Shown: piece after piece, positions 1-60,898 of the stretch
Layout: each line of letters begins with the position of its first letter
How positions within the stretch are numbered: the stretch's first letter is position 1
Source of the DNA: a virus
DNA length: 60,898 nucleotides
Direction: 5' to 3' (one strand)
Virus record (IMG/VR): IMGVR_UViG_3300047469_000079
Coordinates: 1-60,898 of that record
Position numbers and translations under genes: made by a program
The notes under the pieces: model-generated
What the model was told of the DNA's origin: nothing
What the model saw: only the letters and a program-made list of their open reading frames with translations
The model's database searches: none

Positions 1-913
1 CGCCTTGGGCCAGTTCAGTACCAGCCTCGAAGTCGGACGCTGCATTCGCATCAGCGCGAGCCGCACCGACAGAGTCAGCCGTGCCGAACGTGGGCTCCTT
101 GCGACCGTAGGGGTCGAGCGTGAAGCCCTCTTCGGGCGTCTGACCCAGTTGCATCTCGACCACCGGCTGCGGCTTGTCCACGTTATCGGGATGCAGCGGG
201 TTGTCGGGGTGCGTTGGGTTGAGGACACTGTCAGGCTTTGCGTGCTTGAAGATGCCACCCACGACACCGCCGAGCGAAGCAGCGATGCCGATGTTCATGA
301 AGAGGTCTTTGGGGTCTGCGTCTCGCGTGGAGTCCGTGAGTTGCAGTGCGCCTTCCTGTGCCGCCGCGTCGAGCGCGAAGACACCAGCGCTCTTGAGGAC
401 GCTACCGACAGCCGAGGCGGCCTTGATGCCACCGAGCGCCACACCACCAAAGGAGGCAGCGGACGTCAGGTCGAACATCGAGGCACCCATGCCTGCCAGG
501 TGACCCCAAGTGTCTCCCCGAGCGACCATCTCGCGGTCCTTCAGGTTGAGACGTTGGCCGTCGAGGTACGTGCGAAGCCCGCCCTCGGATTGAATCATGT
601 TGATCGAAGAGTCAGCCAGCGCATACGGGAGGATGTCCCGGTACTGCGCCTCGTTCTGCTTCAGGTATTCCCACGGGTTGAAGGAAGGGTCCTTCGGCTC
701 GGAGATGTCTGCGTGCGTCAACTCGCGGTAGCCTTGCCCGATTAGGGTATTCGTGCGCCAGTCAGCCGCTGCTACTTCGAGCGCGGAGGGCTTACCGAGG
801 TCAGCGACTTCGGTGTCCTGCTTGACGTGGATGCCGACGTTGTTCGGCTGGGCGTCCATGCCGACACCAGGGACGGCGTCGATGACGGGTGCTGGGGTCG
901 TATTGTCTGCCAT
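1..913 (-). CDS. Gp16-like internal virion (DNA ejection) protein, N-terminal part, cut by window edge
   Basis: The reading frame starts at ATG 913 and runs off the left edge after about 304 codons. It closely matches the N-terminal part of the complete gene at 43911..48347; the first 127 bases of the window equal 47409..47535. Its N-terminus is shorter and different (it begins MADNTTPAP, where the other copy has ten extra residues). It follows the lysozyme gene and is the last gene of the internal-virion cluster, as gene 16 is in T7. In T7-like phages this protein is carried in the head and ejected to form a conduit for DNA entry. The rest of this copy is either missing from the window or is the segment shown at 45157..47408. 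Confidence 0.7.
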   Translation of the reverse strand, partial: MADNTTPAPVIDAVPGVGMDAQPNNVGIHVKQDTEVADLGKPSALEVAAADWRTNTLIGQGYRELTHADISEPKDPSFNPWEYLKQNEAQYRDILPYALADSSINMIQSEGGLRTYLDGQRLNLKDREMVARGDTWGHLAGMGASMFDLTSAASFGGVALGGIKAASAVGSVLKSAGVFALDAAAQEGALQLTDSTRDADPKDLFMNIGIAASLGGVVGGIFKHAKPDSVLNPTHPDNPLHPDNVDKPQPVVEMQLGQTPEEGFTLDPYGRKEPTFGTADSVGAARADANAASDFEAGTELAQG

Positions 914-925
914 AGAATTTGAGAG

Positions 926-941
926 AGCCCCCGAAGGGGCT
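926..941. other. Small hairpin between lysozyme and gp16-like genes
   Basis: An inverted repeat (AGCCCC, GAA loop, GGGGCT) fills the 33-base gap between two late genes. It has no U-run on the minus strand and three T residues on the plus strand. It could be a weak terminator, an RNA-processing hairpin or an mRNA-stabilising structure. Confidence 0.4.
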
Positions 942-946
942 TTGGG

Positions 947-1846
947 TTACGACTGGTCGTCGTTGGGGTCACCGACTTGCGCCGGTTGTGTGTAGTTCGA
1001 AGTGGTGCTGGCGAGCAGCGAAGCACCGTTCTTCGCACCGAGGAAAAGCTGGGCTTCGGCCTGACGGCGCGATTGGAGCTTCTTCTGGTTCGGGGAGGCG
1101 TTCTGGATCAACTGAGCGACCTCTTGCGGCGACTTGCCCGCATTGATCGCATCGGGGATGCCGGTCTTCTTGAAGCCACCTGGGCCGAAGTTGTAGACCA
1201 TCGAGACCAGGGCCGCACGTTGGTAGTCCTGGAGCGGCACCTTGACGAGATTGTTCAGGTAACCGTTCATCTCGTAAATCTTGTAGGCCCGCAGCTTAAG
1301 CGCCTCGTCGGGCGTGATTTCCTTCGTGCCGTTCAGGACGCCGTCATAGTCCGCGTCCGAGTAGCCGAGTTGCTTCTTGAAGACGTCGCGCGAGTCCGCG
1401 TTGCCGGTGAGGTTGTAGCCGTAACCGATCGATACTTCGGACTTCGTGCTCGCGCTGACTTGCCCAGGCTTCACGAAGATGCCGTTGGTCTGCCGCTCGG
1501 GCGCATAGACGCCCCAGTACGCACGACCCTCGAAGCCTTCGGTGCCACCGATTGCCTGCGACGCCTGGTCGAACCAGCCGCCATTGGGTACAGCCGCTCC
1601 CTTGAACGGAGGTACATCTGCTTTGTTCATGTGGAGGTAGTTAAGAAACGAATCGACGTTGTACGTCGTGGCCCCAGGGATGGGGGTGTTAGGGACCTTC
1701 AGCAGACCTTGCTGCGTCTGCTTGTCGATCACTTGCTTCATCGCGTTGTGCGCGATTTGATCGGGGTCCACGTCGGGGTGCAGCCCTTGGTCCTGGAGGA
1801 TTGGGGGCTGCTCCGACGCGATGATGGGAGGTTGCTCAGGTGTCAT
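947..1846 (-). CDS. GH24-type phage lysozyme, probably virion-associated
   Basis: A 299-aa protein starting at ATG 1846, which overlaps the TGA of the previous gene (ATGA); the frame is open further upstream but that start is less likely. The central part has the layout of T4-lysozyme-like muramidases: a Glu in GGTEGFEG, then SIGYGYNLTG, and near the C-terminus NFGPGGFKKTG followed by a basic stretch. Such enzymes cut the beta-1,4 glycan bond of peptidoglycan. It sits between two internal virion proteins and away from the holin gene (38.6 kb), which suggests a role in cell-wall penetration during entry. It is also the only lysozyme visible, so it could double as the endolysin. Confidence 0.75.
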   Translation of the reverse strand: MTPEQPPIIASEQPPILQDQGLHPDVDPDQIAHNAMKQVIDKQTQQGLLKVPNTPIPGATTYNVDSFLNYLHMNKADVPPFKGAAVPNGGWFDQASQAIGGTEGFEGRAYWGVYAPERQTNGIFVKPGQVSASTKSEVSIGYGYNLTGNADSRDVFKKQLGYSDADYDGVLNGTKEITPDEALKLRAYKIYEMNGYLNNLVKVPLQDYQRAALVSMVYNFGPGGFKKTGIPDAINAGKSPQEVAQLIQNASPNQKKLQSRRQAEAQLFLGAKNGASLLASTTSNYTQPAQVGDPNDDQS

Positions 1847-4425
1847 CGGACAGTGCCGCGAGTCGAAGCCGCGTCTTGGAGTTGGTTCTGGAACGAACGC
1901 TTCTGCGTATTCCACGGGGAGTGGTAGTCGTGCTGGTTCTGGTCCAACTGTGTCGTCGCTGCGTTCTGGTCGCCCTTCACGCGATAGCCGTAGTACACCT
2001 GGTACAGCCCTTGGTTGTCGCGCACTGCGTAGAACCCTGCGGGCAGGTTGTCCTTCCAGAACTGAGCCGCCTTCGCAGGATCATCCGGGACGGTCAGCGC
2101 GAGCTTGTCGCCCTTTTGGGGAGACGAAGGATCAGCCGCCACACCGAACTCAGGGTCCGCGATCTGCTTGCCGTCCTTCTGGTAGACGCCCGTGACCTTC
2201 TCGCCAGCAGCGAATCGGATTGGAGTCACCGAGCCATCCATGACAGGCATGAGACCCGAGAGCTTCGCGTCGGGGTTACCGAGCGATAGCTTCTTGGGGC
2301 TGCTGTCAGTCTTGCCAGGGAACGCGCCATGGAAAGCAGCGAGGTCGTCCTGCGACGTCTCGATGGGCTTCTCGACCACACCGAATGCGTTCTTGATCGG
2401 GAAGCTGGCATAGATCGGCGCGAAGCCCTTATCGACGCCCACGGGTCCCGAGGCGTTCAGGGGACTCTTGAGGTCTCGCCCAGCCCCAGGAGGGAACGGG
2501 TTGTCGATCATGCGAACTGCACCGTCCTGCCCAGTGACACCGTAGCGCGTCTGAGCGTATGCCTTGGCGACACTGTCAGCCGCTGCGGAGATGTCCAGGT
2601 TGCCAGCGCCTCGGAGCTTCAGCGAGTTAATCGCCATCTGCGCCGTCATGGCGTCGAGGTCGCCCGTCGAGATACCCACCTTCGGGTCGAAGACCATCCC
2701 ACCGTTGCCCGAGTCGGACATGAACTGCTTACGCACGGAGTCCTGAATCTTCTTCTGGACATCCTCGGGCTTCACGTCCTTGCCGTAGATCATCTTCCAG
2801 TCAAACTGTCCCGTCGAACTAGCACGCTCCAGGAGCTTCTCGTCAGCCGGGTTGTTCTTCAGGTACTGCATGATCTGCGTCGGGTCACCGTTGGGCGACA
2901 GAGCCTTCACCGAGTGGTAGAAGGCGAGCACGTTGGAGTCCTTGTAGTAGTTCCCCAGCATGTTCTCGCCCACGGCCTTAGCTTGCGCATCGATGATCGA
3001 ATAGGCCCGCATGGACTGCGCGGGGTCCGTCACGTTGATGAGCGAGTTGGACACCATGTCCTCGATGTACTTCGGCTGTTGGTGCAGGAAGGCGTGCTGT
3101 GCGTTGTCGGTCGTGGAGAACGAACCGTACTCAGCCGCAGACTTGTCGTCTGCCATCGGATTGATGAGGCCATTTGCGTTGGCCGTCGCCGCGAGGTTCG
3201 GCAGCAGGCCCTGCGAGTTCTGAACCAACTCGGTCATCGCCTGGGGCAGATGCTTCGTCACGATGTCGCTGTACGGCACACCGAACTTGTTGGCGACCAG
3301 AGCAGGCTCGTTGGTCCCATCGACGCCCTGGTAGGCGCGAGTGACCACGTTGATGCCAGCGGTCTGCTTGGACGCCTTCCTGAGCGCGGTGAACGCAGGG
3401 GTCATCCCACTGGGACCGAAGCCCCAGATGGAGTCTTCCTTCTGGTAGTTCGCCATCCAGTCCGCGATGAAGCTGGGCGTCGCCGTGCCATCTGCGACCG
3501 CTGCTTGGAGTTGCATGTTCAGGTCGCTTTGCGACTTGGCTGCTCCAATCTCCTTCGCGCGTTGCGACTGAGACAGGGCCTTCTCCTTGAACTGCGCGAA
3601 CTCCACCGGATACTTCTCATCGAAGCCCGCCTTCTCCAGTGCGGCCTGAGCCGCCAGGCCCTGCCCTGCGTTCTGGATGGATTCACCCAGAGTCGAGAAC
3701 AGCAAGTGCGCCGCTTGGGGCTGGTTGCCGTTCGTGATCGACAGGAAGGAGTTCATCGAGCCCAGCACATGCTCCGCGCTGAGACCCGTAGGACTCTGCA
3801 CGTTCGCCGCGACCCCCGCAATGGTGGTCTCGGTCATGTTGTGCTCGATGGTCTGCGATTGCTTCTCGTGGAAGCCCGCAGCCAAACTGCGCACGCTGTG
3901 AACGAACTGAAGCTGGACCTGGTTGTCCACGTCCCGGTCGCCAGAGCCTGCGCCGTAGTGGTCCTCGTAGAACTTCTTCGCGGCCACCACCGGGTCCACC
4001 GAGCCGTCCATCGGCTGCTGACGCAACCAATCGGCGTACTGCTGACCCAGAGCGGTCGCTTGAGTCGTGGCGACACCCTTGCGGTACGCGCCGATGTAGG
4101 AGTTTCGATCTGACCACAGCGGGTCAGCCTCACGCCCAGCCGCAGCGTCTGCTGCACCTTGGGTGTCGAGGTCCTTGTTCTGCTGCTGGATTTCCTGCTT
4201 ACGCGTAGATTCGACGTTCGCGTTCACCTTCTCCAGCGACGAGTTCACGTTGCCGAAGAACTGGCCGAAGGAATTACCCATCGCCTGGAACGCGGAGGCC
4301 GCGCGACTGCCGTCAATCTGCGAGCCCGTGGCTTCCGCCGTGCGCATGTTGAGCGTAGGCGCAGCAGTGAAGTCCGGTGCCTTCGGGGCGTCGTCGCGGA
4401 ACCCCTGGTCCATCTGTCCAGACAT
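1843..4425 (-). CDS. Internal virion protein, gp15-like
   Basis: An 860-aa, largely soluble, Gln/Ala-rich protein starting at ATG 4425 directly after the previous stop codon. Its size and place (after the gp14-like gene, before lysozyme and the gp16-like gene) match T7 gp15, a core-stack protein that is ejected with gp14 and gp16 and forms the periplasmic part of the DNA channel. No catalytic motif is evident. The assignment rests on synteny and length rather than on a diagnostic motif. Confidence 0.7.
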   Translation of the reverse strand: MSGQMDQGFRDDAPKAPDFTAAPTLNMRTAEATGSQIDGSRAASAFQAMGNSFGQFFGNVNSSLEKVNANVESTRKQEIQQQNKDLDTQGAADAAAGREADPLWSDRNSYIGAYRKGVATTQATALGQQYADWLRQQPMDGSVDPVVAAKKFYEDHYGAGSGDRDVDNQVQLQFVHSVRSLAAGFHEKQSQTIEHNMTETTIAGVAANVQSPTGLSAEHVLGSMNSFLSITNGNQPQAAHLLFSTLGESIQNAGQGLAAQAALEKAGFDEKYPVEFAQFKEKALSQSQRAKEIGAAKSQSDLNMQLQAAVADGTATPSFIADWMANYQKEDSIWGFGPSGMTPAFTALRKASKQTAGINVVTRAYQGVDGTNEPALVANKFGVPYSDIVTKHLPQAMTELVQNSQGLLPNLAATANANGLINPMADDKSAAEYGSFSTTDNAQHAFLHQQPKYIEDMVSNSLINVTDPAQSMRAYSIIDAQAKAVGENMLGNYYKDSNVLAFYHSVKALSPNGDPTQIMQYLKNNPADEKLLERASSTGQFDWKMIYGKDVKPEDVQKKIQDSVRKQFMSDSGNGGMVFDPKVGISTGDLDAMTAQMAINSLKLRGAGNLDISAAADSVAKAYAQTRYGVTGQDGAVRMIDNPFPPGAGRDLKSPLNASGPVGVDKGFAPIYASFPIKNAFGVVEKPIETSQDDLAAFHGAFPGKTDSSPKKLSLGNPDAKLSGLMPVMDGSVTPIRFAAGEKVTGVYQKDGKQIADPEFGVAADPSSPQKGDKLALTVPDDPAKAAQFWKDNLPAGFYAVRDNQGLYQVYYGYRVKGDQNAATTQLDQNQHDYHSPWNTQKRSFQNQLQDAASTRGTVR

Positions 4426-4980
4426 TTATGCTCCCGATTGGAAATAGGGGTTGTAGCCGTACTTCTTGGCAAGCGACTCCTGGTTCACATTCGAGTAGCC
4501 GCTTGCAGCCGCCGAGGCCGCGCCGCTTCCGATCTGGAGACCAGTGTTCACGCTGTTCGCTGTGGACTGCAATGCGAAACCCTTGTTCTGAGAGTCGAGG
4601 TTCTGAAGCATCGCGCCTTCCTGTCCGAGCAGCGTGGACTTCTGGCTGTCTGCGTTCACGTCGATGCGCGAAAAGTCATCCGCCGCTGCGCCTGAGATGT
4701 TGATTGCCATTGACGCCAGTGACCCGCCGCCCTGCGCCGAGACGACGCGGGCCATAGCGAGTTGACGTGCAGCTTCCCGAGCGCGATCAGTGCGCTGCGC
4801 GAATGCCTGCGTGTCTACTGCATCCTGGTTGGCCTTGACGGCCATCTCGTTCGATACAGCGGTCTTGTACGCAGCGTCTTGCTGCGCTTCAATCGCCTTG
4901 TTCTGTTGGTTATGCTGTACTGCCGCCGAGGCCGCAGTCACCGCCAGCATAATCAGTGGTACTGCCAGTGGGCCGCACAT
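4426..4980 (-). CDS. Internal virion protein B, gp14-like
   Basis: A 184-aa protein with a hydrophobic N-terminus (PLAVPLIMLAVTAASAA) followed by a long Ala/Gln-rich helical region and a Gly/Ser/Ala-rich C-terminal part ending YGYNPYFQSGA. T7 gp14 has this form: a membrane-inserting N-terminus and a helical body, and it makes the outer-membrane part of the ejection channel. Position and size fit. The start at 4980 lies inside the 3' end of the preceding ORF, a 71-base overlap. Confidence 0.75.
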   Translation of the reverse strand: MCGPLAVPLIMLAVTAASAAVQHNQQNKAIEAQQDAAYKTAVSNEMAVKANQDAVDTQAFAQRTDRAREAARQLAMARVVSAQGGGSLASMAINISGAAADDFSRIDVNADSQKSTLLGQEGAMLQNLDSQNKGFALQSTANSVNTGLQIGSGAASAAASGYSNVNQESLAKKYGYNPYFQSGA

Positions 4981-5419
4981 ATGTGAATGCTATGAAATGA
5001 CCAAAGCCGGGATCGAGGCGACCGAAGCCGCACCAGTCCAGCCAGGTAAGGTGAAGGGAGTTCTCACGCCATGCTGTGCAGGCGAGAACCTCGTAGAGAG
5101 CGTGAGCACGTCCGATAGCTCTCGGGCACTCACGAAGGAAGGGGACAGTAACGGAGGGGAGCAAGGGCGTCCCCAGCATCCAGATGAGACCGCATGTGGG
5201 CATCATCGGATTCTTGTGGACGCCCCAGACTCCAGCGACCGCACCAGAGTCGGTGAGGATCGCTTCGCAAATGTCTGCGACCCGCCACTGTTCTAGCACC
5301 GCATCGACCGGGTCGAGACCCGAGCCTTCGAGGCACAGGTCAATCTCTTGCCGGTCCTCCAAGCGGAGGTTGTCCATGAGGACTCGGATGTGATGCTCGT
5401 GAGCAGGGACTAGGATCAA
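4910..5419 (-). CDS. Gp13-like protein with acyltransferase-type fold
   Basis: A 169-aa ORF starting with TTG at 5419 that overlaps the TGA of the tail-tube B gene (TTGA), a sign of translational coupling. The product matches the gp13-like proteins of T7 relatives in place and character: small, GNAT-like (an AVAGVWGVH strand, then RAIGRAHALYEVLACTAW). In T7, gp13 is needed for assembly but is not found in mature virions. The next downstream ATG would cost 14 residues. Confidence 0.6.
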   Translation of the reverse strand: MILVPAHEHHIRVLMDNLRLEDRQEIDLCLEGSGLDPVDAVLEQWRVADICEAILTDSGAVAGVWGVHKNPMMPTCGLIWMLGTPLLPSVTVPFLRECPRAIGRAHALYEVLACTAWRENSLHLTWLDWCGFGRLDPGFGHFIAFTYVRPTGSTTDYAGGDCGLGGSTA

Positions 5420-7740
5420 TTTGCGAACAGGTTGGAGTACCGTGCGGCGAGTGTGTACCCCGTGACGATCATAGGCGACGTGGTGGTCGCGGAGATGGTC
5501 AGGGATGCTTTGTCGCCCTTGGCGTTGAAGGGGATACCGTACTGGGTGTTCGCGCCGGTCACGGGGTCCAGTGCCGTCCCGACGGTGCGGGGCGATAGCT
5601 GTGCCACCATGACCTGACGGTCAGCCCGTGTGACGGTCGCTGTGAAGTCGCCAGCCATCAGGCAGTCGAGGTAGACCTTGTGGACCTGGAGCCGCCCGAG
5701 GGGCGTCTGGTTGTCACCGTTGGTCGGGTAGAACGGAGAGAGTCGGAACGACCGCGCCATGCGCAGACCGATGAGGTACTGCTTGCTCGTGTCCACCTGT
5801 TCGGTGAACCAGCAAAGCCACTGCGTTCCGTCATACACCACCGTAGCGTTGTGCTCTCGCCACCAGCCGCCCGATGTGGGCTCCAGTATCACGAGGCCCG
5901 TGGCCTGGTAGTAGCCCGTGGGCAGGATGACTTCGCTGCGATTACGCGTGACGTTCCAGGTGACTTGCACCGGGGTCTTGAAGTCCATACGGCAGTCGGC
6001 TTGCGGGTTCTCGCCCAGGTTCGAATCAACCGGAACCGAGAAGAGAGCCAGGTAGCCACCGAGCGTCCCGAGGACGTACAGGAGGCCATCGCTAACCCAG
6101 TGGTTCCAGATGTACGTGATCTGGGAGAACTGCACCTTCGACCAGGCGTTCTGCTTGCGCTCGTTGCCTTGCCAGTAGGAGGTCTGCACGTACAGCGTGT
6201 CGGGAGCCAGTGGAGTCCACAGGAACGTTCGACCAGCTTGCGCCGAACCAGCGAGACGCTGGACACTGCCGGGGCAGTAGCGCGGCACATGCTTGCTCAG
6301 GTCAGTCGCGGAGTTGTTCTCCGACGCCTGCATGTACTGGTATTCCCAGAGAACCGAGCGACCTTCCTGCGTGCCCGTGTACTGCACCACGTCGCCAAGG
6401 ACCACCGGGACGCAGGTCGGGTCAACCGTGTAACGCGTTGAGATACCGAGCGCCGCAGTGTCAGGCTTCACCGGCTGTGAGCCGTCGATGCTTCCCTGAG
6501 CCCCTGGCAGGAACACCATGAGGTTGTCGCGGAAAGACATGATGTGCTGGACGCCACCCAAGTCAGCCTCGGCTTGCACCTTGACTGGATCGGATGCCAC
6601 CACTTCCCGCGCAGAGTCCTGCCAGAAGTTGAAGAGGTCGTCGGGCTGCGAGCCCACCACCCAGTCCTGCGATGCGAACCACAGGCGGCCCTTCCACAGC
6701 GCCATGTCCGTGATCGTTTGACCACTGAACGGCGCAGGAGCGTTACTGGTGTCGTCGCCGGTCTTGCGGACCACCCAGTCAACGGGCTGTAGCTCGAAGC
6801 TGTTGACGCCCGTCTGGTGCAGCCGCATTGGCATCGAGCCTTGAACCCATGATGCAGTGGACACGAAGTTGTCCAGGTACGAGGTCTCCTTGTAGGAGTT
6901 CGTGGTCTTATCGTAGGAGACCCAGTACGACGACTTCGCGTCATCGTTACCTAGATCGACCAGCAGGGCTTCGCCATGGAATCCGGTGGACGGCAAGTCG
7001 GTCAGGTTCGTCACGCGCCCCTTGATGACCACCGAGGCCGTCTCGTCCCAGTCGTTGCCACCAGTGAGCGAAGCGATCAGCGCAGGGTCACCAGTGAAGC
7101 GCAGCAGCGAGCCGACGCGTGTGATGGTCACACCCGACAGGGAAGCCTGACATGCAGCCTGTAGACCCTGGGCGACCCACTCGCGCGTCTTCGCCCCGCC
7201 ACTGCCGTCGTAGTTGAACGAGGCACTGCCGGTCGAAGTGTTCACGTAGAAGTTCTGGGACACCGAGGACAGCTTACGGACCCAGTAGTAGGCCCGTGAG
7301 GCCGATGGGGTCCCAGCGGTACTGATGCATTGTGCGGGAGTCGCCGTGCTCAGCAGGAGCACCGTGTCCGCGATCTGGAGCGTCTTGAGTTGTGGCGCAC
7401 CGTTGATGTAGTTCTGTGCCCACGGCCCGACTGTCAGAGAAGCGAGTGTGCCGTTGGAGAGGTTACGTACCTCGAAGCCGCCACCGAGTAGCGACAGGAA
7501 AACCCAGCGCTGCATGTCCGTCGTGCGGAACATGAAGTTGTTGTTGGTCTTGTACTGCCCAGCGCCGAGCGCCGCGATGTACGAGGACCCCACACGATCC
7601 GCGAGACCCCCGATGTCCACCGAGGGCAGGTAATTGATGATCTCGTCCATCTGCGATGGCGAGCGGAGCAAGGGGGCCTGACGGCTCACCCCTGCGTGCA
7701 GCGACCCAACGCGGGGTTGCAGCATGGAATCAATGGGCAT
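5416..7740 (-). CDS. Tail tubular protein B, gp12-like
   Basis: A 774-aa protein starting at ATG 7740. The N-terminus (MLQPRVGSLHAGVSRQAP) has the GVSxQxP signature of T7-like tail tube/nozzle proteins, and the size is near that of T7 gp12 (about 790 aa). It lies immediately downstream of the gp11-like gene, with start and stop overlapping by one base. The protein forms the short-tail nozzle below the adaptor ring and carries the fibre attachment sites. Confidence 0.9.
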   Translation of the reverse strand: MPIDSMLQPRVGSLHAGVSRQAPLLRSPSQMDEIINYLPSVDIGGLADRVGSSYIAALGAGQYKTNNNFMFRTTDMQRWVFLSLLGGGFEVRNLSNGTLASLTVGPWAQNYINGAPQLKTLQIADTVLLLSTATPAQCISTAGTPSASRAYYWVRKLSSVSQNFYVNTSTGSASFNYDGSGGAKTREWVAQGLQAACQASLSGVTITRVGSLLRFTGDPALIASLTGGNDWDETASVVIKGRVTNLTDLPSTGFHGEALLVDLGNDDAKSSYWVSYDKTTNSYKETSYLDNFVSTASWVQGSMPMRLHQTGVNSFELQPVDWVVRKTGDDTSNAPAPFSGQTITDMALWKGRLWFASQDWVVGSQPDDLFNFWQDSAREVVASDPVKVQAEADLGGVQHIMSFRDNLMVFLPGAQGSIDGSQPVKPDTAALGISTRYTVDPTCVPVVLGDVVQYTGTQEGRSVLWEYQYMQASENNSATDLSKHVPRYCPGSVQRLAGSAQAGRTFLWTPLAPDTLYVQTSYWQGNERKQNAWSKVQFSQITYIWNHWVSDGLLYVLGTLGGYLALFSVPVDSNLGENPQADCRMDFKTPVQVTWNVTRNRSEVILPTGYYQATGLVILEPTSGGWWREHNATVVYDGTQWLCWFTEQVDTSKQYLIGLRMARSFRLSPFYPTNGDNQTPLGRLQVHKVYLDCLMAGDFTATVTRADRQVMVAQLSPRTVGTALDPVTGANTQYGIPFNAKGDKASLTISATTTSPMIVTGYTLAARYSNLFAN

Positions 7741-8321
7741 TAATTGATTGTGCCGTTATTGAAGGTGCGACGACGGAGCCAGTGGAAGTCGGGGTTGTCC
7801 AGGATGTTGTAGTCATCCACGGTGGACTCCGCGTCCGCTGCGTCAGCTCCTGCCTCGTAGCGATCCTCAGTGATGAACTTGTCAGCCGTTGCCGAGCCGA
7901 CGTAGTTGCGCTGGTAGCGCTGAGTCGCCGTGGCAGCGATGGCTCGCTGGACGTGGTACGGGCAGTCCTCAAAGGAGAACAGGAGCGTCACATTGACGTC
8001 CACGGACTGCGTGAAGACGAACGTGTTGTTGCCCTTGTCGTAGAGCTTGCCCGAGCGTTCCACGTAGTTTGCATACGGGTCCACCGGGTCGATCTTCAGG
8101 ACTTCAGGCGTCACTACGATAGTGCCGTCTGTTGCAGGCGTGAGCGTGCGGACCTCGGTGTTGAAGTCCCAGTCCTTTGCGAGAAGATCGGAGGTAACTT
8201 GATCGATGATGCTGGAACAGTTTGCGTAATCCCCCGCCCCGGCCACTTCGACCAGGATGACGGATTCGCCTACTGCTTCGAGCATCCGGTTGACGGCTTG
8301 AAGCCGAGTCATTGCGCCCAT
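7740..8321 (-). CDS. Tail tubular protein A, gp11-like adaptor
   Basis: A 193-aa protein with the hallmarks of the gp11 family: MTRLQAVNRMLEAVGESVI at the start, then an LLAKDWDFNT segment, a DRYEAGADAADAE stretch, and a C-terminal NPDFHWLRRRTF. Twelve copies form the adaptor ring between portal and nozzle. A terminator-like hairpin separates it from the capsid gene upstream, as between T7 genes 10 and 11. MTRL at 8312 is an alternative start. Confidence 0.9.
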   Translation of the reverse strand: MGAMTRLQAVNRMLEAVGESVILVEVAGAGDYANCSSIIDQVTSDLLAKDWDFNTEVRTLTPATDGTIVVTPEVLKIDPVDPYANYVERSGKLYDKGNNTFVFTQSVDVNVTLLFSFEDCPYHVQRAIAATATQRYQRNYVGSATADKFITEDRYEAGADAADAESTVDDYNILDNPDFHWLRRRTFNNGTIN

Positions 8322-8342
8322 GGGAGATTACGGAAAATGTTG

Positions 8343-8380
8343 AAAAAAATGGGGACCACCAGAAAGTTCTAGTGATCCCC
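8343..8380 (-). terminator. Intrinsic terminator downstream of the capsid gene
   Basis: On the minus strand GGGGATCAC pairs with GGTGGTCCCC around a roughly 13-base loop and is followed by seven T residues. It lies between capsid and tail-tube A, the position of T7 Tphi, which causes partial termination so that capsid mRNA exceeds downstream mRNA. The adjacent CCCCATGGGG with TTTTT on the plus strand could make the site bidirectional. Confidence 0.7.
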
Positions 8381-8384
8381 ATGG

Positions 8385-8536
8385 GGTTTTTAAGAGTGGT
8401 CGGTACTGAACTCCGACATACGGGGCTAGAGCTTCAACGTCCTTTCGGATGAGGGTGTCTCGGGCGTCCTCGCCTACCGTATTACTACGCTGCCTTTTTC
8501 ATTGCGCATCAGTCTGCGCATTCACTCTTAAACGAC
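8385..8536 (-). other. Capsid 3' trailer with an unexplained open stretch
   Basis: This 150-base stretch holds a small hairpin (TGCGCAGACTGATGCGCA). One minus-strand frame, lacking a start codon, stays open for about 50 codons and includes GEDARDTLIRKDVEALAPY, reading into the terminator. A 15-codon ATG mini-ORF precedes it in another frame. I cannot tell whether it is coding. Confidence 0.3.
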
Positions 8537-9526
8537 TTACGCCGTAGCGAACTCGACTGCCAGTTCCGGACGCAGCGTGCCGTGACCGACCGCTTGCTTC
8601 GAAACGATGAAGTCTTCCTGACGACGAACGTCACGGAAGGTTTCCGTCGAGATGCCCATGAGCGTCAGGACCGCGACAGCGTCCGCAGCCCACATGAGAC
8701 CCGTGGTCTTCGAGAAGTCAGCACGGTACTTCGAGAACACTGCCGTGTCTGCCGTCGAGTTGACGTTCGGGATCAGGTTCGACGGGATGACCGTCACGCC
8801 TTCGAAGCGAATCGACTCCGTCACTGCCATGCCCGAGCCAGCCGACGCCATCTGAATCTGCGCTTGCAGGTTCAGGAACTGGCCCGACGTTGCGTCACGC
8901 GCGTACTTGATCGCGTCGAACACTGCGTACGGCACAGCCGCGTACAGGGTCACTCCATCCGGCACGTTCTTCGCCTTCAGAGCCAGCTTCGCTTGGCGAA
9001 TCTGAGCCAGCCACACGGTGCCGTCGATTGCGCCCGTAGCCAGGAGGCCAGCGTTCACAATACGGTTACCGCCAGGGAACGGACCAACAGCAGCCGTACG
9101 CGCAGCGAGTGCGATCTGGCGGAAGTTGTTCTGGTCGTACATGCGAGCCAGGGCTTGACCCATGTCAGCGGTCATCGGGCCGCGCACGTCGAACTGCGAC
9201 ATTGCTTGGTCGAAGTCCCACAGAGCGTGGTGAGCCACCATCGGAGCATCGATGGTCACTTCCACTTCGCCGGTAGCGAACGGATTGCCCATCATCTCCT
9301 GGCCGCGCTGGAGGTACTCGGCCATCGAGGTGCCAGTCTTCGGGAACTGGTACGACTTGCCCGACGTGATGTTCTTCTCGCGGACCTTGCCCTTGGTCAC
9401 GGTTGCAGCGGTGAATGCCGTGAGCACTTCACCCGAGAACATCTTGAGGAACAGCGAGCGGTCATCGGTGCCCGATTGACCCGTGCCGAAGGCTACCGGC
9501 GAACCGGCATTTGCGGAAAACGTCAT
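8537..9526 (-). CDS. Major capsid protein, gp10-like
   Basis: A 329-aa protein starting at ATG 9526 (MTFSANAGSPVAFGTGQSG); the ORF is open upstream but this start gives the usual N-terminus of T7-like capsids. The body fits the HK97-type capsid fold of podoviruses: an N-arm rich in Gly/Ser, then TMTADMGQALARMYDQ-like helices and a C-terminal RPELAVEFATA. It lies between scaffold and tail-tube A, with a hairpin and a promoter-like site upstream and a terminator downstream, the arrangement expected for the most highly expressed gene. Confidence 0.9.
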   Translation of the reverse strand: MTFSANAGSPVAFGTGQSGTDDRSLFLKMFSGEVLTAFTAATVTKGKVREKNITSGKSYQFPKTGTSMAEYLQRGQEMMGNPFATGEVEVTIDAPMVAHHALWDFDQAMSQFDVRGPMTADMGQALARMYDQNNFRQIALAARTAAVGPFPGGNRIVNAGLLATGAIDGTVWLAQIRQAKLALKAKNVPDGVTLYAAVPYAVFDAIKYARDATSGQFLNLQAQIQMASAGSGMAVTESIRFEGVTVIPSNLIPNVNSTADTAVFSKYRADFSKTTGLMWAADAVAVLTLMGISTETFRDVRRQEDFIVSKQAVGHGTLRPELAVEFATA

Positions 9527-9555
9527 GTAGATGAGGTCTTTTAAAGAAGGAGTTT

Positions 9556-9577
9556 TGGGACCCGCGAATGGGGTCCT
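9556..9577 (-). other. Hairpin in the capsid mRNA leader
   Basis: GGACCC and GGGTCC pair around an eight-base loop some 30 bases upstream of the capsid start. On the minus strand it is followed by CAAAACTCCTTC, so it is not a classical terminator. It may stabilise or process the capsid mRNA. Confidence 0.45.
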
Positions 9578-9631
9578 GGAGGGAGGGATTGCAGGGGTTG
9601 CACACGACACGGGCTCAAAGGTCCCGTGGTG

Positions 9632-9649
9632 TTCCTACGCTGACTAGTG
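9632..9649 (-). promoter_or_regulatory. Possible phage-polymerase promoter for the capsid gene
   Basis: The minus strand reads AGTCAGCGTAGGAAC, which aligns with ACTCAGCATAGGATA at 32187..32207 in 11 of 15 positions. The position, upstream of capsid and downstream of the tRNA-like element, corresponds to T7 phi10. The match is weaker than at the other sites. Confidence 0.4.
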
Positions 9650-9687
9650 CTCCTTTGAAGCAGTCAGTTTCGCGCCCGCGAAGGTAC

Positions 9688-9759
9688 TGGTCGCGCTGGG
9701 TGGACTTGAACCACCATCACAACCCATAGAGGGCATTCTTAGAATTAGACGACAGCGCG
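9688..9759 (-). tRNA. tRNA-like gene with possible CUA anticodon (atypical)
   Basis: Seventy-two bases fold with a perfect 7-bp acceptor stem (CGCGCTG with CAGCGCG), discriminator A and an encoded CCA end. The T-arm is perfect (GGTGG, loop TTCAAGT, CCACC). The D-arm is poor and lacks the GG of the D-loop. The anticodon arm is weak (three pairs) around CTCTATG, which would place CUA as anticodon, reading the amber codon UAG. It could be a degenerate tRNA, a suppressor tRNA or a tRNA mimic. It is co-directional with the capsid gene and lies within a 242-base gap. The Asp/Pro or other identity cannot be deduced. Confidence 0.5.
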
Positions 9760-9768
9760 GTTAAGCGG

Positions 9769-9963
9769 TTACGTCCAGCCGGTCGTCTGTGTGCCCGTCG
9801 AGCGGACTTCATTCGAGATGGTCTGAACCTGGTCACGCGTCGCTGCGAGGTTGGCTCCCGCCAGGGCGGCGGAAAGCACGGGGCTCGCAGTGATGATCGC
9901 GTTGACAGACGTGTTCGCCAGCGCCGAGAGCGCAGCTACGTCCTTTTCGATTTGGGTTTGCAT
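9769..9963 (-). CDS. Small protein between scaffold and capsid
   Basis: A 64-aa protein whose ATG (9963) overlaps the scaffold stop (TAATG). It begins MQTQIEKDVAALSALANTSV and is Ala/Thr-rich and helical, without membrane segment or known motif. Its place in the structural operon suggests a role in head assembly, but I do not recognise it. Confidence 0.6.
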   Translation of the reverse strand: MQTQIEKDVAALSALANTSVNAIITASPVLSAALAGANLAATRDQVQTISNEVRSTGTQTTGWT

Positions 9964-10784
9964 TACATGCGGAACTGGGAGACGCGGAGACGGTTAGCGA
10001 CTTCCTGACGGTACGCTTCCGACTGCTGGTAGCGCGGGTCTTGCATCGCTGCGACCATCTCTGCTTGGTCACGGAATGCCGACACCTGACCACCAGGGCG
10101 AGCGCCATTGGCGTTCACCAGCGAGGGGTCACTGCCAGCGGCCATCTTCTGCTTCAGGATTTGCACAGCCGACTCTGCGTCAGGCCCGTTCAGCAGACCT
10201 TCGTAGAACGCCTTCTGGTCAGCCGGGAGGTTCTTCTGGCCCCACGCGATGATCGCGTTGAACTCAGCCTTGCCACCAGCCGCTTCGAACAGCTTGGCTT
10301 CCGACTGCGCAACCAGCGCTTGCTGGCCCATCTTGAACTGGTCCACCATGGACTGCGCCTGCTCGGGCTGGATGCCCAGGGCCTTCGCCAAGGTGTTCAG
10401 CAGAGCCGGGTCAGTCTTCTCTGCGTTGAACGCTTCGACCACCGAGCCGTCCTCGAAGCCCTTCTTGAAGTCGTAGCCGGGGACTTCCGTCTCGGTCTCT
10501 TCCTTCTTCTCGGGTTCCTTGGGCGTCTCTTCGCCGGTCTTCGGCGGTTCGTCCGTGAGCTTCGGCGTCGGTGCGTTGGGATCGACCTCGGGCTTCTCCA
10601 CGTTCGCCGGTGCCGCGTTAGGGTCAGCCGGGGTAGGAGTAGTCTTGGTCAGGTCCGGTGTCACCGTGCCTTGGTCTGCGCGAGCCGCCATGAGCGCCAC
10701 GTATTCCGGGGTGTCCGGTGCGGGCGTCGCGGGGGCTGCTACTTCGGTTGCAGGGGTGTTGGTGGTTTGCGTTGTGTCGGTCAT
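9963..10784 (-). CDS. Scaffolding protein, gp9-like
   Basis: A 273-aa protein with a very acidic, Pro/Thr/Glu-rich first half (for example DPNAPTPKLTDEPPKTGEET) and a helical, Gln-rich second half ending in a basic RLRVSQFRM. This composition, a flexible acidic arm with a basic C-terminal helix-loop-helix, is usual for podoviral scaffolds, which guide procapsid assembly and then leave. The gene lies between portal and capsid. Its start overlaps the portal stop (ATGA). Confidence 0.85.
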   Translation of the reverse strand: MTDTTQTTNTPATEVAAPATPAPDTPEYVALMAARADQGTVTPDLTKTTPTPADPNAAPANVEKPEVDPNAPTPKLTDEPPKTGEETPKEPEKKEETETEVPGYDFKKGFEDGSVVEAFNAEKTDPALLNTLAKALGIQPEQAQSMVDQFKMGQQALVAQSEAKLFEAAGGKAEFNAIIAWGQKNLPADQKAFYEGLLNGPDAESAVQILKQKMAAGSDPSLVNANGARPGGQVSAFRDQAEMVAAMQDPRYQQSEAYRQEVANRLRVSQFRM

Positions 10785-12307
10785 TGAGCGGGTTGCATTG
10801 CGTTCTGTGCGACAGCGCCAGCCACAGGGCCAGCCGCACGGGCCGCCATGTCAGCTTGCATCTGCTGTTGTTGAGCCGCCTGCTGTTCCTGTGCGACTTC
10901 GTCCGCAGTCTTGATGGACTCGGGGAAGCCCAGGGCCGCAGCAGCGGGCGTAAGGATCGTGTCGAACTTGACGTACTGAGCAGCCTGTTCCTGGAACGCT
11001 TGAGGCGTCGTGTTCAGCAGAGAGAAGAACGATTGAACCTTCTTCAGCTTGGCGTCCTTGCCCAGCGCAGCGAGACCAGTGGTCACGGTGATCTGAGTGG
11101 AGCCGTCGCCCAAGTCGGGGAGTTCGCTCTTGGCTTGCATCTGCGCCACCAGCTTCTTCAGCCGCCACCCGATCATCTCGGGACCGAGGTAGGAATAGAC
11201 CCCACCCAAGCCCTGCTCGATCTCTGAGACAAGCATCTGAAGTTCGTAGGCCGTCACGCGCTCCGCGTCGCGTCGAAGGTCGTTCGTCAGCAAGAAGGCC
11301 ACAGCCAGGTCTTGCTTCAAATCGTTCTTCTCGACGTTCAGCGATTGCATCGCGTTCGCGTTGTTGAACTGGAACGGCTGGACGTCACCCTGGGTGCCTC
11401 CGCGTCCCGAGAGCACGGAGCCGTTGCGGGCTTCCATGATGCGCTTGCGGAGGTTACCTCCAGCTGCGTTCGGTGCGACGAAGATCAGGTTCCGCGCAGC
11501 GACAGCCCCACACTCCAGCAGTTGCTGGGAGGTCTTGTCGAGCGCCAGGAGGTCCGAGTAATTCTGTTCGACGTGTGAGCGTCCATAGGACTCGCCGGGG
11601 GCCAGTTCCCACGCCAGTGCAGTCGCGGGCATGATGCCGTTGTACACAACGTAGGGCTTGACGATCTGGTCGTCCAGGTCCTGGTGAGCCGCATAGGACT
11701 TCTCGTCCTTGTACTCGAAGCGGGTGTACAGCGTGACCTCTTCGTGCTCCTTCTTCGAAGTGAGCGCTTGGAGTTCACGGGTCAACCCGCGCACGCGTAG
11801 CTTCTCAGCCATCACGAGTTCGAGGACCTTCCCGTCGTTGTCACGAACCACCACGAACTGGTCGAGGCGGAACAGCTTGAGCTTGCCGTCAGGCTGGATG
11901 TACTCAGCGACGTTCCCAGCCACGATCAGATGGAGCAGCGACAGGAACGTCTGACGACGCCAGTTCAATGCTTCGATCTTCGCGTTGATGAGTTGCTCGC
12001 ATTGCGCCAGGCCCTTGATGATGTTCGGCGGCGGCGACAGCACACCCTCTTTCAGCAGCGCCTGCGTAGACGCTTCGAGGTTGAAGGCGGAATCGCCGGG
12101 AGGCATGAACGCCATCATGAGCTTCGAGGCGACGTTCGTGGACGCCCGGTGTCCAAAGGACGAGTACGTCTGGGGGAGAATCTGTTGCGGAGTCTGCCCA
12201 TCAGGTGGGCACACAGACGGCACAGTCAGCGCTGCGCATGCCTGGGCTCGCCGGTAGTACGGGTCCCGGTCAGGAACCAACTCCCGGTAGCGGTCCATCA
12301 GCTTCAT
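10781..12307 (-). CDS. Portal (head-tail connector), gp8-like
   Basis: A 508-aa protein starting at ATG 12307 (MKLMDRYRELVPDRDPYYRRAQ), with the preceding TGA overlapping by one base. Size and sequence match T7-like connectors: PPDGQTPQQILPQTYSSFGHRA near the N-terminus, MPPGDSAFNLE, and GESYGRSHVEQNYSDLLALD in the middle. The C-terminal 60 residues are Gln/Ala-rich. Twelve copies form the ring through which DNA is packaged and ejected. Confidence 0.92.
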   Translation of the reverse strand: MKLMDRYRELVPDRDPYYRRAQACAALTVPSVCPPDGQTPQQILPQTYSSFGHRASTNVASKLMMAFMPPGDSAFNLEASTQALLKEGVLSPPPNIIKGLAQCEQLINAKIEALNWRRQTFLSLLHLIVAGNVAEYIQPDGKLKLFRLDQFVVVRDNDGKVLELVMAEKLRVRGLTRELQALTSKKEHEEVTLYTRFEYKDEKSYAAHQDLDDQIVKPYVVYNGIMPATALAWELAPGESYGRSHVEQNYSDLLALDKTSQQLLECGAVAARNLIFVAPNAAGGNLRKRIMEARNGSVLSGRGGTQGDVQPFQFNNANAMQSLNVEKNDLKQDLAVAFLLTNDLRRDAERVTAYELQMLVSEIEQGLGGVYSYLGPEMIGWRLKKLVAQMQAKSELPDLGDGSTQITVTTGLAALGKDAKLKKVQSFFSLLNTTPQAFQEQAAQYVKFDTILTPAAAALGFPESIKTADEVAQEQQAAQQQQMQADMAARAAGPVAGAVAQNAMQPAQ

Positions 12308-12486
12308 CAAAGCTGAACACCGACTCCTGAGCTACCCGTGGCCGCAGGGGCCGTCAGGTAACGTCGAATTGAGGTCTTCTTTGCAACTGCGTTCGCCGGG
12401 GAGTCCTCCAGTGGGGAGACCAGCTTCGCAGCCGGGGCATCCGGTTGGATGGGGTCCGGTGTCTTAGGGTCCTTCGGGCTTCCCAT
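12307..12486 (-). CDS. Small virion-region protein, gp7.3-like by position
   Basis: A 59-aa protein starting at ATG 12486 (MGSPKDPKTPDPIQ). It is Pro/Ala-rich and ends with ATGSSGVGVQL, resembling in place and tail (a Ser/Gly-rich C-terminus) the T7 gp7.3 protein, a minor tail protein needed for adsorption. It overlaps the 3' end of the acetyltransferase-like ORF by 23 bases. The gp7.3 link rests mainly on synteny. Confidence 0.55.
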   Translation of the reverse strand: MGSPKDPKTPDPIQPDAPAAKLVSPLEDSPANAVAKKTSIRRYLTAPAATGSSGVGVQL

Positions 12487-12916
12487 AAAGGTCCAGGGTG
12501 AATTGCGGACTGCCCACGCACTCATGAAAGCCGAGGCGTCGCAAGTAGTCCGCGTGTTGAGGGAGAGGATTGGCGGTTACGTGAGTAACGCCGGATGATC
12601 GAACTGCATCGCTGAGAGCACGAAGAGTCGCAGGGGTGACCCAGCGACGCCGGGATTCTGGGGCAGCACAAAGGTGCAAGGCTGCCCTGCCAGGTCCCAG
12701 AGGCTGAGTCCATACTGCAACTTCAATGTCAGAACCACGGCGCAGAGTCCAGTGATGGCAGCGCCGCAGTAGAGCAAGAGACCAATCCTCGCTGAACGGA
12801 TGCCCAGCGGAGCGAAGGAACGCACGTAGTTCATAGAGACGACGTTTCCGCCGTGTCCGAGTCCCGCTGTTCTTCGTCCAGGTCGTCCGCAAGCTGGAAG
12901 ATTGCTTTGATCGCAT
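12464..12916 (-). CDS. GNAT-like (acetyltransferase-fold) phage protein, start uncertain
   Basis: The frame is open for 150 codons. The C-terminal half resembles GNAT-fold phage proteins: a WTQPLGPGRAALHLCA strand, a helix ending DAVRSSGVTHVTAN, and PQHADYLRRLGFHECVG, which matches the conserved YYxRLGF element of GNAT proteins. The first 30 codons overlap the preceding gene and look unnatural (Arg/Ser-rich), so the true start is probably downstream, but no good start codon is visible there. An overlapping frame (12577..12834, starting MNYVRSFAPLG) has an ATGA-coupled start and a hydrophobic segment and could be the translated one instead. Confidence 0.55.
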   Translation of the reverse strand: MRSKQSSSLRTTWTKNSGTRTRRKRRLYELRAFLRSAGHPFSEDWSLALLRRCHHWTLRRGSDIEVAVWTQPLGPGRAALHLCAAPESRRRWVTPATLRALSDAVRSSGVTHVTANPLPQHADYLRRLGFHECVGSPQFTLDLYGKPEGP

Positions 12917-13073
12917 CGTGCGCCCCGATGAGTTCGTGGGCGGCGGTGTAGTCCTTGACGTGGATCAAGTCCACAGCCGCAGGGAGGGGAAATTGGGAGA
13001 GAAGCCAAGAGCCAATGGTACGAATATCCGTCGAGCTTGGGCAGTTGGCCGGGATGGTGACAGCCTCGTCCAC
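12831..13073 (-). CDS. Small acidic protein behind a phage promoter
   Basis: An ORF of about 80 codons with a GTG start at 13073 is the first gene after the promoter-like site at 13108..13129. It reads VDEAVTIPANCPSSTDI at the start and is acidic at the end (ADDLDEEQRDSDTAETSSL). No family is recognised. The frame is open further upstream through the promoter, so the start is a judgement based on the promoter position. Confidence 0.5.
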   Translation of the reverse strand: MDEAVTIPANCPSSTDIRTIGSWLLSQFPLPAAVDLIHVKDYTAAHELIGAHDAIKAIFQLADDLDEEQRDSDTAETSSL

Positions 13074-13107
13074 CTCTAAGAGAGTCTTAGAGATATATAG
13101 GGACCCT

Positions 13108-13129
13108 CTACCATGTGCGGAGTTACTCG
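13108..13129 (-). promoter_or_regulatory. Phage RNA polymerase promoter upstream of the virion operon
   Basis: The minus strand reads GAGTAACTCCGCACATGGTAG, a member of the promoter family described at 48509. The TAA is also the stop codon of the Rz gene. The transcript would begin with GGTAGAGGGTCCCT and then CTCTAAGACTCTCTTAGAG, which forms a perfect 8-bp hairpin. It lies upstream of the portal, scaffold and capsid cluster. Confidence 0.6.
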
Positions 13130-13707
13130 CTGGGGGCGTCAGCGACGGCTCGCGCAGCGGCTGTTGTGTCCCCACTTCGTATGGCGTTGTACCAGTCTTG
13201 AACGGCAGTAAGCCGCGCAGCATTCTTGCGGCAAATTGTGTAATTGATCTCATCGTTCCGCATCAGGTCCGCGAGGCTGAACTGGCCGGAACCAGCGGTT
13301 GCAGCGGGATCGCCTTGCGGGCCAGCGACGGCGGGAGTGCCGGGAACGCTCGGACCACTTCCGGCGACGGCGTCGTTGTGCAGGCGGGCAAGGTCATCAC
13401 TGAGCCGAACAGAATCGGCCCGAGCAGCAGCGAGCGCAGTTTCCAGGGCAGTCGTGCGAGCTTTGTGAGCATTGGATTCGTCCTTCAGGGTTGCTCGGAG
13501 TGCGGCTTCAGCCTGATCCGAGATGAGTTTGTCGGTCGTGCGGGCGAGCGCCAGCGCGGACTCTTGGGTTTGCTTAGCCGACGCGACACCAGCCGCGTAG
13601 CCGTCGTCGTAGACGTGGGATCGGTACAGGAACGCACCGCCAATCAAGCCAGCCGCCAGGAGAACCCCGGCGACCGCCTTGACCGCCCAGGAGGGCACGG
13701 GGAACAT
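13123..13707 (-). CDS. Rz: Rz-like inner-membrane spanin
   Basis: A 194-aa protein starting at ATG 13707, which overlaps the previous stop (TAATG). It has one N-terminal membrane segment (about residues 5-24, WAVKAVAGVLLAAGLIGGAF) followed by a long Ala-rich helical periplasmic region and a Pro/Gly-rich linker, the plan of i-spanins. An Rz1-like lipoprotein is encoded inside it in another frame, which strongly supports the call. Spanins fuse inner and outer membranes in the last step of lysis. The gene lies upstream of the portal gene, far from holin and terminase, unlike T7 18.5/18.7. Its C-terminal Glu and stop form part of a phage promoter. Confidence 0.8.
   Translation of the reverse strand: MFPVPSWAVKAVAGVLLAAGLIGGAFLYRSHVYDDGYAAGVASAKQTQESALALARTTDKLISDQAEAALRATLKDESNAHKARTTALETALAAARADSVRLSDDLARLHNDAVAGSGPSVPGTPAVAGPQGDPAATAGSGQFSLADLMRNDEINYTICRKNAARLTAVQDWYNAIRSGDTTAAARAVADAPSE
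13263..13472 (-). CDS. Rz1: Rz1-like outer-membrane lipoprotein spanin, nested inside Rz
   Basis: A 69-aa ORF lies entirely inside the Rz gene in a different frame. It has a basic N-terminus, a hydrophobic stretch (LRSLLLGPILFGSVMT) and a lipobox LPAC, giving a lipid-modified Cys around residue 31, followed by a short Pro-rich mature part (PALPPSLARKAIPLQPLVP). This is the classical form of Rz1 o-spanins and their nested arrangement in lambda. Confidence 0.78.
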   Translation of the reverse strand: MLTKLARLPWKLRSLLLGPILFGSVMTLPACTTTPSPEVVRAFPALPPSLARKAIPLQPLVPASSASRT

Positions 13708-14054
13708 TAGACGGTCTGCGCCTCGCGCTTGGCAATCTCGCGCTCGATGTACCACTTCGCCTTCTTCAAGTCCTCGATGGCGTCCAGCTTCAGGTCACAG
13801 CGCCAGATGTACTTCACCGCGTTGCCGAGGTTGAAGCCCATGTGCTGCGTGATCGTGATGCACTCGATGCCCGAGGGGTGCGAGCGGTAGTGCGACGGGT
13901 CGATGGCGGTCACTGCGGGGGCCTTCGTCGCGTCAGCCAGGTACGGCGTCGGGTCGAAGCCCACCACTTGCGGTCCACGCAATTCGAGCGTCGTGAAGCC
14001 CGCGCCGCAACCGCCTGCTTTGGCGATGGCGTCGTCCAGGGTGTGATGAGTCAT
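13707..14054 (-). CDS. DUF3310-family protein (T7 gp1.7-like)
   Basis: A 115-aa protein starting at ATG 14054 behind AAAGGTTAC. The C-terminal part carries the DUF3310 pattern: DPSHYRSHPSGIECI, then MGFNLGNAVKYIWR and a helix DAIEDLKKAKWYIEREI. T7 gp1.7, which includes this domain, has nucleotide kinase activity, so a role in nucleotide metabolism is likely. It follows the exonuclease gene. Confidence 0.75.
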   Translation of the reverse strand: MTHHTLDDAIAKAGGCGAGFTTLELRGPQVVGFDPTPYLADATKAPAVTAIDPSHYRSHPSGIECITITQHMGFNLGNAVKYIWRCDLKLDAIEDLKKAKWYIEREIAKREAQTV

Positions 14055-14067
14055 GGGGATGTAACCT

Positions 14068-14862
14068 TTAGCTTGCGAGTTCTGCTGCATCGAAGTTGAT
14101 GTCCTTGTGTCCCGGCAGCGCGTAGCGAACGCGGCCAGTGTTGAAGTCGTACTCCCCCGGTCGGAGGATGTGCGCGAGTGCAGCCTGCTGACGGAAGTCC
14201 GCAGCGGTTTGAGAGACGTCCCGGTACTTCCCGGTCTTCTGGGAGAGGTACTTGAGGACGGCGTTGTGGGTCATCTGCTCCAGCGAGTGACAGCCTTCCA
14301 GCGTCGCCTCTGCTGCCACGGGGCCGCAGCCCAGACAGCCGCCGAAGCCGTCAGTGGAGTCGCCCATGAGGGTCTGGTACATCCACTGCCAGTCAGCGCG
14401 TGTTGAGGTGATCGTGGCGTTCTGCTTCTTGCCGGTGACGTACAGGCGGCCAGGGACGGTCTTCATGTCCTTGTCGTTCGAACAGATGACCTTGCCGGTG
14501 CCTGAGAGAATGCCCATGACGTCATCAGCTTCGAGGCCGGGATACCACTTCACCGGGAGGTTCTCGAAGCACCACAACTCCAGGGGCTTGTACTGCTCGG
14601 GCTTCTCGCCGCGAGCGCCCTTGTACTGCGGGTAGATGCCTCGACGGAACAGGCCGCGCTCCAGCGGGCTCAGGCAGAATATGTAGCTCTCTGCTCCCAC
14701 TGCGTCGCACCAGGCGTCGATGATCTTGTGTAGCGCGGTCTGCGCCTCTTCGAAGGTCGGGGGACGGTCACAGGTAGTCTCTGCTTCCCAGTCGGTGTCC
14801 TCGACCTTGATGACGGTGGCCTTGTAAATCGCCTCGTCGCCATCGATCAGCGCGATGGTCAA
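14068..14862 (-). CDS. 5'-3' exonuclease, T7 gp6-like
   Basis: A 264-aa protein with a TTG start at 14862 that overlaps the preceding TGA (TTGA). The N-terminus TIALIDGDEAIYKA carries the first metal-binding Asp, followed by RGIYPQYKGARGEKP, GLEADDVMGIL (Asp pair) and CSNDKDMKTVPG, the order of motifs in the FEN/5'-nuclease family. In T7 the enzyme removes RNA primers and degrades host DNA. It is located just after the DNA polymerase block. Confidence 0.85.
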   Translation of the reverse strand: MTIALIDGDEAIYKATVIKVEDTDWEAETTCDRPPTFEEAQTALHKIIDAWCDAVGAESYIFCLSPLERGLFRRGIYPQYKGARGEKPEQYKPLELWCFENLPVKWYPGLEADDVMGILSGTGKVICSNDKDMKTVPGRLYVTGKKQNATITSTRADWQWMYQTLMGDSTDGFGGCLGCGPVAAEATLEGCHSLEQMTHNAVLKYLSQKTGKYRDVSQTAADFRQQAALAHILRPGEYDFNTGRVRYALPGHKDINFDAAELAS

Positions 14863-14960
14863 CCGAAGACGTACTTGAGCAGCGCGGCGAGCACCAGGAC
14901 CGGCACGCCAATCGCAAGAAGCAACTGGACCAGCACTACCACTATGAGAGTGACGCGCAT
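14859..14960 (-). CDS. 33-aa single-pass membrane protein
   Basis: A short ORF, MRVTLIVVVLVQLLLAIG and a hydrophobic continuation ending KYVFG, starts at ATG 14960 overlapping the previous TGA and ends overlapping the TTG of the exonuclease. The tight coupling at both ends supports translation. Almost the whole chain is membrane-spanning. Function unknown. Confidence 0.55.
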   Translation of the reverse strand: MRVTLIVVVLVQLLLAIGVPVLVLAALLKYVFG

Positions 14961-15520
14961 CAAGCGCCTCCAATTCGGTTGAGGGTTTCGAGGGACTCGC
15001 AGTTGCGGAAGCGACGCTCGGGATACTTCGCCTTCAGGCGTTGCAGACGCTTGGCCGACGAGTCGATGCGCCACTGGGCCTTGCCCCGGTCACCCGTGTA
15101 GGTACAGGTGTTCTTGAGGTTGTCGATGGTGAATGCGCCCGTCCAGATGACACCGTGTGGTGTTACTGCGATCTGTGACAGCGCAAAGTCGAAGTCGTGG
15201 ATGTTGTCCACCGGGTCTTTGATGTCGAACGGGTTCAGGTCGATGATGTTCAGACGCGGACGTCCGTCATCGAAGTGAATCTCGAACTCGAACTCTTCGC
15301 AGCCCGAGGGGTCCGTGGGTTCGATTACGTCGAAGCGCCCGCCCACGGAGATAGCCAAGCGTTCGAGGGTCTTGCGCGTTACGTCGCAGCCCGTCATGAC
15401 GTCGATGTCCTTGATGGGTTTGCCGAAGTACGCATCGCGCGGCGCACCGCCTGCAATCACAGCGTCAGGGAGGTAGTCGCGGATAGCAGGCAGCAGTTCT
15501 TGCAGGTCAGTGAGTTTCAT
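14960..15520 (-). CDS. Nucleotidyltransferase-like protein (CCA-adding/poly(A) polymerase head domain)
   Basis: A 186-aa protein starting at ATG 15520, overlapping the DNA polymerase 3' end by 14 bases. AGGAPRDAYFGKPIKDIDV is the class II nucleotidyltransferase signature (GG, RD, then DxD metal site). There is no C-terminal RNA-binding tail of a full tRNA nucleotidyltransferase (usually about 400 aa), but a short basic helix (KRLQRLKAKYPERRF). It might act on RNA ends or be a nucleotidyltransferase toxin-like or anti-host enzyme. A tRNA-like gene lies in the same phage. Confidence 0.7.
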   Translation of the reverse strand: MKLTDLQELLPAIRDYLPDAVIAGGAPRDAYFGKPIKDIDVMTGCDVTRKTLERLAISVGGRFDVIEPTDPSGCEEFEFEIHFDDGRPRLNIIDLNPFDIKDPVDNIHDFDFALSQIAVTPHGVIWTGAFTIDNLKNTCTYTGDRGKAQWRIDSSAKRLQRLKAKYPERRFRNCESLETLNRIGGA

Positions 15521-17372
15521 GCCAGTTGTTTCCGATGTCGTATGCACCATCGAGACGGCACCGGAAGTCCCAGTGCTCGCCTGCTTTGGTGATGGCTTGT
15601 TTGAAGGTGGAACCAGCGAGGTCTGCGAGATGCGGGCGCACCTCCTGCTGGACTTCGTCATGGACGTTGGCGAGGAAGCCGAACTCTTCGCCGTGTTGCC
15701 AGCCGTGTACGCCAGTGACCTCGGCGTAGTAGATGACCAATGCCTTCTTCATGATGATTGCGCCCGTGCCCTGGAGCAGCGTGTTGAGCGATGCGTGAGC
15801 ATGGCGAACACGAATGCGGCGACCGTCGATGCCCTTGAGCCAGCCGCGCTCCTTGGCAGTAGCCTTGATGTCCTTGATGAGCTTGGCGAAGCCGACAATA
15901 CCGTTGATGAGTCGAGCCTTGACTTCCTTGCCGATGACCTTTGCGGGCTTCAGCTTGTTACCAACACGCGCCCATTCGGGCCACTCGCTCACAGGCTTGC
16001 CACTGGCCCGCCAGTCAGCGATCCAGATGTTCCCCGCCTTCTCATCCCCAGCGCCGTACAGCGAGCCGTACAGCAGGGTCTTCGCGCCGTCCCGACTGAA
16101 CAAGTCCGTGTTCTTCCGGTTCATCGAGTGGGCGTCGGTGCCGTCTTCTTTCTTACCTTCGAGCAGCGCTCGGGTTAGACGTCCCTTGTCGTATGGCGTG
16201 AGGTAGTGAGCCAGCACGCGCAGTTCGATACCCTCTGCGTCGCACCCGACCATCTTGAAGCCCTTGCCGGGTTCCCAGATGTGGCGCATTTCCTTGTCGA
16301 TGTTTGCTGAGTTCGGGCGCGAGTGCGTCATCCGTCCGGTCACAGCGCCGTTCGTGTTCACATAGCCGTGAACGCGGTGGTTATCGTCGGCGTGGTGAAT
16401 CCAGCCGCCGCCCGATCCGTCTTTCTTCTTCGGTGCGGCAAGTTGGGTCCACTGCTTGTCCACCCGAATGAAGTCGATGAGCGGCTTGACCTCGGGGAAG
16501 TCCAGCTTCTTCAGGACCGCTTCGGTGATGTTCGGGTTACCCTTCTCGGTGAGCGGGGCCTTCCACCCGTAGCGCTTCTTCAGCCGCGCCGATACGTGGT
16601 ACTCGGAGCCGGGGTTGAATTCTTGCAGGACGATCTTGGTGTATGGGACATCCACCGTGTACTGCTTGCCGTCGCGCTTCATCGTGCGCTTCGGTACGGT
16701 GACGCCTCCTGACACGAAGATCGGCGGGAAGACTCGCTGCATCTCTGCGAAGTAGCCTTCGCGTCGCTCGGACAACTGAGCGGCCAGGGTCATCGCTTCG
16801 CGCATGTTCAGCGGGAAGCCGTTCGCCATCTGGAGGTCGATGATGTAAGCGACGTCGTGTTCGAGTTGCGACGACTCGCCCCACGTCAGGACACACTTCA
16901 GTTTCTCGAAGAGAGCCTTGGTGACCACGACGTCCTGGAGGTTGTAGTGGAGCATCTCGTCTGAGTAGCGATCCCACTCGTGGTGGGAGCCCTTCAGAAT
17001 GCCCATCTCGATCCCGTAGCCTTCCAGCTTGTGACCACCGAGACGCTCGGGATCGCGAAGGCGTCCCATGACCAGCGTGTCGTAGATGTTGACGTAAGGG
17101 ATGTCCACCCCGGTCACCTTCTTCAGAGCCTTGCGGTCGAAGTTGATGCCGTTGTGCGCTACTGTCATTCCCCCAGCTTCGACGTGACGGCGGAGTCGCT
17201 CTACGCCTTCAGCCAGCGGGGGATGCTTGGGGTTGTGATCGGTGTACCCGGTGACCTCGTCCGTGCCGAGTTCCCCAATAGCCATACACCAGATGCGCGT
17301 GAGTTCGAGCAGGAGACCATCGGTCTCCAAGTCCCACACCAGGATGGGGAGTTCAGCAGGACGGAGTTTCAT
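15507..17372 (-). CDS. Family A DNA polymerase with 3'-5' exonuclease, T7 gp5-like
   Basis: A 621-aa protein, shorter than T7 gp5 (704 aa). The exonuclease domain begins with LVWDLETDG (ExoI, D/E) and includes AHNGINFD (ExoII) and YNLQDVVVT (ExoIII). The polymerase domain shows motif A CDAEGIELRVLAH, motif B RDGAKTLLYGSLYGAG and motif C NVHDEVQ, all with the expected catalytic residues. Its start overlaps the stop of the preceding small gene (ATGA). It is the replicative polymerase of the phage; a host processivity factor is likely, but the binding loop cannot be identified here. Confidence 0.95.
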   Translation of the reverse strand: MKLRPAELPILVWDLETDGLLLELTRIWCMAIGELGTDEVTGYTDHNPKHPPLAEGVERLRRHVEAGGMTVAHNGINFDRKALKKVTGVDIPYVNIYDTLVMGRLRDPERLGGHKLEGYGIEMGILKGSHHEWDRYSDEMLHYNLQDVVVTKALFEKLKCVLTWGESSQLEHDVAYIIDLQMANGFPLNMREAMTLAAQLSERREGYFAEMQRVFPPIFVSGGVTVPKRTMKRDGKQYTVDVPYTKIVLQEFNPGSEYHVSARLKKRYGWKAPLTEKGNPNITEAVLKKLDFPEVKPLIDFIRVDKQWTQLAAPKKKDGSGGGWIHHADDNHRVHGYVNTNGAVTGRMTHSRPNSANIDKEMRHIWEPGKGFKMVGCDAEGIELRVLAHYLTPYDKGRLTRALLEGKKEDGTDAHSMNRKNTDLFSRDGAKTLLYGSLYGAGDEKAGNIWIADWRASGKPVSEWPEWARVGNKLKPAKVIGKEVKARLINGIVGFAKLIKDIKATAKERGWLKGIDGRRIRVRHAHASLNTLLQGTGAIIMKKALVIYYAEVTGVHGWQHGEEFGFLANVHDEVQQEVRPHLADLAGSTFKQAITKAGEHWDFRCRLDGAYDIGNNWHETH

Positions 17373-17542
17373 GGTGCTACCTGGACAGTCAGTTGAACCA
17401 TCACAGGGCGTCGCCCGTTGAGGAAGAGGTCACGCAGTGCGCGGTCTGCACACGCCTTGATCTCGGGGAGGAAGTTCTTCGGGTCTTCGAGGACCGCGTG
17501 CTTGAGGATCACGGCGGTCGGGTCTACATTCAGTTCGGTCAT
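17369..17542 (-). CDS. 57-aa protein coupled to DNA polymerase
   Basis: A short ORF (MTELNVDPTAVILKHAVLED at its start) is joined by ATGA overlaps to the endonuclease gene upstream and to the polymerase gene downstream. No motif is recognised. The double coupling and normal codon use support it as a gene. Confidence 0.6.
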   Translation of the reverse strand: MTELNVDPTAVILKHAVLEDPKNFLPEIKACADRALRDLFLNGRRPVMVQLTVQVAP

Positions 17543-17880
17543 GCGTTCCGGTCAGCAAGTTGGCGATAGAACGAAGCCACCCGATCCATCTCGGACAGGG
17601 TGGCGTTCTTCTTCAGTTCGTTGACGCGCCAGCTAACGACCAGGATGTTTCCTGGGACGTAGCCTTTGCGGGGATTGATGCGATCCAGTGACGGCGAGGC
17701 GGGGCCTGCGCGCCCCTTGGACGGCTTGAGACGGAGCCCGAGAACCGGGCACCTATCGGGGACGAAGATGTCAGCGAGGGTCAGCGTGTGCTTGACCCCA
17801 TTACGTTTAGCGCGAGAGCGAGAGTTTCGAAGCAGTGTCCTGGCGATAGCGCTAGAACGGGATTGAGTCATCGGACTCAT
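17539..17880 (-). CDS. HNH/endonuclease VII-like protein (copy 1)
   Basis: A 113-aa basic protein with CPVLGLRLKPSKG, then SPSLDRINPRKGYVPGNILVVSWRVN. The Asp-Arg and GNxxVxSxxxN elements are typical of small phage endonucleases of the recombination endonuclease VII/HNH type. A relative lies at 22614..22964. It overlaps the helicase 3' end by 20-29 bases; either ATG 17880 or ATG 17871 could be the start. Possible roles are DNA branch resolution or homing. Confidence 0.7.
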   Translation of the reverse strand: MSPMTQSRSSAIARTLLRNSRSRAKRNGVKHTLTLADIFVPDRCPVLGLRLKPSKGRAGPASPSLDRINPRKGYVPGNILVVSWRVNELKKNATLSEMDRVASFYRQLADRNA

Positions 17881-19504
17881 CCATCTCCATCGTGTCCACT
17901 TCGCGCGGCAGCGGCTTCAGCCGGCCCGTCTTCGGGTCGTACTTCAGCCGGTCGGCGGGACCCGTCTTGCCTCCACGGCGAACCTTGAGGACGCGCAGTT
18001 GCGAGATGTCACGCTCTGCCTCGTTCTCAGCCTGCTGGTTCCGTTCCTTGGCGATGATGACGTCAGGTATCTGCTTGAGCGACGCGGAGCCCTTGATGGC
18101 ACTCAGCGTCAGTTGAGCGCCCTCTTCAGCCGTTCGTGCCCCCGACTGTTCCTTGCGGACGTGGGCAATCGCTACGACGCTGACGCCAGTCCGTTCGATC
18201 ATCGAGCGCAACTTGGTGAGCAGATGGTCCTGCCCCTCGTTGTCGAGGCCAGTCGCGGCGATGGTCAAGTGGTCGAGGAACAGCAACTCGGCACCTTGCA
18301 GCGCCATGAACTCCATCTTCCCGACGAGACCATCGGCGTCCGTGGAACCGAAGTGGTCGTATGCCTGGTAGTTGTCGGTCCCGAACAGCTTGGCGTGGCT
18401 CTTGGCCCACTGGGCGTCGGTGAGAATCTCGGGGTTGTCTTCGAGGTCCTCGGCCAGCACGTTGTTGTCCAGTGCGACCAGGTACTTCGCCGTGTCCTCG
18501 ACAGACTCTTCGAGGAACAGCGCACCCACCTTCTTCCCCTCACACAGCGCCGCGTACATGAACTCGCGTGCGTCAGTCGATTTACCGACGCCAGTGCCTG
18601 CGGTTAGCAACCACAGTTGGCGCGGACGAATGCCGCGAGTCATCTCGTTGACGACGGGGTAAGGGGTCTGCCACCCAGCGGCGGCCTTCGCTTTCAGGCG
18701 TTCAACCGTGAGGTCCTCGCCAGCGATGACACCATCGGGACGGTACGTCTTGGCCTCCCACGTCGCATTGACGACAGCAGTAGGCCCGTGCTCGCGCAGG
18801 AGGTCGTTGGCGTCCTTGAGGTCATGCGGGGTCGTGATGAACTTCACCTTGCCAGGGGGCAGGACTCGGGCACACGCTTCGACTGCTTCGCGTCCCGGCT
18901 CATCGTTGTCGAACCACAGGCAGACTTCTTCGAAGCCCGCGAGCCACTCGATCTGAGCGGCCAGGGACTTCGCTGCGCCCTGTGCGCCGTTCGGGACGGA
19001 GACCACAGGCCACTTCAGCGACAGCGCCTGCGCCACCGAGAGGCAGTCGATCTCACCTTCGGTCACGATGACCTTCTTGCCCTTCGTGCGCCACAGGTGC
19101 TGACCGAACAGACCCGCTTGCTTCAGCTTGCCCAGGACCACGAAGTCCTTGGAGGGCGTGCGCAGCTTCTGGGCTACAGGGCTTCCAGCGGAATCGCAGT
19201 ACGTTGCGATCTGCACAGGCTCCCCGTCGCGGTCCTCGCCCACGCTGTAGCCGTATCTACGGCACGTGTCGGCTGAGATGCCGCGCTTGGTGAGGTCCCG
19301 AACTTCGCCCCGGAGTAAAGCCGTAGGAAGGTCAGGGACTGCGCCAGTGCGCGGTGCTCGCTCGCCGTCCGGTTGATTCGTTTTGCCACAGGAGAAACAG
19401 TGTGTGTGTCCATCGTCGTATTCCGCGCAGGCGTCGCTTGATCCGCAGTCATCGCACGGTCCCTTCGACAGCAGTGTTGATTCGGATTCGTGCGTGTCGA
19501 TCAT
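17852..19504 (-). CDS. Primase-helicase, T7 gp4-like
   Basis: A 550-aa bifunctional protein. The N-terminal zinc site is CDDCGSSDACAEYDDGHTHC followed by FSCG. The TOPRIM domain has VTEGEIDCLS and WFDNDEPGREA. The RecA-like helicase domain has Walker A GTGVGKST (about residue 310), Walker B ELLFLDHLTI and AIAHVRKEQ. The C-terminus is acidic (DESDDSIPF), as in T7 gp4, where the tail contacts the polymerase. It unwinds DNA and makes primers at the fork. Confidence 0.95.
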   Translation of the reverse strand: MIDTHESESTLLSKGPCDDCGSSDACAEYDDGHTHCFSCGKTNQPDGERAPRTGAVPDLPTALLRGEVRDLTKRGISADTCRRYGYSVGEDRDGEPVQIATYCDSAGSPVAQKLRTPSKDFVVLGKLKQAGLFGQHLWRTKGKKVIVTEGEIDCLSVAQALSLKWPVVSVPNGAQGAAKSLAAQIEWLAGFEEVCLWFDNDEPGREAVEACARVLPPGKVKFITTPHDLKDANDLLREHGPTAVVNATWEAKTYRPDGVIAGEDLTVERLKAKAAAGWQTPYPVVNEMTRGIRPRQLWLLTAGTGVGKSTDAREFMYAALCEGKKVGALFLEESVEDTAKYLVALDNNVLAEDLEDNPEILTDAQWAKSHAKLFGTDNYQAYDHFGSTDADGLVGKMEFMALQGAELLFLDHLTIAATGLDNEGQDHLLTKLRSMIERTGVSVVAIAHVRKEQSGARTAEEGAQLTLSAIKGSASLKQIPDVIIAKERNQQAENEAERDISQLRVLKVRRGGKTGPADRLKYDPKTGRLKPLPREVDTMEMDESDDSIPF

Positions 19505-19737
19505 CAGACTCGGGCCACGTTCAGGAGGTCGTAGTGGGCGCAGACGATCTCGTACTCGTCCACGTTCGGATGGAAGTGGTCATGGGCTCGACCGACGCGC
19601 TCCCAGCGGGCCTTGGCCTTCTGGATGCGCGTACGTGCAGCAGTCGCCGCACCCTTCACTTTCCACGGCCCGTTCACGACGCTGTCGCCGTGGACCAGAT
19701 AGAACTGCTGGAGGCCACCAGGGATCGCTTTGCTCAC
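19504..19737 (-). CDS. 77-aa protein of unknown function
   Basis: It starts with GTG at 19737 overlapping the previous TGA and ends overlapping the helicase ATG. It contains FYLVHGDSVVNGPWKVKGAA, then a basic helix and acidic DEYEIVCAHYD. No family recognised. It is part of the tightly packed replication operon. Confidence 0.6.
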   Translation of the reverse strand: MSKAIPGGLQQFYLVHGDSVVNGPWKVKGAATAARTRIQKAKARWERVGRAHDHFHPNVDEYEIVCAHYDLLNVARV

Positions 19738-19862
19738 AGGACCCCCAGTGCCCGCAGGCCGATTTCGATGAGGTCACCCAGACCTACGCCAGCCAGCGCG
19801 TAGACGATGAGTCCTTCGACGCGCGTGCGGCTCACGGGAGCCATCAGGAATTTGCGAATCAT
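19734..19862 (-). CDS. 42-aa membrane protein
   Basis: MIRKFLMAPVSRTRVEGL is followed by a hydrophobic stretch VYALAGVGLGDLIEIGLRAL. Both ends overlap neighbouring genes by start-stop coupling (ATGA at 19862, GTGA at 19737). Function unknown; inhibitor peptides of host functions are common at such places. Confidence 0.5.
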   Translation of the reverse strand: MIRKFLMAPVSRTRVEGLIVYALAGVGLGDLIEIGLRALGVL

Positions 19863-20029
19863 CGCGTCACCTGTTTCTTCTTCGGACGGGCGTTCGCCAG
19901 CGTCAGGAGTTCCGCGTGGTTGATCGTGCGCCGCTCGCCGCGACCACGGAGGGCGTAGGAGTCCGCGCCGGTCTTCGTCACGAAGTAGCCACGGAATTTC
20001 ATCGTTACTGCGAATGCGTTTGCTTTCAT
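19859..20029 (-). CDS. 56-aa basic protein
   Basis: ATG 20029 gives MKANAFAVTMKFRGYFVTK and a basic C-terminus ending ARPKKKQVTR. It is coupled by ATGA to the next gene. The small beta-rich basic form could bind nucleic acid, but no family is recognised. Confidence 0.5.
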   Translation of the reverse strand: MKANAFAVTMKFRGYFVTKTGADSYALRGRGERRTINHAELLTLANARPKKKQVTR

Positions 20030-20032
20030 GTG

Positions 20033-20731
20033 TTACCAGCCGTAGGAGGTGTCGGTGATGTAGACCTGGGCGTTCGAACGAATCTCGTTCTCCACCTTGT
20101 GTCTGGAGTTCCGCGTGATGCGGATGAAGAAGCGGAAGCCTCGGGCCTTCGCCGGGACGCCCCGGTGCCACGAGTGGACGTCGAATTCCACGACGTCGCC
20201 TGAGAGCGGGTGGATGTGAGTGCAGTCCTGCCCGATGAAGCCGCGTCCGATCAGTCCGTCCACGGTCTTGTAGAAGTTCTGGCTGGACGTGCGGTGCTTG
20301 TACTCGACGTGTGCCTGCGGGATTTCAACTTCGCCGCGCAGGAACTCTGTGAGACTCCCCGTGCCTGCATCGACCACGCACAGGAGGTGCTGGGTCTCGT
20401 ACTCGGGCGTGAAGATGTTCGGTTGGCCGCCGCAGTAGTCGGGCGAGCGCGGGGCGTCGTCCGTGTGCCAGCCAGGAATGCACGGGACCATCCCAGGCAT
20501 CAGCATGTGATGGCGGGAGTCCACGATGCATCCGTCCAGGTTGCCCCAGATGCGTCGTGCTGCGGCGATGAAGTCCTTCGTGATGCGTCCACCGGCTCGC
20601 TCTGCGAAGCCAGCGTCGGTACGGAACAACATCGCCTCGTGCTTGATGGTTTCGATCAGCCCTTCACGCGACTGGTGCGCGGAGTCGATCAGGTTCGGGT
20701 GAATCGTTACGTTGGAGTTGTGTCGGCTCAT
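20033..20731 (-). CDS. Putative 2-oxoglutarate/Fe(II) oxygenase-like protein
   Basis: A 232-aa protein with a layout suggestive of double-stranded beta-helix oxygenases: GWHTDD (HxD), then GDVVEFDVHSWHRGVP (distal His) and RGFRFFIRITR (Arg for 2-oxoglutarate). The MLMPGMVPCIPGWHTDDAP stretch resembles phage oxygenases of unknown substrate. No host homologue can be named from sequence alone. It lies in the replication operon, so DNA or nucleotide modification is conceivable. Confidence 0.45.
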   Translation of the reverse strand: MSRHNSNVTIHPNLIDSAHQSREGLIETIKHEAMLFRTDAGFAERAGGRITKDFIAAARRIWGNLDGCIVDSRHHMLMPGMVPCIPGWHTDDAPRSPDYCGGQPNIFTPEYETQHLLCVVDAGTGSLTEFLRGEVEIPQAHVEYKHRTSSQNFYKTVDGLIGRGFIGQDCTHIHPLSGDVVEFDVHSWHRGVPAKARGFRFFIRITRNSRHKVENEIRSNAQVYITDTSYGW

Positions 20732-20879
20732 GGTCAGCGTATGTCAGCGGATAGTGAGAGCGGAGGTACTCGTCCTCACACTCGGTGTAGATACGGAGTG
20801 CCAGGGAATTGTCCCCGGCCTCCAGTGCTTGGTCCAAGGCGCAGCCAGGCTGCACCAGGACGTCTTTAAAGCGGCGCAT
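20664..20879 (-). CDS. 71-aa acidic protein
   Basis: The frame starts at ATG 20879 (MRRFKDVLVQPGCALDQALE), overlapping the previous stop by 14 bases and the next gene by 68 bases. The middle is acidic (TECEDEYLRSHYPLTY). The long overlap lowers confidence in the C-terminus, but the first 50 residues look natural. Confidence 0.5.
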   Translation of the reverse strand: MRRFKDVLVQPGCALDQALEAGDNSLALRIYTECEDEYLRSHYPLTYADHEPTQLQRNDSPEPDRLRAPVA

Positions 20880-21135
20880 TGATGACGGCGCGGCGACGCT
20901 CACGGCGGGCACGGCGACCCGCCAGGTGGTCCATGACTTCGTTGAACGCGTAGCGGTACGTGACGCGCAGGCCGCCCTTGAACTCACGGCGGAAGTCGTT
21001 GCGCAGTTCCTTGAGCCACGCCCCGATGTCCTGCACGGCGGCCCAAAGGATGGAGAGCGGGACAAAGACGAACCCCAGGATCACCAGGACGTGTGCGAAC
21101 AGCTTGTCTTTGGGTTTGCCGTAGGTGCGATTCAT
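20866..21135 (-). CDS. 89-aa membrane protein with basic tail
   Basis: MNRTYGKPKDKLFAHVLVI opens a hydrophobic helix (about residues 13-35, VLVILGFVFVPLSILWAA). The rest is basic and ends with a run of Arg (GRRARRERRR). Its ATG overlaps the previous TGA. Function unknown. Confidence 0.6.
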   Translation of the reverse strand: MNRTYGKPKDKLFAHVLVILGFVFVPLSILWAAVQDIGAWLKELRNDFRREFKGGLRVTYRYAFNEVMDHLAGRRARRERRRAVINAPL

Positions 21136-21326
21136 TGCTTCTCCTTGGCAACCCAGATGAGTGCGCCCTTGCCATGCAGCGGGTGCTGCACAGGGAAGTA
21201 CGCACCGTTGCAGTGGTGCAGGAAGCACCCCGAACGCCGGGTGAACACGCAGCCCTCGCAGCCGCCATGGGCAGCAGCGGGGACCGGCTCGAAGTCGGGA
21301 TTGGTCGTTGCGTAGCGCTCGACCAT
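21132..21326 (-). CDS. 64-aa Cys/His-rich protein
   Basis: It contains GGCEGCVFTRRSGCFLHHCN, a CxxC plus CxxHxC arrangement able to bind zinc. The start at ATG 21326 directly follows the preceding stop. It may be a small zinc-dependent regulator. Confidence 0.6.
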   Translation of the reverse strand: MVERYATTNPDFEPVPAAAHGGCEGCVFTRRSGCFLHHCNGAYFPVQHPLHGKGALIWVAKEKQ

Positions 21327-21533
21327 TTACTTCTCCAGGCTGTAGCGGACGTACACCTGGCCCGTCACGTCACGACGGCGGGTCTTGGCGATGCGCACGC
21401 CTGCGTCTTGAATCTCGGTGATGCGGCGCGACAGCGAACGGACACGGTGGACTGCGTTCGCTTCGACGTTGGTGATCGAACCCACGGACTGGAGGTGCGA
21501 GAGGACTTTGGTTGCTTGCGGGGAGAGTTTCAT
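21327..21533 (-). CDS. Small winged-helix DNA-binding protein
   Basis: The 68-aa product reads MKLSPQATKVLSHLQSVGSI, TNVEANAVHRVRSLSRRITE and ends RDVTGQVYVRYSLEK, with the helix-turn-helix and wing pattern common in small phage regulators of the MarR/wHTH type. It may control middle or late expression. A 92-base gap upstream holds nothing obvious. Confidence 0.65.
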   Translation of the reverse strand: MKLSPQATKVLSHLQSVGSITNVEANAVHRVRSLSRRITEIQDAGVRIAKTRRRDVTGQVYVRYSLEK

Positions 21534-21625
21534 GGTCAGCTTGTCTTTGAGGGTGGAGGATGAGAGCCATCGCCTTCTTACGATGGGTGGCGACGAGACC
21601 CCACACGCCCTTCAGGGGCGCGAAT

Positions 21626-22372
21626 TTAGGTATTGCAGATGGCGCAGCCTGGGCTCTCGTTGCGGGCTTTACCGCCCTTCGAGGTCCAGATGCTCTTGCC
21701 GATTTCGATGGAGATGGTTTGGACGTCGGCGTACTGCTTGCGTCCGAACTCATCGAACTGGAACTCCTTCTCCTTGTGCTTGTCGCCCGCAGCTAGGCAG
21801 GGGAAGCAGCCGACGCGGGTGAAGCCTGCGCGGTACAGCGGGTTCTCTCGACCGTCCAGCAGCGCCATTACCTGGGCTTCAGACCAATCGAGGATGGGAA
21901 GACGGAACCGGACACCCATACGTCCGAGGTACTTCGGGTACTTGCCGGGGAATACTTCGTGGGGTTCGTAGACATCCTCAGAGACCTTCTCGGCGTAGCG
22001 CTGGGCACGCTGTGAGCTCTCGTCGCTTCGCATCCCGTACCAGACCTCAAATCCGCCCTGCTTCTCAGCGAGCGCCTTGCAGTAGATACGGGTCTCACGA
22101 ATCTTGAGTTCATCGGTACAGTGGCGAGCACCGCCGCCAGGGAAGCGCCCATACTTCAGACTCTTTCCCAGCACGTCGCCACCGCTCACGGTATCGACCT
22201 GGATGCCATACCGTGAGCGCATCCACTCGATGTGCTGGTAAGTGATCGGGTGCTCGAACTTGGTGTCGCAGAAGAGTCCGCGCACCTCGTCAGTACCGAA
22301 CGACTTGAGCGCCAGTTCGAGACAGGCTTGGGAGTCCTTGCCCCCGCTTATGGGGACTAGGACCTTGACCAT
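21626..22372 (-). CDS. PAPS-reductase family / adenine-nucleotide alpha hydrolase
   Basis: A 248-aa protein with PISGGKDSQACLELAL (PP-loop SGGKDS), followed by GLFCDTKFEHPITYQH, PGGGARHCTDELKI and a CFPCLAAGDKH segment. This is the architecture of phage PAPS-reductase-like proteins that bind ATP or APS/PAPS. Phage members can have roles in sulphur metabolism or nucleic-acid thiolation. Cysteines near the C-terminus (CAIC) may bind metal. Its substrate is not evident. Confidence 0.8.
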   Translation of the reverse strand: MVKVLVPISGGKDSQACLELALKSFGTDEVRGLFCDTKFEHPITYQHIEWMRSRYGIQVDTVSGGDVLGKSLKYGRFPGGGARHCTDELKIRETRIYCKALAEKQGGFEVWYGMRSDESSQRAQRYAEKVSEDVYEPHEVFPGKYPKYLGRMGVRFRLPILDWSEAQVMALLDGRENPLYRAGFTRVGCFPCLAAGDKHKEKEFQFDEFGRKQYADVQTISIEIGKSIWTSKGGKARNESPGCAICNT

Positions 22373-22617
22373 TACAGCGGGGTCGAGTTGTTCAGGTCGT
22401 CCCGTGCAGCGGCGACCGGCTGAGCGACGCCCGTGACGTCCTTCAAAGCGCTCGACACCTGGTACGCCTTGCGGGCGGTCGTGCGGTGGCCGTTGGCCTT
22501 CTGGACGTGCTCGGCTGCGGCCTTCAGCGCGGCTTCACACTTGGCGGTCTCGCGCTTCGCAGCGGCTTCGATGGATGCAGCGAGGCGTTCCAGCAACTTC
22601 AGGAGGAAAGGGATCAT
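22372..22617 (-). CDS. 81-aa Ala/Lys-rich helical protein
   Basis: MIPFLLKLLERLAASIEAAA opens a long amphipathic helix with many Lys and Glu, suggesting a coiled coil. ATG 22617 overlaps the endonuclease stop (ATGA). Unknown function. Confidence 0.6.
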   Translation of the reverse strand: MIPFLLKLLERLAASIEAAAKRETAKCEAALKAAAEHVQKANGHRTTARKAYQVSSALKDVTGVAQPVAAARDDLNNSTPL

Positions 22618-22964
22618 TTGATAAGTGGTCTGTAGAAGTCGATGATCTGTTGCAGTTCATCGAGGGTTAGATCGTTCTTGGCGCGATTTGCGCGGTCTGA
22701 GACGATGAGGACGTTGCCCTTCACGTAGCCCTTGTCAGGCTCGATCCGGTCGATTGATGCCGAGTTACCTGACCTTGCACCAGGCGTGTACTTCAACTCG
22801 ATCCCCAAGATGGGGCAGTGCGTCGGGGCGGGCAGGAGGTCTGCTTCCTCGATGTCAAACGGCAGCCCGCGCTCCTTAGCACGCGCTCGGGCCTTCATCA
22901 GCCGCGCACGAACGGGGTGCTTGTAGTAGTACCGCGCGTTCGTTACCGAGCGGCTATCAGCCAT
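22614..22964 (-). CDS. HNH/endonuclease VII-like protein (copy 2)
   Basis: A 116-aa protein with PTHCPILGIELKYTPGARSG, then SIDRIEPDKGYVKGNVLIVS and DRANRAKNDLTLDELQQI. It has the same motif order as the 113-aa protein at 17539..17880, indicating a duplicated or independently inserted pair. It sits next to RusA in the recombination part of the operon. Confidence 0.72.
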   Translation of the reverse strand: MADSRSVTNARYYYKHPVRARLMKARARAKERGLPFDIEEADLLPAPTHCPILGIELKYTPGARSGNSASIDRIEPDKGYVKGNVLIVSDRANRAKNDLTLDELQQIIDFYRPLIK

Positions 22965-23346
22965 CGCGTTCGATGAGACGCACCTTGACGTGAGGCGTCT
23001 CGTCGGGTCCAGGGAATCGCTTGGAGATGTCGAGGCGTGTGATCTGACGATCATCGCCCCACCACCCGCAGTCGGTCATGGTGTCGAGAATGCCCTTTGC
23101 GATGTTATCGACGTCACCAATGGGCGTTGTGAACTTCGACTTAGCGACTGGCTTGCATACGCACTCCAGCGTGATCTCCAGTTCGCCCAACATCGGGGAG
23201 TCAGGAGCACGCGGGAGCGCCGCCGTCACGGCTTTTTGATAGACCTTGTAGCTGGCGGGCATGTAAGCCCCCCACTTGGACACGCGAGGACGCGGGGCCG
23301 GTTGTGGCACCACGTCCAGACGAAACTCAGAAGTCCTTGCTGTCAC
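22957..23346 (-). CDS. rusA: RusA-like Holliday junction resolvase
   Basis: About 129 aa from GTG 23346, overlapping the SSB gene by 20 bases. Motifs are PQPAPRPRVSKWGAYMP near the start, GDVDNIAKGILDTMTDCGWW with the catalytic Asp residues, and DDRQITRLDISK. RusA resolves Holliday junctions. It takes the place held by endonuclease I (gp3) in T7. The start is a choice among GTG codons. Confidence 0.85.
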   Translation of the reverse strand: MTARTSEFRLDVVPQPAPRPRVSKWGAYMPASYKVYQKAVTAALPRAPDSPMLGELEITLECVCKPVAKSKFTTPIGDVDNIAKGILDTMTDCGWWGDDRQITRLDISKRFPGPDETPHVKVRLIERDG

Positions 23347-23944
23347 CCGAGCCGCTCTGCGAGTCATCCGATTCGTCCGAGTCCATCGACGCAGGCGTCG
23401 TGTCGTTCTCGTAGTCGTCCGTCTCGTCTTCGAAGCCGAGGTCACCAGCGCCCGAGCGACGCTCCAGCAGCTTCACGCCGTTCAGGTACAGCGTGAGGCC
23501 CTTGTTCGAGCCCGTGTCGTACTCGGCCAGCGCGACCGACAGGCGACCGTAGTCACCCGAACGTGCCGTCTCGCCCAGCTTCGTCTTACCGTCAGCCGCG
23601 ACTTGCGACGGCTTCTGGTTGGTCTTCGCGGTGATGACCCAGAACCCACGGAGCTTTTCCTTCTTCGTGTTCTCTGCGTCTTCTTCCTGCGCAGCGTCGG
23701 CCAGCGCCGAGCCGTCCTTCGCGGGCTTCGAATCCGCCTTGCCCTTCGCGGCCTTGTGGGCGTCGTTGAGCTTCTTGGCGAAGGCGTCGTTCTCCTTCAC
23801 CCCCTGCTCCAGCAGAATCGCGGCCTTGTACTTGCCCTTGCCGTATTCGCTGTTATCCGGCTTGTCCAGCCAGGCGTACATGAAGACGCCCTTCGGCGTC
23901 ACACACTTCTCGATGATCTTCGACTTCTTCTTTGCTTCAGCCAT
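23327..23944 (-). CDS. Single-stranded DNA-binding protein, gp2.5-like
   Basis: A 205-aa protein with an OB-fold-like core (GVFMYAWLDKPDNSEYGKGK, KLRGFWVITAKTNQKP, YGRLSVALAEYD) and a highly acidic Asp/Ser-rich tail ending in DSKDF. The acidic tail closing with Phe is the hallmark of gp2.5, where it contacts polymerase and helicase. The place upstream of the recombination genes also fits. Confidence 0.88.
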   Translation of the reverse strand: MAEAKKKSKIIEKCVTPKGVFMYAWLDKPDNSEYGKGKYKAAILLEQGVKENDAFAKKLNDAHKAAKGKADSKPAKDGSALADAAQEEDAENTKKEKLRGFWVITAKTNQKPSQVAADGKTKLGETARSGDYGRLSVALAEYDTGSNKGLTLYLNGVKLLERRSGAGDLGFEDETDDYENDTTPASMDSDESDDSQSGSGDSKDF

Positions 23945-24257
23945 GATTTCGGTTGGAGTTGAGTCCCGCTTCCAGTTCGGCTACGAACGGCAGTTGGGGG
24001 AGTTGGTTGGTGAGGGATGCGCGATTGAGCGCGAGGGAGTTGGCTTCGGCCCAGGCTTCAACCGGGAGGTCGAAGGCGTCTCGAACCGACTTTGCTGCTA
24101 CTGCGAGAGCGAGAAGCACAGCGAGTGCCGTGTCCTCTTTGTTGCGTTCGAAGGTACTGGCAGCGGTTGCGGACATGTGCCCGTAATCGACCACCAGCAC
24201 CTGCACAAGCGGAGCCAGGTCGAACTCCCTGGCCCGCGTGAAGAACTGCTCGGTCAC
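23937..24257 (-). CDS. 106-aa protein of unknown function
   Basis: MTEQFFTRAREFDLAPLVQV at the start and a helical middle (DTALAVLLALAVAAKSVRDA). Coupled by ATGA to the gene upstream and overlapping the SSB start by eight bases. Not recognised. Confidence 0.6.
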   Translation of the reverse strand: MTEQFFTRAREFDLAPLVQVLVVDYGHMSATAASTFERNKEDTALAVLLALAVAAKSVRDAFDLPVEAWAEANSLALNRASLTNQLPQLPFVAELEAGLNSNRNHG

Positions 24258-25237
24258 TCAGCGATTTCCGTGGTGCCCACGACCTTCGCGTTGTTGATGT
24301 CGCGAATCTCGGGGAGCACTTCGCCTTCACGGATGACGAACAGCGAGCCGTTGTAGGCGTGCTTGTAGATCGTCGCCTTGATGGTCTTCGGTGCCGGGGC
24401 AACCGTCTTGACGTACTTGCCGGGGACAAGCGAGCGGTCAGCGTGGAACTTGTGGACGCCGTCGTGCTTGTAGTTGGTCGAGAAGCGCAGCTTGCCGGTC
24501 GCTGCGTCCACCAGGTAGACGCGGAGCACGCCCTTGGTGAACACGACCGTGTGCAGGTTCTCGCCGGTCTTCGGGCAGTGGAAGTCTTCACCGAGCACGA
24601 AGCGCTTCAGGAGCGGGGCTTCGGCCTTCGGCGTCTCGGGGACGTTGTAGGAGACACGCGTGGTGCCCTGCGCGTCCAGGACCTTGAAGCCACCGTTCGG
24701 GAGCATCTCGACGCGACCGCTCGGCTTGCGCTTGATCTCGCCGCGAACCTTGAGCTTGCTTACACCAGCACTGTGTTCTCCGTTCGCCTCGAACTCACTC
24801 CACCCACCCACACTGTAGGTAGGACACACAACGTTGATCCCACCCCTAGTGCGGATCAGTTTCCCCACCGGGAATACGCCACTTTTCGAGAACTGCGATA
24901 CGCGTTCCACCACGAACTCCGTGCCTGCCTCGAACGCCTCAACCACTTCATCGAAGGACTCGAACGGCAACGGGTAGATCAGGGACGGCTCTGCGGCCTT
25001 CGGGGCGTCGGCGGTCTTCACCAGCGTCCACTGGCTGAAGTTCTTGTGCGAGCCGTCCGCGTAGAACTCAGCAAACGAACCCGCTTCCATGTGGACGCGG
25101 GCGGAATTTTCGATGTACTTGCCCGTCTCGATGTTGTTCACCGGACGGCGGCGACCGTGGTACAGGACCTCGAACTTTGCGCCAGCTTGGTAGTCAGCGA
25201 TCAGGGCAGCGATGGATGCGTAATTCAGCTTGTTCAT
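24254..25237 (-). CDS. 327-aa protein with two diverged repeats, unknown function
   Basis: It starts at ATG 25237 (MNKLNYASIAALIADYQAGA). Residues about 12-60 (YQAGAKFEV, then AEFYADGSHK) and about 85-150 (FEAGTEFVVE, then SEFEANGEHS) look like two copies of one domain. A third part has FHCPKTGENLHTVVFTKG. The DNA of the second repeat (about 24765..24930) uses different, more A/T-ending codons than its surroundings, as if acquired or recoded. It directly follows the RNA polymerase C-terminal gene. Confidence 0.6.
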   Translation of the reverse strand: MNKLNYASIAALIADYQAGAKFEVLYHGRRRPVNNIETGKYIENSARVHMEAGSFAEFYADGSHKNFSQWTLVKTADAPKAAEPSLIYPLPFESFDEVVEAFEAGTEFVVERVSQFSKSGVFPVGKLIRTRGGINVVCPTYSVGGWSEFEANGEHSAGVSKLKVRGEIKRKPSGRVEMLPNGGFKVLDAQGTTRVSYNVPETPKAEAPLLKRFVLGEDFHCPKTGENLHTVVFTKGVLRVYLVDAATGKLRFSTNYKHDGVHKFHADRSLVPGKYVKTVAPAPKTIKATIYKHAYNGSLFVIREGEVLPEIRDINNAKVVGTTEIAE

Positions 25238-25267
25238 GGTTATCTCGGGTTGACTAATAAAATGAAA

Positions 25268-25291
25268 TAAAGCAACTCGCTTCACTTCAGG
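25268..25291 (-). repeat. GAAGTGAAGCGAGT-type repeat, copy 1
   Basis: On the minus strand CCTGAAGTGAAGCGAGTTGC followed by TTTA lies over the end of the RNA polymerase C-terminal gene. The gene's TGA is within the first bases of the element. Near-identical copies are at 27936..27959 and 34298..34321. Confidence 0.7.
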
Positions 25292-26978
25292 AGAAGAAAA
25301 ATTCGGACGAACGGACACACTCGACATTCAGTGAGCCGAATGCAGGTACTGCGGGTACATCGGGGCACCCTGAGTGCTTGACGACTGATTCGCGCCACAC
25401 GGCGAGCGCGTCGCCGCTGTAAATCTCGATGAACTTCTCTTTCGTGATTTCCAGCAGGAGGTCGCTGTTCTCTGCGTGACACCCGAAGCTGTCATGGACG
25501 AACGCGAGGTCACGTACACCAGCTTCCTTCAAACCGACACAGACGAGAGCCAGGTGGGCCGCGTCGAACGAGTGGACGACGTTCGGAGCCGCGCCGAGGA
25601 CTTGCTTACCGGGCTGGAAGCCAGCCTCGGGGACCTCGCAGCGCAACGTGACGTCACCGTGAAGCGTGCGGGTCCGCGTGGCGTTGGTGCGGAAGTACGC
25701 CTGCTTCGCGGTGAACCCGCTTGGCGTATCCCAGACCAGCGGCAGACCCTTCTCTTCGAGGAAGGCCGCGACCTCACGGAAGTAGCCCATCGCGCGGCGC
25801 GGGGCCTCGATGGACTCGTCCAGTGAATCCACGATCTTTCCCGTGAGGTACTCAGCCGCCGCGTAGCGCTCCTTGCCGTTGTCGATGTGGTCTGCGAAGC
25901 CGTCCTGGACCAACTGGGTCAGGATGCCGCGCTCGCTCACGCCATACGGGGTCGTCATCACGGCACGCTTCACCGTCTTGCGCTCCACCTTGCCGATCCA
26001 CAGCGCAGCCGCTTCAGCCAGTCGGCTATCGGTCACGTCGCGCTGGACTGCGACCTTCACCAACTCAGCCACGCGCTTGTAGATGTCGGCACGCTTGCCA
26101 GTGGACAGCACGTTGACCTCCAAGGCCGCACGCTCATCCTTCATGAGAGCGGACAGATGCTGGATGCCCGAACACGTAGCGTCGTAGCGACACACAGCGG
26201 TCGAGGGGAAGCCCGCGACCGTCCCGTTGACCATCATGAAGTCGGCAACTCGCTTCACTTCGAAGCAAACCGCGAGGAACTCCCACGGGCTGTCAGCCTG
26301 CGACCAGAACTCGAACGCCTTGTGGTCGTCAATCGGGTTCGTGGCGACGGCCAGGATGCCTTCCAGGTGGTCCATGGTCCACTGCGCACGCTCTGCGAGC
26401 GGCAGCTTGTCTTCACCGAAGTAGTTCGCAGTGTTGACTCGTAGCCAGTACCAGCCACGGTCGGTCAGCGATACCGGCTCTGCGAAGCGGAGCATGCCCT
26501 TGACCAGACTGTCGCCTTGCGTGTGCAGGTCTTGGGGACGCGGGTAGAAGCGGCCACGGAAGTCCGCATAGTGCGGGAACCAGAGCGCCGGGAAGTCCAC
26601 GAGGTCGCGGGCCATCTCCAGCAGCGACCAGAGCTTCAGGCGCATCCCCGCGTTCCGTGCGTTCGCCGTGTGAATCTTGTGGAGTTCACGCTTGTGCGCC
26701 TTGCCATCGTCGGACTCGATGTCGCCATCAAACTCGGGCAGCGGAATTTCCTCCGCGCTCGGGAAGCCCGCAACCGCCAGGCCCAGCGCCTTGCAGCGTT
26801 CAGCGACGGACAGGACGTCCGTGTTGATCGCCCAGCGGGTCTTCTGGATGTGGTTGAGGGCTTCCAGGTGCGCTCCCTTCACAGGAGCTTCGAGTGAGGC
26901 GGTGTGGGCGTTGGCGAACTCCGTGGACTTCACGGCGTCGGTCTTCAAGGTCAGGTAACCACCAGTCAGTTTCGTCAT
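25287..26978 (-). CDS. T7-type single-subunit RNA polymerase, C-terminal fragment (catalytic)
   Basis: A 563-aa protein whose first residues MTKLTGGYL align with the TGITGGGYW segment of T7 RNA polymerase. All catalytic residues are present: RYDATCSGIQHLSALM (first Asp), VKRAVMTTPYGVSERG (Lys and Tyr), FVHDSFGCHA (second Asp). The C-terminus FFFS resembles the FAFA foot of T7. The missing N-terminal 300 residues are encoded separately at 27945..28838, with 966 bases and four small genes between. Together they cover the full enzyme with no obvious loss at the junction. It should transcribe phage genes from the promoter family listed here. Confidence 0.92.
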   Translation of the reverse strand: MTKLTGGYLTLKTDAVKSTEFANAHTASLEAPVKGAHLEALNHIQKTRWAINTDVLSVAERCKALGLAVAGFPSAEEIPLPEFDGDIESDDGKAHKRELHKIHTANARNAGMRLKLWSLLEMARDLVDFPALWFPHYADFRGRFYPRPQDLHTQGDSLVKGMLRFAEPVSLTDRGWYWLRVNTANYFGEDKLPLAERAQWTMDHLEGILAVATNPIDDHKAFEFWSQADSPWEFLAVCFEVKRVADFMMVNGTVAGFPSTAVCRYDATCSGIQHLSALMKDERAALEVNVLSTGKRADIYKRVAELVKVAVQRDVTDSRLAEAAALWIGKVERKTVKRAVMTTPYGVSERGILTQLVQDGFADHIDNGKERYAAAEYLTGKIVDSLDESIEAPRRAMGYFREVAAFLEEKGLPLVWDTPSGFTAKQAYFRTNATRTRTLHGDVTLRCEVPEAGFQPGKQVLGAAPNVVHSFDAAHLALVCVGLKEAGVRDLAFVHDSFGCHAENSDLLLEITKEKFIEIYSGDALAVWRESVVKHSGCPDVPAVPAFGSLNVECVRSSEFFFS

Positions 26979-27011
26979 GTCGGTTTCAGTATCCGGTCAG
27001 CGTCTCAGGGT

Positions 27012-27023
27012 GCCCCGAGGGGC
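27012..27023 (-). other. Hairpin before the RNA polymerase C-terminal gene
   Basis: A perfect GCCCC-GA-GGGGC inverted repeat lies in the 54-base gap before ATG 26978. There is no U-run on the minus strand. It might attenuate or process the transcript. Confidence 0.4.
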
Positions 27024-27032
27024 GGGTGTTTC

Positions 27033-27275
27033 TTACTGCTTCGAAGCGAGCCAGCTTGCGATGCGCACGGCCAGCGGGTTCGTACCGTAGTCCTTCTTCT
27101 CTTGCGGCAGGACGCCCGGCAGGACGTCGATGATCGCGTGCGCATCGCTGAGTTCCTTCTGTGCTGACTCGCGACCATCACGCGCCCACTTGGCCTGGTT
27201 CTTCTCGGACTCCAGGGCTTTCTCCAGTTCCGCGATGCGGGTCAGGGCTGCTTGCAGGGGTGAGATGCGCGGCAT
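27033..27275 (-). CDS. 80-aa helical protein inside the split polymerase locus
   Basis: It starts at ATG 27275 (MPRISPLQAALTRIAELEKA) and has a long charged helix (ESEKNQAKWARDGRESAQKE), probably a coiled coil, then ends SWLASKQ. It is the last of four small genes between the polymerase fragments. Confidence 0.6.
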   Translation of the reverse strand: MPRISPLQAALTRIAELEKALESEKNQAKWARDGRESAQKELSDAHAIIDVLPGVLPQEKKDYGTNPLAVRIASWLASKQ

Positions 27276-27276
27276 G

Positions 27277-27513
27277 TCAGTCTCCCCGGCCTTCGATGTT
27301 CTTCGCCATGCGCTTGAACAGCTTGGCGAGGAAGCGGAGGTCGTCGGGACCGAATACGTAACCCTCGGCGGTGAAGTGCATCGTGACGGGCATGCCGTCG
27401 CTATAAGACTCCTTGACGACAAGCTGGGAACAGCCCGGAAGACTCACCTTGGCGTCGAAGATGTGCGTGGAGCCCTTCGGGGCCACGTCGTTGATGTCGT
27501 GGGTTTCGATCAT
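27277..27513 (-). CDS. 78-aa protein inside the split polymerase locus
   Basis: MIETHDINDVAPKGSTHIFD opens a beta-rich chain followed by a basic C-terminal helix (RFLAKLFKRMAKNIEGRGD). Its ATG overlaps the previous TGA (ATGA). Not recognised. Confidence 0.6.
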   Translation of the reverse strand: MIETHDINDVAPKGSTHIFDAKVSLPGCSQLVVKESYSDGMPVTMHFTAEGYVFGPDDLRFLAKLFKRMAKNIEGRGD

Positions 27514-27746
27514 GCTTGCACCTCGATTTCCAGTTCCACGACTTCGTACGTGTTCACATGACCGAACAGGTCCGTCAACTCATCTACCACCTCGTCGGCC
27601 TGCTGACGGTGGCTCGTGACGAACCGGTCGTTGCTGTGCGTACGGTATTCGCGCTCGATGCGCGGGGGCAGGCCGTATACCGCTTCGGTGACGTCGCGCG
27701 GGTCCAGCTTGCTCGTGCGCTGCACGATGAATGCAGCGATCTTCAT
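27510..27746 (-). CDS. 78-aa protein inside the split polymerase locus
   Basis: MKIAAFIVQRTSKLDPRDVT is followed by a helical, acidic C-terminal half (ADEVVDELTDLFGHVNTYE). Coupled to its neighbours by start-stop overlaps. Not recognised. Confidence 0.6.
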   Translation of the reverse strand: MKIAAFIVQRTSKLDPRDVTEAVYGLPPRIEREYRTHSNDRFVTSHRQQADEVVDELTDLFGHVNTYEVVELEIEVQA

Positions 27747-27907
27747 GCTGCCGCTCCTTCGAAGGTTTCGTTCAGCGCCTTCTCGATGGCGAGGGCGATC
27801 CTGCGGGTGGATTCGTCGTCACCGATGCGCAGGGGCACCGGACAGGCGAAGTCGATGATGATGTTGCCCACGATCAATTTCGCGGGCTTGGTGTCTTGGG
27901 TTTGCAC
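27743..27907 (-). CDS. 54-aa protein inside the split polymerase locus
   Basis: The likely start is GTG 27907, eight bases after GGAA; the frame is open to a TTG at 27943. It contains AKLIVGNIIIDFACPVPLRI and a C-terminal helix. It is the first gene after the polymerase N-terminal fragment. Unknown function. Confidence 0.5.
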   Translation of the reverse strand: MQTQDTKPAKLIVGNIIIDFACPVPLRIGDDESTRRIALAIEKALNETFEGAAA

Positions 27908-27935
27908 GGTGTCAGTTCCAGTCAGATGTAGATGA

Positions 27936-27959
27936 TAAAGCAACTCACTTCACTTCAGG
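27936..27959 (-). repeat. GAAGTGAAGCGAGT-type repeat, copy 2, ending the polymerase N-fragment
   Basis: The minus strand reads CCTGAAGTGAAGTGAGTTGC then TTTA. The TGA in it is the stop codon of the polymerase N-terminal fragment, whose last residues SPEVK come from the repeat itself. It differs from copy 1 by one base over 24. Confidence 0.72.
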
Positions 27960-28838
27960 GGAAATGAAGACGTAGTCCTGCGGCTCGCAAATCATGGGAG
28001 CCAGGAAGGGGCGATGCAACTCGCAGGAATTCTGGAGGCTCATGGTGAGCGCTCGGGCGGTCTCGGTCATACCGAAGTACTGACGGGCGAACTTCTGGCC
28101 CTCTTCGCGTTCCTCGGTGATCTCGAACCAGCCATTGGACTCGATGAGCATGGACATGACCTCACCGCCAACGTGGACCTTGGTGCGCTGGTCCCAGTCG
28201 AGCTTCTGGAGGGTCTGCGACTTCTTCGACCACTTGTCGAAGACGCGCTTGTCCACCTCGCCGTTGTTCCGGTGCAGCATCAGCTTGAACAGGTTCACCC
28301 CGTCCTCGCCGGTCTGCTTGCGTAGCTTCTCGGCGGCCTTCTCTGCCTGTTGCCACGCCTGGTACTCCAGTTCGTGCCGGATGCGGGCGGCGCAAAGGAT
28401 GCGCACCGAGGTCCACCCCGCGTCCACCGGGTTCGCCAGCGCTGTCAGGACGGCACAGGCGGCGATGGTGTCAGCGGGGAGCATTGTCAGGATGGTCGTG
28501 CTATCCGGCAGGCGGGACATCTCGCGTCCCTGGGCGTCGTTCAAGCGGTCAGCGAATGCCTGCTGCGCTGCTTTCACGGCGGCGACCATCGGCCCGATGA
28601 GTTCGGACGCGATCCGCTGGCCGTGCTGAACCTCGTCCAGACCACGCTGAACGACGCCCCCTGTTTTGGTCTCGCGGACCAGAGTTTTGCGGTAGCGCTC
28701 GATGCCGCGCTGAACCTGCCAGTGCTCCCAGTGACGCTGGGCCGTTGTGTCGGTCGCACCTACAGGCACCGGCTTCATGGGAAGTGTTTTGGTGTGGGAT
28801 GTAGTGCTTTGATCCGATTCGCTTTCAGATGCGACCAT
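27945..28838 (-). CDS. T7-type single-subunit RNA polymerase, N-terminal fragment
   Basis: A 297-aa protein starting at ATG 28838 behind GGAGAGACACG. It aligns with the N-terminal domain of T7 RNA polymerase: RGIERYRKTLVRETKTGGV near the start, a middle helical region, and HVGGEVMSMLIESNGWFEI, which matches the T7 segment leading into the intercalating hairpin. It ends HRPFLAPMICEPQDYVFISPEVK (split here in two: HRPFLAPMICEPQDYV, then FISPEVK), at the point where the C-terminal fragment begins. This part normally binds the promoter and melts DNA. A host-like promoter and a phage promoter lie upstream. Confidence 0.88.
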   Translation of the reverse strand: MVASESESDQSTTSHTKTLPMKPVPVGATDTTAQRHWEHWQVQRGIERYRKTLVRETKTGGVVQRGLDEVQHGQRIASELIGPMVAAVKAAQQAFADRLNDAQGREMSRLPDSTTILTMLPADTIAACAVLTALANPVDAGWTSVRILCAARIRHELEYQAWQQAEKAAEKLRKQTGEDGVNLFKLMLHRNNGEVDKRVFDKWSKKSQTLQKLDWDQRTKVHVGGEVMSMLIESNGWFEITEEREEGQKFARQYFGMTETARALTMSLQNSCELHRPFLAPMICEPQDYVFISPEVK

Positions 28839-28895
28839 CGTGTCTCTCCAATAAAATCAACAACTTAGGACGTTACCGAAGCGACACCTACGGTT

Positions 28896-28923
28896 GTGAT
28901 AGCCGAATCCCGTTACGGGTCAA
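28896..28923 (-). promoter_or_regulatory. Possible host sigma-70 promoter for the RNA polymerase gene
   Basis: TTGACC and TATCAC are spaced by 16 bases on the minus strand, about 60 bases upstream of the polymerase N-fragment start. The -35 is good, the -10 mediocre. A host promoter here is needed to start phage transcription unless readthrough from 34.65 kb suffices. Confidence 0.4.
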
Positions 28924-28977
28924 CCACACCACCCTAGGCACCGCAATAGCCTTATTCTACAGGCTTTACAGACTTTT

Positions 28978-29013
28978 CATAAAGAAACTCACTTTAAAGC
29001 GAATCACTTTATG
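28978..29013. repeat. Diverged AAAGTGAGT/TTTAT repeat pair
   Basis: Within 36 bases the minus strand has AAAGTGATTCGCTTTAAAG and then TGAGTTTCTTTATG, two imperfect copies of the GAAGTGAAGCGAGT/CTTTAT repeat. It lies upstream of the RNA polymerase gene in a 323-base intergenic stretch and could be an operator. Confidence 0.45.
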
Positions 29014-29108
29014 GGAAGCCTTTGGGGAAGGACCCATGTCGCGGGGTAGTGAGGCGCGAAACCGGCTTTGTCTTGCCGTGCTCAGAGCCTCCGGACTACC
29101 ATGCCGCG

Positions 29109-29139
29109 ATAGGGTCGTCACCCTGTGCTGAGTTACTCG
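29109..29139 (-). promoter_or_regulatory. Phage RNA polymerase promoter upstream of its own gene
   Basis: The minus strand reads GAGTAACTCAGCACAGGGT then GACGACCCT. It is the closest promoter of this family to the polymerase N-fragment, so the enzyme may amplify its own synthesis. The start of the transcript would form a GGGT/ACCC hairpin. Confidence 0.65.
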
Positions 29140-29161
29140 ATGAGTTGCCTGGGAGGCCGCC

Positions 29162-29368
29162 GTGATCGACCCCGATGACTGGACCGCGTTAGTCAAAGCG
29201 ACCTACCTGACCACCTGTCCCGCCTGCAACTCACCCAACGTTACTGCGGGTGCCTGCGCTATCGGCGCGGCTACCGTCCACCAGGAGTTCACTTGCGAAT
29301 CCTGTCAGTACGAGTTCACCGGCCTCTATGCGCTGGCCCTGTACTACCCAGGGCATCCCGATCAGTAG
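29162..29368 (+). CDS. 68-aa zinc-ribbon protein on the plus strand
   Basis: GTG 29162 follows GGGAGGCCGCC, a strong ribosome site. The protein has CPAC and CESC pairs (TTCPACNSPNVTAGACA, then QEFTCESCQYEFTG), a zinc ribbon. It is the only plus-strand gene in this part and converges with the next small gene. Its orientation, opposite to lytic transcription, suggests expression in the lysogen. Confidence 0.65.
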   Translation: MIDPDDWTALVKATYLTTCPACNSPNVTAGACAIGAATVHQEFTCESCQYEFTGLYALALYYPGHPDQ

Positions 29369-29374
29369 ACGGCC

Positions 29375-29563
29375 CTACTCGGCAAACAACATCGCGAGCA
29401 GCGCGGTCTCCATCTTTGCCCGCCACTTACGTTGATGGTCAGGGCGCATCCTTTCCCACGACGGCCAGTGAGCCTTGCACGCACGCTCGACCGCTTCGGC
29501 GTTCACCGTTATCAGGACGGGGCGAGGCTTCTGCTTGTACGCCTCGGCTTGCTGCACATCCAT
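29375..29563 (-). CDS. 62-aa protein downstream of integrase
   Basis: ATG 29563 is preceded by GGAGGTGAAA. The chain has KPRPVLITVNAEAVERACKA and HWPSWERMRPDHQRKWRAKM. A promoter of the phage family and a hairpin precede it, so it should be an early phage-polymerase product. Unknown function. Confidence 0.6.
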   Translation of the reverse strand: MDVQQAEAYKQKPRPVLITVNAEAVERACKAHWPSWERMRPDHQRKWRAKMETALLAMLFAE

Positions 29564-29585
29564 TTTCACCTCCAGTTGTGACTAA

Positions 29586-29601
29586 GCCCGCCGAAGCGGG
29601 C
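29586..29601 (-). other. GC-rich hairpin after the integrase
   Basis: GCCCGC, TTCG loop, GCGGGC on the minus strand followed by TTAGT. It could be a weak terminator or a stabilising hairpin just upstream of the 62-aa gene. Confidence 0.45.
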
Positions 29602-29604
29602 CGA

Positions 29605-29634
29605 TAGGGTCGTCACCCTGTGCGGAGTTACTCG
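29605..29634 (-). promoter_or_regulatory. Phage RNA polymerase promoter at the integrase stop codon
   Basis: GAGTAACTCCGCACAGGGT then GACGACCCT on the minus strand. The integrase ends ...MRE-stop and its GAG TAA are the first six bases of the promoter. Aligned on GGG, TAACTCCGCACAGGG matches the T7 core CGACTCACTATAGGG in ten of fifteen positions. Confidence 0.7.
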
Positions 29635-30860
29635 CGCATCCGATCCAGAACGTCCGCAGCTTCCTGCCCAGTGGCATCCGGCGACAGGTGCGCATACTTC
29701 TGGGTCATCATGGGCGTGGAGTGCCCGAGCAGCTTCTGGACCTTCAGCAGACTCACGCCCGCCTGGACCAGCCGCGACGCGTAGGTGTCTCGGAACGTGT
29801 GCGGGGTCACCCTGTCCAGCGTCGGGTCGTCGTTCAGCCCGAGCTTGTCGATGACTCCCTGAATGCTGTCCGTGGAGTGTCCACGCGGGCGATCCCCTTC
29901 AGCGTAGTCCGTCAGCGGGTAACGCGGGCGACCGCCTTCGGACGAGGCTGTTTTACCCAGGCTTATCGCTATCTGGGCCGGAAACACGTAGGACTTCGGC
30001 CAGGTGGTTTCCTTGCGACGCCTGAGAATCTCCTGGACTCGCCTGGTGAGCCGGAACACAGATTCGTTCTGCGTCTTCGAGCGGAACAGGTGCAGCGTCC
30101 CATTTTCGAGGTCCACCTGACGCCAGGGGAGTTCTGCGATCTCGCTGTAACGCGCCCCGGTGTCCAGGAGCATTACTACGAGGTCGTGGTTATCCTGCGC
30201 GGCCTTGTCGCCCTCTACGATGCGTTCGGCCAGCGCTGCAATCAGGCGCGTCTCTTCCTCGACGGTGAGCCACCTGAGTTTGCCCTTGCGCTCTGCGCCC
30301 ACCAGCGACGCGGCGCGGTTGCGCCTGTCCGACCATACGATCTCTTTGGACGGCATGACGATGTCGAGCGACTTCGCGTAGCCCATCAACGTGTGGATGA
30401 GCCCGAGTTCGCGATTGATCGTGGCAGTCGTGTTCCCTTCGGCCACGCGGGCGGCCTTGAGGTCGTGCAGCATGCTCTGCGTGATGTCGTGGACCATGAG
30501 CGTCTTGGGGAGCCCAAACCGCGCCCCCTCCACCAGCACCCATTCGGCCCCGCGTCGCTGACACTCTGCGCCGAACAGCTTCCGTGCGCGGCTCAGGTTG
30601 GACTGGTGATCCCGGTGAGTCATCTCCGAGACTTCCAGCCACTTCTTGGAAACTTCGTACAGCGTCATGCGCTTTACGCCGTCGCGCTGCTCTCGCTGGT
30701 CTTCCAGCGCTGCTGCGTGGGCTTTGGCCTCGATCTGGAGGGCCTCACGCTTGTTCGAGGTCCCGGTGCTTTTCCGGTACGTCGTTTTGTTGATGGTGAA
30801 CTCGTAATACCACGCCTCGCGTGGCGGTCGCTTAAACAGACTCAAGTTGGGCCTCCACAT
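29628..30860 (-). CDS. int: Tyrosine recombinase/integrase of the phage
   Basis: A 410-aa protein starting at ATG 30860 (MWRPNLSLFKRPPREAWYYE). It has an N-terminal arm-binding part, a core-binding helical domain, and a catalytic domain with LLDTGARYSEIAELPWRQV (Arg), VTPHTFRDTYASRLV (HxxR) and KLLGHSTPMMTQKYAH (His and Tyr). It integrates and excises the phage, marking it as temperate. The attachment site was not identified. The start overlaps the gene before it by 29 bases. Confidence 0.92.
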   Translation of the reverse strand: MWRPNLSLFKRPPREAWYYEFTINKTTYRKSTGTSNKREALQIEAKAHAAALEDQREQRDGVKRMTLYEVSKKWLEVSEMTHRDHQSNLSRARKLFGAECQRRGAEWVLVEGARFGLPKTLMVHDITQSMLHDLKAARVAEGNTTATINRELGLIHTLMGYAKSLDIVMPSKEIVWSDRRNRAASLVGAERKGKLRWLTVEEETRLIAALAERIVEGDKAAQDNHDLVVMLLDTGARYSEIAELPWRQVDLENGTLHLFRSKTQNESVFRLTRRVQEILRRRKETTWPKSYVFPAQIAISLGKTASSEGGRPRYPLTDYAEGDRPRGHSTDSIQGVIDKLGLNDDPTLDRVTPHTFRDTYASRLVQAGVSLLKVQKLLGHSTPMMTQKYAHLSPDATGQEAADVLDRMRE

Positions 30861-31056
30861 AGGAACGAACCAGCGGCCACAGCTTCTCGACACACCCGGC
30901 ACCCATGCGAGTGCGAGCGATGAGCGTGAAGTCGCGCTTTACTTGAATGAATCCTTCTACAGCTTCGAGCACTACGTGCCCGTCTTCGACGTCAATGGCA
31001 AACCAGGGCGTCTCGGGATACTCGGTCTCCAGGTTCTCTACTCGGGCTCCCCACAA
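30832..31056 (-). CDS. 74-aa acidic protein between regulator and integrase
   Basis: The frame contains ENLETEYPETPWFAIDVEDG and KRDFTLIARTRMGAGCVEKL. The start is uncertain: TTG 31056 lies just after the regulator stop, ATG 31146 would overlap the regulator by 79 bases. Possibly an excisionase or regulatory partner because of its place, but no motif shows this. Confidence 0.45.
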   Translation of the reverse strand: MWGARVENLETEYPETPWFAIDVEDGHVVLEAVEGFIQVKRDFTLIARTRMGAGCVEKLWPLVRSYVEAQLESV

Positions 31057-31066
31057 GGCGCGTGCG

Positions 31067-31435
31067 TCACTTTGCAGTGCGCTTAGGTACGCGTTTTGGG
31101 GCAGGACTGATTGTTTTTGCTGAGCGGGGCAGCTTTTCGGCAGCATATGGGTCCTTGCCATACAGGCATTCATAAACAAACGGCTTGCAGTAATACAGGT
31201 ATTGCTTTGCGAACTCGACCACGTCTAAACGCAGCACAGTCGCCCACACGCGCATGTCGTGCTCGGGCATAACGGTAACGCCACGCTCGACTTGCGAAAC
31301 CATCATGGGGTAGCCGTAGTCCAGGTGTACGGCCATCTCCAGTTGGGTCAACCCCGTTTCCTCGCGTGCTTCCTTCAGCCAAGCGCCAAAGCGAGCACGT
31401 AGAACGGCTGTAGACGAATCAGTTTTGACGGTCAT
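31067..31435 (-). CDS. XRE-family helix-turn-helix regulator
   Basis: A 122-aa protein with LRARFGAWLKEAREETGLTQ, LEMAVHLDYGYPMMVSQVER, a typical XRE/Cro-CI helix-turn-helix, then a basic C-terminus (PAPKRVPKRTAK) without a peptidase domain. Likely candidate for lysogeny control. It is transcribed in the same direction as the early and integrase genes, which is unusual for a CI-type repressor. A 450-base leader with a promoter and ribozyme precedes it. Confidence 0.75.
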   Translation of the reverse strand: MTVKTDSSTAVLRARFGAWLKEAREETGLTQLEMAVHLDYGYPMMVSQVERGVTVMPEHDMRVWATVLRLDVVEFAKQYLYYCKPFVYECLYGKDPYAAEKLPRSAKTISPAPKRVPKRTAK

Positions 31436-31891
31436 TTGATGTTTTCCCTTGAAGTGGTGTTTATGTAAGACGAATTAGGGCCACTCACTTTACTCCACAT
31501 CTATTACAGCGTCTAGCTTCATCACGATCTACATTGCTACTCCAGGGCTCTGCGGCCCTCTCTTAGAGTCTTATAGAGTCTTAAAGATAATCCTTAGCCT
31601 CTACCCTATGCGGAGTTACTCGATCGGTCTGACTCAGGCTGTTCAGGAGTGGCTGCTACCCCTATCCACCCTTACAGACGTCTCGACGGGTGCAAACTTT
31701 ACGCTTACGACGCACTTTCAATCCTGTAAATTCGGCACATCTTTAATTGTTTTTCGGGGCTTCGCGCACGCGCGTAAGGGGAGAGAATAGGCCCAGGACG
31801 CTAGACAGCACGCCTGGGAGCCGCTCGCAACGTCTGACGAATAGCTCAGCGACCCTAGACGGCCTGAGCCGCTCAAATCGCCTGCTTTCCT
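31436..31891 (-). other. Long untranslated leader upstream of the XRE regulator
   Basis: No convincing gene is present on either strand. It holds a phage promoter (31604..31622), repeated AGACTCTA/TAAGA motifs just after it, and a GTAAAGTGAGT relative of the intergenic repeat at 31474..31486. A hammerhead ribozyme lies at its upstream edge. Confidence 0.5.
31604..31622 (-). promoter_or_regulatory. Phage RNA polymerase promoter in the regulator leader
   Basis: The minus strand reads CGAGTAACTCCGCATAGGG, the best match to the family consensus together with 48509. Transcription would proceed to the XRE regulator and integrase. GTAGAGG follows, as at 48503 and 13108. Confidence 0.68.
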
Positions 31892-31944
31892 GGCCTCATC
31901 AGTCACGGCCTCACCGTGAGACGGGCTCTCGCCCGTTTCGGCCT
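31892..31944 (-). ncRNA. Type II hammerhead ribozyme A
   Basis: All core positions are present on the minus strand: GGCC, GAA, A, stem III CGGGC-GAGA-GCCCG, U, C, stem I TCACGG/CCGTGA, CTGATGA, GGCC. Stem II (GGCC/GGCC) is the open stem, which defines type II. Predicted cleavage is between 31920 and 31919. It follows the stop codon of the 72-aa gene by 15 bases. Compared with copies B and C, stems I and III and the GGCC pair vary with compensating changes. Confidence 0.9.
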
Positions 31945-31959
31945 GTCATTGATAATCTC

Positions 31960-32178
31960 TCACTTCACCCGAACACACGACACAATGAAGCGATGGCGGG
32001 GCCACCGATCCTGGAGGGTTGCGCGGATTGCCCCCAGGGTGTCTGCGTTCTTATCGATCTCCAGGCGGAACCAGTTGCTCGACCGGTCCCGCGTGATGGT
32101 TGCGTTACGGTCGCTGAACAGTCGCGCGACCTCCTGGGACAATGCGTAGCCTTGAAAGCGGATTAGGACTCTTCTCAT
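31960..32178 (-). CDS. 72-aa protein of unknown function
   Basis: MRRVLIRFQGYALSQEVARL, then ATITRDRSSNWFRLEIDKNA. ATG 32178 lies nine bases after a phage promoter. It has a ferredoxin-like alternation of strands and helices but no known motif. Hammerhead A follows directly. Confidence 0.6.
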   Translation of the reverse strand: MRRVLIRFQGYALSQEVARLFSDRNATITRDRSSNWFRLEIDKNADTLGAIRATLQDRWPRHRFIVSCVRVK

Positions 32179-32186
32179 GGGGCGCT

Positions 32187-32207
32187 ATCCTATGCTGAGT
32201 GAGTAAA
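32187..32207 (-). promoter_or_regulatory. Phage promoter variant
   Basis: On the minus strand TTTACTCACTCAGCATAGGA then TAGCGCC; it shares ACTCAGCATAGG with the family but not the GAGTAACT start. It lies immediately upstream of the 72-aa gene. Confidence 0.5.
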
Positions 32208-32242
32208 ATTTGCCGCAAAGGTGTTGCTTACAGCATCCCGCT

Positions 32243-32554
32243 TCACTTCGTCCCAGCGATGATCCCAGGCTGCGTGAGGTAGCCCATATCCTCCCCGCGA
32301 TGCGTCCACGTAGCGCCGCGCCATGAGCGACGCCCGCGCAACCAATCAATCATGATGTGATACGAGGCGAAGTCAGTGAGGCAATGCGCCCCGTCCGCAT
32401 ACTTGACCAACACCAAGCCACGCACAGGCGAACCGTCATACCCCATGCTGGTTTCGATATGGGCGACAGGCGAGCGCCGCGCATAGTCGAGGATGCCGCG
32501 CAGGTTACGCGAGCGTGCCACGCATGCACCCTCTTTCATGATTTGGATTGTCAT
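32243..32554 (-). CDS. 103-aa protein of unknown function
   Basis: MTIQIMKEGACVARSRNLRG at the start, then VLVKYADGAHCLTDFASYHI and WLRGRRSWRGATWTHRGEDM. Its ATG overlaps the previous TGA. The stop lies in a degenerate copy of the GAAGTGAAGCGAG repeat (ACGAAGTGAAGCGGG). Confidence 0.6.
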   Translation of the reverse strand: MTIQIMKEGACVARSRNLRGILDYARRSPVAHIETSMGYDGSPVRGLVLVKYADGAHCLTDFASYHIMIDWLRGRRSWRGATWTHRGEDMGYLTQPGIIAGTK

Positions 32555-32946
32555 TGTTGATAGACCTCACCATCATCGCCAACGTAGAGGTCAACCGATC
32601 CCTCCAGGTGCGCCGCGTCCGTCAGGCGTGCGCCGATGTCGCCTAGGCCACGATCCCAGAACCCTGCGCCGTGGTGATTCCGCGTGAGCCAGAAGTCATG
32701 GCCTGCGCGTTCGATGGTGTAGCCGTCGCGCTCGCATGCTGCGTCCAATAGCTCGATGTTCGCATCGGTCCACAAGCGGCACGTATTGAGCATGTCGTTA
32801 TGGGTCACGGTGGCGAGTTCATAGCCTTCCAGGCTCTCGCCTAGTGCGTCGTCGTGATTCACGGAAGACCACAGGGCGCATTCGATGTATGCGCGGTGGA
32901 AGCGGTCAAGTTCAGCGGGCGTCAGTTGCTCGCGCGTCTCGGTCAT
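32551..32946 (-). CDS. 131-aa accessory protein of a widespread phage/plasmid family
   Basis: It starts at ATG 32946 behind TGGAGAAACACC. The C-terminal half has GYTIERAGHDFWLTRNHHGA, GFWDRGLGDIGARLT and DLYVGDDGEVYQ, a pattern I recall from many phage and plasmid accessory proteins of unknown function. It is acidic (like DNA mimics). Its 5' module, hammerhead plus ribosome site, is nearly identical to that of the ardA gene, so the two may belong to one functional set against restriction. Confidence 0.65.
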   Translation of the reverse strand: MTETREQLTPAELDRFHRAYIECALWSSVNHDDALGESLEGYELATVTHNDMLNTCRLWTDANIELLDAACERDGYTIERAGHDFWLTRNHHGAGFWDRGLGDIGARLTDAAHLEGSVDLYVGDDGEVYQQ

Positions 32947-32962
32947 GGTGTTTCTCCAGGTT

Positions 32963-33013
32963 GGTCTCATCAGTCACGGACTCACCGTGAGACCCCTTGC
33001 GGGGTTTCGACCT
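32963..33013 (-). ncRNA. Type II hammerhead ribozyme B
   Basis: Minus-strand core: GGTC, GAA, A, stem III CCCC-GCAA-GGGG, T, C, stem I TCACGG-TGAGT-CCGTGA, CTGATGA, GACC. Predicted cleavage lies between 32991 and 32990, leaving 44 bases before ATG 32946. Stem III (CCC/GGG) differs from copies A and C with full compensation. It lies in the 87-base gap after ardA. Confidence 0.93.
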
Positions 33014-33033
33014 ATCGCTATCAGTGAGTCACT

Positions 33034-33522
33034 TCAATCGCAGTAGAAAAAATGCCCGTTGTGCTCGCTGAAACTGTGCTTCAGGTCCGCATTCCAGTAA
33101 TGCTCCCAGTCCACATAGGAAAACATCGGGTGTTGCTCATCAATCAAGCCCGTCTCTACTGCCCAGTCTTCAGCGAATGCCTTCTCACTGTCCCACTCGC
33201 CACGGTATGCATCGCTGAACTTTGAGACGTCAGCGTCCTGCCCGAAGACCTCCAGGTACGCAAGGAACGCCTCACCGTGTTCGTTCAGTGCGTCGCTCAG
33301 TTCCGCCACGCGCTCAAACGAATCGTGTTCACCCAGGAGGCCGCCGAACCCCTCGTGCTCGTGAATCGCCCACTCTTCCGCATCAGCCACAGGCGACGCT
33401 TCCAGCATCTCATTTACCGTTTCTTGGATGTCGTCCGCGTCCAATCCTGCGGTATCGATCCACACGCCGTGCAGGCGGCCGGAATTGTAGGAAGCGAGGC
33501 AAGCGACATATATGCGGGTCAT
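33034..33522 (-). CDS. ardA: ArdA-family anti-restriction protein
   Basis: A 162-aa, strongly acidic protein starting at ATG 33522 (MTRIYVACLASYNSGRLHGV). ADAEEWAIHEHEGFGGLLGE, then DAYRGEWDSEKAFAEDWAVE and YVDWEHYWNADLKHSFSEHN are typical of ArdA, a DNA mimic that blocks type I restriction enzymes. Early expression is expected, like T7 Ocr, and the gene is indeed in the early block. Hammerhead C is in its leader, hammerhead B behind it. Confidence 0.9.
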   Translation of the reverse strand: MTRIYVACLASYNSGRLHGVWIDTAGLDADDIQETVNEMLEASPVADAEEWAIHEHEGFGGLLGEHDSFERVAELSDALNEHGEAFLAYLEVFGQDADVSKFSDAYRGEWDSEKAFAEDWAVETGLIDEQHPMFSYVDWEHYWNADLKHSFSEHNGHFFYCD

Positions 33523-33538
33523 GGTGTTTCTCCAGGTT

Positions 33539-33591
33539 GGTCTCATCAGTAGCGGCTCTACCGCTAGACGGGCTTGCGCCCGTTTCGACCT
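33539..33591 (-). ncRNA. Type II hammerhead ribozyme C
   Basis: Minus-strand core: GGTC, GAA, A, stem III CGGGC-GCAA-GCCCG, T, C, stem I TAGCGG-TAGAG-CCGCTA, CTGATGA, GACC. Predicted cleavage lies between 33567 and 33566, 44 bases before the ardA start. It begins two bases after the stop codon of the preceding gene. Stem I differs from copies A and B at two paired positions, both compensated. Confidence 0.93.
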
Positions 33592-33592
33592 G

Positions 33593-33844
33593 TCACGCTT
33601 TGACGCGTTGATGTGAGCCGTGGTAAGTCATGCGCCGCTCACATTCCGCGTTGACCTCGCGGTATCGGTCGCTTGCCTCGCGGTACTTCACACTGAGCCC
33701 GTCCGACTGTTTCAAGATGTCTTGCACGCGCTCCTGACCGCGACCCGCTTTGATGAATGCGTCACACGCTTTGCTGACGCGCTTCCCTGCCTGCTCCAAT
33801 GCGCGTTCGATCTCGCCGCGCGTCATGTCTTTAACGTCTTTCAT
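33593..33844 (-). CDS. 83-aa basic helical protein
   Basis: MKDVKDMTRGEIERALEQAG, then a Lys/Arg-rich helical chain (YREASDRYREVNAECERRMT). ATG 33844 follows GGGGTGACACC. The stop codon abuts hammerhead C. Unknown function. Confidence 0.6.
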   Translation of the reverse strand: MKDVKDMTRGEIERALEQAGKRVSKACDAFIKAGRGQERVQDILKQSDGLSVKYREASDRYREVNAECERRMTYHGSHQRVKA

Positions 33845-33851
33845 GGTGTCA

Positions 33852-33879
33852 CCCCTTGTCAGTTACTCGCTTCACTTCC
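33852..33879 (-). promoter_or_regulatory. Hybrid repeat/promoter-like site
   Basis: The minus strand reads GAAGTGAAGCGAGTAACTGA then CAAGGGGTGACACC. Its left half is the intergenic repeat, its right half resembles the phage promoter (GAGTAACT, then AGGGGTGAC). The TGA is the stop codon of the 48-aa gene. This site links the two element families. Confidence 0.5.
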
Positions 33880-34018
33880 AGCCAGCATTCGATTCGTCCA
33901 TCTCGCGCTGGAACTCCCACTCATCGAACGCTGGGATTTCATTTGCTACTTCCTCCAGCGTCCACGCTTCGTGCGTCGCCGGAACCGTGTGAAAACGATA
34001 GATGTCTTTATGCGTCAT
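33872..34018 (-). CDS. 48-aa acidic protein
   Basis: ATG 34018 behind AAGGGGCATCAC gives MTHKDIYRFHTVPATHEAWT and an acidic C-terminal half (EEVANEIPAFDEWEFQREMD) ending GWK. The stop codon lies in the repeat. Possibly another small early inhibitor. Confidence 0.55.
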   Translation of the reverse strand: MTHKDIYRFHTVPATHEAWTLEEVANEIPAFDEWEFQREMDESNAGWK

Positions 34019-34028
34019 GTGATGCCCC

Positions 34029-34178
34029 TTAGATACGCTTGATGCTCAGGATTGCCCCATGCACCACGCCGTTAAACTCGAAAAAACCGATTGCCTTGCA
34101 CTGTGCGTCCTGGGCATCCCGTGCCACCACGCGCACCGCACGAACTCCGTTACCCGCTTCAATCCGCACCAGAAACAT
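34029..34178 (-). CDS. 49-aa protein
   Basis: ATG 34178 overlaps the preceding TGA. MFLVRIEAGNGVRAVRVVAR, DAQDAQCKAIGFFEFNGVVH: a small beta-rich domain. Unknown. Confidence 0.5.
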   Translation of the reverse strand: MFLVRIEAGNGVRAVRVVARDAQDAQCKAIGFFEFNGVVHGAILSIKRI

Positions 34179-34285
34179 CAGAACCCCCATCCCGTCAGCA
34201 GCGCAAACAATGCGAGCAGCCACAGACCAAAAGAGCCCAGGATTACCACGGCAAACGCAACCGCTACCCAATCAACATTCCGCAT
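34178..34285 (-). CDS. 35-aa single-pass membrane protein
   Basis: ATG 34285 follows CGGAGTGTGTT. MRNVDWVAVAFAVVILGSFG is followed by a second hydrophobic stretch; almost all is membrane-embedded. Unknown function. Confidence 0.5.
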   Translation of the reverse strand: MRNVDWVAVAFAVVILGSFGLWLLALFALLTGWGF

Positions 34286-34297
34286 AACACACTCCGA

Positions 34298-34321
34298 TAA
34301 AGTCACTCGCTTCACTTCAGG
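34298..34321 (-). repeat. GAAGTGAAGCGAGT-type repeat, copy 3
   Basis: The minus strand reads CCTGAAGTGAAGCGAGTGAC then TTTA. It lies between two early membrane-protein genes, and here no annotated stop codon falls in it. Confidence 0.65.
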
Positions 34322-34348
34322 GCAGCACTAGGCCGCCCGTGATCCACG

Positions 34349-34534
34349 TTAGCCAATCAGTTTGACCAGGGCGACCAGTGCGCCAGCGATTGCCGCGACG
34401 AATGCACCACCCGCGACGAAGGGAATCCACGCACGCTCACGGTTAATCTTTGCCGTCTCAGCGATGAGCTTAGCGCCCTCGACGTACAGCTTCCCCGCTT
34501 CCATGCGCGACTTGCGAATGTCTGCTCTCATCTT
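34349..34534 (-). CDS. 61-aa membrane protein, first early gene
   Basis: ATG 34534 follows a good site (GGAGATAACAAAG); ATG 34579 would add 15 residues. Charged N-terminal helix (MRADIRKSRMEAGKLYVEGA) and a C-terminal membrane segment (PFVAGGAFVAAIAGALVALV). First gene after the strong host promoter. Confidence 0.6.
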   Translation of the reverse strand, partial: KMRADIRKSRMEAGKLYVEGAKLIAETAKINRERAWIPFVAGGAFVAAIAGALVALVKLIG

Positions 34535-34632
34535 TGTTATCTCCAATCTTTCCCGCTGTCTTGCCAGGCTCACCGCCATATTACACCCCGTGTTAGTTGC
34601 CGTTTCGCGTCGCACCGCAGTGCTTGAAACGA

Positions 34633-34661
34633 ATCATAGGAATGAAGTGAGTTGCTGACAA
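34633..34661 (-). promoter_or_regulatory. Strong host sigma-70 early promoter with embedded repeat
   Basis: On the minus strand TTGTCA and TATGAT are separated by 17 bases, near consensus. The spacer reads GCAACTCACTTCATTCC, which is the reverse orientation of the GAAGTGAGTTGC repeat. It should drive the early block including ardA, and the embedded repeat may be an operator for the lysogeny regulator. Confidence 0.75.
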
Positions 34662-34669
34662 GCACTTTC

Positions 34670-35543
34670 TTGAATACCCGAGCATAACGTAGGGTCTTTA
34701 GCCGTCTCCAGCTGTCCCAAAACACCCCCTTTTTAGGCCCAAAAATCGCCCGCAAACCCAGGCCCAGCAAGGAAGGCTCAGCTGTGCTCGTGAGCGTCGG
34801 ACAATCGACGGTCTTTAGGGCGTCTCCGTGCCTCCCGTGCGGTCAATATCCCGCTCAGGTGTGCGTGTGTATCGCCCTGGTATCGCTTGGGACATCAGGC
34901 GGCCGTATGGAGTCGCTGAGCCGTGCGGCGACGCTGGGCGATACATGCGCATGCCTGAGCGGAACCAAGGGCGCTTAGAGCGTCTATAGGCGTCTCAGGT
35001 ACACCACCATAGAAGCAACCCAGGAGCAGGTATAAGCGATGGCTTAGAACGGACTGTGTGCATGGTGTATGCCCGTGCTACCCGTGCCTGTCACCATGGG
35101 TACAGTGAGCCCCTCTGTGTGTCCTATAGATCACCCAGCGTCACTCTTACCATGTGCTGAGTTACTCACCCAGCGTCTAGGGAAAGCGTGTGCTCGCGTG
35201 TGCGTCCCGTGTGGTGAGCGGAGGGCGAAGCCCGGAGCGGCCATAAGCCCCAAGAACAAAAAAAAACAGTAGCGTGCAAGTGCATGCGCTCGCTCACAGT
35301 CAGCCGCAATAGCCCAGCGTCCCGTGACCCTCCAGGCGTCCCGTGCTACCCGTGGACAGCCCGCAACCCAGGCCATGGTCTATCTAATCCGATTGCCATA
35401 CCCCGCAACCCCAATAGAATCAGGCACTTAGCCGCTCCCCGTGGTGCGTGGTGTGGGCTTTGGTGTGGCCTGTGCCGCTCCCAGCCAGCAGCAGAATCCC
35501 TCGATCCGCCCAAGGACCCTGGCGGCCCCTATGGGGGAAAATC
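34670..35543. other. Gene-poor region with short repeats, candidate genome-end (terminal repeat) region
   Basis: No convincing gene is seen in about 870 bases on either strand. The sequence has many short repeats (GCGTCTC, CCCGTG, GCTGAG) and a run of nine A residues at 35260..35268, and holds one phage promoter. It lies between the terminase end and the first early promoter, where T7-like genomes have their direct terminal repeats flanked by short-repeat arrays. The exact ends cannot be read from sequence alone. Confidence 0.45.
35146..35167 (-). promoter_or_regulatory. Isolated phage promoter in the terminal region
   Basis: GAGTAACTCAGCACATGGTA on the minus strand, with no gene for more than 600 bases downstream. 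T7 has promoters (phiOL, phiOR) near its ends that act as secondary origins; this may be equivalent. Confidence 0.5.
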
Positions 35544-35600
35544 GGCTCGCGCGGCGGCGAACACCTTGTCACGCATTTTCGGGATAAAAATGAGTCCGAG
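35544..35600 (+). repeat. Element shared with unit B, phage copy
   Basis: GGCTCGCGCGGCGGCGA, then TTGTCACGCATTTTCGGGAT and AAAAATGAGTCCGA. It matches 50492..50547 in most positions. Both copies lie upstream of a small plus-strand membrane-protein gene, so it may be a shared promoter region. It also lies near the presumed packaging ends. Confidence 0.65.
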
Positions 35601-35737
35601 GTATCCCAGGGACTCCCAGGTAACCCCAAGCCCTCCCCCGCTGCCCAGGACGTCCCAGGACGGGCTCCCAGGGTTCCAGGAAGGCTACCGTACCAGTTGA
35701 GGTAACATGCCCGCCTAGACCGTTTTGGAGCCCCACC

Positions 35738-36043
35738 GTGCTTACTGACTTTGGCGAGATTCTCTTGATCTGGATTCCCTCTGCGCTGGCCGTGCTGGTC
35801 AGCGTGTTCTTCGTGCTGCGCTGGCTTGCGCGTAGGGGAGCGAAGGTGCAGTTGGAGAAACTCCGCAGGCTGCACCCCGCCCTCTTCGACAAGTTCCGCA
35901 TGACCGTTGAGGCTCAGACCTACGAGACCCCGCACAGGGTTGACTACGTCAAGCTGACCAGCCACTTCCGTATCTTCCTTGAGTGCCACGGTATAAGCAA
36001 CCCGTGGAACCCAGTCAGTGGATCGGACTCGCCCAGTCGTTAG
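35738..36043 (+). CDS. 101-aa membrane protein on the plus strand
   Basis: GTG 35738 follows GGAGCCCCACC. N-terminal membrane segment (residues about 8-27, ILLIWIPSALAVLVSVFFVL) and a soluble basic remainder (EKLRRLHPALFDKFRMTVEA). It converges with the terminase gene, 12 bases apart. Orientation and separate promoter suggest a lysogen-expressed moron. Confidence 0.6.
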   Translation: MLTDFGEILLIWIPSALAVLVSVFFVLRWLARRGAKVQLEKLRRLHPALFDKFRMTVEAQTYETPHRVDYVKLTSHFRIFLECHGISNPWNPVSGSDSPSR

Positions 36044-36055
36044 ACTTCCGGGACG

Positions 36056-37921
36056 TCACAGGTGGTAGTGGGACTCGTCCTGCCACACGCGTTCGCCATG
36101 CAGTGTTCGCGCCTCGTAGTCCCCAGCAGCCGAGCGCAAGCAGCCCTCGATGAACTCTTCGAGCACTGCGTCCTCTTCGGCTTCCTTCATCTCCCGTGCG
36201 GCCTGGTTGACGTCCATGCGTAGCGTAGCGGCCAACTCGGCCACAGCGCCCGCCAGTGCATCCAGGCGGTCGTCATGGGACAGGCAGTTCCGCTCACGGG
36301 TGATGTGCGTTAGCTGGTACATCAGGGTGCCATCGGAGGCCACGGACTCATCCACGACCAGCCGGTGGGTCGTCATGACCGGCTCCAGCGTCTCGATGAT
36401 CCGCACTTCCTTCTGGGTCCTGCTCCACTCAGCTTCACGCACCGTGCAACCCGAGGTGTCACCGGGCTTCTCTGCGGGCCATACCTTCGACAGTACCGGC
36501 TCGAAGGCGTTGATCCAGATTGCTCCAGCGTAGTTCGGCTCTACTGCGATCTCGTGGACCTTGTGCTTCTTGGCGGCCATTGCGATCTGAAGCATAGCCT
36601 CACCAGGGTCACCGGCGTAGCCACCGGACTCGACGGCGTACAGCATACCGTTGAGCGTCTTCACGACCGCCCAGGCCGTCTCGTCCTTCCCGCGCCCCGA
36701 GGGGTCAACGAAGAGGATGGACTGCTCGTACTCGCGCCACTCGCTGTCAACGAACAGCGGAGCCAGCCAGTGGTCGCCCGAGAACCCGTAGTTCATCAGG
36801 TCCACCCGCTTGTTCTTCCCGCCCGTGTCGTGGCCCCACTGGAGAATCTGGGGAGCCTTGAACGTGTTGCAGGACATCACGATGAGGTCGTGCTGCTTCA
36901 GCGGATAGCGCTCTGCGTCGGATAGCGAGGTGTCAAGCTGGAACTGGAGGGCGAAGTAGGAACGTCCCTTGGCCTCCCGGTTCTGCAACTCGGTCTCGTT
37001 GAACCGCTCGGGGTCCGTGGGCGTCCATGCGATGCTCGGGTCCTTATCGACTCGCCGTGCTCGTGGAGCCAGGCAATCGATCTGTGAGCCACCTTCGCGC
37101 TCGAAGACGTATGCGTCCCGCTTGTCAGCCGTGGGATACCGGGCAGGGAGAATCCAGCCGGTAGCACCCATGAGCTTGATGAGCTTCGTGTAGATCGACT
37201 CTTCGGTCTGAGGCGTCCCGAGGTAGATCACGTCGGCACCGCCCGTCACCTTGATCGCGGCGAACTCGTTGGTCTTGTGCAGCAGCCGCTCCCGAGCTTC
37301 CTCGGTGCGAGAGTTGTCCACGACCTCGATGTCGTCTGCGATGATGAGCGTCGCGCGGGAGCCCGTGATCTGCCCAGTGATACCCGCAGCCTTCACGGAC
37401 GGCGACTGGGAGATGGACGCCCCATCGACGTCGAATGCGTACGCTGTGTCCCGCTGGTCGTCCCGTGGTCGAAGGTGCTCGAACAGGTCCATGGTCAGCA
37501 GGAGCGTCTTGGTCATCGAGATGAACTCTTTGGCCTTGGAACCTGACGCGGACAGTACGATGATCTTCTCATCGAACGGGCGACGGTACAGACGGAACAG
37601 CGCGAACGCGGAGGTCACATACGACTTCCCGATACCTCGGAATGCCTCGATGATGTCTTCGCGGAACTTCTCGTCGGCTTCGCCTAGACGGCGACAGCCA
37701 GTGCGATCCGGCTCGGTTGCTTCGTTGCCGTACCACTCAAAATAGTCCCCAGCTTCAGTGACGCCATAGCCTGCCCAGCCGTGCTGGAGGAAGTAAGCGA
37801 TGTCGTACTGCGCGGGTGTGGGATCGGGGAGCCCCATGTGCTCCCAGACCAGGTAAAGCAGGTTTCGGAAGTCTTCCCGTACAGGGTCGTCCGACTGCCA
37901 CCACCAGGGGCGATGGATCAA
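36056..37921 (-). CDS. terL: Terminase large subunit, gp19-like
   Basis: A 621-aa protein. ATPase: AFRGIGKSYVTSAFALFRL (Walker A), ATLIIADDIEVVDNS (Walker B). Nuclease: LFVDPSGRGKDETAWAVVKT and DDRLDALAGAVAEL with the acidic metal ligands. The motor packages concatemeric DNA and cuts it. ATG 37921 overlaps the small-subunit stop (ATGA). It is the last late gene. Confidence 0.94.
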   Translation of the reverse strand: MIHRPWWWQSDDPVREDFRNLLYLVWEHMGLPDPTPAQYDIAYFLQHGWAGYGVTEAGDYFEWYGNEATEPDRTGCRRLGEADEKFREDIIEAFRGIGKSYVTSAFALFRLYRRPFDEKIIVLSASGSKAKEFISMTKTLLLTMDLFEHLRPRDDQRDTAYAFDVDGASISQSPSVKAAGITGQITGSRATLIIADDIEVVDNSRTEEARERLLHKTNEFAAIKVTGGADVIYLGTPQTEESIYTKLIKLMGATGWILPARYPTADKRDAYVFEREGGSQIDCLAPRARRVDKDPSIAWTPTDPERFNETELQNREAKGRSYFALQFQLDTSLSDAERYPLKQHDLIVMSCNTFKAPQILQWGHDTGGKNKRVDLMNYGFSGDHWLAPLFVDSEWREYEQSILFVDPSGRGKDETAWAVVKTLNGMLYAVESGGYAGDPGEAMLQIAMAAKKHKVHEIAVEPNYAGAIWINAFEPVLSKVWPAEKPGDTSGCTVREAEWSRTQKEVRIIETLEPVMTTHRLVVDESVASDGTLMYQLTHITRERNCLSHDDRLDALAGAVAELAATLRMDVNQAAREMKEAEEDAVLEEFIEGCLRSAAGDYEARTLHGERVWQDESHYHL

Positions 37922-38202
37922 TTCGGACGGGTCGAGTTAAACGGGAGCTTCGATTCGAACGCAGCCAGCATGCCCTTCGACTTACCCGTCTCGGGGGTCT
38001 TCGGTTTGCCCAGCTTGTCCGACAGGTCCTTCAGATACGCACGGACCACGGAGAGGAACGAAGAGTCTGGGGCGACCATGAGAATCTCGCCCGACTCCTT
38101 GTCCAGCACAGGACCGTCCTTGTTCACCAAGGGCTGGCCCTTCAGTCCATCCAGCAAGCACTGTTCAAAGCGCTCCTGGAGGACGTCCTTCTTGTCACTC
38201 AA
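37918..38202 (-). CDS. terS: Terminase small subunit, gp18-like
   Basis: TTG 38202 overlaps the preceding TGA (TTGA) and is preceded by GAAGGACAACAC; the frame is open to 38235. The 94-aa chain has a helical N-terminal half, VAPDSSFLSVVRAYLKDLSD and a C-terminal AAFESKLPFNSTRPN, and resembles T7 gp18-type small terminases in size and place. Confidence 0.8.
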   Translation of the reverse strand: MSDKKDVLQERFEQCLLDGLKGQPLVNKDGPVLDKESGEILMVAPDSSFLSVVRAYLKDLSDKLGKPKTPETGKSKGMLAAFESKLPFNSTRPN

Positions 38203-38531
38203 GTGTTGTCCTTCTTCAGTGTCGAGACGACCCACCGGACGAAGCCGGGGTTGTCACGGAATACGTTGGTCAGGCCCGTAGCCAGGGAGCGCACGTAGTC
38301 CTCTTCGACCTCACCGCCATACTCGCGGCCCTGGGCGAATCGAACTGCATGCATGACTTCGTGAAGTACGGTGTCCACCTCATCGAACCCAGCCATCCCA
38401 TCAGCGATGGAGATGGTGCGAGTGTCGGGGTGCATGAGACCGTAGGCGGTCTCCGTGTCTGCCTCGGGCATCGGCTCGATGCCGAAGTACCGCCCGAGGA
38501 TTCGGAGCCGCTCAGGGCGGCCCTTGGTCAC
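38199..38531 (-). CDS. HExxH putative metallopeptidase-like protein
   Basis: A 110-aa protein with VDTVLHEVMHAVRFAQGREY, a zincin-type HExxH site, followed by GGEVEEDYVRSLATGLTNVF, whose Glu could be the third ligand. It sits between holin and small terminase, coupled to both by start-stop overlap. Such ORFs are seen in other podophages; the substrate is unknown. Confidence 0.7.
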   Translation of the reverse strand: MTKGRPERLRILGRYFGIEPMPEADTETAYGLMHPDTRTISIADGMAGFDEVDTVLHEVMHAVRFAQGREYGGEVEEDYVRSLATGLTNVFRDNPGFVRWVVSTLKKDNT

Positions 38532-38812
38532 TGACCGCCGCCTGCCTTCAGGTGGATGAGCTTCTCGATGAACTGCTCACCGAGCACTGCCGATGCTGCG
38601 GCGAGTCCGAGGATCGCCATTTGGGATAGGCCGGGGATGAACGCGATGATCGCGCCAGCGGCCACGGAGAGACCAGCACTCACGATGGCGCGGCCAATAG
38701 CCAGCCGCCAGGTGAACTTCTCGTCAGAAGCCAAGAGCTTCCCGAGACCGATGATGACGCCCATGCCCACCAGTACCGCCAGGAATTGACGGAAGGAGAA
38801 CTGGTCGGTCAT
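38528..38812 (-). CDS. Holin-like membrane protein
   Basis: A 94-aa protein with three hydrophobic segments (FLAVLVGMGVIIGLGKLLA, IVSAGLSVAAGAIIAFIPGL, MAILGLAAASAVLGEQFI) and a charged C-terminus. Number of segments, size and location beside the terminase genes fit a phage holin, which opens the membrane at lysis. Confidence 0.75.
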   Translation of the reverse strand: MTDQFSFRQFLAVLVGMGVIIGLGKLLASDEKFTWRLAIGRAIVSAGLSVAAGAIIAFIPGLSQMAILGLAAASAVLGEQFIEKLIHLKAGGGQ

Positions 38813-39036
38813 TACGCAGCCGGGGCGTCCGGTGCCGGGTCAGCGGCCTTCTTTGCCTTGCCCTTCGGAGCCGAGGTGTCAGCGAGCGGCCATGCGTCGC
38901 CCACGCCCACTTCGGTCTCGAACGGGACTTCGCCGGCCGCTTCGCCGTACGTGTTGTTCACGGGCTCGCCGGGGAACACAACTGCTGATACTGCGCCGTT
39001 CTTCGTGAAGATGAACTTGGTCTTGATGTCTGCCAT
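38812..39036 (-). CDS. 74-aa small late protein
   Basis: MADIKTKFIFTKNGAVSAVV, then an acidic middle and Lys/Ala/Pro-rich tail (GKAKKAADPAPDAPAA). Follows the fibre gene; a small tail or assembly protein is possible. Not recognised. Confidence 0.55.
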   Translation of the reverse strand: MADIKTKFIFTKNGAVSAVVFPGEPVNNTYGEAAGEVPFETEVGVGDAWPLADTSAPKGKAKKAADPAPDAPAA

Positions 39037-39049
39037 GATGTTTCCTGAA

Positions 39050-40798
39050 TTAAGTGGAGGGTGTTGCGTTAGGGGTGAGTGCGGCTACTTGCGTCTTAAG
39101 CGCGTCGATCTCTTCGAGCGCCTGCTTTAGCGCGGCCCAGAGAATCGGCGTTGGCTTCGCGTAGTCCATGTTCTGATACTGCGGGGCAATCTGATAAACC
39201 GGGTTTCCTTCTGGGTCCGTGACCATATTGCCGTCTGCGTCGTAAGAGGGGATGGCCGACATCGCCGTCCCGTCTTTGACGCCCGTTACGGCCTCGGGCT
39301 GGACAGCCTGGTACTCGTGGGCGATGAAGCCGATATGCGGCGCGTTCGTGTCATCGGAGACGAACGTATAGCGCACGGGGCGGCCCTGACGAATCAAAGC
39401 CACGGCGTCATCACCGCTCAGCGTCACGACGTCCTGCTTGAGCCGATAGTCAGACGTAGTGCCGTATGTCGTGCTGCTGCCGTTAGTCGTAATAGACCCT
39501 ACCCCAGCGGTTCCGAAGAACCACGAAGCCAACGAAGTTGACGGGGAATCCACGCGACCGATGAAGGCACCGCCCGATGATTGGTAAGAAGCGTAGCCGC
39601 TGACCCCCCAGACCGTCGTTGCGTCGTTGCGCGTTGAGAGGGCAGATGCGGCCCACGGAGTGCCCTTGATGGAGACTGCACCAGTGAACGCAGCAGTTGA
39701 CAATTGAGCGTAGATAGCGGGGTTCAGGTTGCCCGAGTCCCACGCTAGGTTTGCGCCAAAGAGCGGACGCTGACTAAAAGTTGCCTGGCCGGATGAGCGC
39801 TTAATCGACAGCGGAGTGTCGGCGTACGCGCCTGCATCGGTGTACCGATCAAGCGACCAATCCGAACCAGCATTCGCGCCGGTTTCGGCGGTTGCGTTGG
39901 TGCTCATAATCCAACGATTGAGACCCGCCGTTTGCCACGAGAACTGACGTGCATTGCCAGCAGCGGAACTGATGAGCGTGAACTGTGGAAGTGTGACCGT
40001 TCCCGTGAAAGTCGGGGACGCTTTCGGCGCACCGCCCAGAGCCGACAGCGCTGCCGCAGCCGTCGTTGAACCCGTCCCGCCGCTGGCGACTGGGAGAGGC
40101 AAGGTGATACTCGCAGCGCTCGCCGCAGCCTGAGCCGCGTAGAACTTCGCAGAGTAGTTCGTACCATCCACGGTCCCGCTCGATTGGGAGGCCCAGTTCT
40201 GAGCGTTGGCCGCGTAGGTTTGCGACGAGTCGCGTGCGGTCTGTGCAGCGGTCTGTGCCGCCTGTGCAGCATCCCGAGCAGTCGCAGCGTTCGCTGCTGC
40301 TGTCTGCGCGTCGGTCAGACGTTGACCAGCGGTCGCCGCCGAGGCAGACGCGTTCGAGGCCGACGCCCCTGCGGCAGTTGCAGAAGCGGCGGCTGCGTCC
40401 TTGAACGCGGAGGCCGATTGTGCAGCCTGCCCCGCCGACGTTGCTGAGTCCGCTGCCGCAGCCGCCGATGCTGCTGCTGCGTCCTGAGACGCAGAGACAT
40501 CATCTGGAATCGCGGTGTAGAGGGCGATCAAGTCCGTCACCTGGGTCGCCAAGGTCTTCAGATACGACGAGGTAGGCACGACCTCGTAGGCAACCTGGAA
40601 CGTCGTAGCGCCGCCGTAGGGTCGCTTCAGGGTCAATGCAGTCGCGGATACGACCTCATCGACCTCGTAGATTCCACCGTCTGTCAGGGCGATGAAAATG
40701 TCACCAGACTTTACGTTCTGGATGAAACTGGTGCCAGTCCCTATGACCGATGTGCTTCCATTGGTCACCGAGACTGTACCGGCTGAATACCATGCCAT
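39050..40798 (-). CDS. Tail fibre/spike with C-terminal S74 self-cleaving chaperone
   Basis: A 582-aa protein. N-terminal domain (MAWYSAGTVSVTNGSTSVIG), a long Ala/Ser/Gln/Thr-rich coiled region (about residues 100-220), a receptor-binding part, and a C-terminal peptidase S74 domain: TTSDYRLKQDVVTLSGDDAV, HIGFIAHEYQAVQPEAVTG and a terminal coiled coil (LKQALEEIDALKTQVAAL). S74 domains assist trimer folding and cut themselves off. Confidence 0.85.
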   Translation of the reverse strand: MAWYSAGTVSVTNGSTSVIGTGTSFIQNVKSGDIFIALTDGGIYEVDEVVSATALTLKRPYGGATTFQVAYEVVPTSSYLKTLATQVTDLIALYTAIPDDVSASQDAAAASAAAAADSATSAGQAAQSASAFKDAAAASATAAGASASNASASAATAGQRLTDAQTAAANAATARDAAQAAQTAAQTARDSSQTYAANAQNWASQSSGTVDGTNYSAKFYAAQAAASAASITLPLPVASGGTGSTTAAAALSALGGAPKASPTFTGTVTLPQFTLISSAAGNARQFSWQTAGLNRWIMSTNATAETGANAGSDWSLDRYTDAGAYADTPLSIKRSSGQATFSQRPLFGANLAWDSGNLNPAIYAQLSTAAFTGAVSIKGTPWAASALSTRNDATTVWGVSGYASYQSSGGAFIGRVDSPSTSLASWFFGTAGVGSITTNGSSTTYGTTSDYRLKQDVVTLSGDDAVALIRQGRPVRYTFVSDDTNAPHIGFIAHEYQAVQPEAVTGVKDGTAMSAIPSYDADGNMVTDPEGNPVYQIAPQYQNMDYAKPTPILWAALKQALEEIDALKTQVAALTPNATPST

Positions 40799-40801
40799 TG
40801 T

Positions 40802-41533
40802 TTAGAGAATTCCGATCATGTCGAGAACCATAAAGCGGTAATAGGTCGCCTCGCGGTAGCCCACGTAGTGGTCGCCCCGCGTGCCGTTGAAGGTGTGAAA
40901 TTCCCAGGTGATCTGATTGCCGCTGAAACTCCAGCCAGACATCGTCGTCTCACCGCCTCCGCCATCACCCGTGTTGAACAGGTAGTGCGCCGGGAACGCG
41001 CATGCGACGGCCACAGGTTTCCCGTAGTCACGGGATAGCGTTCCTGGTCCAGGCATCGAAGTGCCCGTTGCGTCGTAGCCCGCGCCTGCCAGGTACTGCC
41101 CATCGACCACGTCGATAACCCGAGCCATCGGGAAGGCGGCGTCAGCGATTAGTACACCGACGTCGTTGAACACCTGAAGACCCGCAGTCGTGGCCTGCAC
41201 GGGCACCAGGTCGAAGATGAACAACCGGATGTTGCACGCGTAGGCCGAGATGAACTGGACTTGCCATGTGAGGTCCCCGGTCTTCTGGAACTTCCACGGC
41301 GTGACCCATTGCCCACCGTCTGCCCAGAAGGCGAATAGCGGACTGGTTCCGGTGAAGTTGAAGGTGGCCTGGTAGTACGTGGCGGAGAACTGGTTCCCGA
41401 CGTTGTTGGTCACGGTGGGCAGACTAGCCTGTGTGGTCACCGTCTGATACTGCTGACTCAGGTGGTAGTTCGGGGTTAGCCCATCGATCTGTATGAGGCC
41501 CGAGTCGGTCCACGCTTGAAAGCCTGCGCCCAA
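40802..41533 (-). CDS. Tail-associated protein, 243 aa
   Basis: The TTG start at 41533 is supported by GGAGTCTTTTGA. The product is Trp/Tyr-rich and beta-rich, with FWADGGQWVTPWKFQKTGDL and LQVFNDVGVLIADAAFPMAR. The latter resembles the start of the neighbouring 100-aa protein, so both may be related tail-tip proteins. Confidence 0.6.
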   Translation of the reverse strand: MGAGFQAWTDSGLIQIDGLTPNYHLSQQYQTVTTQASLPTVTNNVGNQFSATYYQATFNFTGTSPLFAFWADGGQWVTPWKFQKTGDLTWQVQFISAYACNIRLFIFDLVPVQATTAGLQVFNDVGVLIADAAFPMARVIDVVDGQYLAGAGYDATGTSMPGPGTLSRDYGKPVAVACAFPAHYLFNTGDGGGGETTMSGWSFSGNQITWEFHTFNGTRGDHYVGYREATYYRFMVLDMIGIL

Positions 41534-41836
41534 TCAAAAGACTCCATAGATGACCCAGCCTGTAATCGGGTTCGTGAAGCTACCCGTGCCCGCGCTATAC
41601 ACCCACGAGACACCGCCGCTGTTGATCGTGAAGATAGGCGGAGGGGTCACGTTGGAGATGTGCTTGAACATGAAGTCAGGCTGGAACGAGTAAAAGGGTG
41701 TGCCGTCCGAGAGGTCCGCGCTGACGCTTCCGGCATTGCCGTTGACTTGCGCGAACCCCTTGATGCGGCCTGGGCGCGACGTGGCGTCTAGGATGAGGCG
41801 ACCGGCCCCGTCGTAGACTTCGAGACCAATCGCCAT
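41534..41836 (-). CDS. Small tail protein, 100 aa
   Basis: MAIGLEVYDGAGRLILDATS has the LxVYDxxGxLIxD opening seen in small proteins of phage tail-tip cassettes. The rest is beta-rich. Start overlaps the fibre stop (TGATG). Confidence 0.6.
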   Translation of the reverse strand: MAIGLEVYDGAGRLILDATSRPGRIKGFAQVNGNAGSVSADLSDGTPFYSFQPDFMFKHISNVTPPPIFTINSGGVSWVYSAGTGSFTNPITGWVIYGVF

Positions 41837-43911
41837 CAGAAGATACCCATACGCACGCGGAGCACGTTGTTGCTGTCATAGACCCGAAGCTGGTTCGATT
41901 CGATCTCCAGCCGCGCACCCGTTGTGGCAGTACGCAGCAGACCGATGTTCGCGGACAGCGCGGACAGGGACGGCGTCGAGATGCCCGAGGGTGTAATGAG
42001 TGTCCCGAGACCCGCTGGGTTGTACGGACGTAGACGTGTAGCCGACGCAGTTGTCTCAGCCACCATGGGGTGCGTGAGGAACATGTAGGAGCTGACGTCG
42101 GTGTTGTTCATCCCCTTGCGGACGATGAGACGCGCACCTGCCGCATTAACCGGGGCCTGTGCAATCGCACCGAGGCGCAGGTAACCCGAGAGCGCTTGGC
42201 CGCCTGCCATCTGACCCACGGTCGAGCGAGTAGCGCTGGGCGTTCCGAAACCGCTATTGGAGATGACGGCACCTGCGGAGTCTAGCCACTGAATACCCAC
42301 GTCACCGATGCAGCGGTGAATTCCGACATAGGCGGAGTATTCGTAGTAGCTGGAGGCCACGACGGCGCATGTGTCCGAGTAGAACTCCGCGACGTACACG
42401 TCGGGGGACGTCGAGGACCACGTACCGTTCGAGAGGATGTACGCAGCGTGTGCGCCCACAGGGAACCACCCCGGCAGGTCTAAGGCATATGACTGCCCCG
42501 AGCCGCCCACGTTGTCCGCGTAAAACCATCCGTCGAGGTTGACGAACTCCGAGTTCTTCAGGAGGTTCACTCCGAGGCCCACCGAGAGCAAGTCGGTCGT
42601 GATGGTCCCCGCGACCAGCTTGTCGCCGGTGATCGTGTTCGCTTTGATCGACCGTGCCTCAACCGACCCGTCCACCAGCAGCCGACCTGGGTACTTCCGG
42701 TCGCCCATCATGTTCGATGGGATGACCACGGTCGGTGAGCCATCCACCAGACCCGCCTCCAGGATTCCCTTCGGGGTATCGTTGGTGGAGCCCGGTGCGA
42801 CGAACAGCAGCTTGTCAGCCTGCATGATGATCTCGGACCCGACATAGTCATCGTTAGCCGTCGCCGCGAGTCCGATGCCTGCCATGACTGGCTTGCCGTC
42901 TGCACGTTGCACCACTGCCTTCAGGGAATACTGCGCCGAGAGTCCGGTCACCTTCCCGTTCGTGGTGTCGATCTTGGTCTGCATGTCTTGAACGACTTGC
43001 GCCAAGTTGTCATCGATCTGGGTCTGGAGCGTAGTGATCTGTTCGGCCAGTGCCCCGTCCGCAGCCGCGCGTACGGTCTGCTCCGTCTGGATCAGCGCCT
43101 TGACGTTGTTGTTGACGTCGGCTTCGAGCGTCGTGATCTGCTGTGCGAGCGCCGAGTCCTTCTTCACCGAGGCGATGGCCGCCTGGATGATCGACGCGGA
43201 CAGGTCTTCCTCGTCGCTGTTGCCCAGGTCGAGGTTGTCGATCTTGGCTTCGAGCGAGTCGGTCTTGCTTGCGAGAACTGCCTGACCCGACTGGAGCAGG
43301 TTGATGTCCGAGTGAAACGATGCGGACATGTTGTCTTGCTCGACCGTCAGCGCATCGAGTCGCTGGGTAAGCTGGGAGTTCGCAGCGTCGCGGTCTGTGA
43401 TCTCCTGGTTGATCTGGTCTTGCAGGGCCTTCGCCCCGTTCTCCACGGCGGTCACTTTTGCAGAGAGGCCATCGAGAGTCTGGAGGCCAGCTTGCAGGAT
43501 GCCTTGGGTTTCGGCCAGGGAGTCGAGCGCACCCGAGATGGTCTCGATCTCGTTGGACAGCAGTTGGATCACTGTGCCCACTGAGCCCGCGATGCCGCCC
43601 GAGCGCTCTTGAATCAGGAACAACACCTGGAGCCGCGCACGGTTCAGGTCGTCTGCCGTCAGGTTGGCCGCGTCCTTGAACGCGGCGAACTCAACGATGT
43701 CGGGCGTGGCCCGTTGAATCTTGAGAGGCAGACCTTCTGCGAGAGGGTTCCCGAAGAGGTCTACGATCTTGAGTGTATGGTCGTCAACGAAAGTGAACGC
43801 GCGTGCAGCCTCGTTCACCGTGACGAAAATGTGCGACCTATCCAGGTAAGGAAAGTCGAACGACCAGACGGTCTGAACTCCGTCCGTCTGGTAGGTCTGC
43901 GGAAACGGCAT
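41836..43911 (-). CDS. Tail fibre protein with T7 gp17-like N-terminus
   Basis: A 691-aa protein. The first 150 residues match the T7 fibre virion-anchoring domain (YQTDGVQTVWSFDFPYLDRS, HIFVTVNEAARAF, NLTADDLNRARLQVLFLIQE). Then comes a long coiled coil (about residues 150-320) and a C-terminal half with DGKPVMAGIGLAA and GDKLVAGTITTDLLSVGLGV, recalling siphophage tip/fibre proteins. A chimaera of podoviral anchor and other fibre parts. Start overlaps the gp16-like stop. Confidence 0.85.
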   Translation of the reverse strand: MPFPQTYQTDGVQTVWSFDFPYLDRSHIFVTVNEAARAFTFVDDHTLKIVDLFGNPLAEGLPLKIQRATPDIVEFAAFKDAANLTADDLNRARLQVLFLIQERSGGIAGSVGTVIQLLSNEIETISGALDSLAETQGILQAGLQTLDGLSAKVTAVENGAKALQDQINQEITDRDAANSQLTQRLDALTVEQDNMSASFHSDINLLQSGQAVLASKTDSLEAKIDNLDLGNSDEEDLSASIIQAAIASVKKDSALAQQITTLEADVNNNVKALIQTEQTVRAAADGALAEQITTLQTQIDDNLAQVVQDMQTKIDTTNGKVTGLSAQYSLKAVVQRADGKPVMAGIGLAATANDDYVGSEIIMQADKLLFVAPGSTNDTPKGILEAGLVDGSPTVVIPSNMMGDRKYPGRLLVDGSVEARSIKANTITGDKLVAGTITTDLLSVGLGVNLLKNSEFVNLDGWFYADNVGGSGQSYALDLPGWFPVGAHAAYILSNGTWSSTSPDVYVAEFYSDTCAVVASSYYEYSAYVGIHRCIGDVGIQWLDSAGAVISNSGFGTPSATRSTVGQMAGGQALSGYLRLGAIAQAPVNAAGARLIVRKGMNNTDVSSYMFLTHPMVAETTASATRLRPYNPAGLGTLITPSGISTPSLSALSANIGLLRTATTGARLEIESNQLRVYDSNNVLRVRMGIF

Positions 43912-46900
43912 TACTCAGGGAATAGCAATCGTGAGAGTCCGAAGTATTGGTTGAGGGGGATGAGTTGCTTGGCCTTCGACGCGACCTTATCGGTATCGCC
44001 TTGAACCGCCGAGGACACCAGAGAACCACCCGTGTTCAGGGTGCCGCTCCATGCTCCCAGCAAGTTCTCGTACCACGCATTCGCTGCGAACTTCGAGCCC
44101 TGACCACCAAGCGTGAAGCCGAACTGCTGCTTCAGTTGAGGGTCGAGAAGTTTCACGCCAGAGTCCATGTACGCACCGTAGGCTCCTTGGAGTCCCGAGC
44201 GTTGCAGGATGTTGTACGCGAACTCGGTGGGACGATTCTCGAACTGGTCGATAGGGTCCTCACCCTTGAGGTACGACTTCAGGGCGTTGATTGCTACGCC
44301 CGTAGCGAGCGCCCAGCCCACAGCCATAGCGAACCGTGTGTGGTCCCCAGTTACTGCGCCGTACTGAACACCCGCGCGAACGAAGTGATTTGAGAAGGCG
44401 AACGCCATCGTCTGGAACTGGAGGAACAGCTTACCCACCGCGCCGTCCATCATGAGCGGAGTGTGAGCGTAGCCGCCAGTCAGGGAGGCGCGACGCTGCG
44501 TCTTGATGAGCGCAGTTTCCAGCGTGGTGCGCAGATTCAGCGCGTCCCTGCCGGTGCCCCACTTACCCATGTTCGGGTAGAACAAGCCGTTGCCTGCCGT
44601 CTCGCCGTGCTCAGCGAACAGCTTGGCGAGCCCGTTGGCCTCAGTGCGTCCGATGCCCAGCGCGGTGAGTTGCGCCTGCTGGCCCTTCGAGAGCGCATCG
44701 AAACCCTGGCCCACCCACTGCCGAATCTTCGCCATCTGGAAGACGCCCGCCGTGCGCCGGATATTGTCCGACCACGAAGAGAGTCCCGTGAGCTTGGAGA
44801 CCGCAGTGATGCCTTGCTGCATGCCGACTTCGAGCGCGGTCGTTGCCTTCCGCGTGAATCCAGTACCGAACCCGACGTACTCTCGACCAGCACCGCGACC
44901 TAGATGACGCTCGGACATGTTGCCCACCAGCCCATGCTCGAAGGAGCCCATGAGCATAGCGAGTTCCTTTGCGCCCTCTGAGCCCTTGGCGACGTCCTTG
45001 AGGATCGCAGCGAACTGACGGGTGCCAGTGCCGGTCAATGCCTTCAGGGCCGAGCCAGGAGCCGCGAACGCAGCGGTTGCCAAGTCGTTGATAGCCGACA
45101 TCACGAACCCACCGACGAAGCGGAGAGTCGAGGCGTCGCGCACGCGGTCGAGGAAGTAGGTCACAGGATCGTCCCCGCGAGGCTCGTATACACCGAGGAC
45201 TCGGTTCTTCAAACCTTCCAGGTCCTTCTGCACCATCGCCTTCTCTTGCTGCGCTGCCACCTTGGCCTTGCCGTCGAGCCCGCCGATCTTCCGGTCGTAC
45301 GAGTCGAGCACTGTTTCCATACGCTTGTTGAACGGCCCACCCAGGGCTTCGTGGAGCGCGATGCGCCCGCCGAGGTCCTTGTGATACGCCTCCATCAAGT
45401 CAGCCACGTTGGACTTCAGGAAGCCCTTGTCCACCATCCGTTGATACTGCTCATCGGAGTAGGTGATCTTGCGCTCCTTCACGCGTCCCGAGTCGGGCAG
45501 TTCGTCCAGCAGGAGACCGCTTGGTGCCTTGTCGATCCCGGCGAAGTGATTCGCCATCTCATCGACGGCCTTCTGGACCGGGTGCGTCTCGTGCGCCAGG
45601 CGTCGCTGGTCGCGAAGGGACTTCTTCAGAGCATGAGCGGACTTGTTGGACTCAGCCTCGGCTTCAGTCGCGGCCATCCCCAGTTGCTTGCGCAACTCGA
45701 ATGCGTCCCGACGTGCAGCCGTTGCTTCCTCCAGCTTCTCCTTCAGATGGCTAGCGGCATCAATGTGCCCGTCCATCTCGTGCTCCAGCCCAGGCTTCAG
45801 CAGGGCTTCCTTCTCGTCGTCCATGATCTTCTTCACTTCAGCCGCCGCTGCGTCGTGCCATCGCTGGCTGTTCGCGTAGTCCTTGGCGACTGAGTCGAAG
45901 TCGGCGTTCGCGCGTCGCAGGGACTCTTGCGCCTCCCGGCGTTCTTCCATGGCCTCGCGGATAGTGGCCTTCGCCTCGTTGATCTCAGCCTGCGTCGCCT
46001 TGCGCTGCGTGTTGAGCGCATTGCGTTGCTGACGGAGCGGAGTCTGAGCACGGGCACGCTCGGTGCCACCCAGGTTCTCGGAGACGTCCTTCAGTTCTCC
46101 GAGGACATCAGCCTTCTCCGCACGGGTAGCCGCCTGCTGGCCCTTCAGGTCCTCCACCTTGCCCTTGAGGGACTCGGTGAGGCTCTGAGCTTCAGACGTT
46201 GCAGCGAGACGCTCACGCGCCTTCTGGACGGCTGCACCAGCCTCATCGACACGCATGCCCTGTTCTTGCAGGGTGTTCACGATGTCGGTGTATGCCGACT
46301 CGTCGCCGCCCAGCTTGTCCAGTGCAATGCTTACCTTGGCGTCTGCCTTCTGCGCCGCGTAGGTAGCCGAGGCCACCTTGCGCAGCACGGCGTTCCGTTC
46401 GAGGCTCCGACCGCGCGTCTGCATCTCATCGAGCTTCGCACGCTTCCACTCGCGCTCTGCACCAGCGTGAAGTTGCAGGATGTCCGCAGCGTCGTGCTGT
46501 GCGCCCGCTTGCCGACGCGTGGCCTCATCGACCCGCGCCTGGAGCATCGAGTTGGTCCAGTCGTTCTCTTCGCCGCGCCATGCCCGCAGGACGTCGTTCA
46601 GTTCCGTGGGCGTGGCCTTCTCCTTCATCTCGTCCCAGGACGCGTACTGCGGCCCTTCGACGCCTTCAGGTAGCGGGGCTGCGTTGGGGTCCTTGATGTG
46701 ACCTTCCTCGCGTAGCCACCACTCGGTCGGGTTCGAGCCGAACACTTCGTGCAGGTCGTTCTTGAACTCCTGCATGTTCCGCGCGATCTGGGCACGGTCA
46801 TAGACTTGGGGAGCGCCGTAGCGCCCTTCGCCCTTCGCGTCGGGTTCGATTGCACCCACCTTGACGCCCCGGTCCCACAGAGCCTCCATGGAGTCGTGGG

Positions 46901-48347
46901 CCGTCTTCTCTGCCTTGTAGACCAGCGGGTGAACCACCTTGGCCTGAGCCTCGGTGAGTCCCGAGTCCCGCAGGGCCTTCATGACGTTCTCGGAGATTTG
47001 AGCGCTGGGCGTGGCCGTGTTCGAGCCGCGCATGATCGTGAAGACTGCCTGGTTGAACGCATCACGCGGCAGCGTGTTTCTATCGACCGCGCCTTGGGAC
47101 GCAGAGGTCAGCTTGTCCTTCACGTTCGTCTCGAACGCGGACTGACCGAGCGCTTGGTTCGCTTCGTTCCAGACGTTATCGATCTGGCCCATGTCGAACT
47201 TGAACTTCTGTCCGTTCAGCAGCGCGAGGTCTTCCGCCGAGGGGCCGTGAGACACACCCTCCAGGTTGGCCTTGGTCAGCATGCCGCCCGTATCAGCCAG
47301 GCCCAGGAACAATTCGCGGGCCTCGGGGATCGAGTAGTTGCTGAAGCGCTGCATAGGCGTCGCACCCATGAACGTCGTTGTCTTGTCGAGTGCCCGTGCG
47401 AGCCGGCCGCCTTGGGCCAGTTCAGTACCAGCCTCGAAGTCGGACGCTGCATTCGCATCAGCGCGAGCCGCACCGACAGAGTCAGCCGTGCCGAACGTGG
47501 GCTCCTTGCGACCGTAGGGGTCGAGCGTGAAGCCTTCCTCGGGCGTCTGACCCAGTTGCATCTCGACCACCGGCTGCGGCTTGTCCACGTTATCGGGATG
47601 CAGCGGGTTGTCGGGGTGCGTTGGGTTGAGAACACTGTCAGGCTTCGCGTGCTTGAAGATGCCGCCCACGACACCGCCGAGCGAAGCAGCGATGCCGATG
47701 TTCATGAAGAGGTCTTTGGGGTCTGCGTCTCGCGTGGAGTCCGTGAGTTGCAGTGCGCCTTCCTGTGCCGCCGCGTCGAGCGCGAAGACACCAGCGCTCT
47801 TGAGGACGCTACCGACAGTCGAGGCCGCCTTGATACCACCGAGCGCTACGCCACCAAAGGAGGCAGCAGACGTCAGGTCGAACATCGAGGCACCCATGCC
47901 GAGCAAATGGCCCCAGATGTCTCCCCGCGCGGCCATTTGGTGGTCGGCCAGGTTTAGTCGCTGACCGTCAAGGTACTTGCGAAGTCCACCCTCGGATTGA
48001 ATCGTATTTATTCTGGACTCCGACAGTACATAGGGGAGAATGTCCTGGTACTGCGATTCGTTTTTCTTGAGATAGGTCCAAGGGTTGAAGGAAGGGTCCC
48101 TCGGCTCGGAAATGTCGGTGTGTGTGAGTTCCCGATAGCCCTGCCCGATACGGGTATTCACGCGCCATTCAGCGGCGGCCACTTCGATAGCATTGGGCCT
48201 GCCGAGGTCAGCGACTTCGGTGTCCTGCTTGACGTGGATGCCGACGTCGTTCGGCTGGGCGTCCATGCCGACACCAGGGACGGCGTCGATGACGGGTGCT
48301 GGGGTCGTATTGTCTGAAACGGACGGGGAGAGTGGATTGGTAGTCAT
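43911..48347 (-). CDS. Gp16-like internal virion (DNA ejection) protein, complete copy
   Basis: A 1478-aa protein with no recognisable transglycosylase domain at its N-terminus. The middle (about residues 600-920) is a long charged coiled coil; several hydrophobic helices occur in the N-terminal (ASFGGVALGGIKAA) and C-terminal thirds. Size and place (before the fibre gene) match T7 gp16. As drawn, its 5' part joins unit B (promoter at 48509) while its 3' part joins the fibre gene of unit A. A second copy of both ends is at the window edges. Confidence 0.7.
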   Translation of the reverse strand: MTTNPLSPSVSDNTTPAPVIDAVPGVGMDAQPNDVGIHVKQDTEVADLGRPNAIEVAAAEWRVNTRIGQGYRELTHTDISEPRDPSFNPWTYLKKNESQYQDILPYVLSESRINTIQSEGGLRKYLDGQRLNLADHQMAARGDIWGHLLGMGASMFDLTSAASFGGVALGGIKAASTVGSVLKSAGVFALDAAAQEGALQLTDSTRDADPKDLFMNIGIAASLGGVVGGIFKHAKPDSVLNPTHPDNPLHPDNVDKPQPVVEMQLGQTPEEGFTLDPYGRKEPTFGTADSVGAARADANAASDFEAGTELAQGGRLARALDKTTTFMGATPMQRFSNYSIPEARELFLGLADTGGMLTKANLEGVSHGPSAEDLALLNGQKFKFDMGQIDNVWNEANQALGQSAFETNVKDKLTSASQGAVDRNTLPRDAFNQAVFTIMRGSNTATPSAQISENVMKALRDSGLTEAQAKVVHPLVYKAEKTAHDSMEALWDRGVKVGAIEPDAKGEGRYGAPQVYDRAQIARNMQEFKNDLHEVFGSNPTEWWLREEGHIKDPNAAPLPEGVEGPQYASWDEMKEKATPTELNDVLRAWRGEENDWTNSMLQARVDEATRRQAGAQHDAADILQLHAGAEREWKRAKLDEMQTRGRSLERNAVLRKVASATYAAQKADAKVSIALDKLGGDESAYTDIVNTLQEQGMRVDEAGAAVQKARERLAATSEAQSLTESLKGKVEDLKGQQAATRAEKADVLGELKDVSENLGGTERARAQTPLRQQRNALNTQRKATQAEINEAKATIREAMEERREAQESLRRANADFDSVAKDYANSQRWHDAAAAEVKKIMDDEKEALLKPGLEHEMDGHIDAASHLKEKLEEATAARRDAFELRKQLGMAATEAEAESNKSAHALKKSLRDQRRLAHETHPVQKAVDEMANHFAGIDKAPSGLLLDELPDSGRVKERKITYSDEQYQRMVDKGFLKSNVADLMEAYHKDLGGRIALHEALGGPFNKRMETVLDSYDRKIGGLDGKAKVAAQQEKAMVQKDLEGLKNRVLGVYEPRGDDPVTYFLDRVRDASTLRFVGGFVMSAINDLATAAFAAPGSALKALTGTGTRQFAAILKDVAKGSEGAKELAMLMGSFEHGLVGNMSERHLGRGAGREYVGFGTGFTRKATTALEVGMQQGITAVSKLTGLSSWSDNIRRTAGVFQMAKIRQWVGQGFDALSKGQQAQLTALGIGRTEANGLAKLFAEHGETAGNGLFYPNMGKWGTGRDALNLRTTLETALIKTQRRASLTGGYAHTPLMMDGAVGKLFLQFQTMAFAFSNHFVRAGVQYGAVTGDHTRFAMAVGWALATGVAINALKSYLKGEDPIDQFENRPTEFAYNILQRSGLQGAYGAYMDSGVKLLDPQLKQQFGFTLGGQGSKFAANAWYENLLGAWSGTLNTGGSLVSSAVQGDTDKVASKAKQLIPLNQYFGLSRLLFPE

Positions 48348-48502
48348 GTCGTCGTGTGCTGTTGAAATGCGGACGCCTGACGCTCTAAGAATAGTCCCCC
48401 CACAAAAAACGGGTCACCTGAATAAACAGGGACCCGCTATGAAGGACACAGACCACGAACGACAGACCGAAGAGGCCCCAAGCGACCGACTGCTGTATAG
48501 GG

Positions 48503-48528
48503 TCCTCTACCCTATGCGGAGTTACTCG
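48503..48528 (-). promoter_or_regulatory. Phage RNA polymerase promoter upstream of the unit B gp16-like gene
   Basis: The minus strand reads GAGTAACTCCGCATAGGGTA then GAGGACCCTATA. Aligned on GGG, TAACTCCGCATAGGG matches T7 CGACTCACTATAGGG in 11 of 15 positions including ACTC and ATAGGG. The GAG TAA is the end of the upstream gene. The transcript starts with a GGGT/ACCC hairpin. This is the best-formed member of the family. Confidence 0.72.
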
Positions 48529-49118
48529 TCCCCCCGTCGCTTATTGAATTCGCGGAGCTTCTCCAAACGCTCCCAGGGACTCAGGGACTCATCTCGCAGC
48601 AAGGCGGCCTGACTATCACCGCTCGGCGGTGCATCTTCGACACCTCGCTCGCCATCGCGTCGAGCGACGCTTCGCGCCAGCTTCTGGCGGTACCAATCCT
48701 GAATTTTTCGTTGCACCCAAGTTGGTCCTTCGCGTCGCGGGGCGCTCGCGCGGAATGCACGGATGTTCAGGTTGCGCTCGCGGGCTTCCTTGGCGCGGGT
48801 CTTCTGAGCGTGGCGATGCTTGACGGCGTCCGCTGCGGTCATCTGGAAGTGCTGGAGACAGTAGGCGTCGCTCGCGAGGTCGCTTCGCTTCACATAGCCG
48901 CGTCGATTGGCGTCCCGTGACTTCCTTGGATTCCGTGCGCGGGCTTCGCGGGCCTTCCGCTGGAAACAGTCCCTGCAATCGAGCGAATAGGCGGATTGCG
49001 TCCACAGTGGGTATTTCACATTGCGGTAGAAGGCGGACACGGGTCTCTCCGCGCGGCATGTGCGACATACGAGTGTCGCCGGGGGCTTCCAGCCCTTCGG
49101 AATTCTGGTCAACATTTC
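48522..49118 (-). CDS. Zinc-binding basic protein of unit B
   Basis: A 198-aa protein from ATG 49118 (MLTRIPKGWKPPATLVCRTC). Cys pairs VCRTC and CRDC, then a strongly basic chain (KAREARARNPRKSRDANRRG). A likely nucleic-acid binder. The 103-aa product of 59260..59571 has a similar Cys motif. Its stop codon is part of the promoter at 48503..48528. Confidence 0.6.
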   Translation of the reverse strand, partial: EMLTRIPKGWKPPATLVCRTCRAERPVSAFYRNVKYPLWTQSAYSLDCRDCFQRKAREARARNPRKSRDANRRGYVKRSDLASDAYCLQHFQMTAADAVKHRHAQKTRAKEARERNLNIRAFRASAPRREGPTWVQRKIQDWYRQKLARSVARRDGERGVEDAPPSGDSQAALLRDESLSPWERLEKLREFNKRRGDE

Positions 49119-49351
49119 ACGATATGGAATAAAGGATTGACGGGGAAGGCGTGCGAATGCGTAGTGATGTGCTCGGCAGGAACCCGAGGGCCGATCCGCG
49201 CTTGCTGGCCGTTGAACGCGCTGCATTCCTCCTGCGGGCCTGCTGAGGCCATGTCTCGCCACGAGCAACCTGCGCCCCAAGCGCACACGCGTTCCGCTGA
49301 GGTATACCTGTGCGAAACGCCCCTGACGCCGAAGATAACGTTCCGTTAGGG

Positions 49352-49379
49352 TTGACAGTGTTTTCGGAACATCTATAAT
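49352..49379 (+). promoter_or_regulatory. Consensus sigma-70 promoter with CGGAAC repeats for the serine recombinase
   Basis: TTGACA and TATAAT with a 16-base spacer, both perfect. Three CGGAAC repeats occur at 49365, 49381 and 49396, within and after the promoter, a likely operator for self-regulation by the recombinase or another protein. Confidence 0.85.
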
Positions 49380-49417
49380 TCGGAACACCAACTCAACGGA
49401 ACGGGGTGAAACGAAGC

Positions 49418-50014
49418 ATGAGACGCATCTACTACGGGCGTGTATCGACGCTCGACGGGCAGACCGCCGCGAGCCAATACGCCGACGCCGCAGAACGCGG
49501 CATAGAGAAAGACGATGTTTTCATTGACGAAGGGGTGAGCGGGTATCACATACCGCCGCTTGATCGGAAACAGTGGCAGCACGTAGAGCGTGATTTGCGC
49601 AAGGGAGGCGTGCTGGTTGTACGGTGGCTCGACCGAATCTCGCGCCGCTACGACGAACTGCACGACACGATGCAGCGCCTCATGAAGAAGGGAGTCCGCG
49701 TCGAATGCACCCTCAACGGAATGGTGTTCGATGGGCAGGAGACGGACCCACTACGAAAGGCGGTGCGCGAGGCTCTATTGGCCTTCATGGCAGCGCAGGG
49801 CGAAGCGGATTATCGGAACCGGCGCGATATGCAGGCCCGTGGCATAGCGATAGCGAAGGATGAGGGGAAGTACAAGGGCCGCAAGCCCGCCGTGGATTAC
49901 GCAGAAGTCAGGGCGTACCACGCGGAACACGGAGGCTCTGTGCGCTCCCTTGCCGAACATTTTGGCGTAGGCGTGGCGACGATCTTCCGTGCCCTGAATG
50001 CAGCGAACGACTAA
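49418..50014 (+). CDS. Serine recombinase (resolvase/invertase family)
   Basis: A 198-aa protein starting at ATG 49418 (GTG 49406 is possible). RRIYYGRVSTLDGQTAASQY holds the catalytic Ser; FIDEGVSGYHIPPLDRKQW, GVLVVRWLDRISRRYDELHD and a C-terminal helix-turn-helix (GSVRSLAEHFGVGVATIFRA) complete the small resolvase plan. It may resolve multimers or invert DNA; a target site cannot be named. Confidence 0.9.
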   Translation: MRRIYYGRVSTLDGQTAASQYADAAERGIEKDDVFIDEGVSGYHIPPLDRKQWQHVERDLRKGGVLVVRWLDRISRRYDELHDTMQRLMKKGVRVECTLNGMVFDGQETDPLRKAVREALLAFMAAQGEADYRNRRDMQARGIAIAKDEGKYKGRKPAVDYAEVRAYHAEHGGSVRSLAEHFGVGVATIFRALNAAND

Positions 50015-50031
50015 CCAGTAAAGGACCAATC

Positions 50032-50358
50032 ATGAACGCAACCAACACGAATCAACTTCCTGCCCATGTGGTCGCTGCGATCTCCAGCGCTGCCAGTGTC
50101 GCTTCGCGCGTCCTGAAACGCGACTACGGTGTCTCGGTAACCAAGGATCGCCTGGAGGCGCAAGGCGTCGCCATCGCCCACCAGGAGAGTGCATTGTCTG
50201 GGCGTCACCCCCATCCCGACCACGCCGCGTTCCTGAAGGACGCGATGGTCGAAGCGCTTACCGAGCATTACGTGGATGCCGCGAGGTCTGCGCCAACGTC
50301 AGTGCGACTGCTCACCATGGCTGAAGAGCGGACTTTGCTGGACCGCGTAAGGCACTGA
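50032..50358 (+). CDS. 108-aa protein co-transcribed with the recombinase
   Basis: ATG 50032 follows AAAGGACCAATC, 17 bases after the recombinase. MNATNTNQLPAHVVAAISSA and FLKDAMVEALTEHYVDAARS; helical. A terminator follows. Unknown function. Confidence 0.6.
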   Translation: MNATNTNQLPAHVVAAISSAASVASRVLKRDYGVSVTKDRLEAQGVAIAHQESALSGRHPHPDHAAFLKDAMVEALTEHYVDAARSAPTSVRLLTMAEERTLLDRVRH

Positions 50359-50396
50359 GACCGCGCAAGCTTCACCCGGTTTCGAAGTGACCCAAG

Positions 50397-50422
50397 GCTC
50401 GCCGCAAGGCGGGCTTTTTTTG
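50397..50422 (+). terminator. Intrinsic terminator of the recombinase operon
   Basis: GCTCGCC, GCAA loop, GGCGGGC and seven T residues. It ends the two-gene plus-strand operon. Confidence 0.85.
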
Positions 50423-50491
50423 CGCCTGACTACAGGTGAGAGATTCCCTTGACCGTCCCTAAACCGCTTGGGGAGGGCACGGGGGGAACCT

Positions 50492-50547
50492 GGCTCGCGC
50501 GGCGGCGACACCCTGTCACGAATTTTCGTGAGTAAAATGAGTCCGAC
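50492..50547 (+). repeat. Element shared with unit A, unit B copy
   Basis: GGCTCGCGCGGCGGCGA, then CTGTCACGAATTTTCGTGAG and TAAAATGAGTCCGA, matching 35544..35600. It lies 25 bases upstream of a small membrane-protein gene, as does the unit A copy some 140 bases before its gene. Confidence 0.65.
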
Positions 50548-50571
50548 TATCCAGCGACTCAGGAGTGGCCC

Positions 50572-50757
50572 ATGAACCTACAGCAACTTCACGCCGACAT
50601 CGACAAGATTCACGCCGAAACGATGAGAATCCACGAGCGCAATAGACATCCCTGGGGCCTCTTGCGAGACCTCGGGGCGTTCTTCGCCGGGGCCGTCACC
50701 TTCGCGGGCATGGTCGCGGGGCTCTACGCGCTGTACGGTCACTTCCACCCAAAATGA
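50572..50757 (+). CDS. 61-aa membrane protein
   Basis: ATG 50572 follows CAGGAGTGGCCC. Helical N-terminus (LHADIDKIHAETMRIHERNR) and a membrane segment near the end (FFAGAVTFAGMVAGLYALYG). Same gene order as 35738..36043 after the shared element, though the proteins themselves differ. Confidence 0.6.
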   Translation: MNLQQLHADIDKIHAETMRIHERNRHPWGLLRDLGAFFAGAVTFAGMVAGLYALYGHFHPK

Positions 50758-50826
50758 CTGCGTGGCATCGACCAGGTATAGCGTCGCACTTTCCCTAAAG
50801 GGTTCTGTGCGTTTTCTTCATGAGCC

Positions 50827-51525
50827 TTAATGGTCCCTTTGCTCGGTTTGAGACTCAAGTTGCGAGTCTATTTTGGTTATTACCTCGCCCGCCGAATTGT
50901 AGTATTCCGTGAAGATGTCTAGGCAACCCATCAACGGCGCGAGTCCAATCACCAGATGTGGCGGGTTCAACGTTTTGCCCAAGTGCAGCGTCCAGCTTCG
51001 TTTGTCAACTGTGGCGTAGGACCCCAATACGCCAGCAAAATTAGGATGCGTGTACTCACATAACCTCGCGTACATTGCTTCGATGCCGCTGAACTTTTTC
51101 TCGCAGTGTCTAATGATCGTCAGAATATTCTGTGACTCTTCTTCGGTGGAGCCGTCGCGGCTGCCTAGCAATCCCTTTTTTATGAACGCCTCATAGGCGT
51201 CTACGTCGCCGCTGTTCAAAAATGCCTCTGACTTTTGACGGAACTGGAACATTACCGCAGTGGTTTCCAGTACTGCACGAACGACTACAAACGCGGGAAC
51301 CATCGTTCGCGATGCAAGGAGTTGCAGAGCTACGTCCGCGAGGTCACTAAACCTGTGGATCAATACCTCCCGATAGCATCCTGCTCGAAACAACATTTCT
51401 GCGTTTGATCTGTAATCGCTGCGGCGAAGTGCGACCGTAAGTGCATTACGGACATTGTCTGCATATTTACCTGCAAGTTCGAATCGCTGTTCATCTGACA
51501 TTTTCTCAACATCAATCTCTTCCAT
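50827..51525 (-). CDS. 232-aa DUF5677/HEPN-like cargo protein
   Basis: ATG 51525. HRFSDLADVALQLLASRTMV, PAFVVVRAVLETTAVMFQFR and LCEYTHPNFAGVLGSYATVD resemble DUF5677-like helical proteins. Codons are visibly more A/T-rich than in the phage genes, a sign of recent transfer. Such cargo can act in defence or stress response; no catalytic motif proves it. Confidence 0.5.
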   Translation of the reverse strand: MEEIDVEKMSDEQRFELAGKYADNVRNALTVALRRSDYRSNAEMLFRAGCYREVLIHRFSDLADVALQLLASRTMVPAFVVVRAVLETTAVMFQFRQKSEAFLNSGDVDAYEAFIKKGLLGSRDGSTEEESQNILTIIRHCEKKFSGIEAMYARLCEYTHPNFAGVLGSYATVDKRSWTLHLGKTLNPPHLVIGLAPLMGCLDIFTEYYNSAGEVITKIDSQLESQTEQRDH

Positions 51526-51804
51526 TTACGATTCTCCCGGTTGGTCCCAAATGATAGTCGAAGGGAACATGCGACGCCCGGAGCGGCAGCGCTCGATAAG
51601 CGTTCAGCGTCAGTCAATTGCAACGCGCATATTCAGAGGGGTGCACGGCAAACGCGGGCAATTGAACGCGCCTCCCGACGCCTTACGGCACAACTGTTCT
51701 CCATCGTGTCATCGTTCAATACAACGCTTTACTAAAGTGCCATTCCCAATTTGCGGCTGGTCATGCAGTCTGCTGTGGGCTGATTGCCCAAGCGGACTCA
51801 GAGG

Positions 51805-52422
51805 CTATATGGATGCCTGTGAGCCAAGCCGCATCGCTGCGAAGCGTAGAGATGCCAGAGCTGCTTCCTGAGCGTGTACGGCAGACGTGTCGTTGATCTG
51901 CCAAAGCTTTCCCACTAATGAATCGCTTTCGAGAATCCTTGCGTCCTGTAGTCGTCGGATGTAGCGACGGACGTTATCAGGGCGCTTGTTCGCGTATTGG
52001 GCGTACCACTTAACCAGCGCTTGGATTCCCGGCGTGACCCCTCGCCGTCTATTGCGAAACTGCAACACGAATAGGGCGAAAGCGCGCACTTCGGGTCGCA
52101 AATTGGACAGAACATACTCTCGTTGACGACACCGCTCCGAAACTCGCAACAGGTGTTGATATCTAGAATCTCTACGGGCGTTAGCGTCGCTAAGAATTTC
52201 ACCGGTACCCCGGTCGAGCCATTCTACGACAATAGGCGCGAGATACTTTTCAACCGGCTTGCCCGATTGGATCATCGGTAACTTCAAGCGCCGCCAATGC
52301 TGCTCGACCACATATGGCACAAGAGGTGCGGTATTCACGCCATCATGTTCATATTCTACGAGTGGCTCCCGTTCACGGTCAGGAGCGTTGGAGTCTTCAG
52401 TCATGTTTAAATCGTTGTTCAT
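51805..52422 (-). CDS. 205-aa putative winged-helix protein of unit B
   Basis: ATG 52422 (MNNDLNMTEDSNAPDRERE). Acidic start, basic middle (LLRVSERCRQREYVLSNLRP), then KWYAQYANKRPDNVRRYIRR and LQDARILESDSLVGKLWQIN, which read like a winged-helix DNA-binding unit. It might be the replication or regulatory protein of unit B. The 279 bases downstream (51526..51804) hold nothing I recognise. Confidence 0.5.
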   Translation of the reverse strand: MNNDLNMTEDSNAPDREREPLVEYEHDGVNTAPLVPYVVEQHWRRLKLPMIQSGKPVEKYLAPIVVEWLDRGTGEILSDANARRDSRYQHLLRVSERCRQREYVLSNLRPEVRAFALFVLQFRNRRRGVTPGIQALVKWYAQYANKRPDNVRRYIRRLQDARILESDSLVGKLWQINDTSAVHAQEAALASLRFAAMRLGSQASI

Positions 52423-52598
52423 GGGTTGTTGTTCGATAGAGGCACGGTGCCCATTTACGTCTCATTGCGTCACCGTGAATGTCACTAGGACGTCGCGGCG
52501 CGGGCTTCAAAGTCGCACGGGGTCGCCGCGCCGTAACTAACCGGGAATGGTCGGGCAAGCAAAGCAATCCTTCGAGACACCGCTATAGATAAGTATTC

Positions 52599-52718
52599 TT
52601 AGAGGTCGCTGAATCCCTGGACCAGCAAGGCTTTCGCCTCTCCCGAAGTGAGTAAAATCCTCACTCTTCTTCCGACTGGCGGCGACGGGCACGCGATTAC
52701 TTCGGTCGTCGTCGTCAT
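52599..52718 (-). CDS. 39-aa protein after the unit B promoter
   Basis: ATG 52718 gives MTTTTEVIACPSPPVGRRVR and ends SGEAKALLVQGFSDL. It is the first ORF after the phage promoter at 52776 and its hairpin. Short, so support is modest. Confidence 0.4.
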   Translation of the reverse strand: MTTTTEVIACPSPPVGRRVRILLTSGEAKALLVQGFSDL

Positions 52719-52729
52719 GGTTTCTGTCG

Positions 52730-52757
52730 TAAACGAAAAGCAGCCCCCGAAGGGGCC
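52730..52757 (-). terminator. Hairpin with short U-run in the leader
   Basis: GGCCCC, TTC loop, GGGGGC, then TGCTTTT on the minus strand, 20 bases after the phage promoter start. It may be an attenuator between promoter and the 39-aa and 205-aa genes. Confidence 0.5.
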
Positions 52758-52775
52758 GTTGTTGTGTAGGGTTCT

Positions 52776-52795
52776 ACCCTGTGCGGAGTTAGTTG
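52776..52795 (-). promoter_or_regulatory. Phage RNA polymerase promoter in unit B
   Basis: The minus strand reads CAACTAACTCCGCACAGGGT then AGAACCCT. The TAA is the stop of the 326-aa gene, as in other members. It should place the 39-aa and 205-aa genes of unit B under helper-phage polymerase. Confidence 0.65.
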
Positions 52796-53769
52796 CGAGG
52801 TTCGCTTTCGGTCTTTCTTTTCGCGCTAGAGCGGAGGCGCAATGCGTCCTGTAGCTCCTGCTGCGCACGCTCTAGGGCTCGTGTAGCGGAACGCAGCGCC
52901 TGCAAGCACTGTGTCATTCCACGAGAAGCCTGTGTAATCGCATCCGCCGCGTGCTGTAGGCTGATGTCCTCTGCCGTTGGCGCGGGGGCATGTTTGGCGG
53001 CCTCCCGCTGACTCGCCCAGTTGCGAATAGACGCAGGACTGGTCATGTCGCCTGGAGTTTCCCCGAGGGCGTCGAAATTCTCAGCTAACCATATGGTTGA
53101 GGGCCGGTCAGGCACGTCGTGAAATCCTTTCGCCTTTACCCATGCGCCGTAAGCGCCGCATCGGCCATCAGCGTTCAATCTTTTGCCGACCGCTAGGGCC
53201 TGCCCGACATCGCGCCACCATTTGAGATGTTCGCTGTTTGATTTTTTACGCCGCTCTTGCGCCTTGTCTCCCTGCCTACGTGACAAGGCCCGTCGTGCTG
53301 GCATCGCCTCTTTTATGGAGGCCCATGCAGCTTGACCACGCGCAACGACCGCCACTAGGTCCCGCGTATCTGCGGACGTTTTCTGCGGACTTTTGAGTTG
53401 TTGTGCTGTGGCCTCGTCGGCGTAGCGTGCGGGTCGCGGACCCTTCCCTGATTCCAGTTCGCGGTTCCGATACCACTCTAGAATTTGAAGCGGCAGCGTG
53501 CCGTGGGGGGCATCAGCTTTTGCGTATTCTTCCACGCCGATCTGGGCAAATCCGGAGATGCCCCCGAGGTCGTTGTACGCACACCATTGTCTGAAGACGG
53601 TCCCGTTCGGCGTCACCTTGCGGCCTACCGCAAGCGCTTTACCTAATGCGTACCATTCCCCATGCATCATGGCTCTGGATGCTTTGATGGTTTTCCACGC
53701 TTCGCGTCCGCGTTGAAGCAACAACGCGTCGGAAGCGCTTACTCCAGCGTTCATTGGAGACTCGCTCAC
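52789..53769 (-). CDS. 326-aa protein with two copies of a WxxxGxALAVG domain
   Basis: GTG start at 53769. Repeat 1: REAWKTIKASRAMMHGEWYA then LGKALAVGRKV; repeat 2: AAWASIKEAMPARRAL, then KWWRDVGQALAVGKRL and YGAWVKAKGFHDVPDRPSTI. The C-terminal 80 residues are helical and basic. A third copy of the domain is in the next upstream ORF. A DNA-binding regulator is plausible from charge; the family is not recognised. Confidence 0.6.
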   Translation of the reverse strand: MSESPMNAGVSASDALLLQRGREAWKTIKASRAMMHGEWYALGKALAVGRKVTPNGTVFRQWCAYNDLGGISGFAQIGVEEYAKADAPHGTLPLQILEWYRNRELESGKGPRPARYADEATAQQLKSPQKTSADTRDLVAVVARGQAAWASIKEAMPARRALSRRQGDKAQERRKKSNSEHLKWWRDVGQALAVGKRLNADGRCGAYGAWVKAKGFHDVPDRPSTIWLAENFDALGETPGDMTSPASIRNWASQREAAKHAPAPTAEDISLQHAADAITQASRGMTQCLQALRSATRALERAQQELQDALRLRSSAKRKTESEPRN

Positions 53770-53804
53770 GGCATACCCCTCCGTTTGACGGGATCGCGAG
53801 TATC

Positions 53805-54257
53805 CTAGGGCGGCATATAGAATGCATGCAAAGACCCCACGCGCCGCTCAAGATATCCGATAGCCGTATGACGCAATCGGCGGTCTGCGTGGATTTGTAG
53901 TGTCAAATCACGACAACGGTGTGGAGTGGAAAACGCAACACTTCCCGTCTCATCGCCCGCCCTAGCGCTGTTCGCCAAGGCGTTGATGGTTCGAGCGTTA
54001 GCCTGGATTACGCCCAGGTTCAGCGAAGGCGTCGCGTCGGGGAGCGTGAGTTCCGGGGACGGCGCGGGGGCTTGGTCGCGGACCCATTGGCGAATGTGCT
54101 TAGGGTGTGTGTAGCCATCCGGTACGTCCGTCTTACCCAATGGGTAAGAGGCGAACCACATAGCGTCCGAGCGGTCACCAGGGTTCATGTCGAACCCGTG
54201 CGCCTTGCACCACGCGGAGAAGCCCTTGTTGCTCGGGTTCTCCCTCTTACCCACCAA
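53805..54257 (-). CDS. 150-aa protein with a third WxxxGxALxVG domain, start unclear
   Basis: The frame is TTG 54257 onwards (LVGKRENPSNKGFSAWCKA, HGFDMNPGDRSDAMWFASYP). Homology to the 326-aa repeats continues upstream without a start codon (RAWGKIKATAAEQRQLWREV) up to the integrase stop at 54336, with which the frame is in phase. It may be translated by readthrough or re-initiation, or have lost its start. Confidence 0.5.
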   Translation of the reverse strand: MVGKRENPSNKGFSAWCKAHGFDMNPGDRSDAMWFASYPLGKTDVPDGYTHPKHIRQWVRDQAPAPSPELTLPDATPSLNLGVIQANARTINALANSARAGDETGSVAFSTPHRCRDLTLQIHADRRLRHTAIGYLERRVGSLHAFYMPP

Positions 54258-54335
54258 AAGCGCCTCGCCTACTTCACGCCACAGTTGACGCTGCTCGGCT
54301 GCGGTGGCCTTGATCTTGCCCCAGGCCCGTTGACA

Positions 54336-56030
54336 TCATTTGATATCGGGCCATTTCACCTTATCCAATGCCGCCTTCATGGTAGGTAGCGACGCAGCAG
54401 CAGTGTAGACCTTGCGCCCGCTCGAACCGGTCGCAGAGTGCCCTGTGATTGCATCCATAGTGGCCTCGCCTATGTGCTGCTCAGCGAGCGCCGTGCGAAT
54501 CCAATGCCGGAACCTGTGTGCCCCTTTCAGGTCTCCGGGCGGCAACCCGGTAGCTGCGCGAAATTGGCGAAACCACTGCCCCGCCGTATCTCCTGGGCCT
54601 TTCGCGCGGCCAGCCATTGACGGCATGGCGGGGCCGGTGCCACACATGACGCCCGAGAGCCAATTAGCGAACCAAGGATCGACAAGCAGGTGCGCTGCGA
54701 GCGGCACGACACGTTCCGATTCCTGCGTCTTCACTTTCCCCGCCTCGGCGGTAATGCGAATAGCCGTGACCCCATTGCGACTCAAAAAATCTTCACGGCG
54801 CAGTTGCGCAATTTCACCAATGCGTGCCCCTGTGTGCAGCATTAGCAGGATCATCGCCCTACCGTCGGAGGGCTCGACACCTTCCCAGCGTGGCGTGTCG
54901 TTCATGCTGGCAGAGAATAACGAACTCGCGAACATCAAATCTAGTTCGCCATCAGTCCACGGCTCGCGCTTTTGTGCCCCGATGGTTTTATCAAACGACA
55001 GGTCGAACGGATTACGCTCTATCAAATCCACCTTTTCCGCGACATTCATCAGCGCGTTGATGGCTGCGGCATGATTGCCCGCTGTCTTGTTTGCGAACTT
55101 GCGGGCCTCTGCGTCAAGGAGGAACTGCACAAAGGCGACTCCATGAGCTTTCTTCAAGTCTTTCAGCGCAACAACGCCCACTGCCAGTTCGAACAATGTC
55201 AGCGCTTTCTCCGTGCGCCCTACAGCGTTATCCTTCGGTGCATTGAGTCTGCGCCAAAACGGCACAACATCGCGAAGAGTAAGGCAAGACTCGGCAGGTT
55301 CCTCGGGCTTCCCGATTACTGGCGGAGTCGGGTCTGTTGGTGTCTCCACAGGTTCACCAGAGTCTCGCTTGGACGCGTTCTCCCAGGCACGGACCATAGC
55401 TCCGAGTATCTTCTGAAGCGCTGCCCGAGCTTCAGGCTGCGTCCAATCCACACGGATTGCCAACGCCGCACACGTGGTCCCTGCGATGGCTCGTGCCGCT
55501 TCGAGTCTCCCCACCATGTAGTCCGTGCGCAGCAACCGTGCGATTGCCGTGCGTATCTCGCTGGCGCTTTCGTATTGCTCAGGGTCCAAATAGTCGCCCA
55601 CGGCGTCCCATGCCTCTTCTACTACAGGATCACCAACGAGTCGGCCTCGCGGCGCGGTCGAGCGTATGACGTCGCGGAGATAGCGCGGATTACTGCGAAG
55701 GAGATCGTCCAACGCCAAGACATCACGCTCGATTTTTTGGACGATATAGGCAACTAGTTCGTTCGTTACCGGGGTGGGTGCCGTGGGCCTAGAGCCTGCA
55801 CGCAAAGTCTCGAATCTGCGCTGCTGCTCCGCAATGATCGCGTGCGCTCTGGATGCCGCTTCGTTGCGATCAGATGTCTTGAGACTAGCGCGGTAGGCAT
55901 CAGTGGCGAGCTTGTCGTTCGCCTGACGCTCCCAAAGATGCTGGATGTCTTTGGGTACTCCAACGCGCAAGTGATACACGGAGCCGCGAAGGCTGACTCC
56001 AGCAGGAAGGGTAACGGGCATGTCTGTCAT
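54336..56030 (-). CDS. int: Tyrosine integrase of unit B
   Basis: A 564-aa protein from ATG 56030 (MTDMPVTLPAGVSLRGSVYH). The N-terminus resembles DUF6538-type integrases. Catalytic residues: LLMLHTGARIGEIAQLRRED (Arg), HRFRHWIRTAL (HxxR), ITGHSATGSSGRKVYTAAAS (His, Tyr). It reads away from a tRNA-Pro 3'-end sequence about 120 bases upstream of its start, the expected attachment site. A longer ORF passes through that sequence but its added part is not protein-like. Confidence 0.92.
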   Translation of the reverse strand: MTDMPVTLPAGVSLRGSVYHLRVGVPKDIQHLWERQANDKLATDAYRASLKTSDRNEAASRAHAIIAEQQRRFETLRAGSRPTAPTPVTNELVAYIVQKIERDVLALDDLLRSNPRYLRDVIRSTAPRGRLVGDPVVEEAWDAVGDYLDPEQYESASEIRTAIARLLRTDYMVGRLEAARAIAGTTCAALAIRVDWTQPEARAALQKILGAMVRAWENASKRDSGEPVETPTDPTPPVIGKPEEPAESCLTLRDVVPFWRRLNAPKDNAVGRTEKALTLFELAVGVVALKDLKKAHGVAFVQFLLDAEARKFANKTAGNHAAAINALMNVAEKVDLIERNPFDLSFDKTIGAQKREPWTDGELDLMFASSLFSASMNDTPRWEGVEPSDGRAMILLMLHTGARIGEIAQLRREDFLSRNGVTAIRITAEAGKVKTQESERVVPLAAHLLVDPWFANWLSGVMCGTGPAMPSMAGRAKGPGDTAGQWFRQFRAATGLPPGDLKGAHRFRHWIRTALAEQHIGEATMDAITGHSATGSSGRKVYTAAASLPTMKAALDKVKWPDIK

Positions 56031-56152
56031 TTCCGTAGTTTCGCACAGCGGATTGACACACTCCAGAGACACAGCCGTAAACGAGAAAGCCCGGTGAGCC
56101 TTGTCAGCATTGGCTTTCCCAATACTGGCTTGACTTACCGGGCTATGTCTCT

Positions 56153-56180
56153 TGGTCGGGGCGAGAGGATTTGAACCTCT
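56153..56180 (-). other. Attachment-site core: 3' end of a tRNA-Pro gene
   Basis: The minus strand reads AGAGGTTCAAATCCTCT then CGCCCCGACCA: full T-arm, 3' acceptor strand, discriminator and CCA. It matches bacterial tRNA-Pro closely. The matching 5' half (CGGGGCG and the anticodon arm) is absent upstream, so this is a partial tRNA, as found at att sites of integrative elements. On the plus strand the inverted repeat AGCCCGGT/ACCGGGCT (56090..56142) adjoins it. Confidence 0.8.
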
Positions 56181-56262
56181 GTGAACCCACGGTGGAATAA
56201 GGCTTTCCCGGAAGTGTGTCGTGTCAATTCGCTGGCTTAATTGACACAGCACAACAAGTTTA

Positions 56263-57570
56263 TCATGTGCCGGTTTCAGAGACCGATTTAGACGGAATGT
56301 CTGACACGCTTGCAACGCTTTTTGGCTTTCCAAGCTTACCCAATGCCTCATTAGCCAACTCGACTACTCTTCCCGCAAATCCTGGAATAGTTTTAGCAGC
56401 ATCCTTGACGACATCCGACGAAAGGAGTTCGTGCCACGGGCTGCCATGGGTCGTTGTTTCTACCAATCGCAAAGGGAGTTCGTCCAAACGGGCTAGCGCA
56501 GACTCAAGGAGGCTGGCTTCCATGTCAGAGTCGATGCGGGCAGCTTCGCGCCGATACCCTTCGTAAGCTCTTGAAATCGACGCTTTGAATGCGTAATCTT
56601 CTGATAGTCGAAACCGTTGACCGACCTGCTTTGTCGCTAGCCAAGCGAACCAGACGGGCGCTCCAACCGAGAAGAGGGACAAGACAAGATCAAGCGATAG
56701 CATGCTTCCAGTAGTCGCCGGGTTTTTGATGAGGTCCGAAAGTTGATGAAGTTGCCTAGACCCAAGCAACCCAGCCAGCACCAAGGCAAGCACCAACCCG
56801 GCCACCCATGCCCACATGGACTTGTCAAGCGCCCGCGAACGCTCAGCAAATGCCGCCGCCAGACCTTGGCTTGTCGCTGCCGAATAGGCAGACTCGCACC
56901 TAGCCAAGACGGCGCTTGCCTCGTCGGCGTTCGCATTAAGTTTACTACTGAGCTTGTCCGCTTCTTCGCGGGCCGACAAGAGATGGGCGCGATCCCTTTC
57001 AGCCTCCTTGAGTAGCTCCTGCACCTTCTGGCGGGCCTCTGCTAAAGTCTCCAAATCCGTCGGTAATTGATCGGCTGTGTTGTACGCGCCTTCTATTCGC
57101 TCAACCATATCGGTCAAGGCCGCCGATCTGGGTTCAAGTCCTTTGACACGAGCCTCCATCGCCCGAATCTGAGATGCTACACGTCTGATGGCAGCAGCAT
57201 TCTCTAAATTCGGGTCGATGGTAAGTACATTTGACAGTGCCTGTCGCAGTCCGTCGAGTGTGAGCAGATAAGCAGAAACACCGGCGGCGGCATTCCCCCA
57301 AATGTTCGGCACAGTACTCGACCTGAGGTACTGAAGTCGGCGCAAGTAGTCATTTAGCCGTGGTTCGCTCTCAGCAATCGAATCACCACCCCGCTCACGA
57401 ATCAATGTGGCGAGGGACGTCGCGGCCTCAGCAAGCTCCACGCGAGTCAGTCCTGGGAAGGTCCAATTTCCGTGCGCATTGGAAAACGGCTCATCGTTCG
57501 GAATCGAACTTTTGACTTGCGCTGCCAACTGATCTAATTCCGTGCAGATTGCCTCTAAGATCGCGTGCAT
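56263..57570 (-). CDS. 435-aa coiled-coil membrane protein next to the attachment site
   Basis: ATG 57570. Helical soluble N-terminal part, coiled coil (about residues 150-235), two membrane segments (MWAWVAGLVLALVLAGLLGS, then LSLFSVGAPVWFAWLAT) and a soluble C-terminal helical part. More A/T-rich than the phage genes. Place beside att is typical for cargo, and this topology occurs in membrane-anchored defence proteins, but there is no diagnostic domain. Confidence 0.55.
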   Translation of the reverse strand: MHAILEAICTELDQLAAQVKSSIPNDEPFSNAHGNWTFPGLTRVELAEAATSLATLIRERGGDSIAESEPRLNDYLRRLQYLRSSTVPNIWGNAAAGVSAYLLTLDGLRQALSNVLTIDPNLENAAAIRRVASQIRAMEARVKGLEPRSAALTDMVERIEGAYNTADQLPTDLETLAEARQKVQELLKEAERDRAHLLSAREEADKLSSKLNANADEASAVLARCESAYSAATSQGLAAAFAERSRALDKSMWAWVAGLVLALVLAGLLGSRQLHQLSDLIKNPATTGSMLSLDLVLSLFSVGAPVWFAWLATKQVGQRFRLSEDYAFKASISRAYEGYRREAARIDSDMEASLLESALARLDELPLRLVETTTHGSPWHELLSSDVVKDAAKTIPGFAGRVVELANEALGKLGKPKSVASVSDIPSKSVSETGT

Positions 57571-57662
57571 TTTTACCCCCGGTTATATGCTCTGCTCACC
57601 GCCGGTTTCAATCGGCTCGGGAAGCATTCTACAAGCACACGCCCGTACGGAGCGCAGTCGAA

Positions 57663-58148
57663 TTAACGCGCCATGCGGAGGGTCGTGAGGTCTAGCGGGT
57701 CATCCACGAGGTACTCATCGCCGTCCTGAAGTCCCAGCAAAAGCGCTCCAACATCGAACCACACTCTGTTATCTGGGTGTTCTTTCGGCAAGCCCACTTT
57801 TCGACATCGGATGCACCCAGACTCGTCATCGAACATCCACCCGCTTCCCGTGTAGCCACCAGCCTTCAGCCGCTTATGTGCTGTGTCCCGAATCTTGACC
57901 CTCGCATAGATGTTCGCCAGTGGCACGAACAGGAATTCCCCAGCTATCCGGGGGCGCATGGCGGCAGCGTGGCGATACTTGGCGGCCTTGAGCGCTTTGG
58001 CCGCCCGCTCCTGTTCCTTGCATTTGGCTTCCACTTTGCGGACGCCAGCGTATGTCTCAGCGTCCATCAGGCCCTGGCGGAACTCGAAGGTTGCCAGCGC
58101 TCCGCGTGATTGCCCCTTAACAGGCAGTGGTGTCGATGTAGTCGTCAT
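57663..58148 (-). CDS. 161-aa protein of the unit B late cluster
   Basis: ATG 58148 overlaps the preceding TGA (ATGA). LATFEFRQGLMDAETYAGVR, then a Lys-rich helix and GYTGSGWMFDDESGCIRCRK. A CIRC pair might bind metal. Not recognised. Confidence 0.55.
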   Translation of the reverse strand: MTTTSTPLPVKGQSRGALATFEFRQGLMDAETYAGVRKVEAKCKEQERAAKALKAAKYRHAAAMRPRIAGEFLFVPLANIYARVKIRDTAHKRLKAGGYTGSGWMFDDESGCIRCRKVGLPKEHPDNRVWFDVGALLLGLQDGDEYLVDDPLDLTTLRMAR

Positions 58149-58438
58149 TTTTTCGTTGAGTGGTTTGTGCGCCGAGACAGACCAATCTCGTCGCGGGTGG
58201 CGAACGGGCTTCGAGGAGACGCATTGGGACGCGTCAATCGCGCCGGTATTGCCTTTGTGGGCTCCCGCCCATCGGGGAGATCGGTTCGAACCCAAGCACC
58301 GCCAGGGGCTTCCTGACGCCACACGGATTCGCTCCAGTCCCCGATGGGGGCTTGGCCCAGCACTGCGCCATCCGGGCCGAAGTACACCCAGCGGGCGTGT
58401 TCGACCGGGACGGGGAATGCTCTCCACAGGGTGGTCAT
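58145..58438 (-). CDS. 97-aa protein of the unit B late cluster
   Basis: MTTLWRAFPVPVEHARWVYF, GPDGAVLGQAPIGDWSESVW; a small beta-rich N-terminal half and a disordered basic tail. Unknown. Confidence 0.5.
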   Translation of the reverse strand: MTTLWRAFPVPVEHARWVYFGPDGAVLGQAPIGDWSESVWRQEAPGGAWVRTDLPDGREPTKAIPARLTRPNASPRSPFATRDEIGLSRRTNHSTKK

Positions 58439-58441
58439 TGA

Positions 58442-58765
58442 TTACAGATGCGCTTCCGAGCCTTCGGGACTCGCTACCTGCGCCCCGTACTTGGCGGCGA
58501 GGTAAGCACGGATTGCGGCGGTATCGTCGGCGCTGGGAGCTTGCTGGGTGTGCGCCTGCGGGTCCGCATCGCGCCAAGCGTCCACCTGCTCCCGTGCGCT
58601 CAGAGTGTCAGGCGACGAATACGCGACGCACTGGCCGTGTACATTGCGCAGCGGGACGCCTTGATGGTCGCATTCGACCCAGTGAGCAGTGCCCGCCAAG
58701 CGGTCGTCTTCGGTCGCAGGTTTGCCGGTGTGCGGGTTCAGTAGGCGAATGATTGTGTTGTCCAT
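58442..58765 (-). CDS. 107-aa protein of the unit B late cluster
   Basis: MDNTIIRLLNPHTGKPATED, then AHWVECDHQGVPLRNVHGQC and a Gln/Ala/Asp-rich C-terminal part. Unknown. Confidence 0.5.
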   Translation of the reverse strand: MDNTIIRLLNPHTGKPATEDDRLAGTAHWVECDHQGVPLRNVHGQCVAYSSPDTLSAREQVDAWRDADPQAHTQQAPSADDTAAIRAYLAAKYGAQVASPEGSEAHL

Positions 58766-58794
58766 ATTTATCTCTGTTGAATTCGAGGGGATGG

Positions 58795-59241
58795 TTAGCG
58801 GATGTAGGGGGAACCTGTGGAAAGATGGATATTTCCAGCGTGGCTGTTCGATTCGGGCCGCGCCGTGCGGGAAAGACCTGCCATCTGCTGCATAAGCGGC
58901 TGATCGGCCTGCGTCGCAAACGTCATATCGACCACCGACAGGCCACTTTCGGCCTTTTCACGGAGGTCGCGAATGACGTTCTCAATGATCGTGGCCGCCT
59001 GGCGATCCGTGGCTTTCACGGTCTCGATGCGACGCACCGCGAGCCTCAGTGCGTCAGCGTAGCCCCCGAAATACGCGGGCATATCTTTGATTACGGCCTG
59101 GAGTTCGGCTGCACGGTTCGAAGATACGTCGGCGGCGTCAAGGCGGTTGACAAGGGCGAGCGTTGCCAGGGATTGCGTGCGCTGCGCTTCATATTGAGCT
59201 AGGCGCTCGGCGCTGCTCGGGTCGATGAATGTATGAGTCAT
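58795..59241 (-). CDS. 148-aa helical protein of the unit B late cluster
   Basis: MTHTFIDPSSAERLAQYEAQ, VIKDMPAYFGGYADALRLAV, TIIENVIRDLREKAESGLSV. Helical throughout. It follows the 103-aa gene by 18 bases. Could be a minor virion or capsid-modifying protein, but this is a guess from position only. Confidence 0.5.
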   Translation of the reverse strand: MTHTFIDPSSAERLAQYEAQRTQSLATLALVNRLDAADVSSNRAAELQAVIKDMPAYFGGYADALRLAVRRIETVKATDRQAATIIENVIRDLREKAESGLSVVDMTFATQADQPLMQQMAGLSRTARPESNSHAGNIHLSTGSPYIR

Positions 59242-59259
59242 GGTGTTGTGATCCAGTAG

Positions 59260-59571
59260 TTACTTGGTGGATTGGTGAATTGCGAGGGCGCGGGCTTTCT
59301 CGCGGGCGCGTTTGGCGCGGCTGACGCGACGGGCGACGTCCACTGTCTTGCAGTAGTGATTCAATCCGTCAGATCGGCTACGGTCGCTGTAAAACTCGGT
59401 GACCGGATGCTCGCGGCCACAGGCGCGGCAGAATTTCAGCTTGACGCCATTGGGGACTGGGATGTCAGGCTTATCGTCCGCGTCGGCAATGAGGCGCTGG
59501 ATTTCTGCCTCTTGAAGCGATACGACAACGTGACTGACCCAGAGAAAATCTTCGGGGATGGTGTGTTGCAT
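59260..59571 (-). CDS. 103-aa zinc-motif protein after the gp16-like gene
   Basis: KFCRACGREHPVTEFYSDRS and NHYCKTVDVARRVSRAKRAR: a CxxC plus later Cys, followed by a basic tail, similar to the 198-aa unit B protein and to phage Zn-finger/HNH remnants. It lies where the tail fibre gene lies in unit A. Confidence 0.55.
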   Translation of the reverse strand: MQHTIPEDFLWVSHVVVSLQEAEIQRLIADADDKPDIPVPNGVKLKFCRACGREHPVTEFYSDRSRSDGLNHYCKTVDVARRVSRAKRAREKARALAIHQSTK

Positions 59572-59649
59572 AAGGGGATAGGTTTGGTTGACGCGGGATA
59601 CGGCGACGCCCGGCGACCGGAGAGCCGCCGAGGCGTATAGGGGAAGCCA

Positions 59650-60898
59650 TTAGTTAGACTCAGGGAACAGCAATCGTGAGAGTCCGAAGTATTGGTTGAG
59701 GGGGATGAGTTGCCTGGCCTTCGACGCGACCTTGTCTATGTCGCCTTGAACCGCAGAAGATACGAGGGAGCCCGCACTGTTCAGTGTGCCGCTCCACGGT
59801 CCCAGCAAATTTTCATACCAGGCATTTGCCGAGAACTTGGAGCCCTGACCGCCAAGCGTGAAGCCGAACTGCTGCTTCAGCTGAGGGTCGAGAAGTTTCA
59901 CGCCAGCATCCAAGTAGGACCCGTACATGGCGGGTAGTCCCGAGCGTTGCAGGATGTTGTACGCGAACGTCGTAGGATTGCTCAGCATGTCTTCGACAGG
60001 ATCACCGCCTTTCATATAGGTCTTGATGGCGTTGATCGCAACGCCCGTAGCAATAGCCCATCCCACAGCGGTAGCGAACCGAATGTGATCCCCCGTGACT
60101 GCGCCGTACTGGATGCCCGCACGGATGAAGTGATTTTCGAAGGCGAACGCCATCGTCTGGAACTGGAGGAACAGCTTGCCCACGGCACCGTCCATCATGA
60201 GCGGAGTGTGAGCGTAGCCGCCAGTCAGGGAGGCGCGACGCTGCGTCTTGATGAGCGCAGTTTCCAGCGTGGTGCGTAGATTCAGTGCGTCCCTGCCGGT
60301 GCCCCACTTACCCATGTTCGGGTAGAACAATCCGTTGGCTGCCGTCTCGCCGTGCTCAGCGAACAGCTTGGCGAGCCCGGTGGCCTCAGTGCGTCCGATG
60401 CCCAGCGCGGTGAGTTGCGCCTGCTGGCCCTTCGAGAGCGCATCGAAACCCTGGCCCACCCACTGCCGAATCTTCGCCATCTGGAAGACGCCCGCCGTGC
60501 GCCGGATATTGTCCGACCACGAAGAGAGTCCCGTGAGCTTGGAGACCGCAGTGATGCCCTGCTGCATGCCGACTTCGAGCGCGGTCGTTGCCTTGCGCGT
60601 GAAGCCAGTACCGAACCCGACGTACTCTCGGCCAGCACCACGGCCCAGATGACGCTCGGACATGTTACCCACCAGCCCGTGCTCGAAGGAGCCCATGAGC
60701 ATAGCGAGTTCCTTTGCGCCCTCTGAGCCCTTGGCGACGTCCTTGAGGATCGCAGCGAACTGACGGGTGCCAGTGCCGGTCAATGCCTTCAGGGCCGAGC
60801 CAGGCGCAGCGAACGCAGCGGTCGCCAAGTCGTTGATAGCCGACATCACGAACCCACCGACGAAGCGGAGAGTCGAGGCGTCGCGCACGCGGTCGAGG
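59650..60898 (-). CDS. Gp16-like internal virion protein, C-terminal part, cut by window edge
   Basis: The frame enters from the right edge and ends at 59650 (LLFPESN then stop). It is highly similar to residues of the complete copy encoded by 43911..45156; the last 75 bases of the window equal 45082..45156. The C-terminus is two residues longer. It is followed by small genes instead of the tail fibre. With the left-edge fragment this accounts for all of a second gp16-like gene except 2252 bp. Confidence 0.72.
   Translation of the reverse strand, partial: LDRVRDASTLRFVGGFVMSAINDLATAAFAAPGSALKALTGTGTRQFAAILKDVAKGSEGAKELAMLMGSFEHGLVGNMSERHLGRGAGREYVGFGTGFTRKATTALEVGMQQGITAVSKLTGLSSWSDNIRRTAGVFQMAKIRQWVGQGFDALSKGQQAQLTALGIGRTEATGLAKLFAEHGETAANGLFYPNMGKWGTGRDALNLRTTLETALIKTQRRASLTGGYAHTPLMMDGAVGKLFLQFQTMAFAFENHFIRAGIQYGAVTGDHIRFATAVGWAIATGVAINAIKTYMKGGDPVEDMLSNPTTFAYNILQRSGLPAMYGSYLDAGVKLLDPQLKQQFGFTLGGQGSKFSANAWYENLLGPWSGTLNSAGSLVSSAVQGDIDKVASKARQLIPLNQYFGLSRLLFPESN

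Follow-up and report, generated by a model that had tools for sequence, protein, structure and literature searches.

A predicted T7-type genome-end junction is shared by a phage and a putative satellite

A short element that occurs twice on one viral contig is, judged from sequence comparison alone, a conserved T7-type concatemer junction that marks the left edge of the terminal repeat when read on the minus strand. One copy (copy A) belongs to a T7-like phage and the other (copy B) to a smaller unit, unit B. In our assessment, the element is very probably a T7-type genome end and unit B a satellite of a T7-like phage, cut and packaged by its helper through copy B. We read unit B as a satellite because copy B would let a unit that has neither terminase nor capsid be packaged by a helper. 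The window, meaning the whole stretch of DNA that was analysed, is IMG/VR record IMGVR_UViG_3300047469_000079 (60,898 nt), and its features are collected in Table 1.

A phage and a second unit joined through gp16

The window has the form of a figure-eight, in which a phage of around 47.4 kb and unit B, of around 15.7 kb, have the middle of gp16 in common. Two pairs of long repeats (1 to about 840 with 47408-48250, spacing 47,407; and 43913-45153 with 59658-60898, spacing 15,745) both fall inside a gp16-like gene that overruns both contig ends. The repeats and a comparison with a phage-only genome indicate that the full-length gp16 carries the N-terminal part of the unit B version, whereas its middle and C-terminal part match the phage. 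The phage-only genome (G001) is an IMG/VR contig that closes as a circle of 46,947 bp with a 127-bp end overlap, showing that the phage exists without unit B. It is 98.8-99.7% identical to the window phage over most aligned stretches and 93% identical around the element; its gp16 is uninterrupted and contiguous with the preceding gene. The window contig may have arisen when two molecules were joined during assembly, or it may be a genuine cointegrate; these data do not distinguish the two.

The phage is T7-like, with a terminase, RNA polymerase, primase-helicase, DNA polymerase, portal, integrase, major capsid protein, nozzle and lysozyme. In the late orientation, its terminase is followed by about 0.5 kb, the element and then the early region. 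Prophage relatives were found in Rhizobacter, Xylophilus and Variovorax, and searches of phage-record DNA with 35001-60000 (megablast) and 35300-35900 (blastn) gave no match. The phage RNA polymerase is encoded by two open reading frames (ORFs) about 1 kb apart (25287-26978 and 27945-28838, minus strand; RPOL_N, phrog_414), with near-identical 29-base repeats at their downstream ends (25267 and 27935); the ORFs between the two parts had no family match. A tRNA-Ile gene (12257-12340, minus strand) overlaps the start of the portal ORF.

Table 1 Features of the window
Feature	Position	Strand	Basis or remark
N-terminal part of the phage's own gp16, running off the contig start	1..946	-	Repeats, comparison with G001
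Copy A, predicted T7-type concatemer junction, left edge of the phage terminal repeat	35520..35599	-	Model R1
Phage large terminase (gp19-like), 621 aa	36056..37921	-	Pfam PF22530 6.1e-31; tblastn against annotated terminases
gp16-like internal virion (ejection) protein, 1478 aa	43911..48347	-	phrog_16310, phrog_684
T7-type phage promoter, unit B	48505..48527	-	0 mismatches to GAGTAACTCCGCATAGGGTAGAG
HNH / endonuclease VII-like gene, unit B	48522..49391	-	phrog_2340, phrog_1035
Small serine recombinase (invertase/resolvase type)	49406..50014	+	phrog_125 4.6e-31
Copy B, predicted junction of the same type, in unit B	50470..50545	-	Model R1
Small leftward ORF, 61 aa, membrane-type by eye	50572..50757	+	Function unknown, no family match
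Second phage-type promoter, unit B	52772..52794	-	4 mismatches to GAGTAACTCCGCATAGGGTAGAG
326-aa protein, unit B, function unknown	52789..53769	-	Related stretch in satellite-like locus L130
Tyrosine integrase, unit B (DUF6538 + Phage_integrase)	54336..56030	-	Family match; alignment with satellite integrases
Putative attP, 3' end of a tRNA-Pro gene	56150..56215	-	Directly upstream of int
435-aa protein, unit B, function unknown	56263..57570	-	phrog_34659
Second HNH / endonuclease VII-like gene, unit B	59260..59571	-	phrog_1035 5e-8
C-terminal part of unit B gp16, running off the contig end	59650..60898	-	91% to phage copy

The element lies at the genome ends of T7-like phages

The sequence GGCTCGCGCGGCGGCGA is present exactly at both 35544 and 50492. 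The original prediction had pointed out this sharing, and the similarity proved to be longer than it described: 35533-35615 and 50482-50560 align over 83 columns with 84.3% identity (E 2.4e-14) and, gp16 aside, are the best repeat in the window. A sequence-only model (R1), constructed from 13 copies at other phage loci with the window left out, was run over the whole window with filters off. It recovered copy A (E 2.1e-22) and copy B (E 4.7e-17), with a third-best hit at 0.65. Because a model built without the window finds exactly these two sites, chance similarity is excluded.

In the junction, an A-rich box (AAAT) stands 44-48 bases upstream of a C-tract. In copy A, the box is at 35578 and the tract ends at 35533 (35533-35578, spacing 46); in copy B, they are at 50525 and 50482 (50481/50482-50525, spacing 44). 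We compared this arrangement with eight phages. The AAAT box precedes the start of the terminal repeat by 15 bases in four of them (T7, T3, gh-1 and Pasto), by 18 in Palo, 27 in LUZ100 and 10 in Lo5R7ANS, and the phiKMV junction has no AAAT box. The first CCCCC ends 30 bases inside the repeat in T7, T3, Palo and phiKMV, 31 in gh-1 and Pasto, 18 in LUZ100 and 37 in Lo5R7ANS; the distance is thus 30-31 bases in six of the eight, including phiKMV and Palo. The annotated 244-bp repeat of LUZ100 begins inside the same kind of sequence, and the available part of its report states that the termini were determined by nanopore sequencing (PMC10134795). The repeats of Pasto and Palo are PhageTerm predictions, according to the excerpts available (PMC8407765, PMC7844081). 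It is this position at known ends, together with the box-to-tract pattern at junctions, that identifies the element as a T7-type genome-end junction.

The 15-base rule therefore puts the predicted repeat start of copy A at about 35563 and the predicted cut of copy B at about 50510, both on the minus strand. Copy A lies about 0.5 kb beyond the large terminase (terminase end 36056, predicted cut 35563).

We then used the pattern AAATNNGNN{0,2}GRNN{18,45}CCCCC to search for the box and tract. It matched 14 of 18 records. In 13 of these the match marked the junction, the box and tract being 44-46 bases apart; elsewhere it hit Lo5R7ANS and G005 once each and gave overlapping plus-strand matches in G000 and G001. 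A reversed-pattern control gave 1 match. In seven further records, T3, gh-1 and RHEph01 were matched (spacing 45-46) and phiKMV, SP6, K1F and HTVC019P were not. The records of Pasto, Palo and Paso were also unmatched; in Pasto and Palo, the box and tract are at opposite record ends. R1 missed the junctions of T7, LUZ100, Pasto, Palo, Lo5R7ANS, phiA014S and YIMV22061, which were compared by pattern and by eye. On viral contigs, a first, narrow pattern had no match, and a wider one gave nine stretches, all on phage contigs already known through their terminase. Of 27 terminase loci, blastn placed the element behind the terminase in 9; the others are truncated or more distant. Divergent forms can be recognised in two loci, L030 and L031. 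Its presence at the repeat starts of phages with known ends and its retention behind the terminases of relatives support the suggestion that the element is a packaging signal.

The original prediction had offered a second reading, in which the element is a promoter for the small membrane-protein genes that follow each copy. On this reading, it would be shared as part of a common gene cassette with those leftward genes. A leftward small ORF does follow both window copies on the plus strand (offsets 160 and 47 nt), several relatives have differing leftward small genes at the same place when inspected by eye, and a leftward host promoter, A0, is annotated near the left end of T3 and T7 (in the T3 record, inside the terminal repeat). 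However, no sigma-70-like site was seen in 50380-50640, the conserved spacing matches the edge of the terminal repeat in T7, T3, gh-1 and Pasto, and the element also occurs where a crude scan found no leftward small ORF (T7, LUZ100, the integrated elements G388 and G467 described below, L030 and L031). That scan, for leftward ORFs of at least 45 aa with a Shine-Dalgarno-like stretch within 260 nt, was positive at 8 of 19 copies, and it is weak evidence because it missed leftward genes seen by eye. A small membrane-type gene after each copy is therefore a property of the window and not a general rule. We give the promoter reading very little credence; a weak leftward promoter overlapping the element is not excluded.

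Unit B has the gene content of a satellite

The ORFs of unit B that were scanned had no family match to a terminase, capsid or polymerase, and the scanned proteins (ORFs shorter than 60 aa were left out) had no AlpA or Bro-N match. Its tyrosine integrase adjoins a putative attachment site, matches to which (26-30 nt, 92-97% identity) were present in 16 of 60 genomes; ARAGORN placed a tRNA-Pro gene at all six of the attP-match places checked. Searched as a single protein against viral contigs, the integrase had no confirmed relative, and its alignment gave one weak match (26% over 145 residues, locus L118). The 326-aa protein was found in none of 399 genomes. Relatives of the 435-aa protein occur in 14 viral contig loci, and the names of several of these contigs are of the isolate type.

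Unit B also shares promoters with the phage. Eight promoter-like copies of GAGTAACTCCGCATAGGGTAGAG with at most six mismatches lie on the late strand (13106, 29116, 29611, 31599, 32183, 35145, 48505 and 52772), the last two in unit B, and no copy at this threshold was found on the plus strand of the window. The unit B promoter at 48505 is identical to the phage promoter at 31599-31621.

Unit B thus has an integrase with an attachment site, no phage core genes among the ORFs scanned and, as far as sequence can tell, the packaging signal of a helper, which are criteria for a satellite. Its cut-and-pack signal, which it shares with the phage, suggests that unit B, a small mobile element, travels in phage particles.

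Integrated relatives carry the junction without a terminase

We identified five integrated relatives that combine a tRNA-linked integrase with the junction, four of them between att repeats (6.1-16.5 kb); gp16 is present in three of the five and a gp15-like protein in one. Using R1 (E <= 1e-3) on 399 genomes of the family of the Variovorax relative, we obtained seven matches: three prophages with an adjoining terminase (G012, G011 and G141), two terminase-less elements (G330:C3 and G388:C5) with integrases of the unit B type, and two partial chance matches. A second model (R2), which includes the junctions of these two elements, gave four matches in 399 genomes of the order (G012, G467 and two chance matches) and, in six genomes of the genus of G388, found G388, G330 and one chance match. 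Junction matches in G109, G314, G443 and G525, which have no C-tract and no phage or satellite genes, were taken as chance, and so was that in G081:C108 (L113).

Searching with the unit B integrase (1e-20) revealed 15 places in 13 of the 399 genomes, the best two being G330:C3 and G388:C5. Five of the 13 places beyond these were examined. G081:C99 and G330:C1 have the junction (E 1.1e-5 and 0.0021 with R2; 4.9e-5 and 0.0065 with R1), G028 and G265 (loci L129 and L130) have only weak candidates (E 0.08 and 0.05), and no junction was seen in L131. The integrase place in G078 overruns its contig.

The five elements differ in site and cargo. In G388, 26-bp att repeats 16.5 kb apart at a tRNA-Arg gene enclose a serine recombinase, an HNH gene and a protein of 885 aa (27.9% to window 1843-4425, a stretch that precedes gp16) that we accordingly call gp15-like. 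The G330:C3 element lies at a tRNA-Leu gene and has an integrase, an HNH gene, a GDSL esterase, an Ig-domain protein and a gp16 at 33%; its other end is not visible. G467 contains the shortest, with 24-bp repeats 6.1 kb apart at a tRNA-Ala gene, an integrase, a serine recombinase, a KilA-N protein and the junction. In G081 and G330:C1, 26-bp repeats 14.9 and 14.5 kb apart at tRNA-Pro genes each enclose an integrase, gp16, the junction, a serine recombinase and an HNH gene. Genome G330 accordingly holds two different satellite-like elements (L096 and L128, at tRNA-Leu and tRNA-Pro). In L096, the GDSL esterase and Ig-domain protein (13411-15269) follow gp16, the position of a phage tail-fibre gene, and in the G388 element (L095, 16273-17874) there is an ABC-ATPase/DUF4435 protein that is possibly a defence gene.

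Across nine loci, comprising the relatives and weaker candidates, tblastn found no terminase match (E <= 1) and no portal, capsid, nozzle, RNA polymerase, DNA polymerase or primase-helicase match (E <= 0.01); as a control, the terminase query found all 12 prophage loci L029-L040. Because the relatives checked (L095, L096, L097 and L112) lack a match to the promoter consensus of the window phage, unit B is the only element for which promoter sharing has been shown.

In unit B, G388, G467, G081 and G330:C1, a serine recombinase gene is found no more than about 0.6 kb from the junction, its 3' end pointing that way, as would be expected if the junction were the target of the neighbouring recombinase (a res- or inversion-type site) and the phages carried a landing place. 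This seems most improbable to us, given that the junction is at the physical ends of T7, T3 and gh-1, that no serine recombinase relative was found near the junction of G330:C3, and that the junction predicts terminal-repeat starts.

The relatives also bear on whether unit B is simply a defective phage relative or an assembly chimera, with copy B a leftover genome end. The figure-eight contig joined through gp16 and the retention of a phage structural gene would fit such an origin. Against it, the unit B integrase adjoins a tRNA-Pro attP, and the five relatives with integrase and junction are chromosomal, four of them between att repeats, with no match to a terminase or core protein. We therefore consider a defective or chimeric origin unlikely.

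The recurrence of the junction in integrated, terminase-less, satellite-like elements further strengthens the packaging-signal interpretation. The original wording, that the signal was copied by the satellite, holds for the sharing but is too strong on copying, because copies A and B are only 84% identical and the integrated relatives of unit B are divergent. Copy B looks like an old component of the satellite lineage.

A proposed route into helper particles

From the DNA itself one can read which signal this is, that it lies at known ends and that unit B and five integrated relatives carry it, as well as unit B's gene content, att site and promoter match. Cutting, packaging, dependence on a helper and the use of gp16 in unit B are inferred. 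According to the available part of the source (PMC3276506), maturation and packaging begin in T7 when the complex of RNA polymerase and lysozyme, paused at the concatemer junction, meets gp18/gp19; packaging specificity resides in gp19 and near the termini.

By the proposed route, a helper phage would enter or be induced, unit B would be excised at tRNA-Pro, and the helper RNA polymerase would read the two phage-type promoters of unit B. Concatemers of unit B would then form. The terminase would act on replicating concatemers, with the left repeat edge as the start of maturation and the place of the cut, so that in unit B the helper terminase would cut about 15 bases past the AAAT box (near 50510, minus strand). 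Unit B DNA would finally enter helper particles, the core of which may contain unit B's own gp16. The gp16 of T7 spans the envelope and binds DNA, as stated in the portion of the report available (PMC8954989). The gp16 and gp15 genes suggest that ejection proteins are made by the satellites.

Elements of 14.5-16.5 kb are about one-third the length of the 46.8-47.4 kb phage, and the 6.1-kb element of G467 does not fit this ratio. One-third length would suit trimers or a small head, on arithmetic only. We lean slightly towards a satellite family of T7-like phages, with Burkholderiaceae-type hosts, in which the helper junction has been copied, several members have their own gp16/gp15 and those of 14.5-16.5 kb are about one-third of the helper length, which would fit trimers or a smaller head.

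Discussion

Satellites are well studied for helpers that package by cos or headful mechanisms, and a tycheposon is a tRNA-integrating element with tycheposon core genes. In 1990, Chung and Hinkle reportedly found that plasmids with a T7 origin and concatemer junction are packaged. Unit B resembles those plasmids in combining, on a replicon foreign to the phage, a T7-type junction with phage promoters; as far as the partial account of them allows comparison, it differs in that it appears natural, integrates and has its own gp16.

The element itself resembles the T7/T3 concatemer junction in its place behind the terminase, its A-rich box, its C-tract and their spacing of 44-48 bases, whereas copy B occurs without a terminase and cutting there is undemonstrated. 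The temperate T7-like phages LUZ100 and Pasto represent the likely helper type, with a T7-like layout and genes or signs of lysogeny, but are full phages and not satellites. Like unit B, PICIs and helper-embedded PICIs have an integrase, an att site and captured helper late genes; by contrast with what the available part of that source describes (PMC10111431), the present helper is a T7-like phage that packages through terminal repeats, the elements integrate at tRNA genes and the scanned unit B proteins had no AlpA match. The minimal satellites known as PICMI are similarly reduced to the 6.1-kb element of G467, which, unlike them in the excerpt available (PMC10803314), carries a T7-type junction; the likeness is not sequence-based.

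A search of titles and abstract starts in the open-access literature revealed no recognisable satellite of a T7-like (Autographiviridae) phage. Satellites and T7 junctions are each known, and their combination is new as far as we searched. If our reading is correct, unit B parallels in nature the plasmid-packaging experiments with T7, and the A-box, 44-48 bases and C-tract provide a sequence test for such satellites that would also predict T7-type genome ends from assemblies. It would, in addition, be a case of satellites supplying ejection proteins, in which particles would inject with satellite-made machinery.

Follow-up and report, generated by a model that had tools for sequence, protein, structure and literature searches.

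A candidate phage satellite with promoter-like sites of its T7-like helper

The window analysed here, a whole IMG/VR virus record of 60,898 bases with nearly all genes on the minus strand, joins a temperate T7-like phage to foreign DNA. By sequence comparison, the foreign part is the stretch of about 48.3-60.9 kb (48.32-60.9), which we name S. S is, with a probability of roughly 0.6, a satellite of the T7-like phage that makes up the remainder of the contig.

This phage, called the helper below, runs leftward from ~35.2 kb, and its gp16 gene runs off the left end. It has the T7 gene order with an integrase beside the polymerase, as in a temperate T7-like phage, and also carries primase, DNA polymerase, portal, capsid, and tail genes. 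ARAGORN reports a tRNA-Ile at 12257-12340, overlapping the portal gene start, which is possibly a false positive. The genes around the polymerase are as follows.

31067-31435: helper HTH repressor-like gene
29628-30902: helper integrase, 424 aa
27945..28838, minus strand: helper RNA polymerase, N-terminal part (phrog_414 positions 6-245)
25287..26978, minus strand: helper RNA polymerase, C-terminal part (T7 residues ~318-882; phrog_414)

The C-terminal part keeps the T7 residues D537, K631, Y639, and D812, and this retention of the catalytic residues favors the satellite reading. The split, as well as both polymerase parts, is conserved across the relatives. Therefore, the helper polymerase looks like a stable two-subunit enzyme at the sequence level, presumably comparable in plan to N4 RNAPII. 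A polymerase search of the genome collection returned only a distant Gracilibacteria contig. The two genes are separated by ~1 kb of small ORFs (window 25287-28838). A 29-nt repeat family (ATAAAGCAACTCRCTTCACTTCAGG) is found around the polymerase genes and the early region, at 25267-25295, 27935-27963, and 34297-34325, as possible operators, and 58-nt repeats with hairpin-like halves are located between small early genes (31891-31948, 32962-33019, 33538-33595). Two provirus records of relatives (G002, G009) start at the polymerase N gene and end at the integrase gene, which places the helper attachment site between these genes. The same region is uninterrupted in the window, so the helper is read in its unintegrated form.

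From 48.3 to 36.0 kb, the window carries gp16, two fibre genes, and the large terminase. A close relative (IMGVR_UViG_3300046506_000050; L002/L003) matches window positions 2114-1 at 99.3% and then, unbroken, 48316-36056 at 99.0%; its early region and polymerase come next, with the polymerase 100% identical to that of the window. This continuous match across gp16, terminase, and polymerase assigns 36.0-48.3 kb to the helper, the phage that encodes the polymerase. In the close relative G001, gp15, gp16, terminase, and polymerase are all in one piece, and other relatives have a single gp16 gene in the standard T7 order. For unit B of the original prediction, 48.3-60.9 kb stands as foreign, but the fibre-to-terminase genes at 36.0-43.9 kb belong to the helper given the contiguity in G001. 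A unit B consisting of the gp16-to-terminase stretch (36.0-48.3 kb) was ruled out, as G001 has it contiguous with gp15 and the polymerase region. Likewise, the statement that unit B has no single-subunit polymerase is correct for 48.3-60.9 kb but misleading if 36.0-48.3 kb is counted in, because the latter is the late half of the polymerase-encoding phage itself. The S genes besides gp16 have no homologue among the six relatives compared, whereas the phage genes do, which argues for a satellite.

Seven sites of one promoter-like motif are located in the window, two of them in S.

48506..48528, minus strand: S site 1, CGAGTAACTCCGCATAGGGTAGA, upstream of gp16; its TAA is the stop codon of an HNH-like gene; matrix score 28.8
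52773..52795, minus strand: S site 2, CAACTAACTCCGCACAGGGTAGA; its TAA is the stop codon of a 326-aa gene; matrix score 24.3
29117..29139, minus strand: helper site directly upstream of the polymerase N part; score 32.6
29612..29634, minus strand: helper site at the end of the helper integrase gene; score 31.4
31600..31622, minus strand: helper site in the early region; score 28.8
35146..35168, minus strand: helper site at the start of the early region; score 35.0
13107..13129, minus strand: helper site before the late genes, position conserved in relatives; score 33.1

The weight matrix was trained on phage sites only (window phage and relatives G002-G009), leaving the S sites out. Scores are 24-35 for the seven sites and no higher than 11.3 anywhere else in the window. 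In 300 second-order random sequences of S length, the best scores had a mean of 8.7 and a maximum of 19.5; both S sites are thus above the best of all 300. A pattern search gave 6 matches against 0.01 expected in shuffles, and 25 bases at S site 1 (48504-48528) are exactly identical to those at a phage site (31598-31622). All sites are oriented in the same way as the genes, and at both S sites as well as two of the five helper sites, the upstream gene uses the TAA within the motif as its stop codon. Relatives carry ~3-5 motif sites each, all on the coding strand and several at corresponding places. The motif is therefore repeated and strand-specific in a genome with a single-subunit polymerase, as T7-class promoters are, and its core is similar to that of T7/T3 promoters at CTC (-9 to -7) and in the A-GGG region at the start. 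We infer that the S sites are promoters for the helper polymerase, and the satellite reading gains from their above-random scores and from the sequence, strand, and stop-codon layout that they share with the helper sites. The original prediction had placed both sites in the phage promoter family; the scores and the 25-base match bear this out, with coordinates a few bases off and both sites on the minus strand.

A transcript from S site 2 would begin GGGUAGAACCC. If transcription starts at GGG, four sites (two in S and two in the helper) give a 5' GGGU...ACCC hairpin. Folded without a second hairpin, these are no more stable than shuffles (z ~0.4), so they count as a shared feature only. In addition, hairpins that resemble intrinsic terminators are present after site 2 and, as read from the sequence, between site 1 and gp16, so that full-length transcription of the genes downstream of the S sites is not assured. 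Among all viral contigs, the exact promoter 16-mer occurs in 20 stretches, three of them from the helper family (L035, L043, L040); the others, which do not match the window at the nucleotide level, resemble chance occurrences or coding sequence. In the temperate T7-like phage LUZ100, the mapped phage promoters share a 17-bp motif, only partly like that of T7, and the phi1 promoter lies directly upstream of the polymerase gene (PMC10134795), as does the helper site at 29117-29139.

S also carries a copy of a noncoding element of the helper.

35533..35615, minus strand: helper terminase-side noncoding element, directly after the terminase gene, between terminase and early region
50481..50560, minus strand: S copy of the terminase-side element, putatively packaging/terminus-like

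The S copy matches 35533-35615 with 84% identity over 83 bp (E 2.4e-14); of the 75 aligned columns that are conserved among the phages, 62 are the same in S. Six relatives have the helper element, conserved, in the same position. A strict pattern for this element, searched in 2.9 million IMG/VR viral contigs, was found in 6 contigs, all of this helper family. The presence in S of a copy of an element otherwise confined to the helper family supports the satellite reading. In T7-like genomes, packaging and end-processing sites are located between the terminase and the early region. Because the element sits at this very place, it would have a packaging or end-processing role.

Apart from gp16, the following genes and signals were found in S.

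48522..49391, minus strand: HNH/endonuclease VII-like gene, ending in site 1 (phrog_2340, weak, E 9e-5)
49352..49379, plus strand: sigma-70 promoter match TTGACA-16-TATAAT (12/12), preceding the resolvase gene
49406..50014, plus strand: small serine recombinase (resolvase/invertase; PF00239, phrog_125)
50827..51525, minus strand: 232-aa orphan with weak relatives in two Rhizobium replicons
51805..52422, minus strand: 205-aa orphan, first gene downstream of site 2, only weak library matches
52789..53769, minus strand: 326-aa orphan, ending in site 2
54336..56351, minus strand: S tyrosine integrase with DUF6538, 671 aa (PF00589, PF20172, phrog_1); real start probably near 56030
56152..56179, minus strand: tRNA-Pro 3' end beside the S integrase, 28-nt match to tRNA 3' ends, probable attP core
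56263..57570, minus strand: 435-aa coiled-coil accessory gene beside the S integrase (phrog_34659)
59260..59571, minus strand: HNH/endonuclease VII-like gene (phrog_1035, E 5e-8)

As expected of a satellite, S has its own integration module, formed by the tyrosine integrase and the tRNA-Pro 3' end, and this adds to the case for the satellite reading. ARAGORN identified two matching places in other replicons as tRNA-Pro. There is no full tRNA at 56152-56179, and a tRNA 3' end alone suits the attP of an unintegrated element. The S integrase found no relatives in an IMG/VR search, the 326-aa orphan none among phages or IMG/VR, and the 205-aa orphan no match in a plasmid search. The perfect sigma-70 match lies on the strand opposite to the S sites, so that some S genes could be expressed without the helper. 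Relatives of the 435-aa gene occur beside the portal gene of a P2-like prophage, in a Providencia phage, and on plasmids, a setting typical of accessory or defence genes; as a known defence system, the gene was rejected, having weak coiled-coil matches only. Between 48.3 and 59.6 kb, no capsid, portal, tail, terminase, or polymerase gene was recognised, and ~2.3 kb of S (the gp16 middle) is not separately seen. An Rfam scan of S gave a single sub-threshold match.

Contact between S and the helper is recorded in gp16, of which two copies are found.

43911..48347, minus strand: gp16-like internal virion protein (PHROG 16310), S-type in codons 1-~300 and helper-type in the rest
59650..60898, minus strand: second (S) gp16, C-terminal part, running off the right end, 92% aa identity to gp16

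The S and helper types of gp16 differ strongly at both ends, with dS of 0.48-0.54 in codons 1-180 and 0.56-0.79 in the last 150 codons. Between these ends, dS is 0.04-0.21 in the C-terminal copy and ~0 in the helper-type body of the 43911-48347 frame. At the ends, dN/dS is 0.07-0.27; the S gp16 is maintained, functional-looking, and under purifying selection, which is further support for a satellite. The diverged ends and the nearly identical middle suggest recent DNA exchange between S and this helper lineage, in which the gp16 middle of S appears to have recombined. The gp16-like gene assigned earlier to unit B thus keeps an S-type N-terminus, but only its first ~300 codons are S-specific and its body is that of the helper. 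A gp16 profile scan found 15 loci, all on apparent phage contigs, and the inspected ones have the normal T7-like order. HNH/endonuclease VII-like genes lie on both sides of the S gp16, as if gp16 were exchanged via homing-type nucleases.

The contig ends on the left at codon 304 of the helper gp16 and on the right at about codon 1066 of the S gp16. It breaks off on both sides next to one and the same near-identical gp16 segment, as a collapse of this segment during assembly would produce, and the join between S and the phage through this stretch may be an assembly product. Closed through the gp16 segment, the helper would be a circle of 47,407 bp and S one of 15,745 bp, with a ratio of 3.01. 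The contig does run continuously from S into the phage through gp16, and S could thus be an insertion inside this phage, either a 63-kb variant or a gp16-crossover cointegrate, rather than an independent element. We regard this as very improbable, given that S is absent from G001, that ~63 kb exceeds the 44-51 kb of the relatives' records, and that the position of both ends has the look of a collapsed assembly of two molecules.

Alternatively, S may be a fragment of another, related temperate phage, or a prophage of that phage group that has decayed, with the shared features left over from common descent rather than adapted to a helper. The promoters, the terminase-side element, and gp16 are all phage-derived, the dS of 0.5-0.8 at the gp16 ends indicates a different lineage, and satellites plausibly arise from deleted prophages. 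Against this, no further virion, terminase, lysis, or replication gene of the phage group was recognised in the 11.3 kb adjoining gp16, and no relative matches the gene order around gp16. In addition, the two integrases differ in kind (671 aa with DUF6538 in S, 424 aa in the helper), and the selected gp16 has been homogenised with the co-occurring phage. We therefore think this origin unlikely. It is also rather improbable that the sites are another phage element, such as an operator, a processing site, or part of a terminator. Four of the seven coincide with a gene end and some have a hairpin directly after them, but they point with the genes, their core layout and GGG start are T7-class-like, and one stands directly before the polymerase gene. 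As for the operator reading, it was rejected because relatives do not conserve the inner palindrome GAGTNACTC. Several points weigh against the satellite reading itself: the uncertain join and the hairpins described above, the occurrence of S in one contig, the failure of IMG/VR searches with the integrase, the 326-aa gene, gp16, and the terminase-side pattern to find another S-like element, and the lack of any recognised replication, capsid-control, or small-terminase gene in S.

Compared with known systems, S as a satellite would resemble the P4-like satellites and PICIs/SaPIs (P2-P4, SaPI-80alpha), small integrative elements of 11-16 kb that depend on helper signals; without capsid-size control, full-size capsids hold two or three copies of P4 or SaPI (PMC4936722). 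In contrast to these, S has no P4, PICI, or PICMI core genes that we could find: AlpA, primase, Sid/Psu, TerS, and Stl-type repressor were not recognised among the tested S genes in Pfam, PHROGs, NCBIfam, and PADLOC scans. Its helper is T7-like, and the proposed signal is the helper single-subunit RNA polymerase instead of an activator or derepression. PICMI of Vibrio, like S, has no recognised capsid-remodelling gene, and its DNA is packaged as a helper-size concatemer (PMC10803314). However, PICMI is ~1/8 of the helper size, encodes alpA and primase, integrates beside fis, and has no packaging site identified, whereas S has a recognisable helper terminase-side element and gp16 (PMC10803314). 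AH14a/AH14b of Pseudomonas are co-induced prophages in which a 16.8-kb satellite and a 55-kb helper use same-size capsids; AH14b differs from S in its P4-like integrase, AlpA, and primase, and the portion of the source consulted describes no polymerase-promoter link (PMC4936722). Putative E. coli satellites share with S a tRNA-adjacent tyrosine integrase, sometimes a serine recombinase, some virion genes, and nucleases at exchange boundaries, but they carry capsid and tape-measure genes where S has only gp16 between two HNH-like genes (PMC10448857). LUZ100 and its relatives share the helper plan, with an integrase upstream of the polymerase and a phage promoter at the polymerase gene; the helper differs in its polymerase split into two genes, and the available part of the report describes no satellite for LUZ100 (PMC10134795).

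In its quiet state, the satellite would be integrated at a host tRNA-Pro gene by its own tyrosine integrase, with the host RNA polymerase reading mainly the resolvase strand. Once made, the two-piece helper polymerase would initiate transcription at 52773-52795 and 48506-48528 and thereby activate the minus-strand S genes, the 205/232-aa block and then gp16. S would be copied by the helper replication proteins, possibly with the promoters as origins as in T7. The element at 50481-50560 would then give the helper terminase access to S DNA, which may be packaged as trimers that fill a head (3 x 15.7 = 47.2 kb, compared with 47.4 kb for the helper). The strictest form of this scheme, in which the satellite senses its helper only via the orthogonal polymerase, is copied from its promoters, is packaged as exact trimers via the borrowed element, and uses its own gp16 for DNA delivery, is a tentative proposal that we hold to be possible but doubtful.

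Known satellites read helper activators, repressors, or other helper proteins, and among the open-licence papers searched, we found none wired to a T7-type polymerase. If our reading is correct, S would place its switch on a T7-type polymerase, one that the host polymerase cannot trip. With one polymerase, two promoters, and one terminase-side element, it would offer a compact and testable model for the way in which a satellite links up with phages of the T7-like group.
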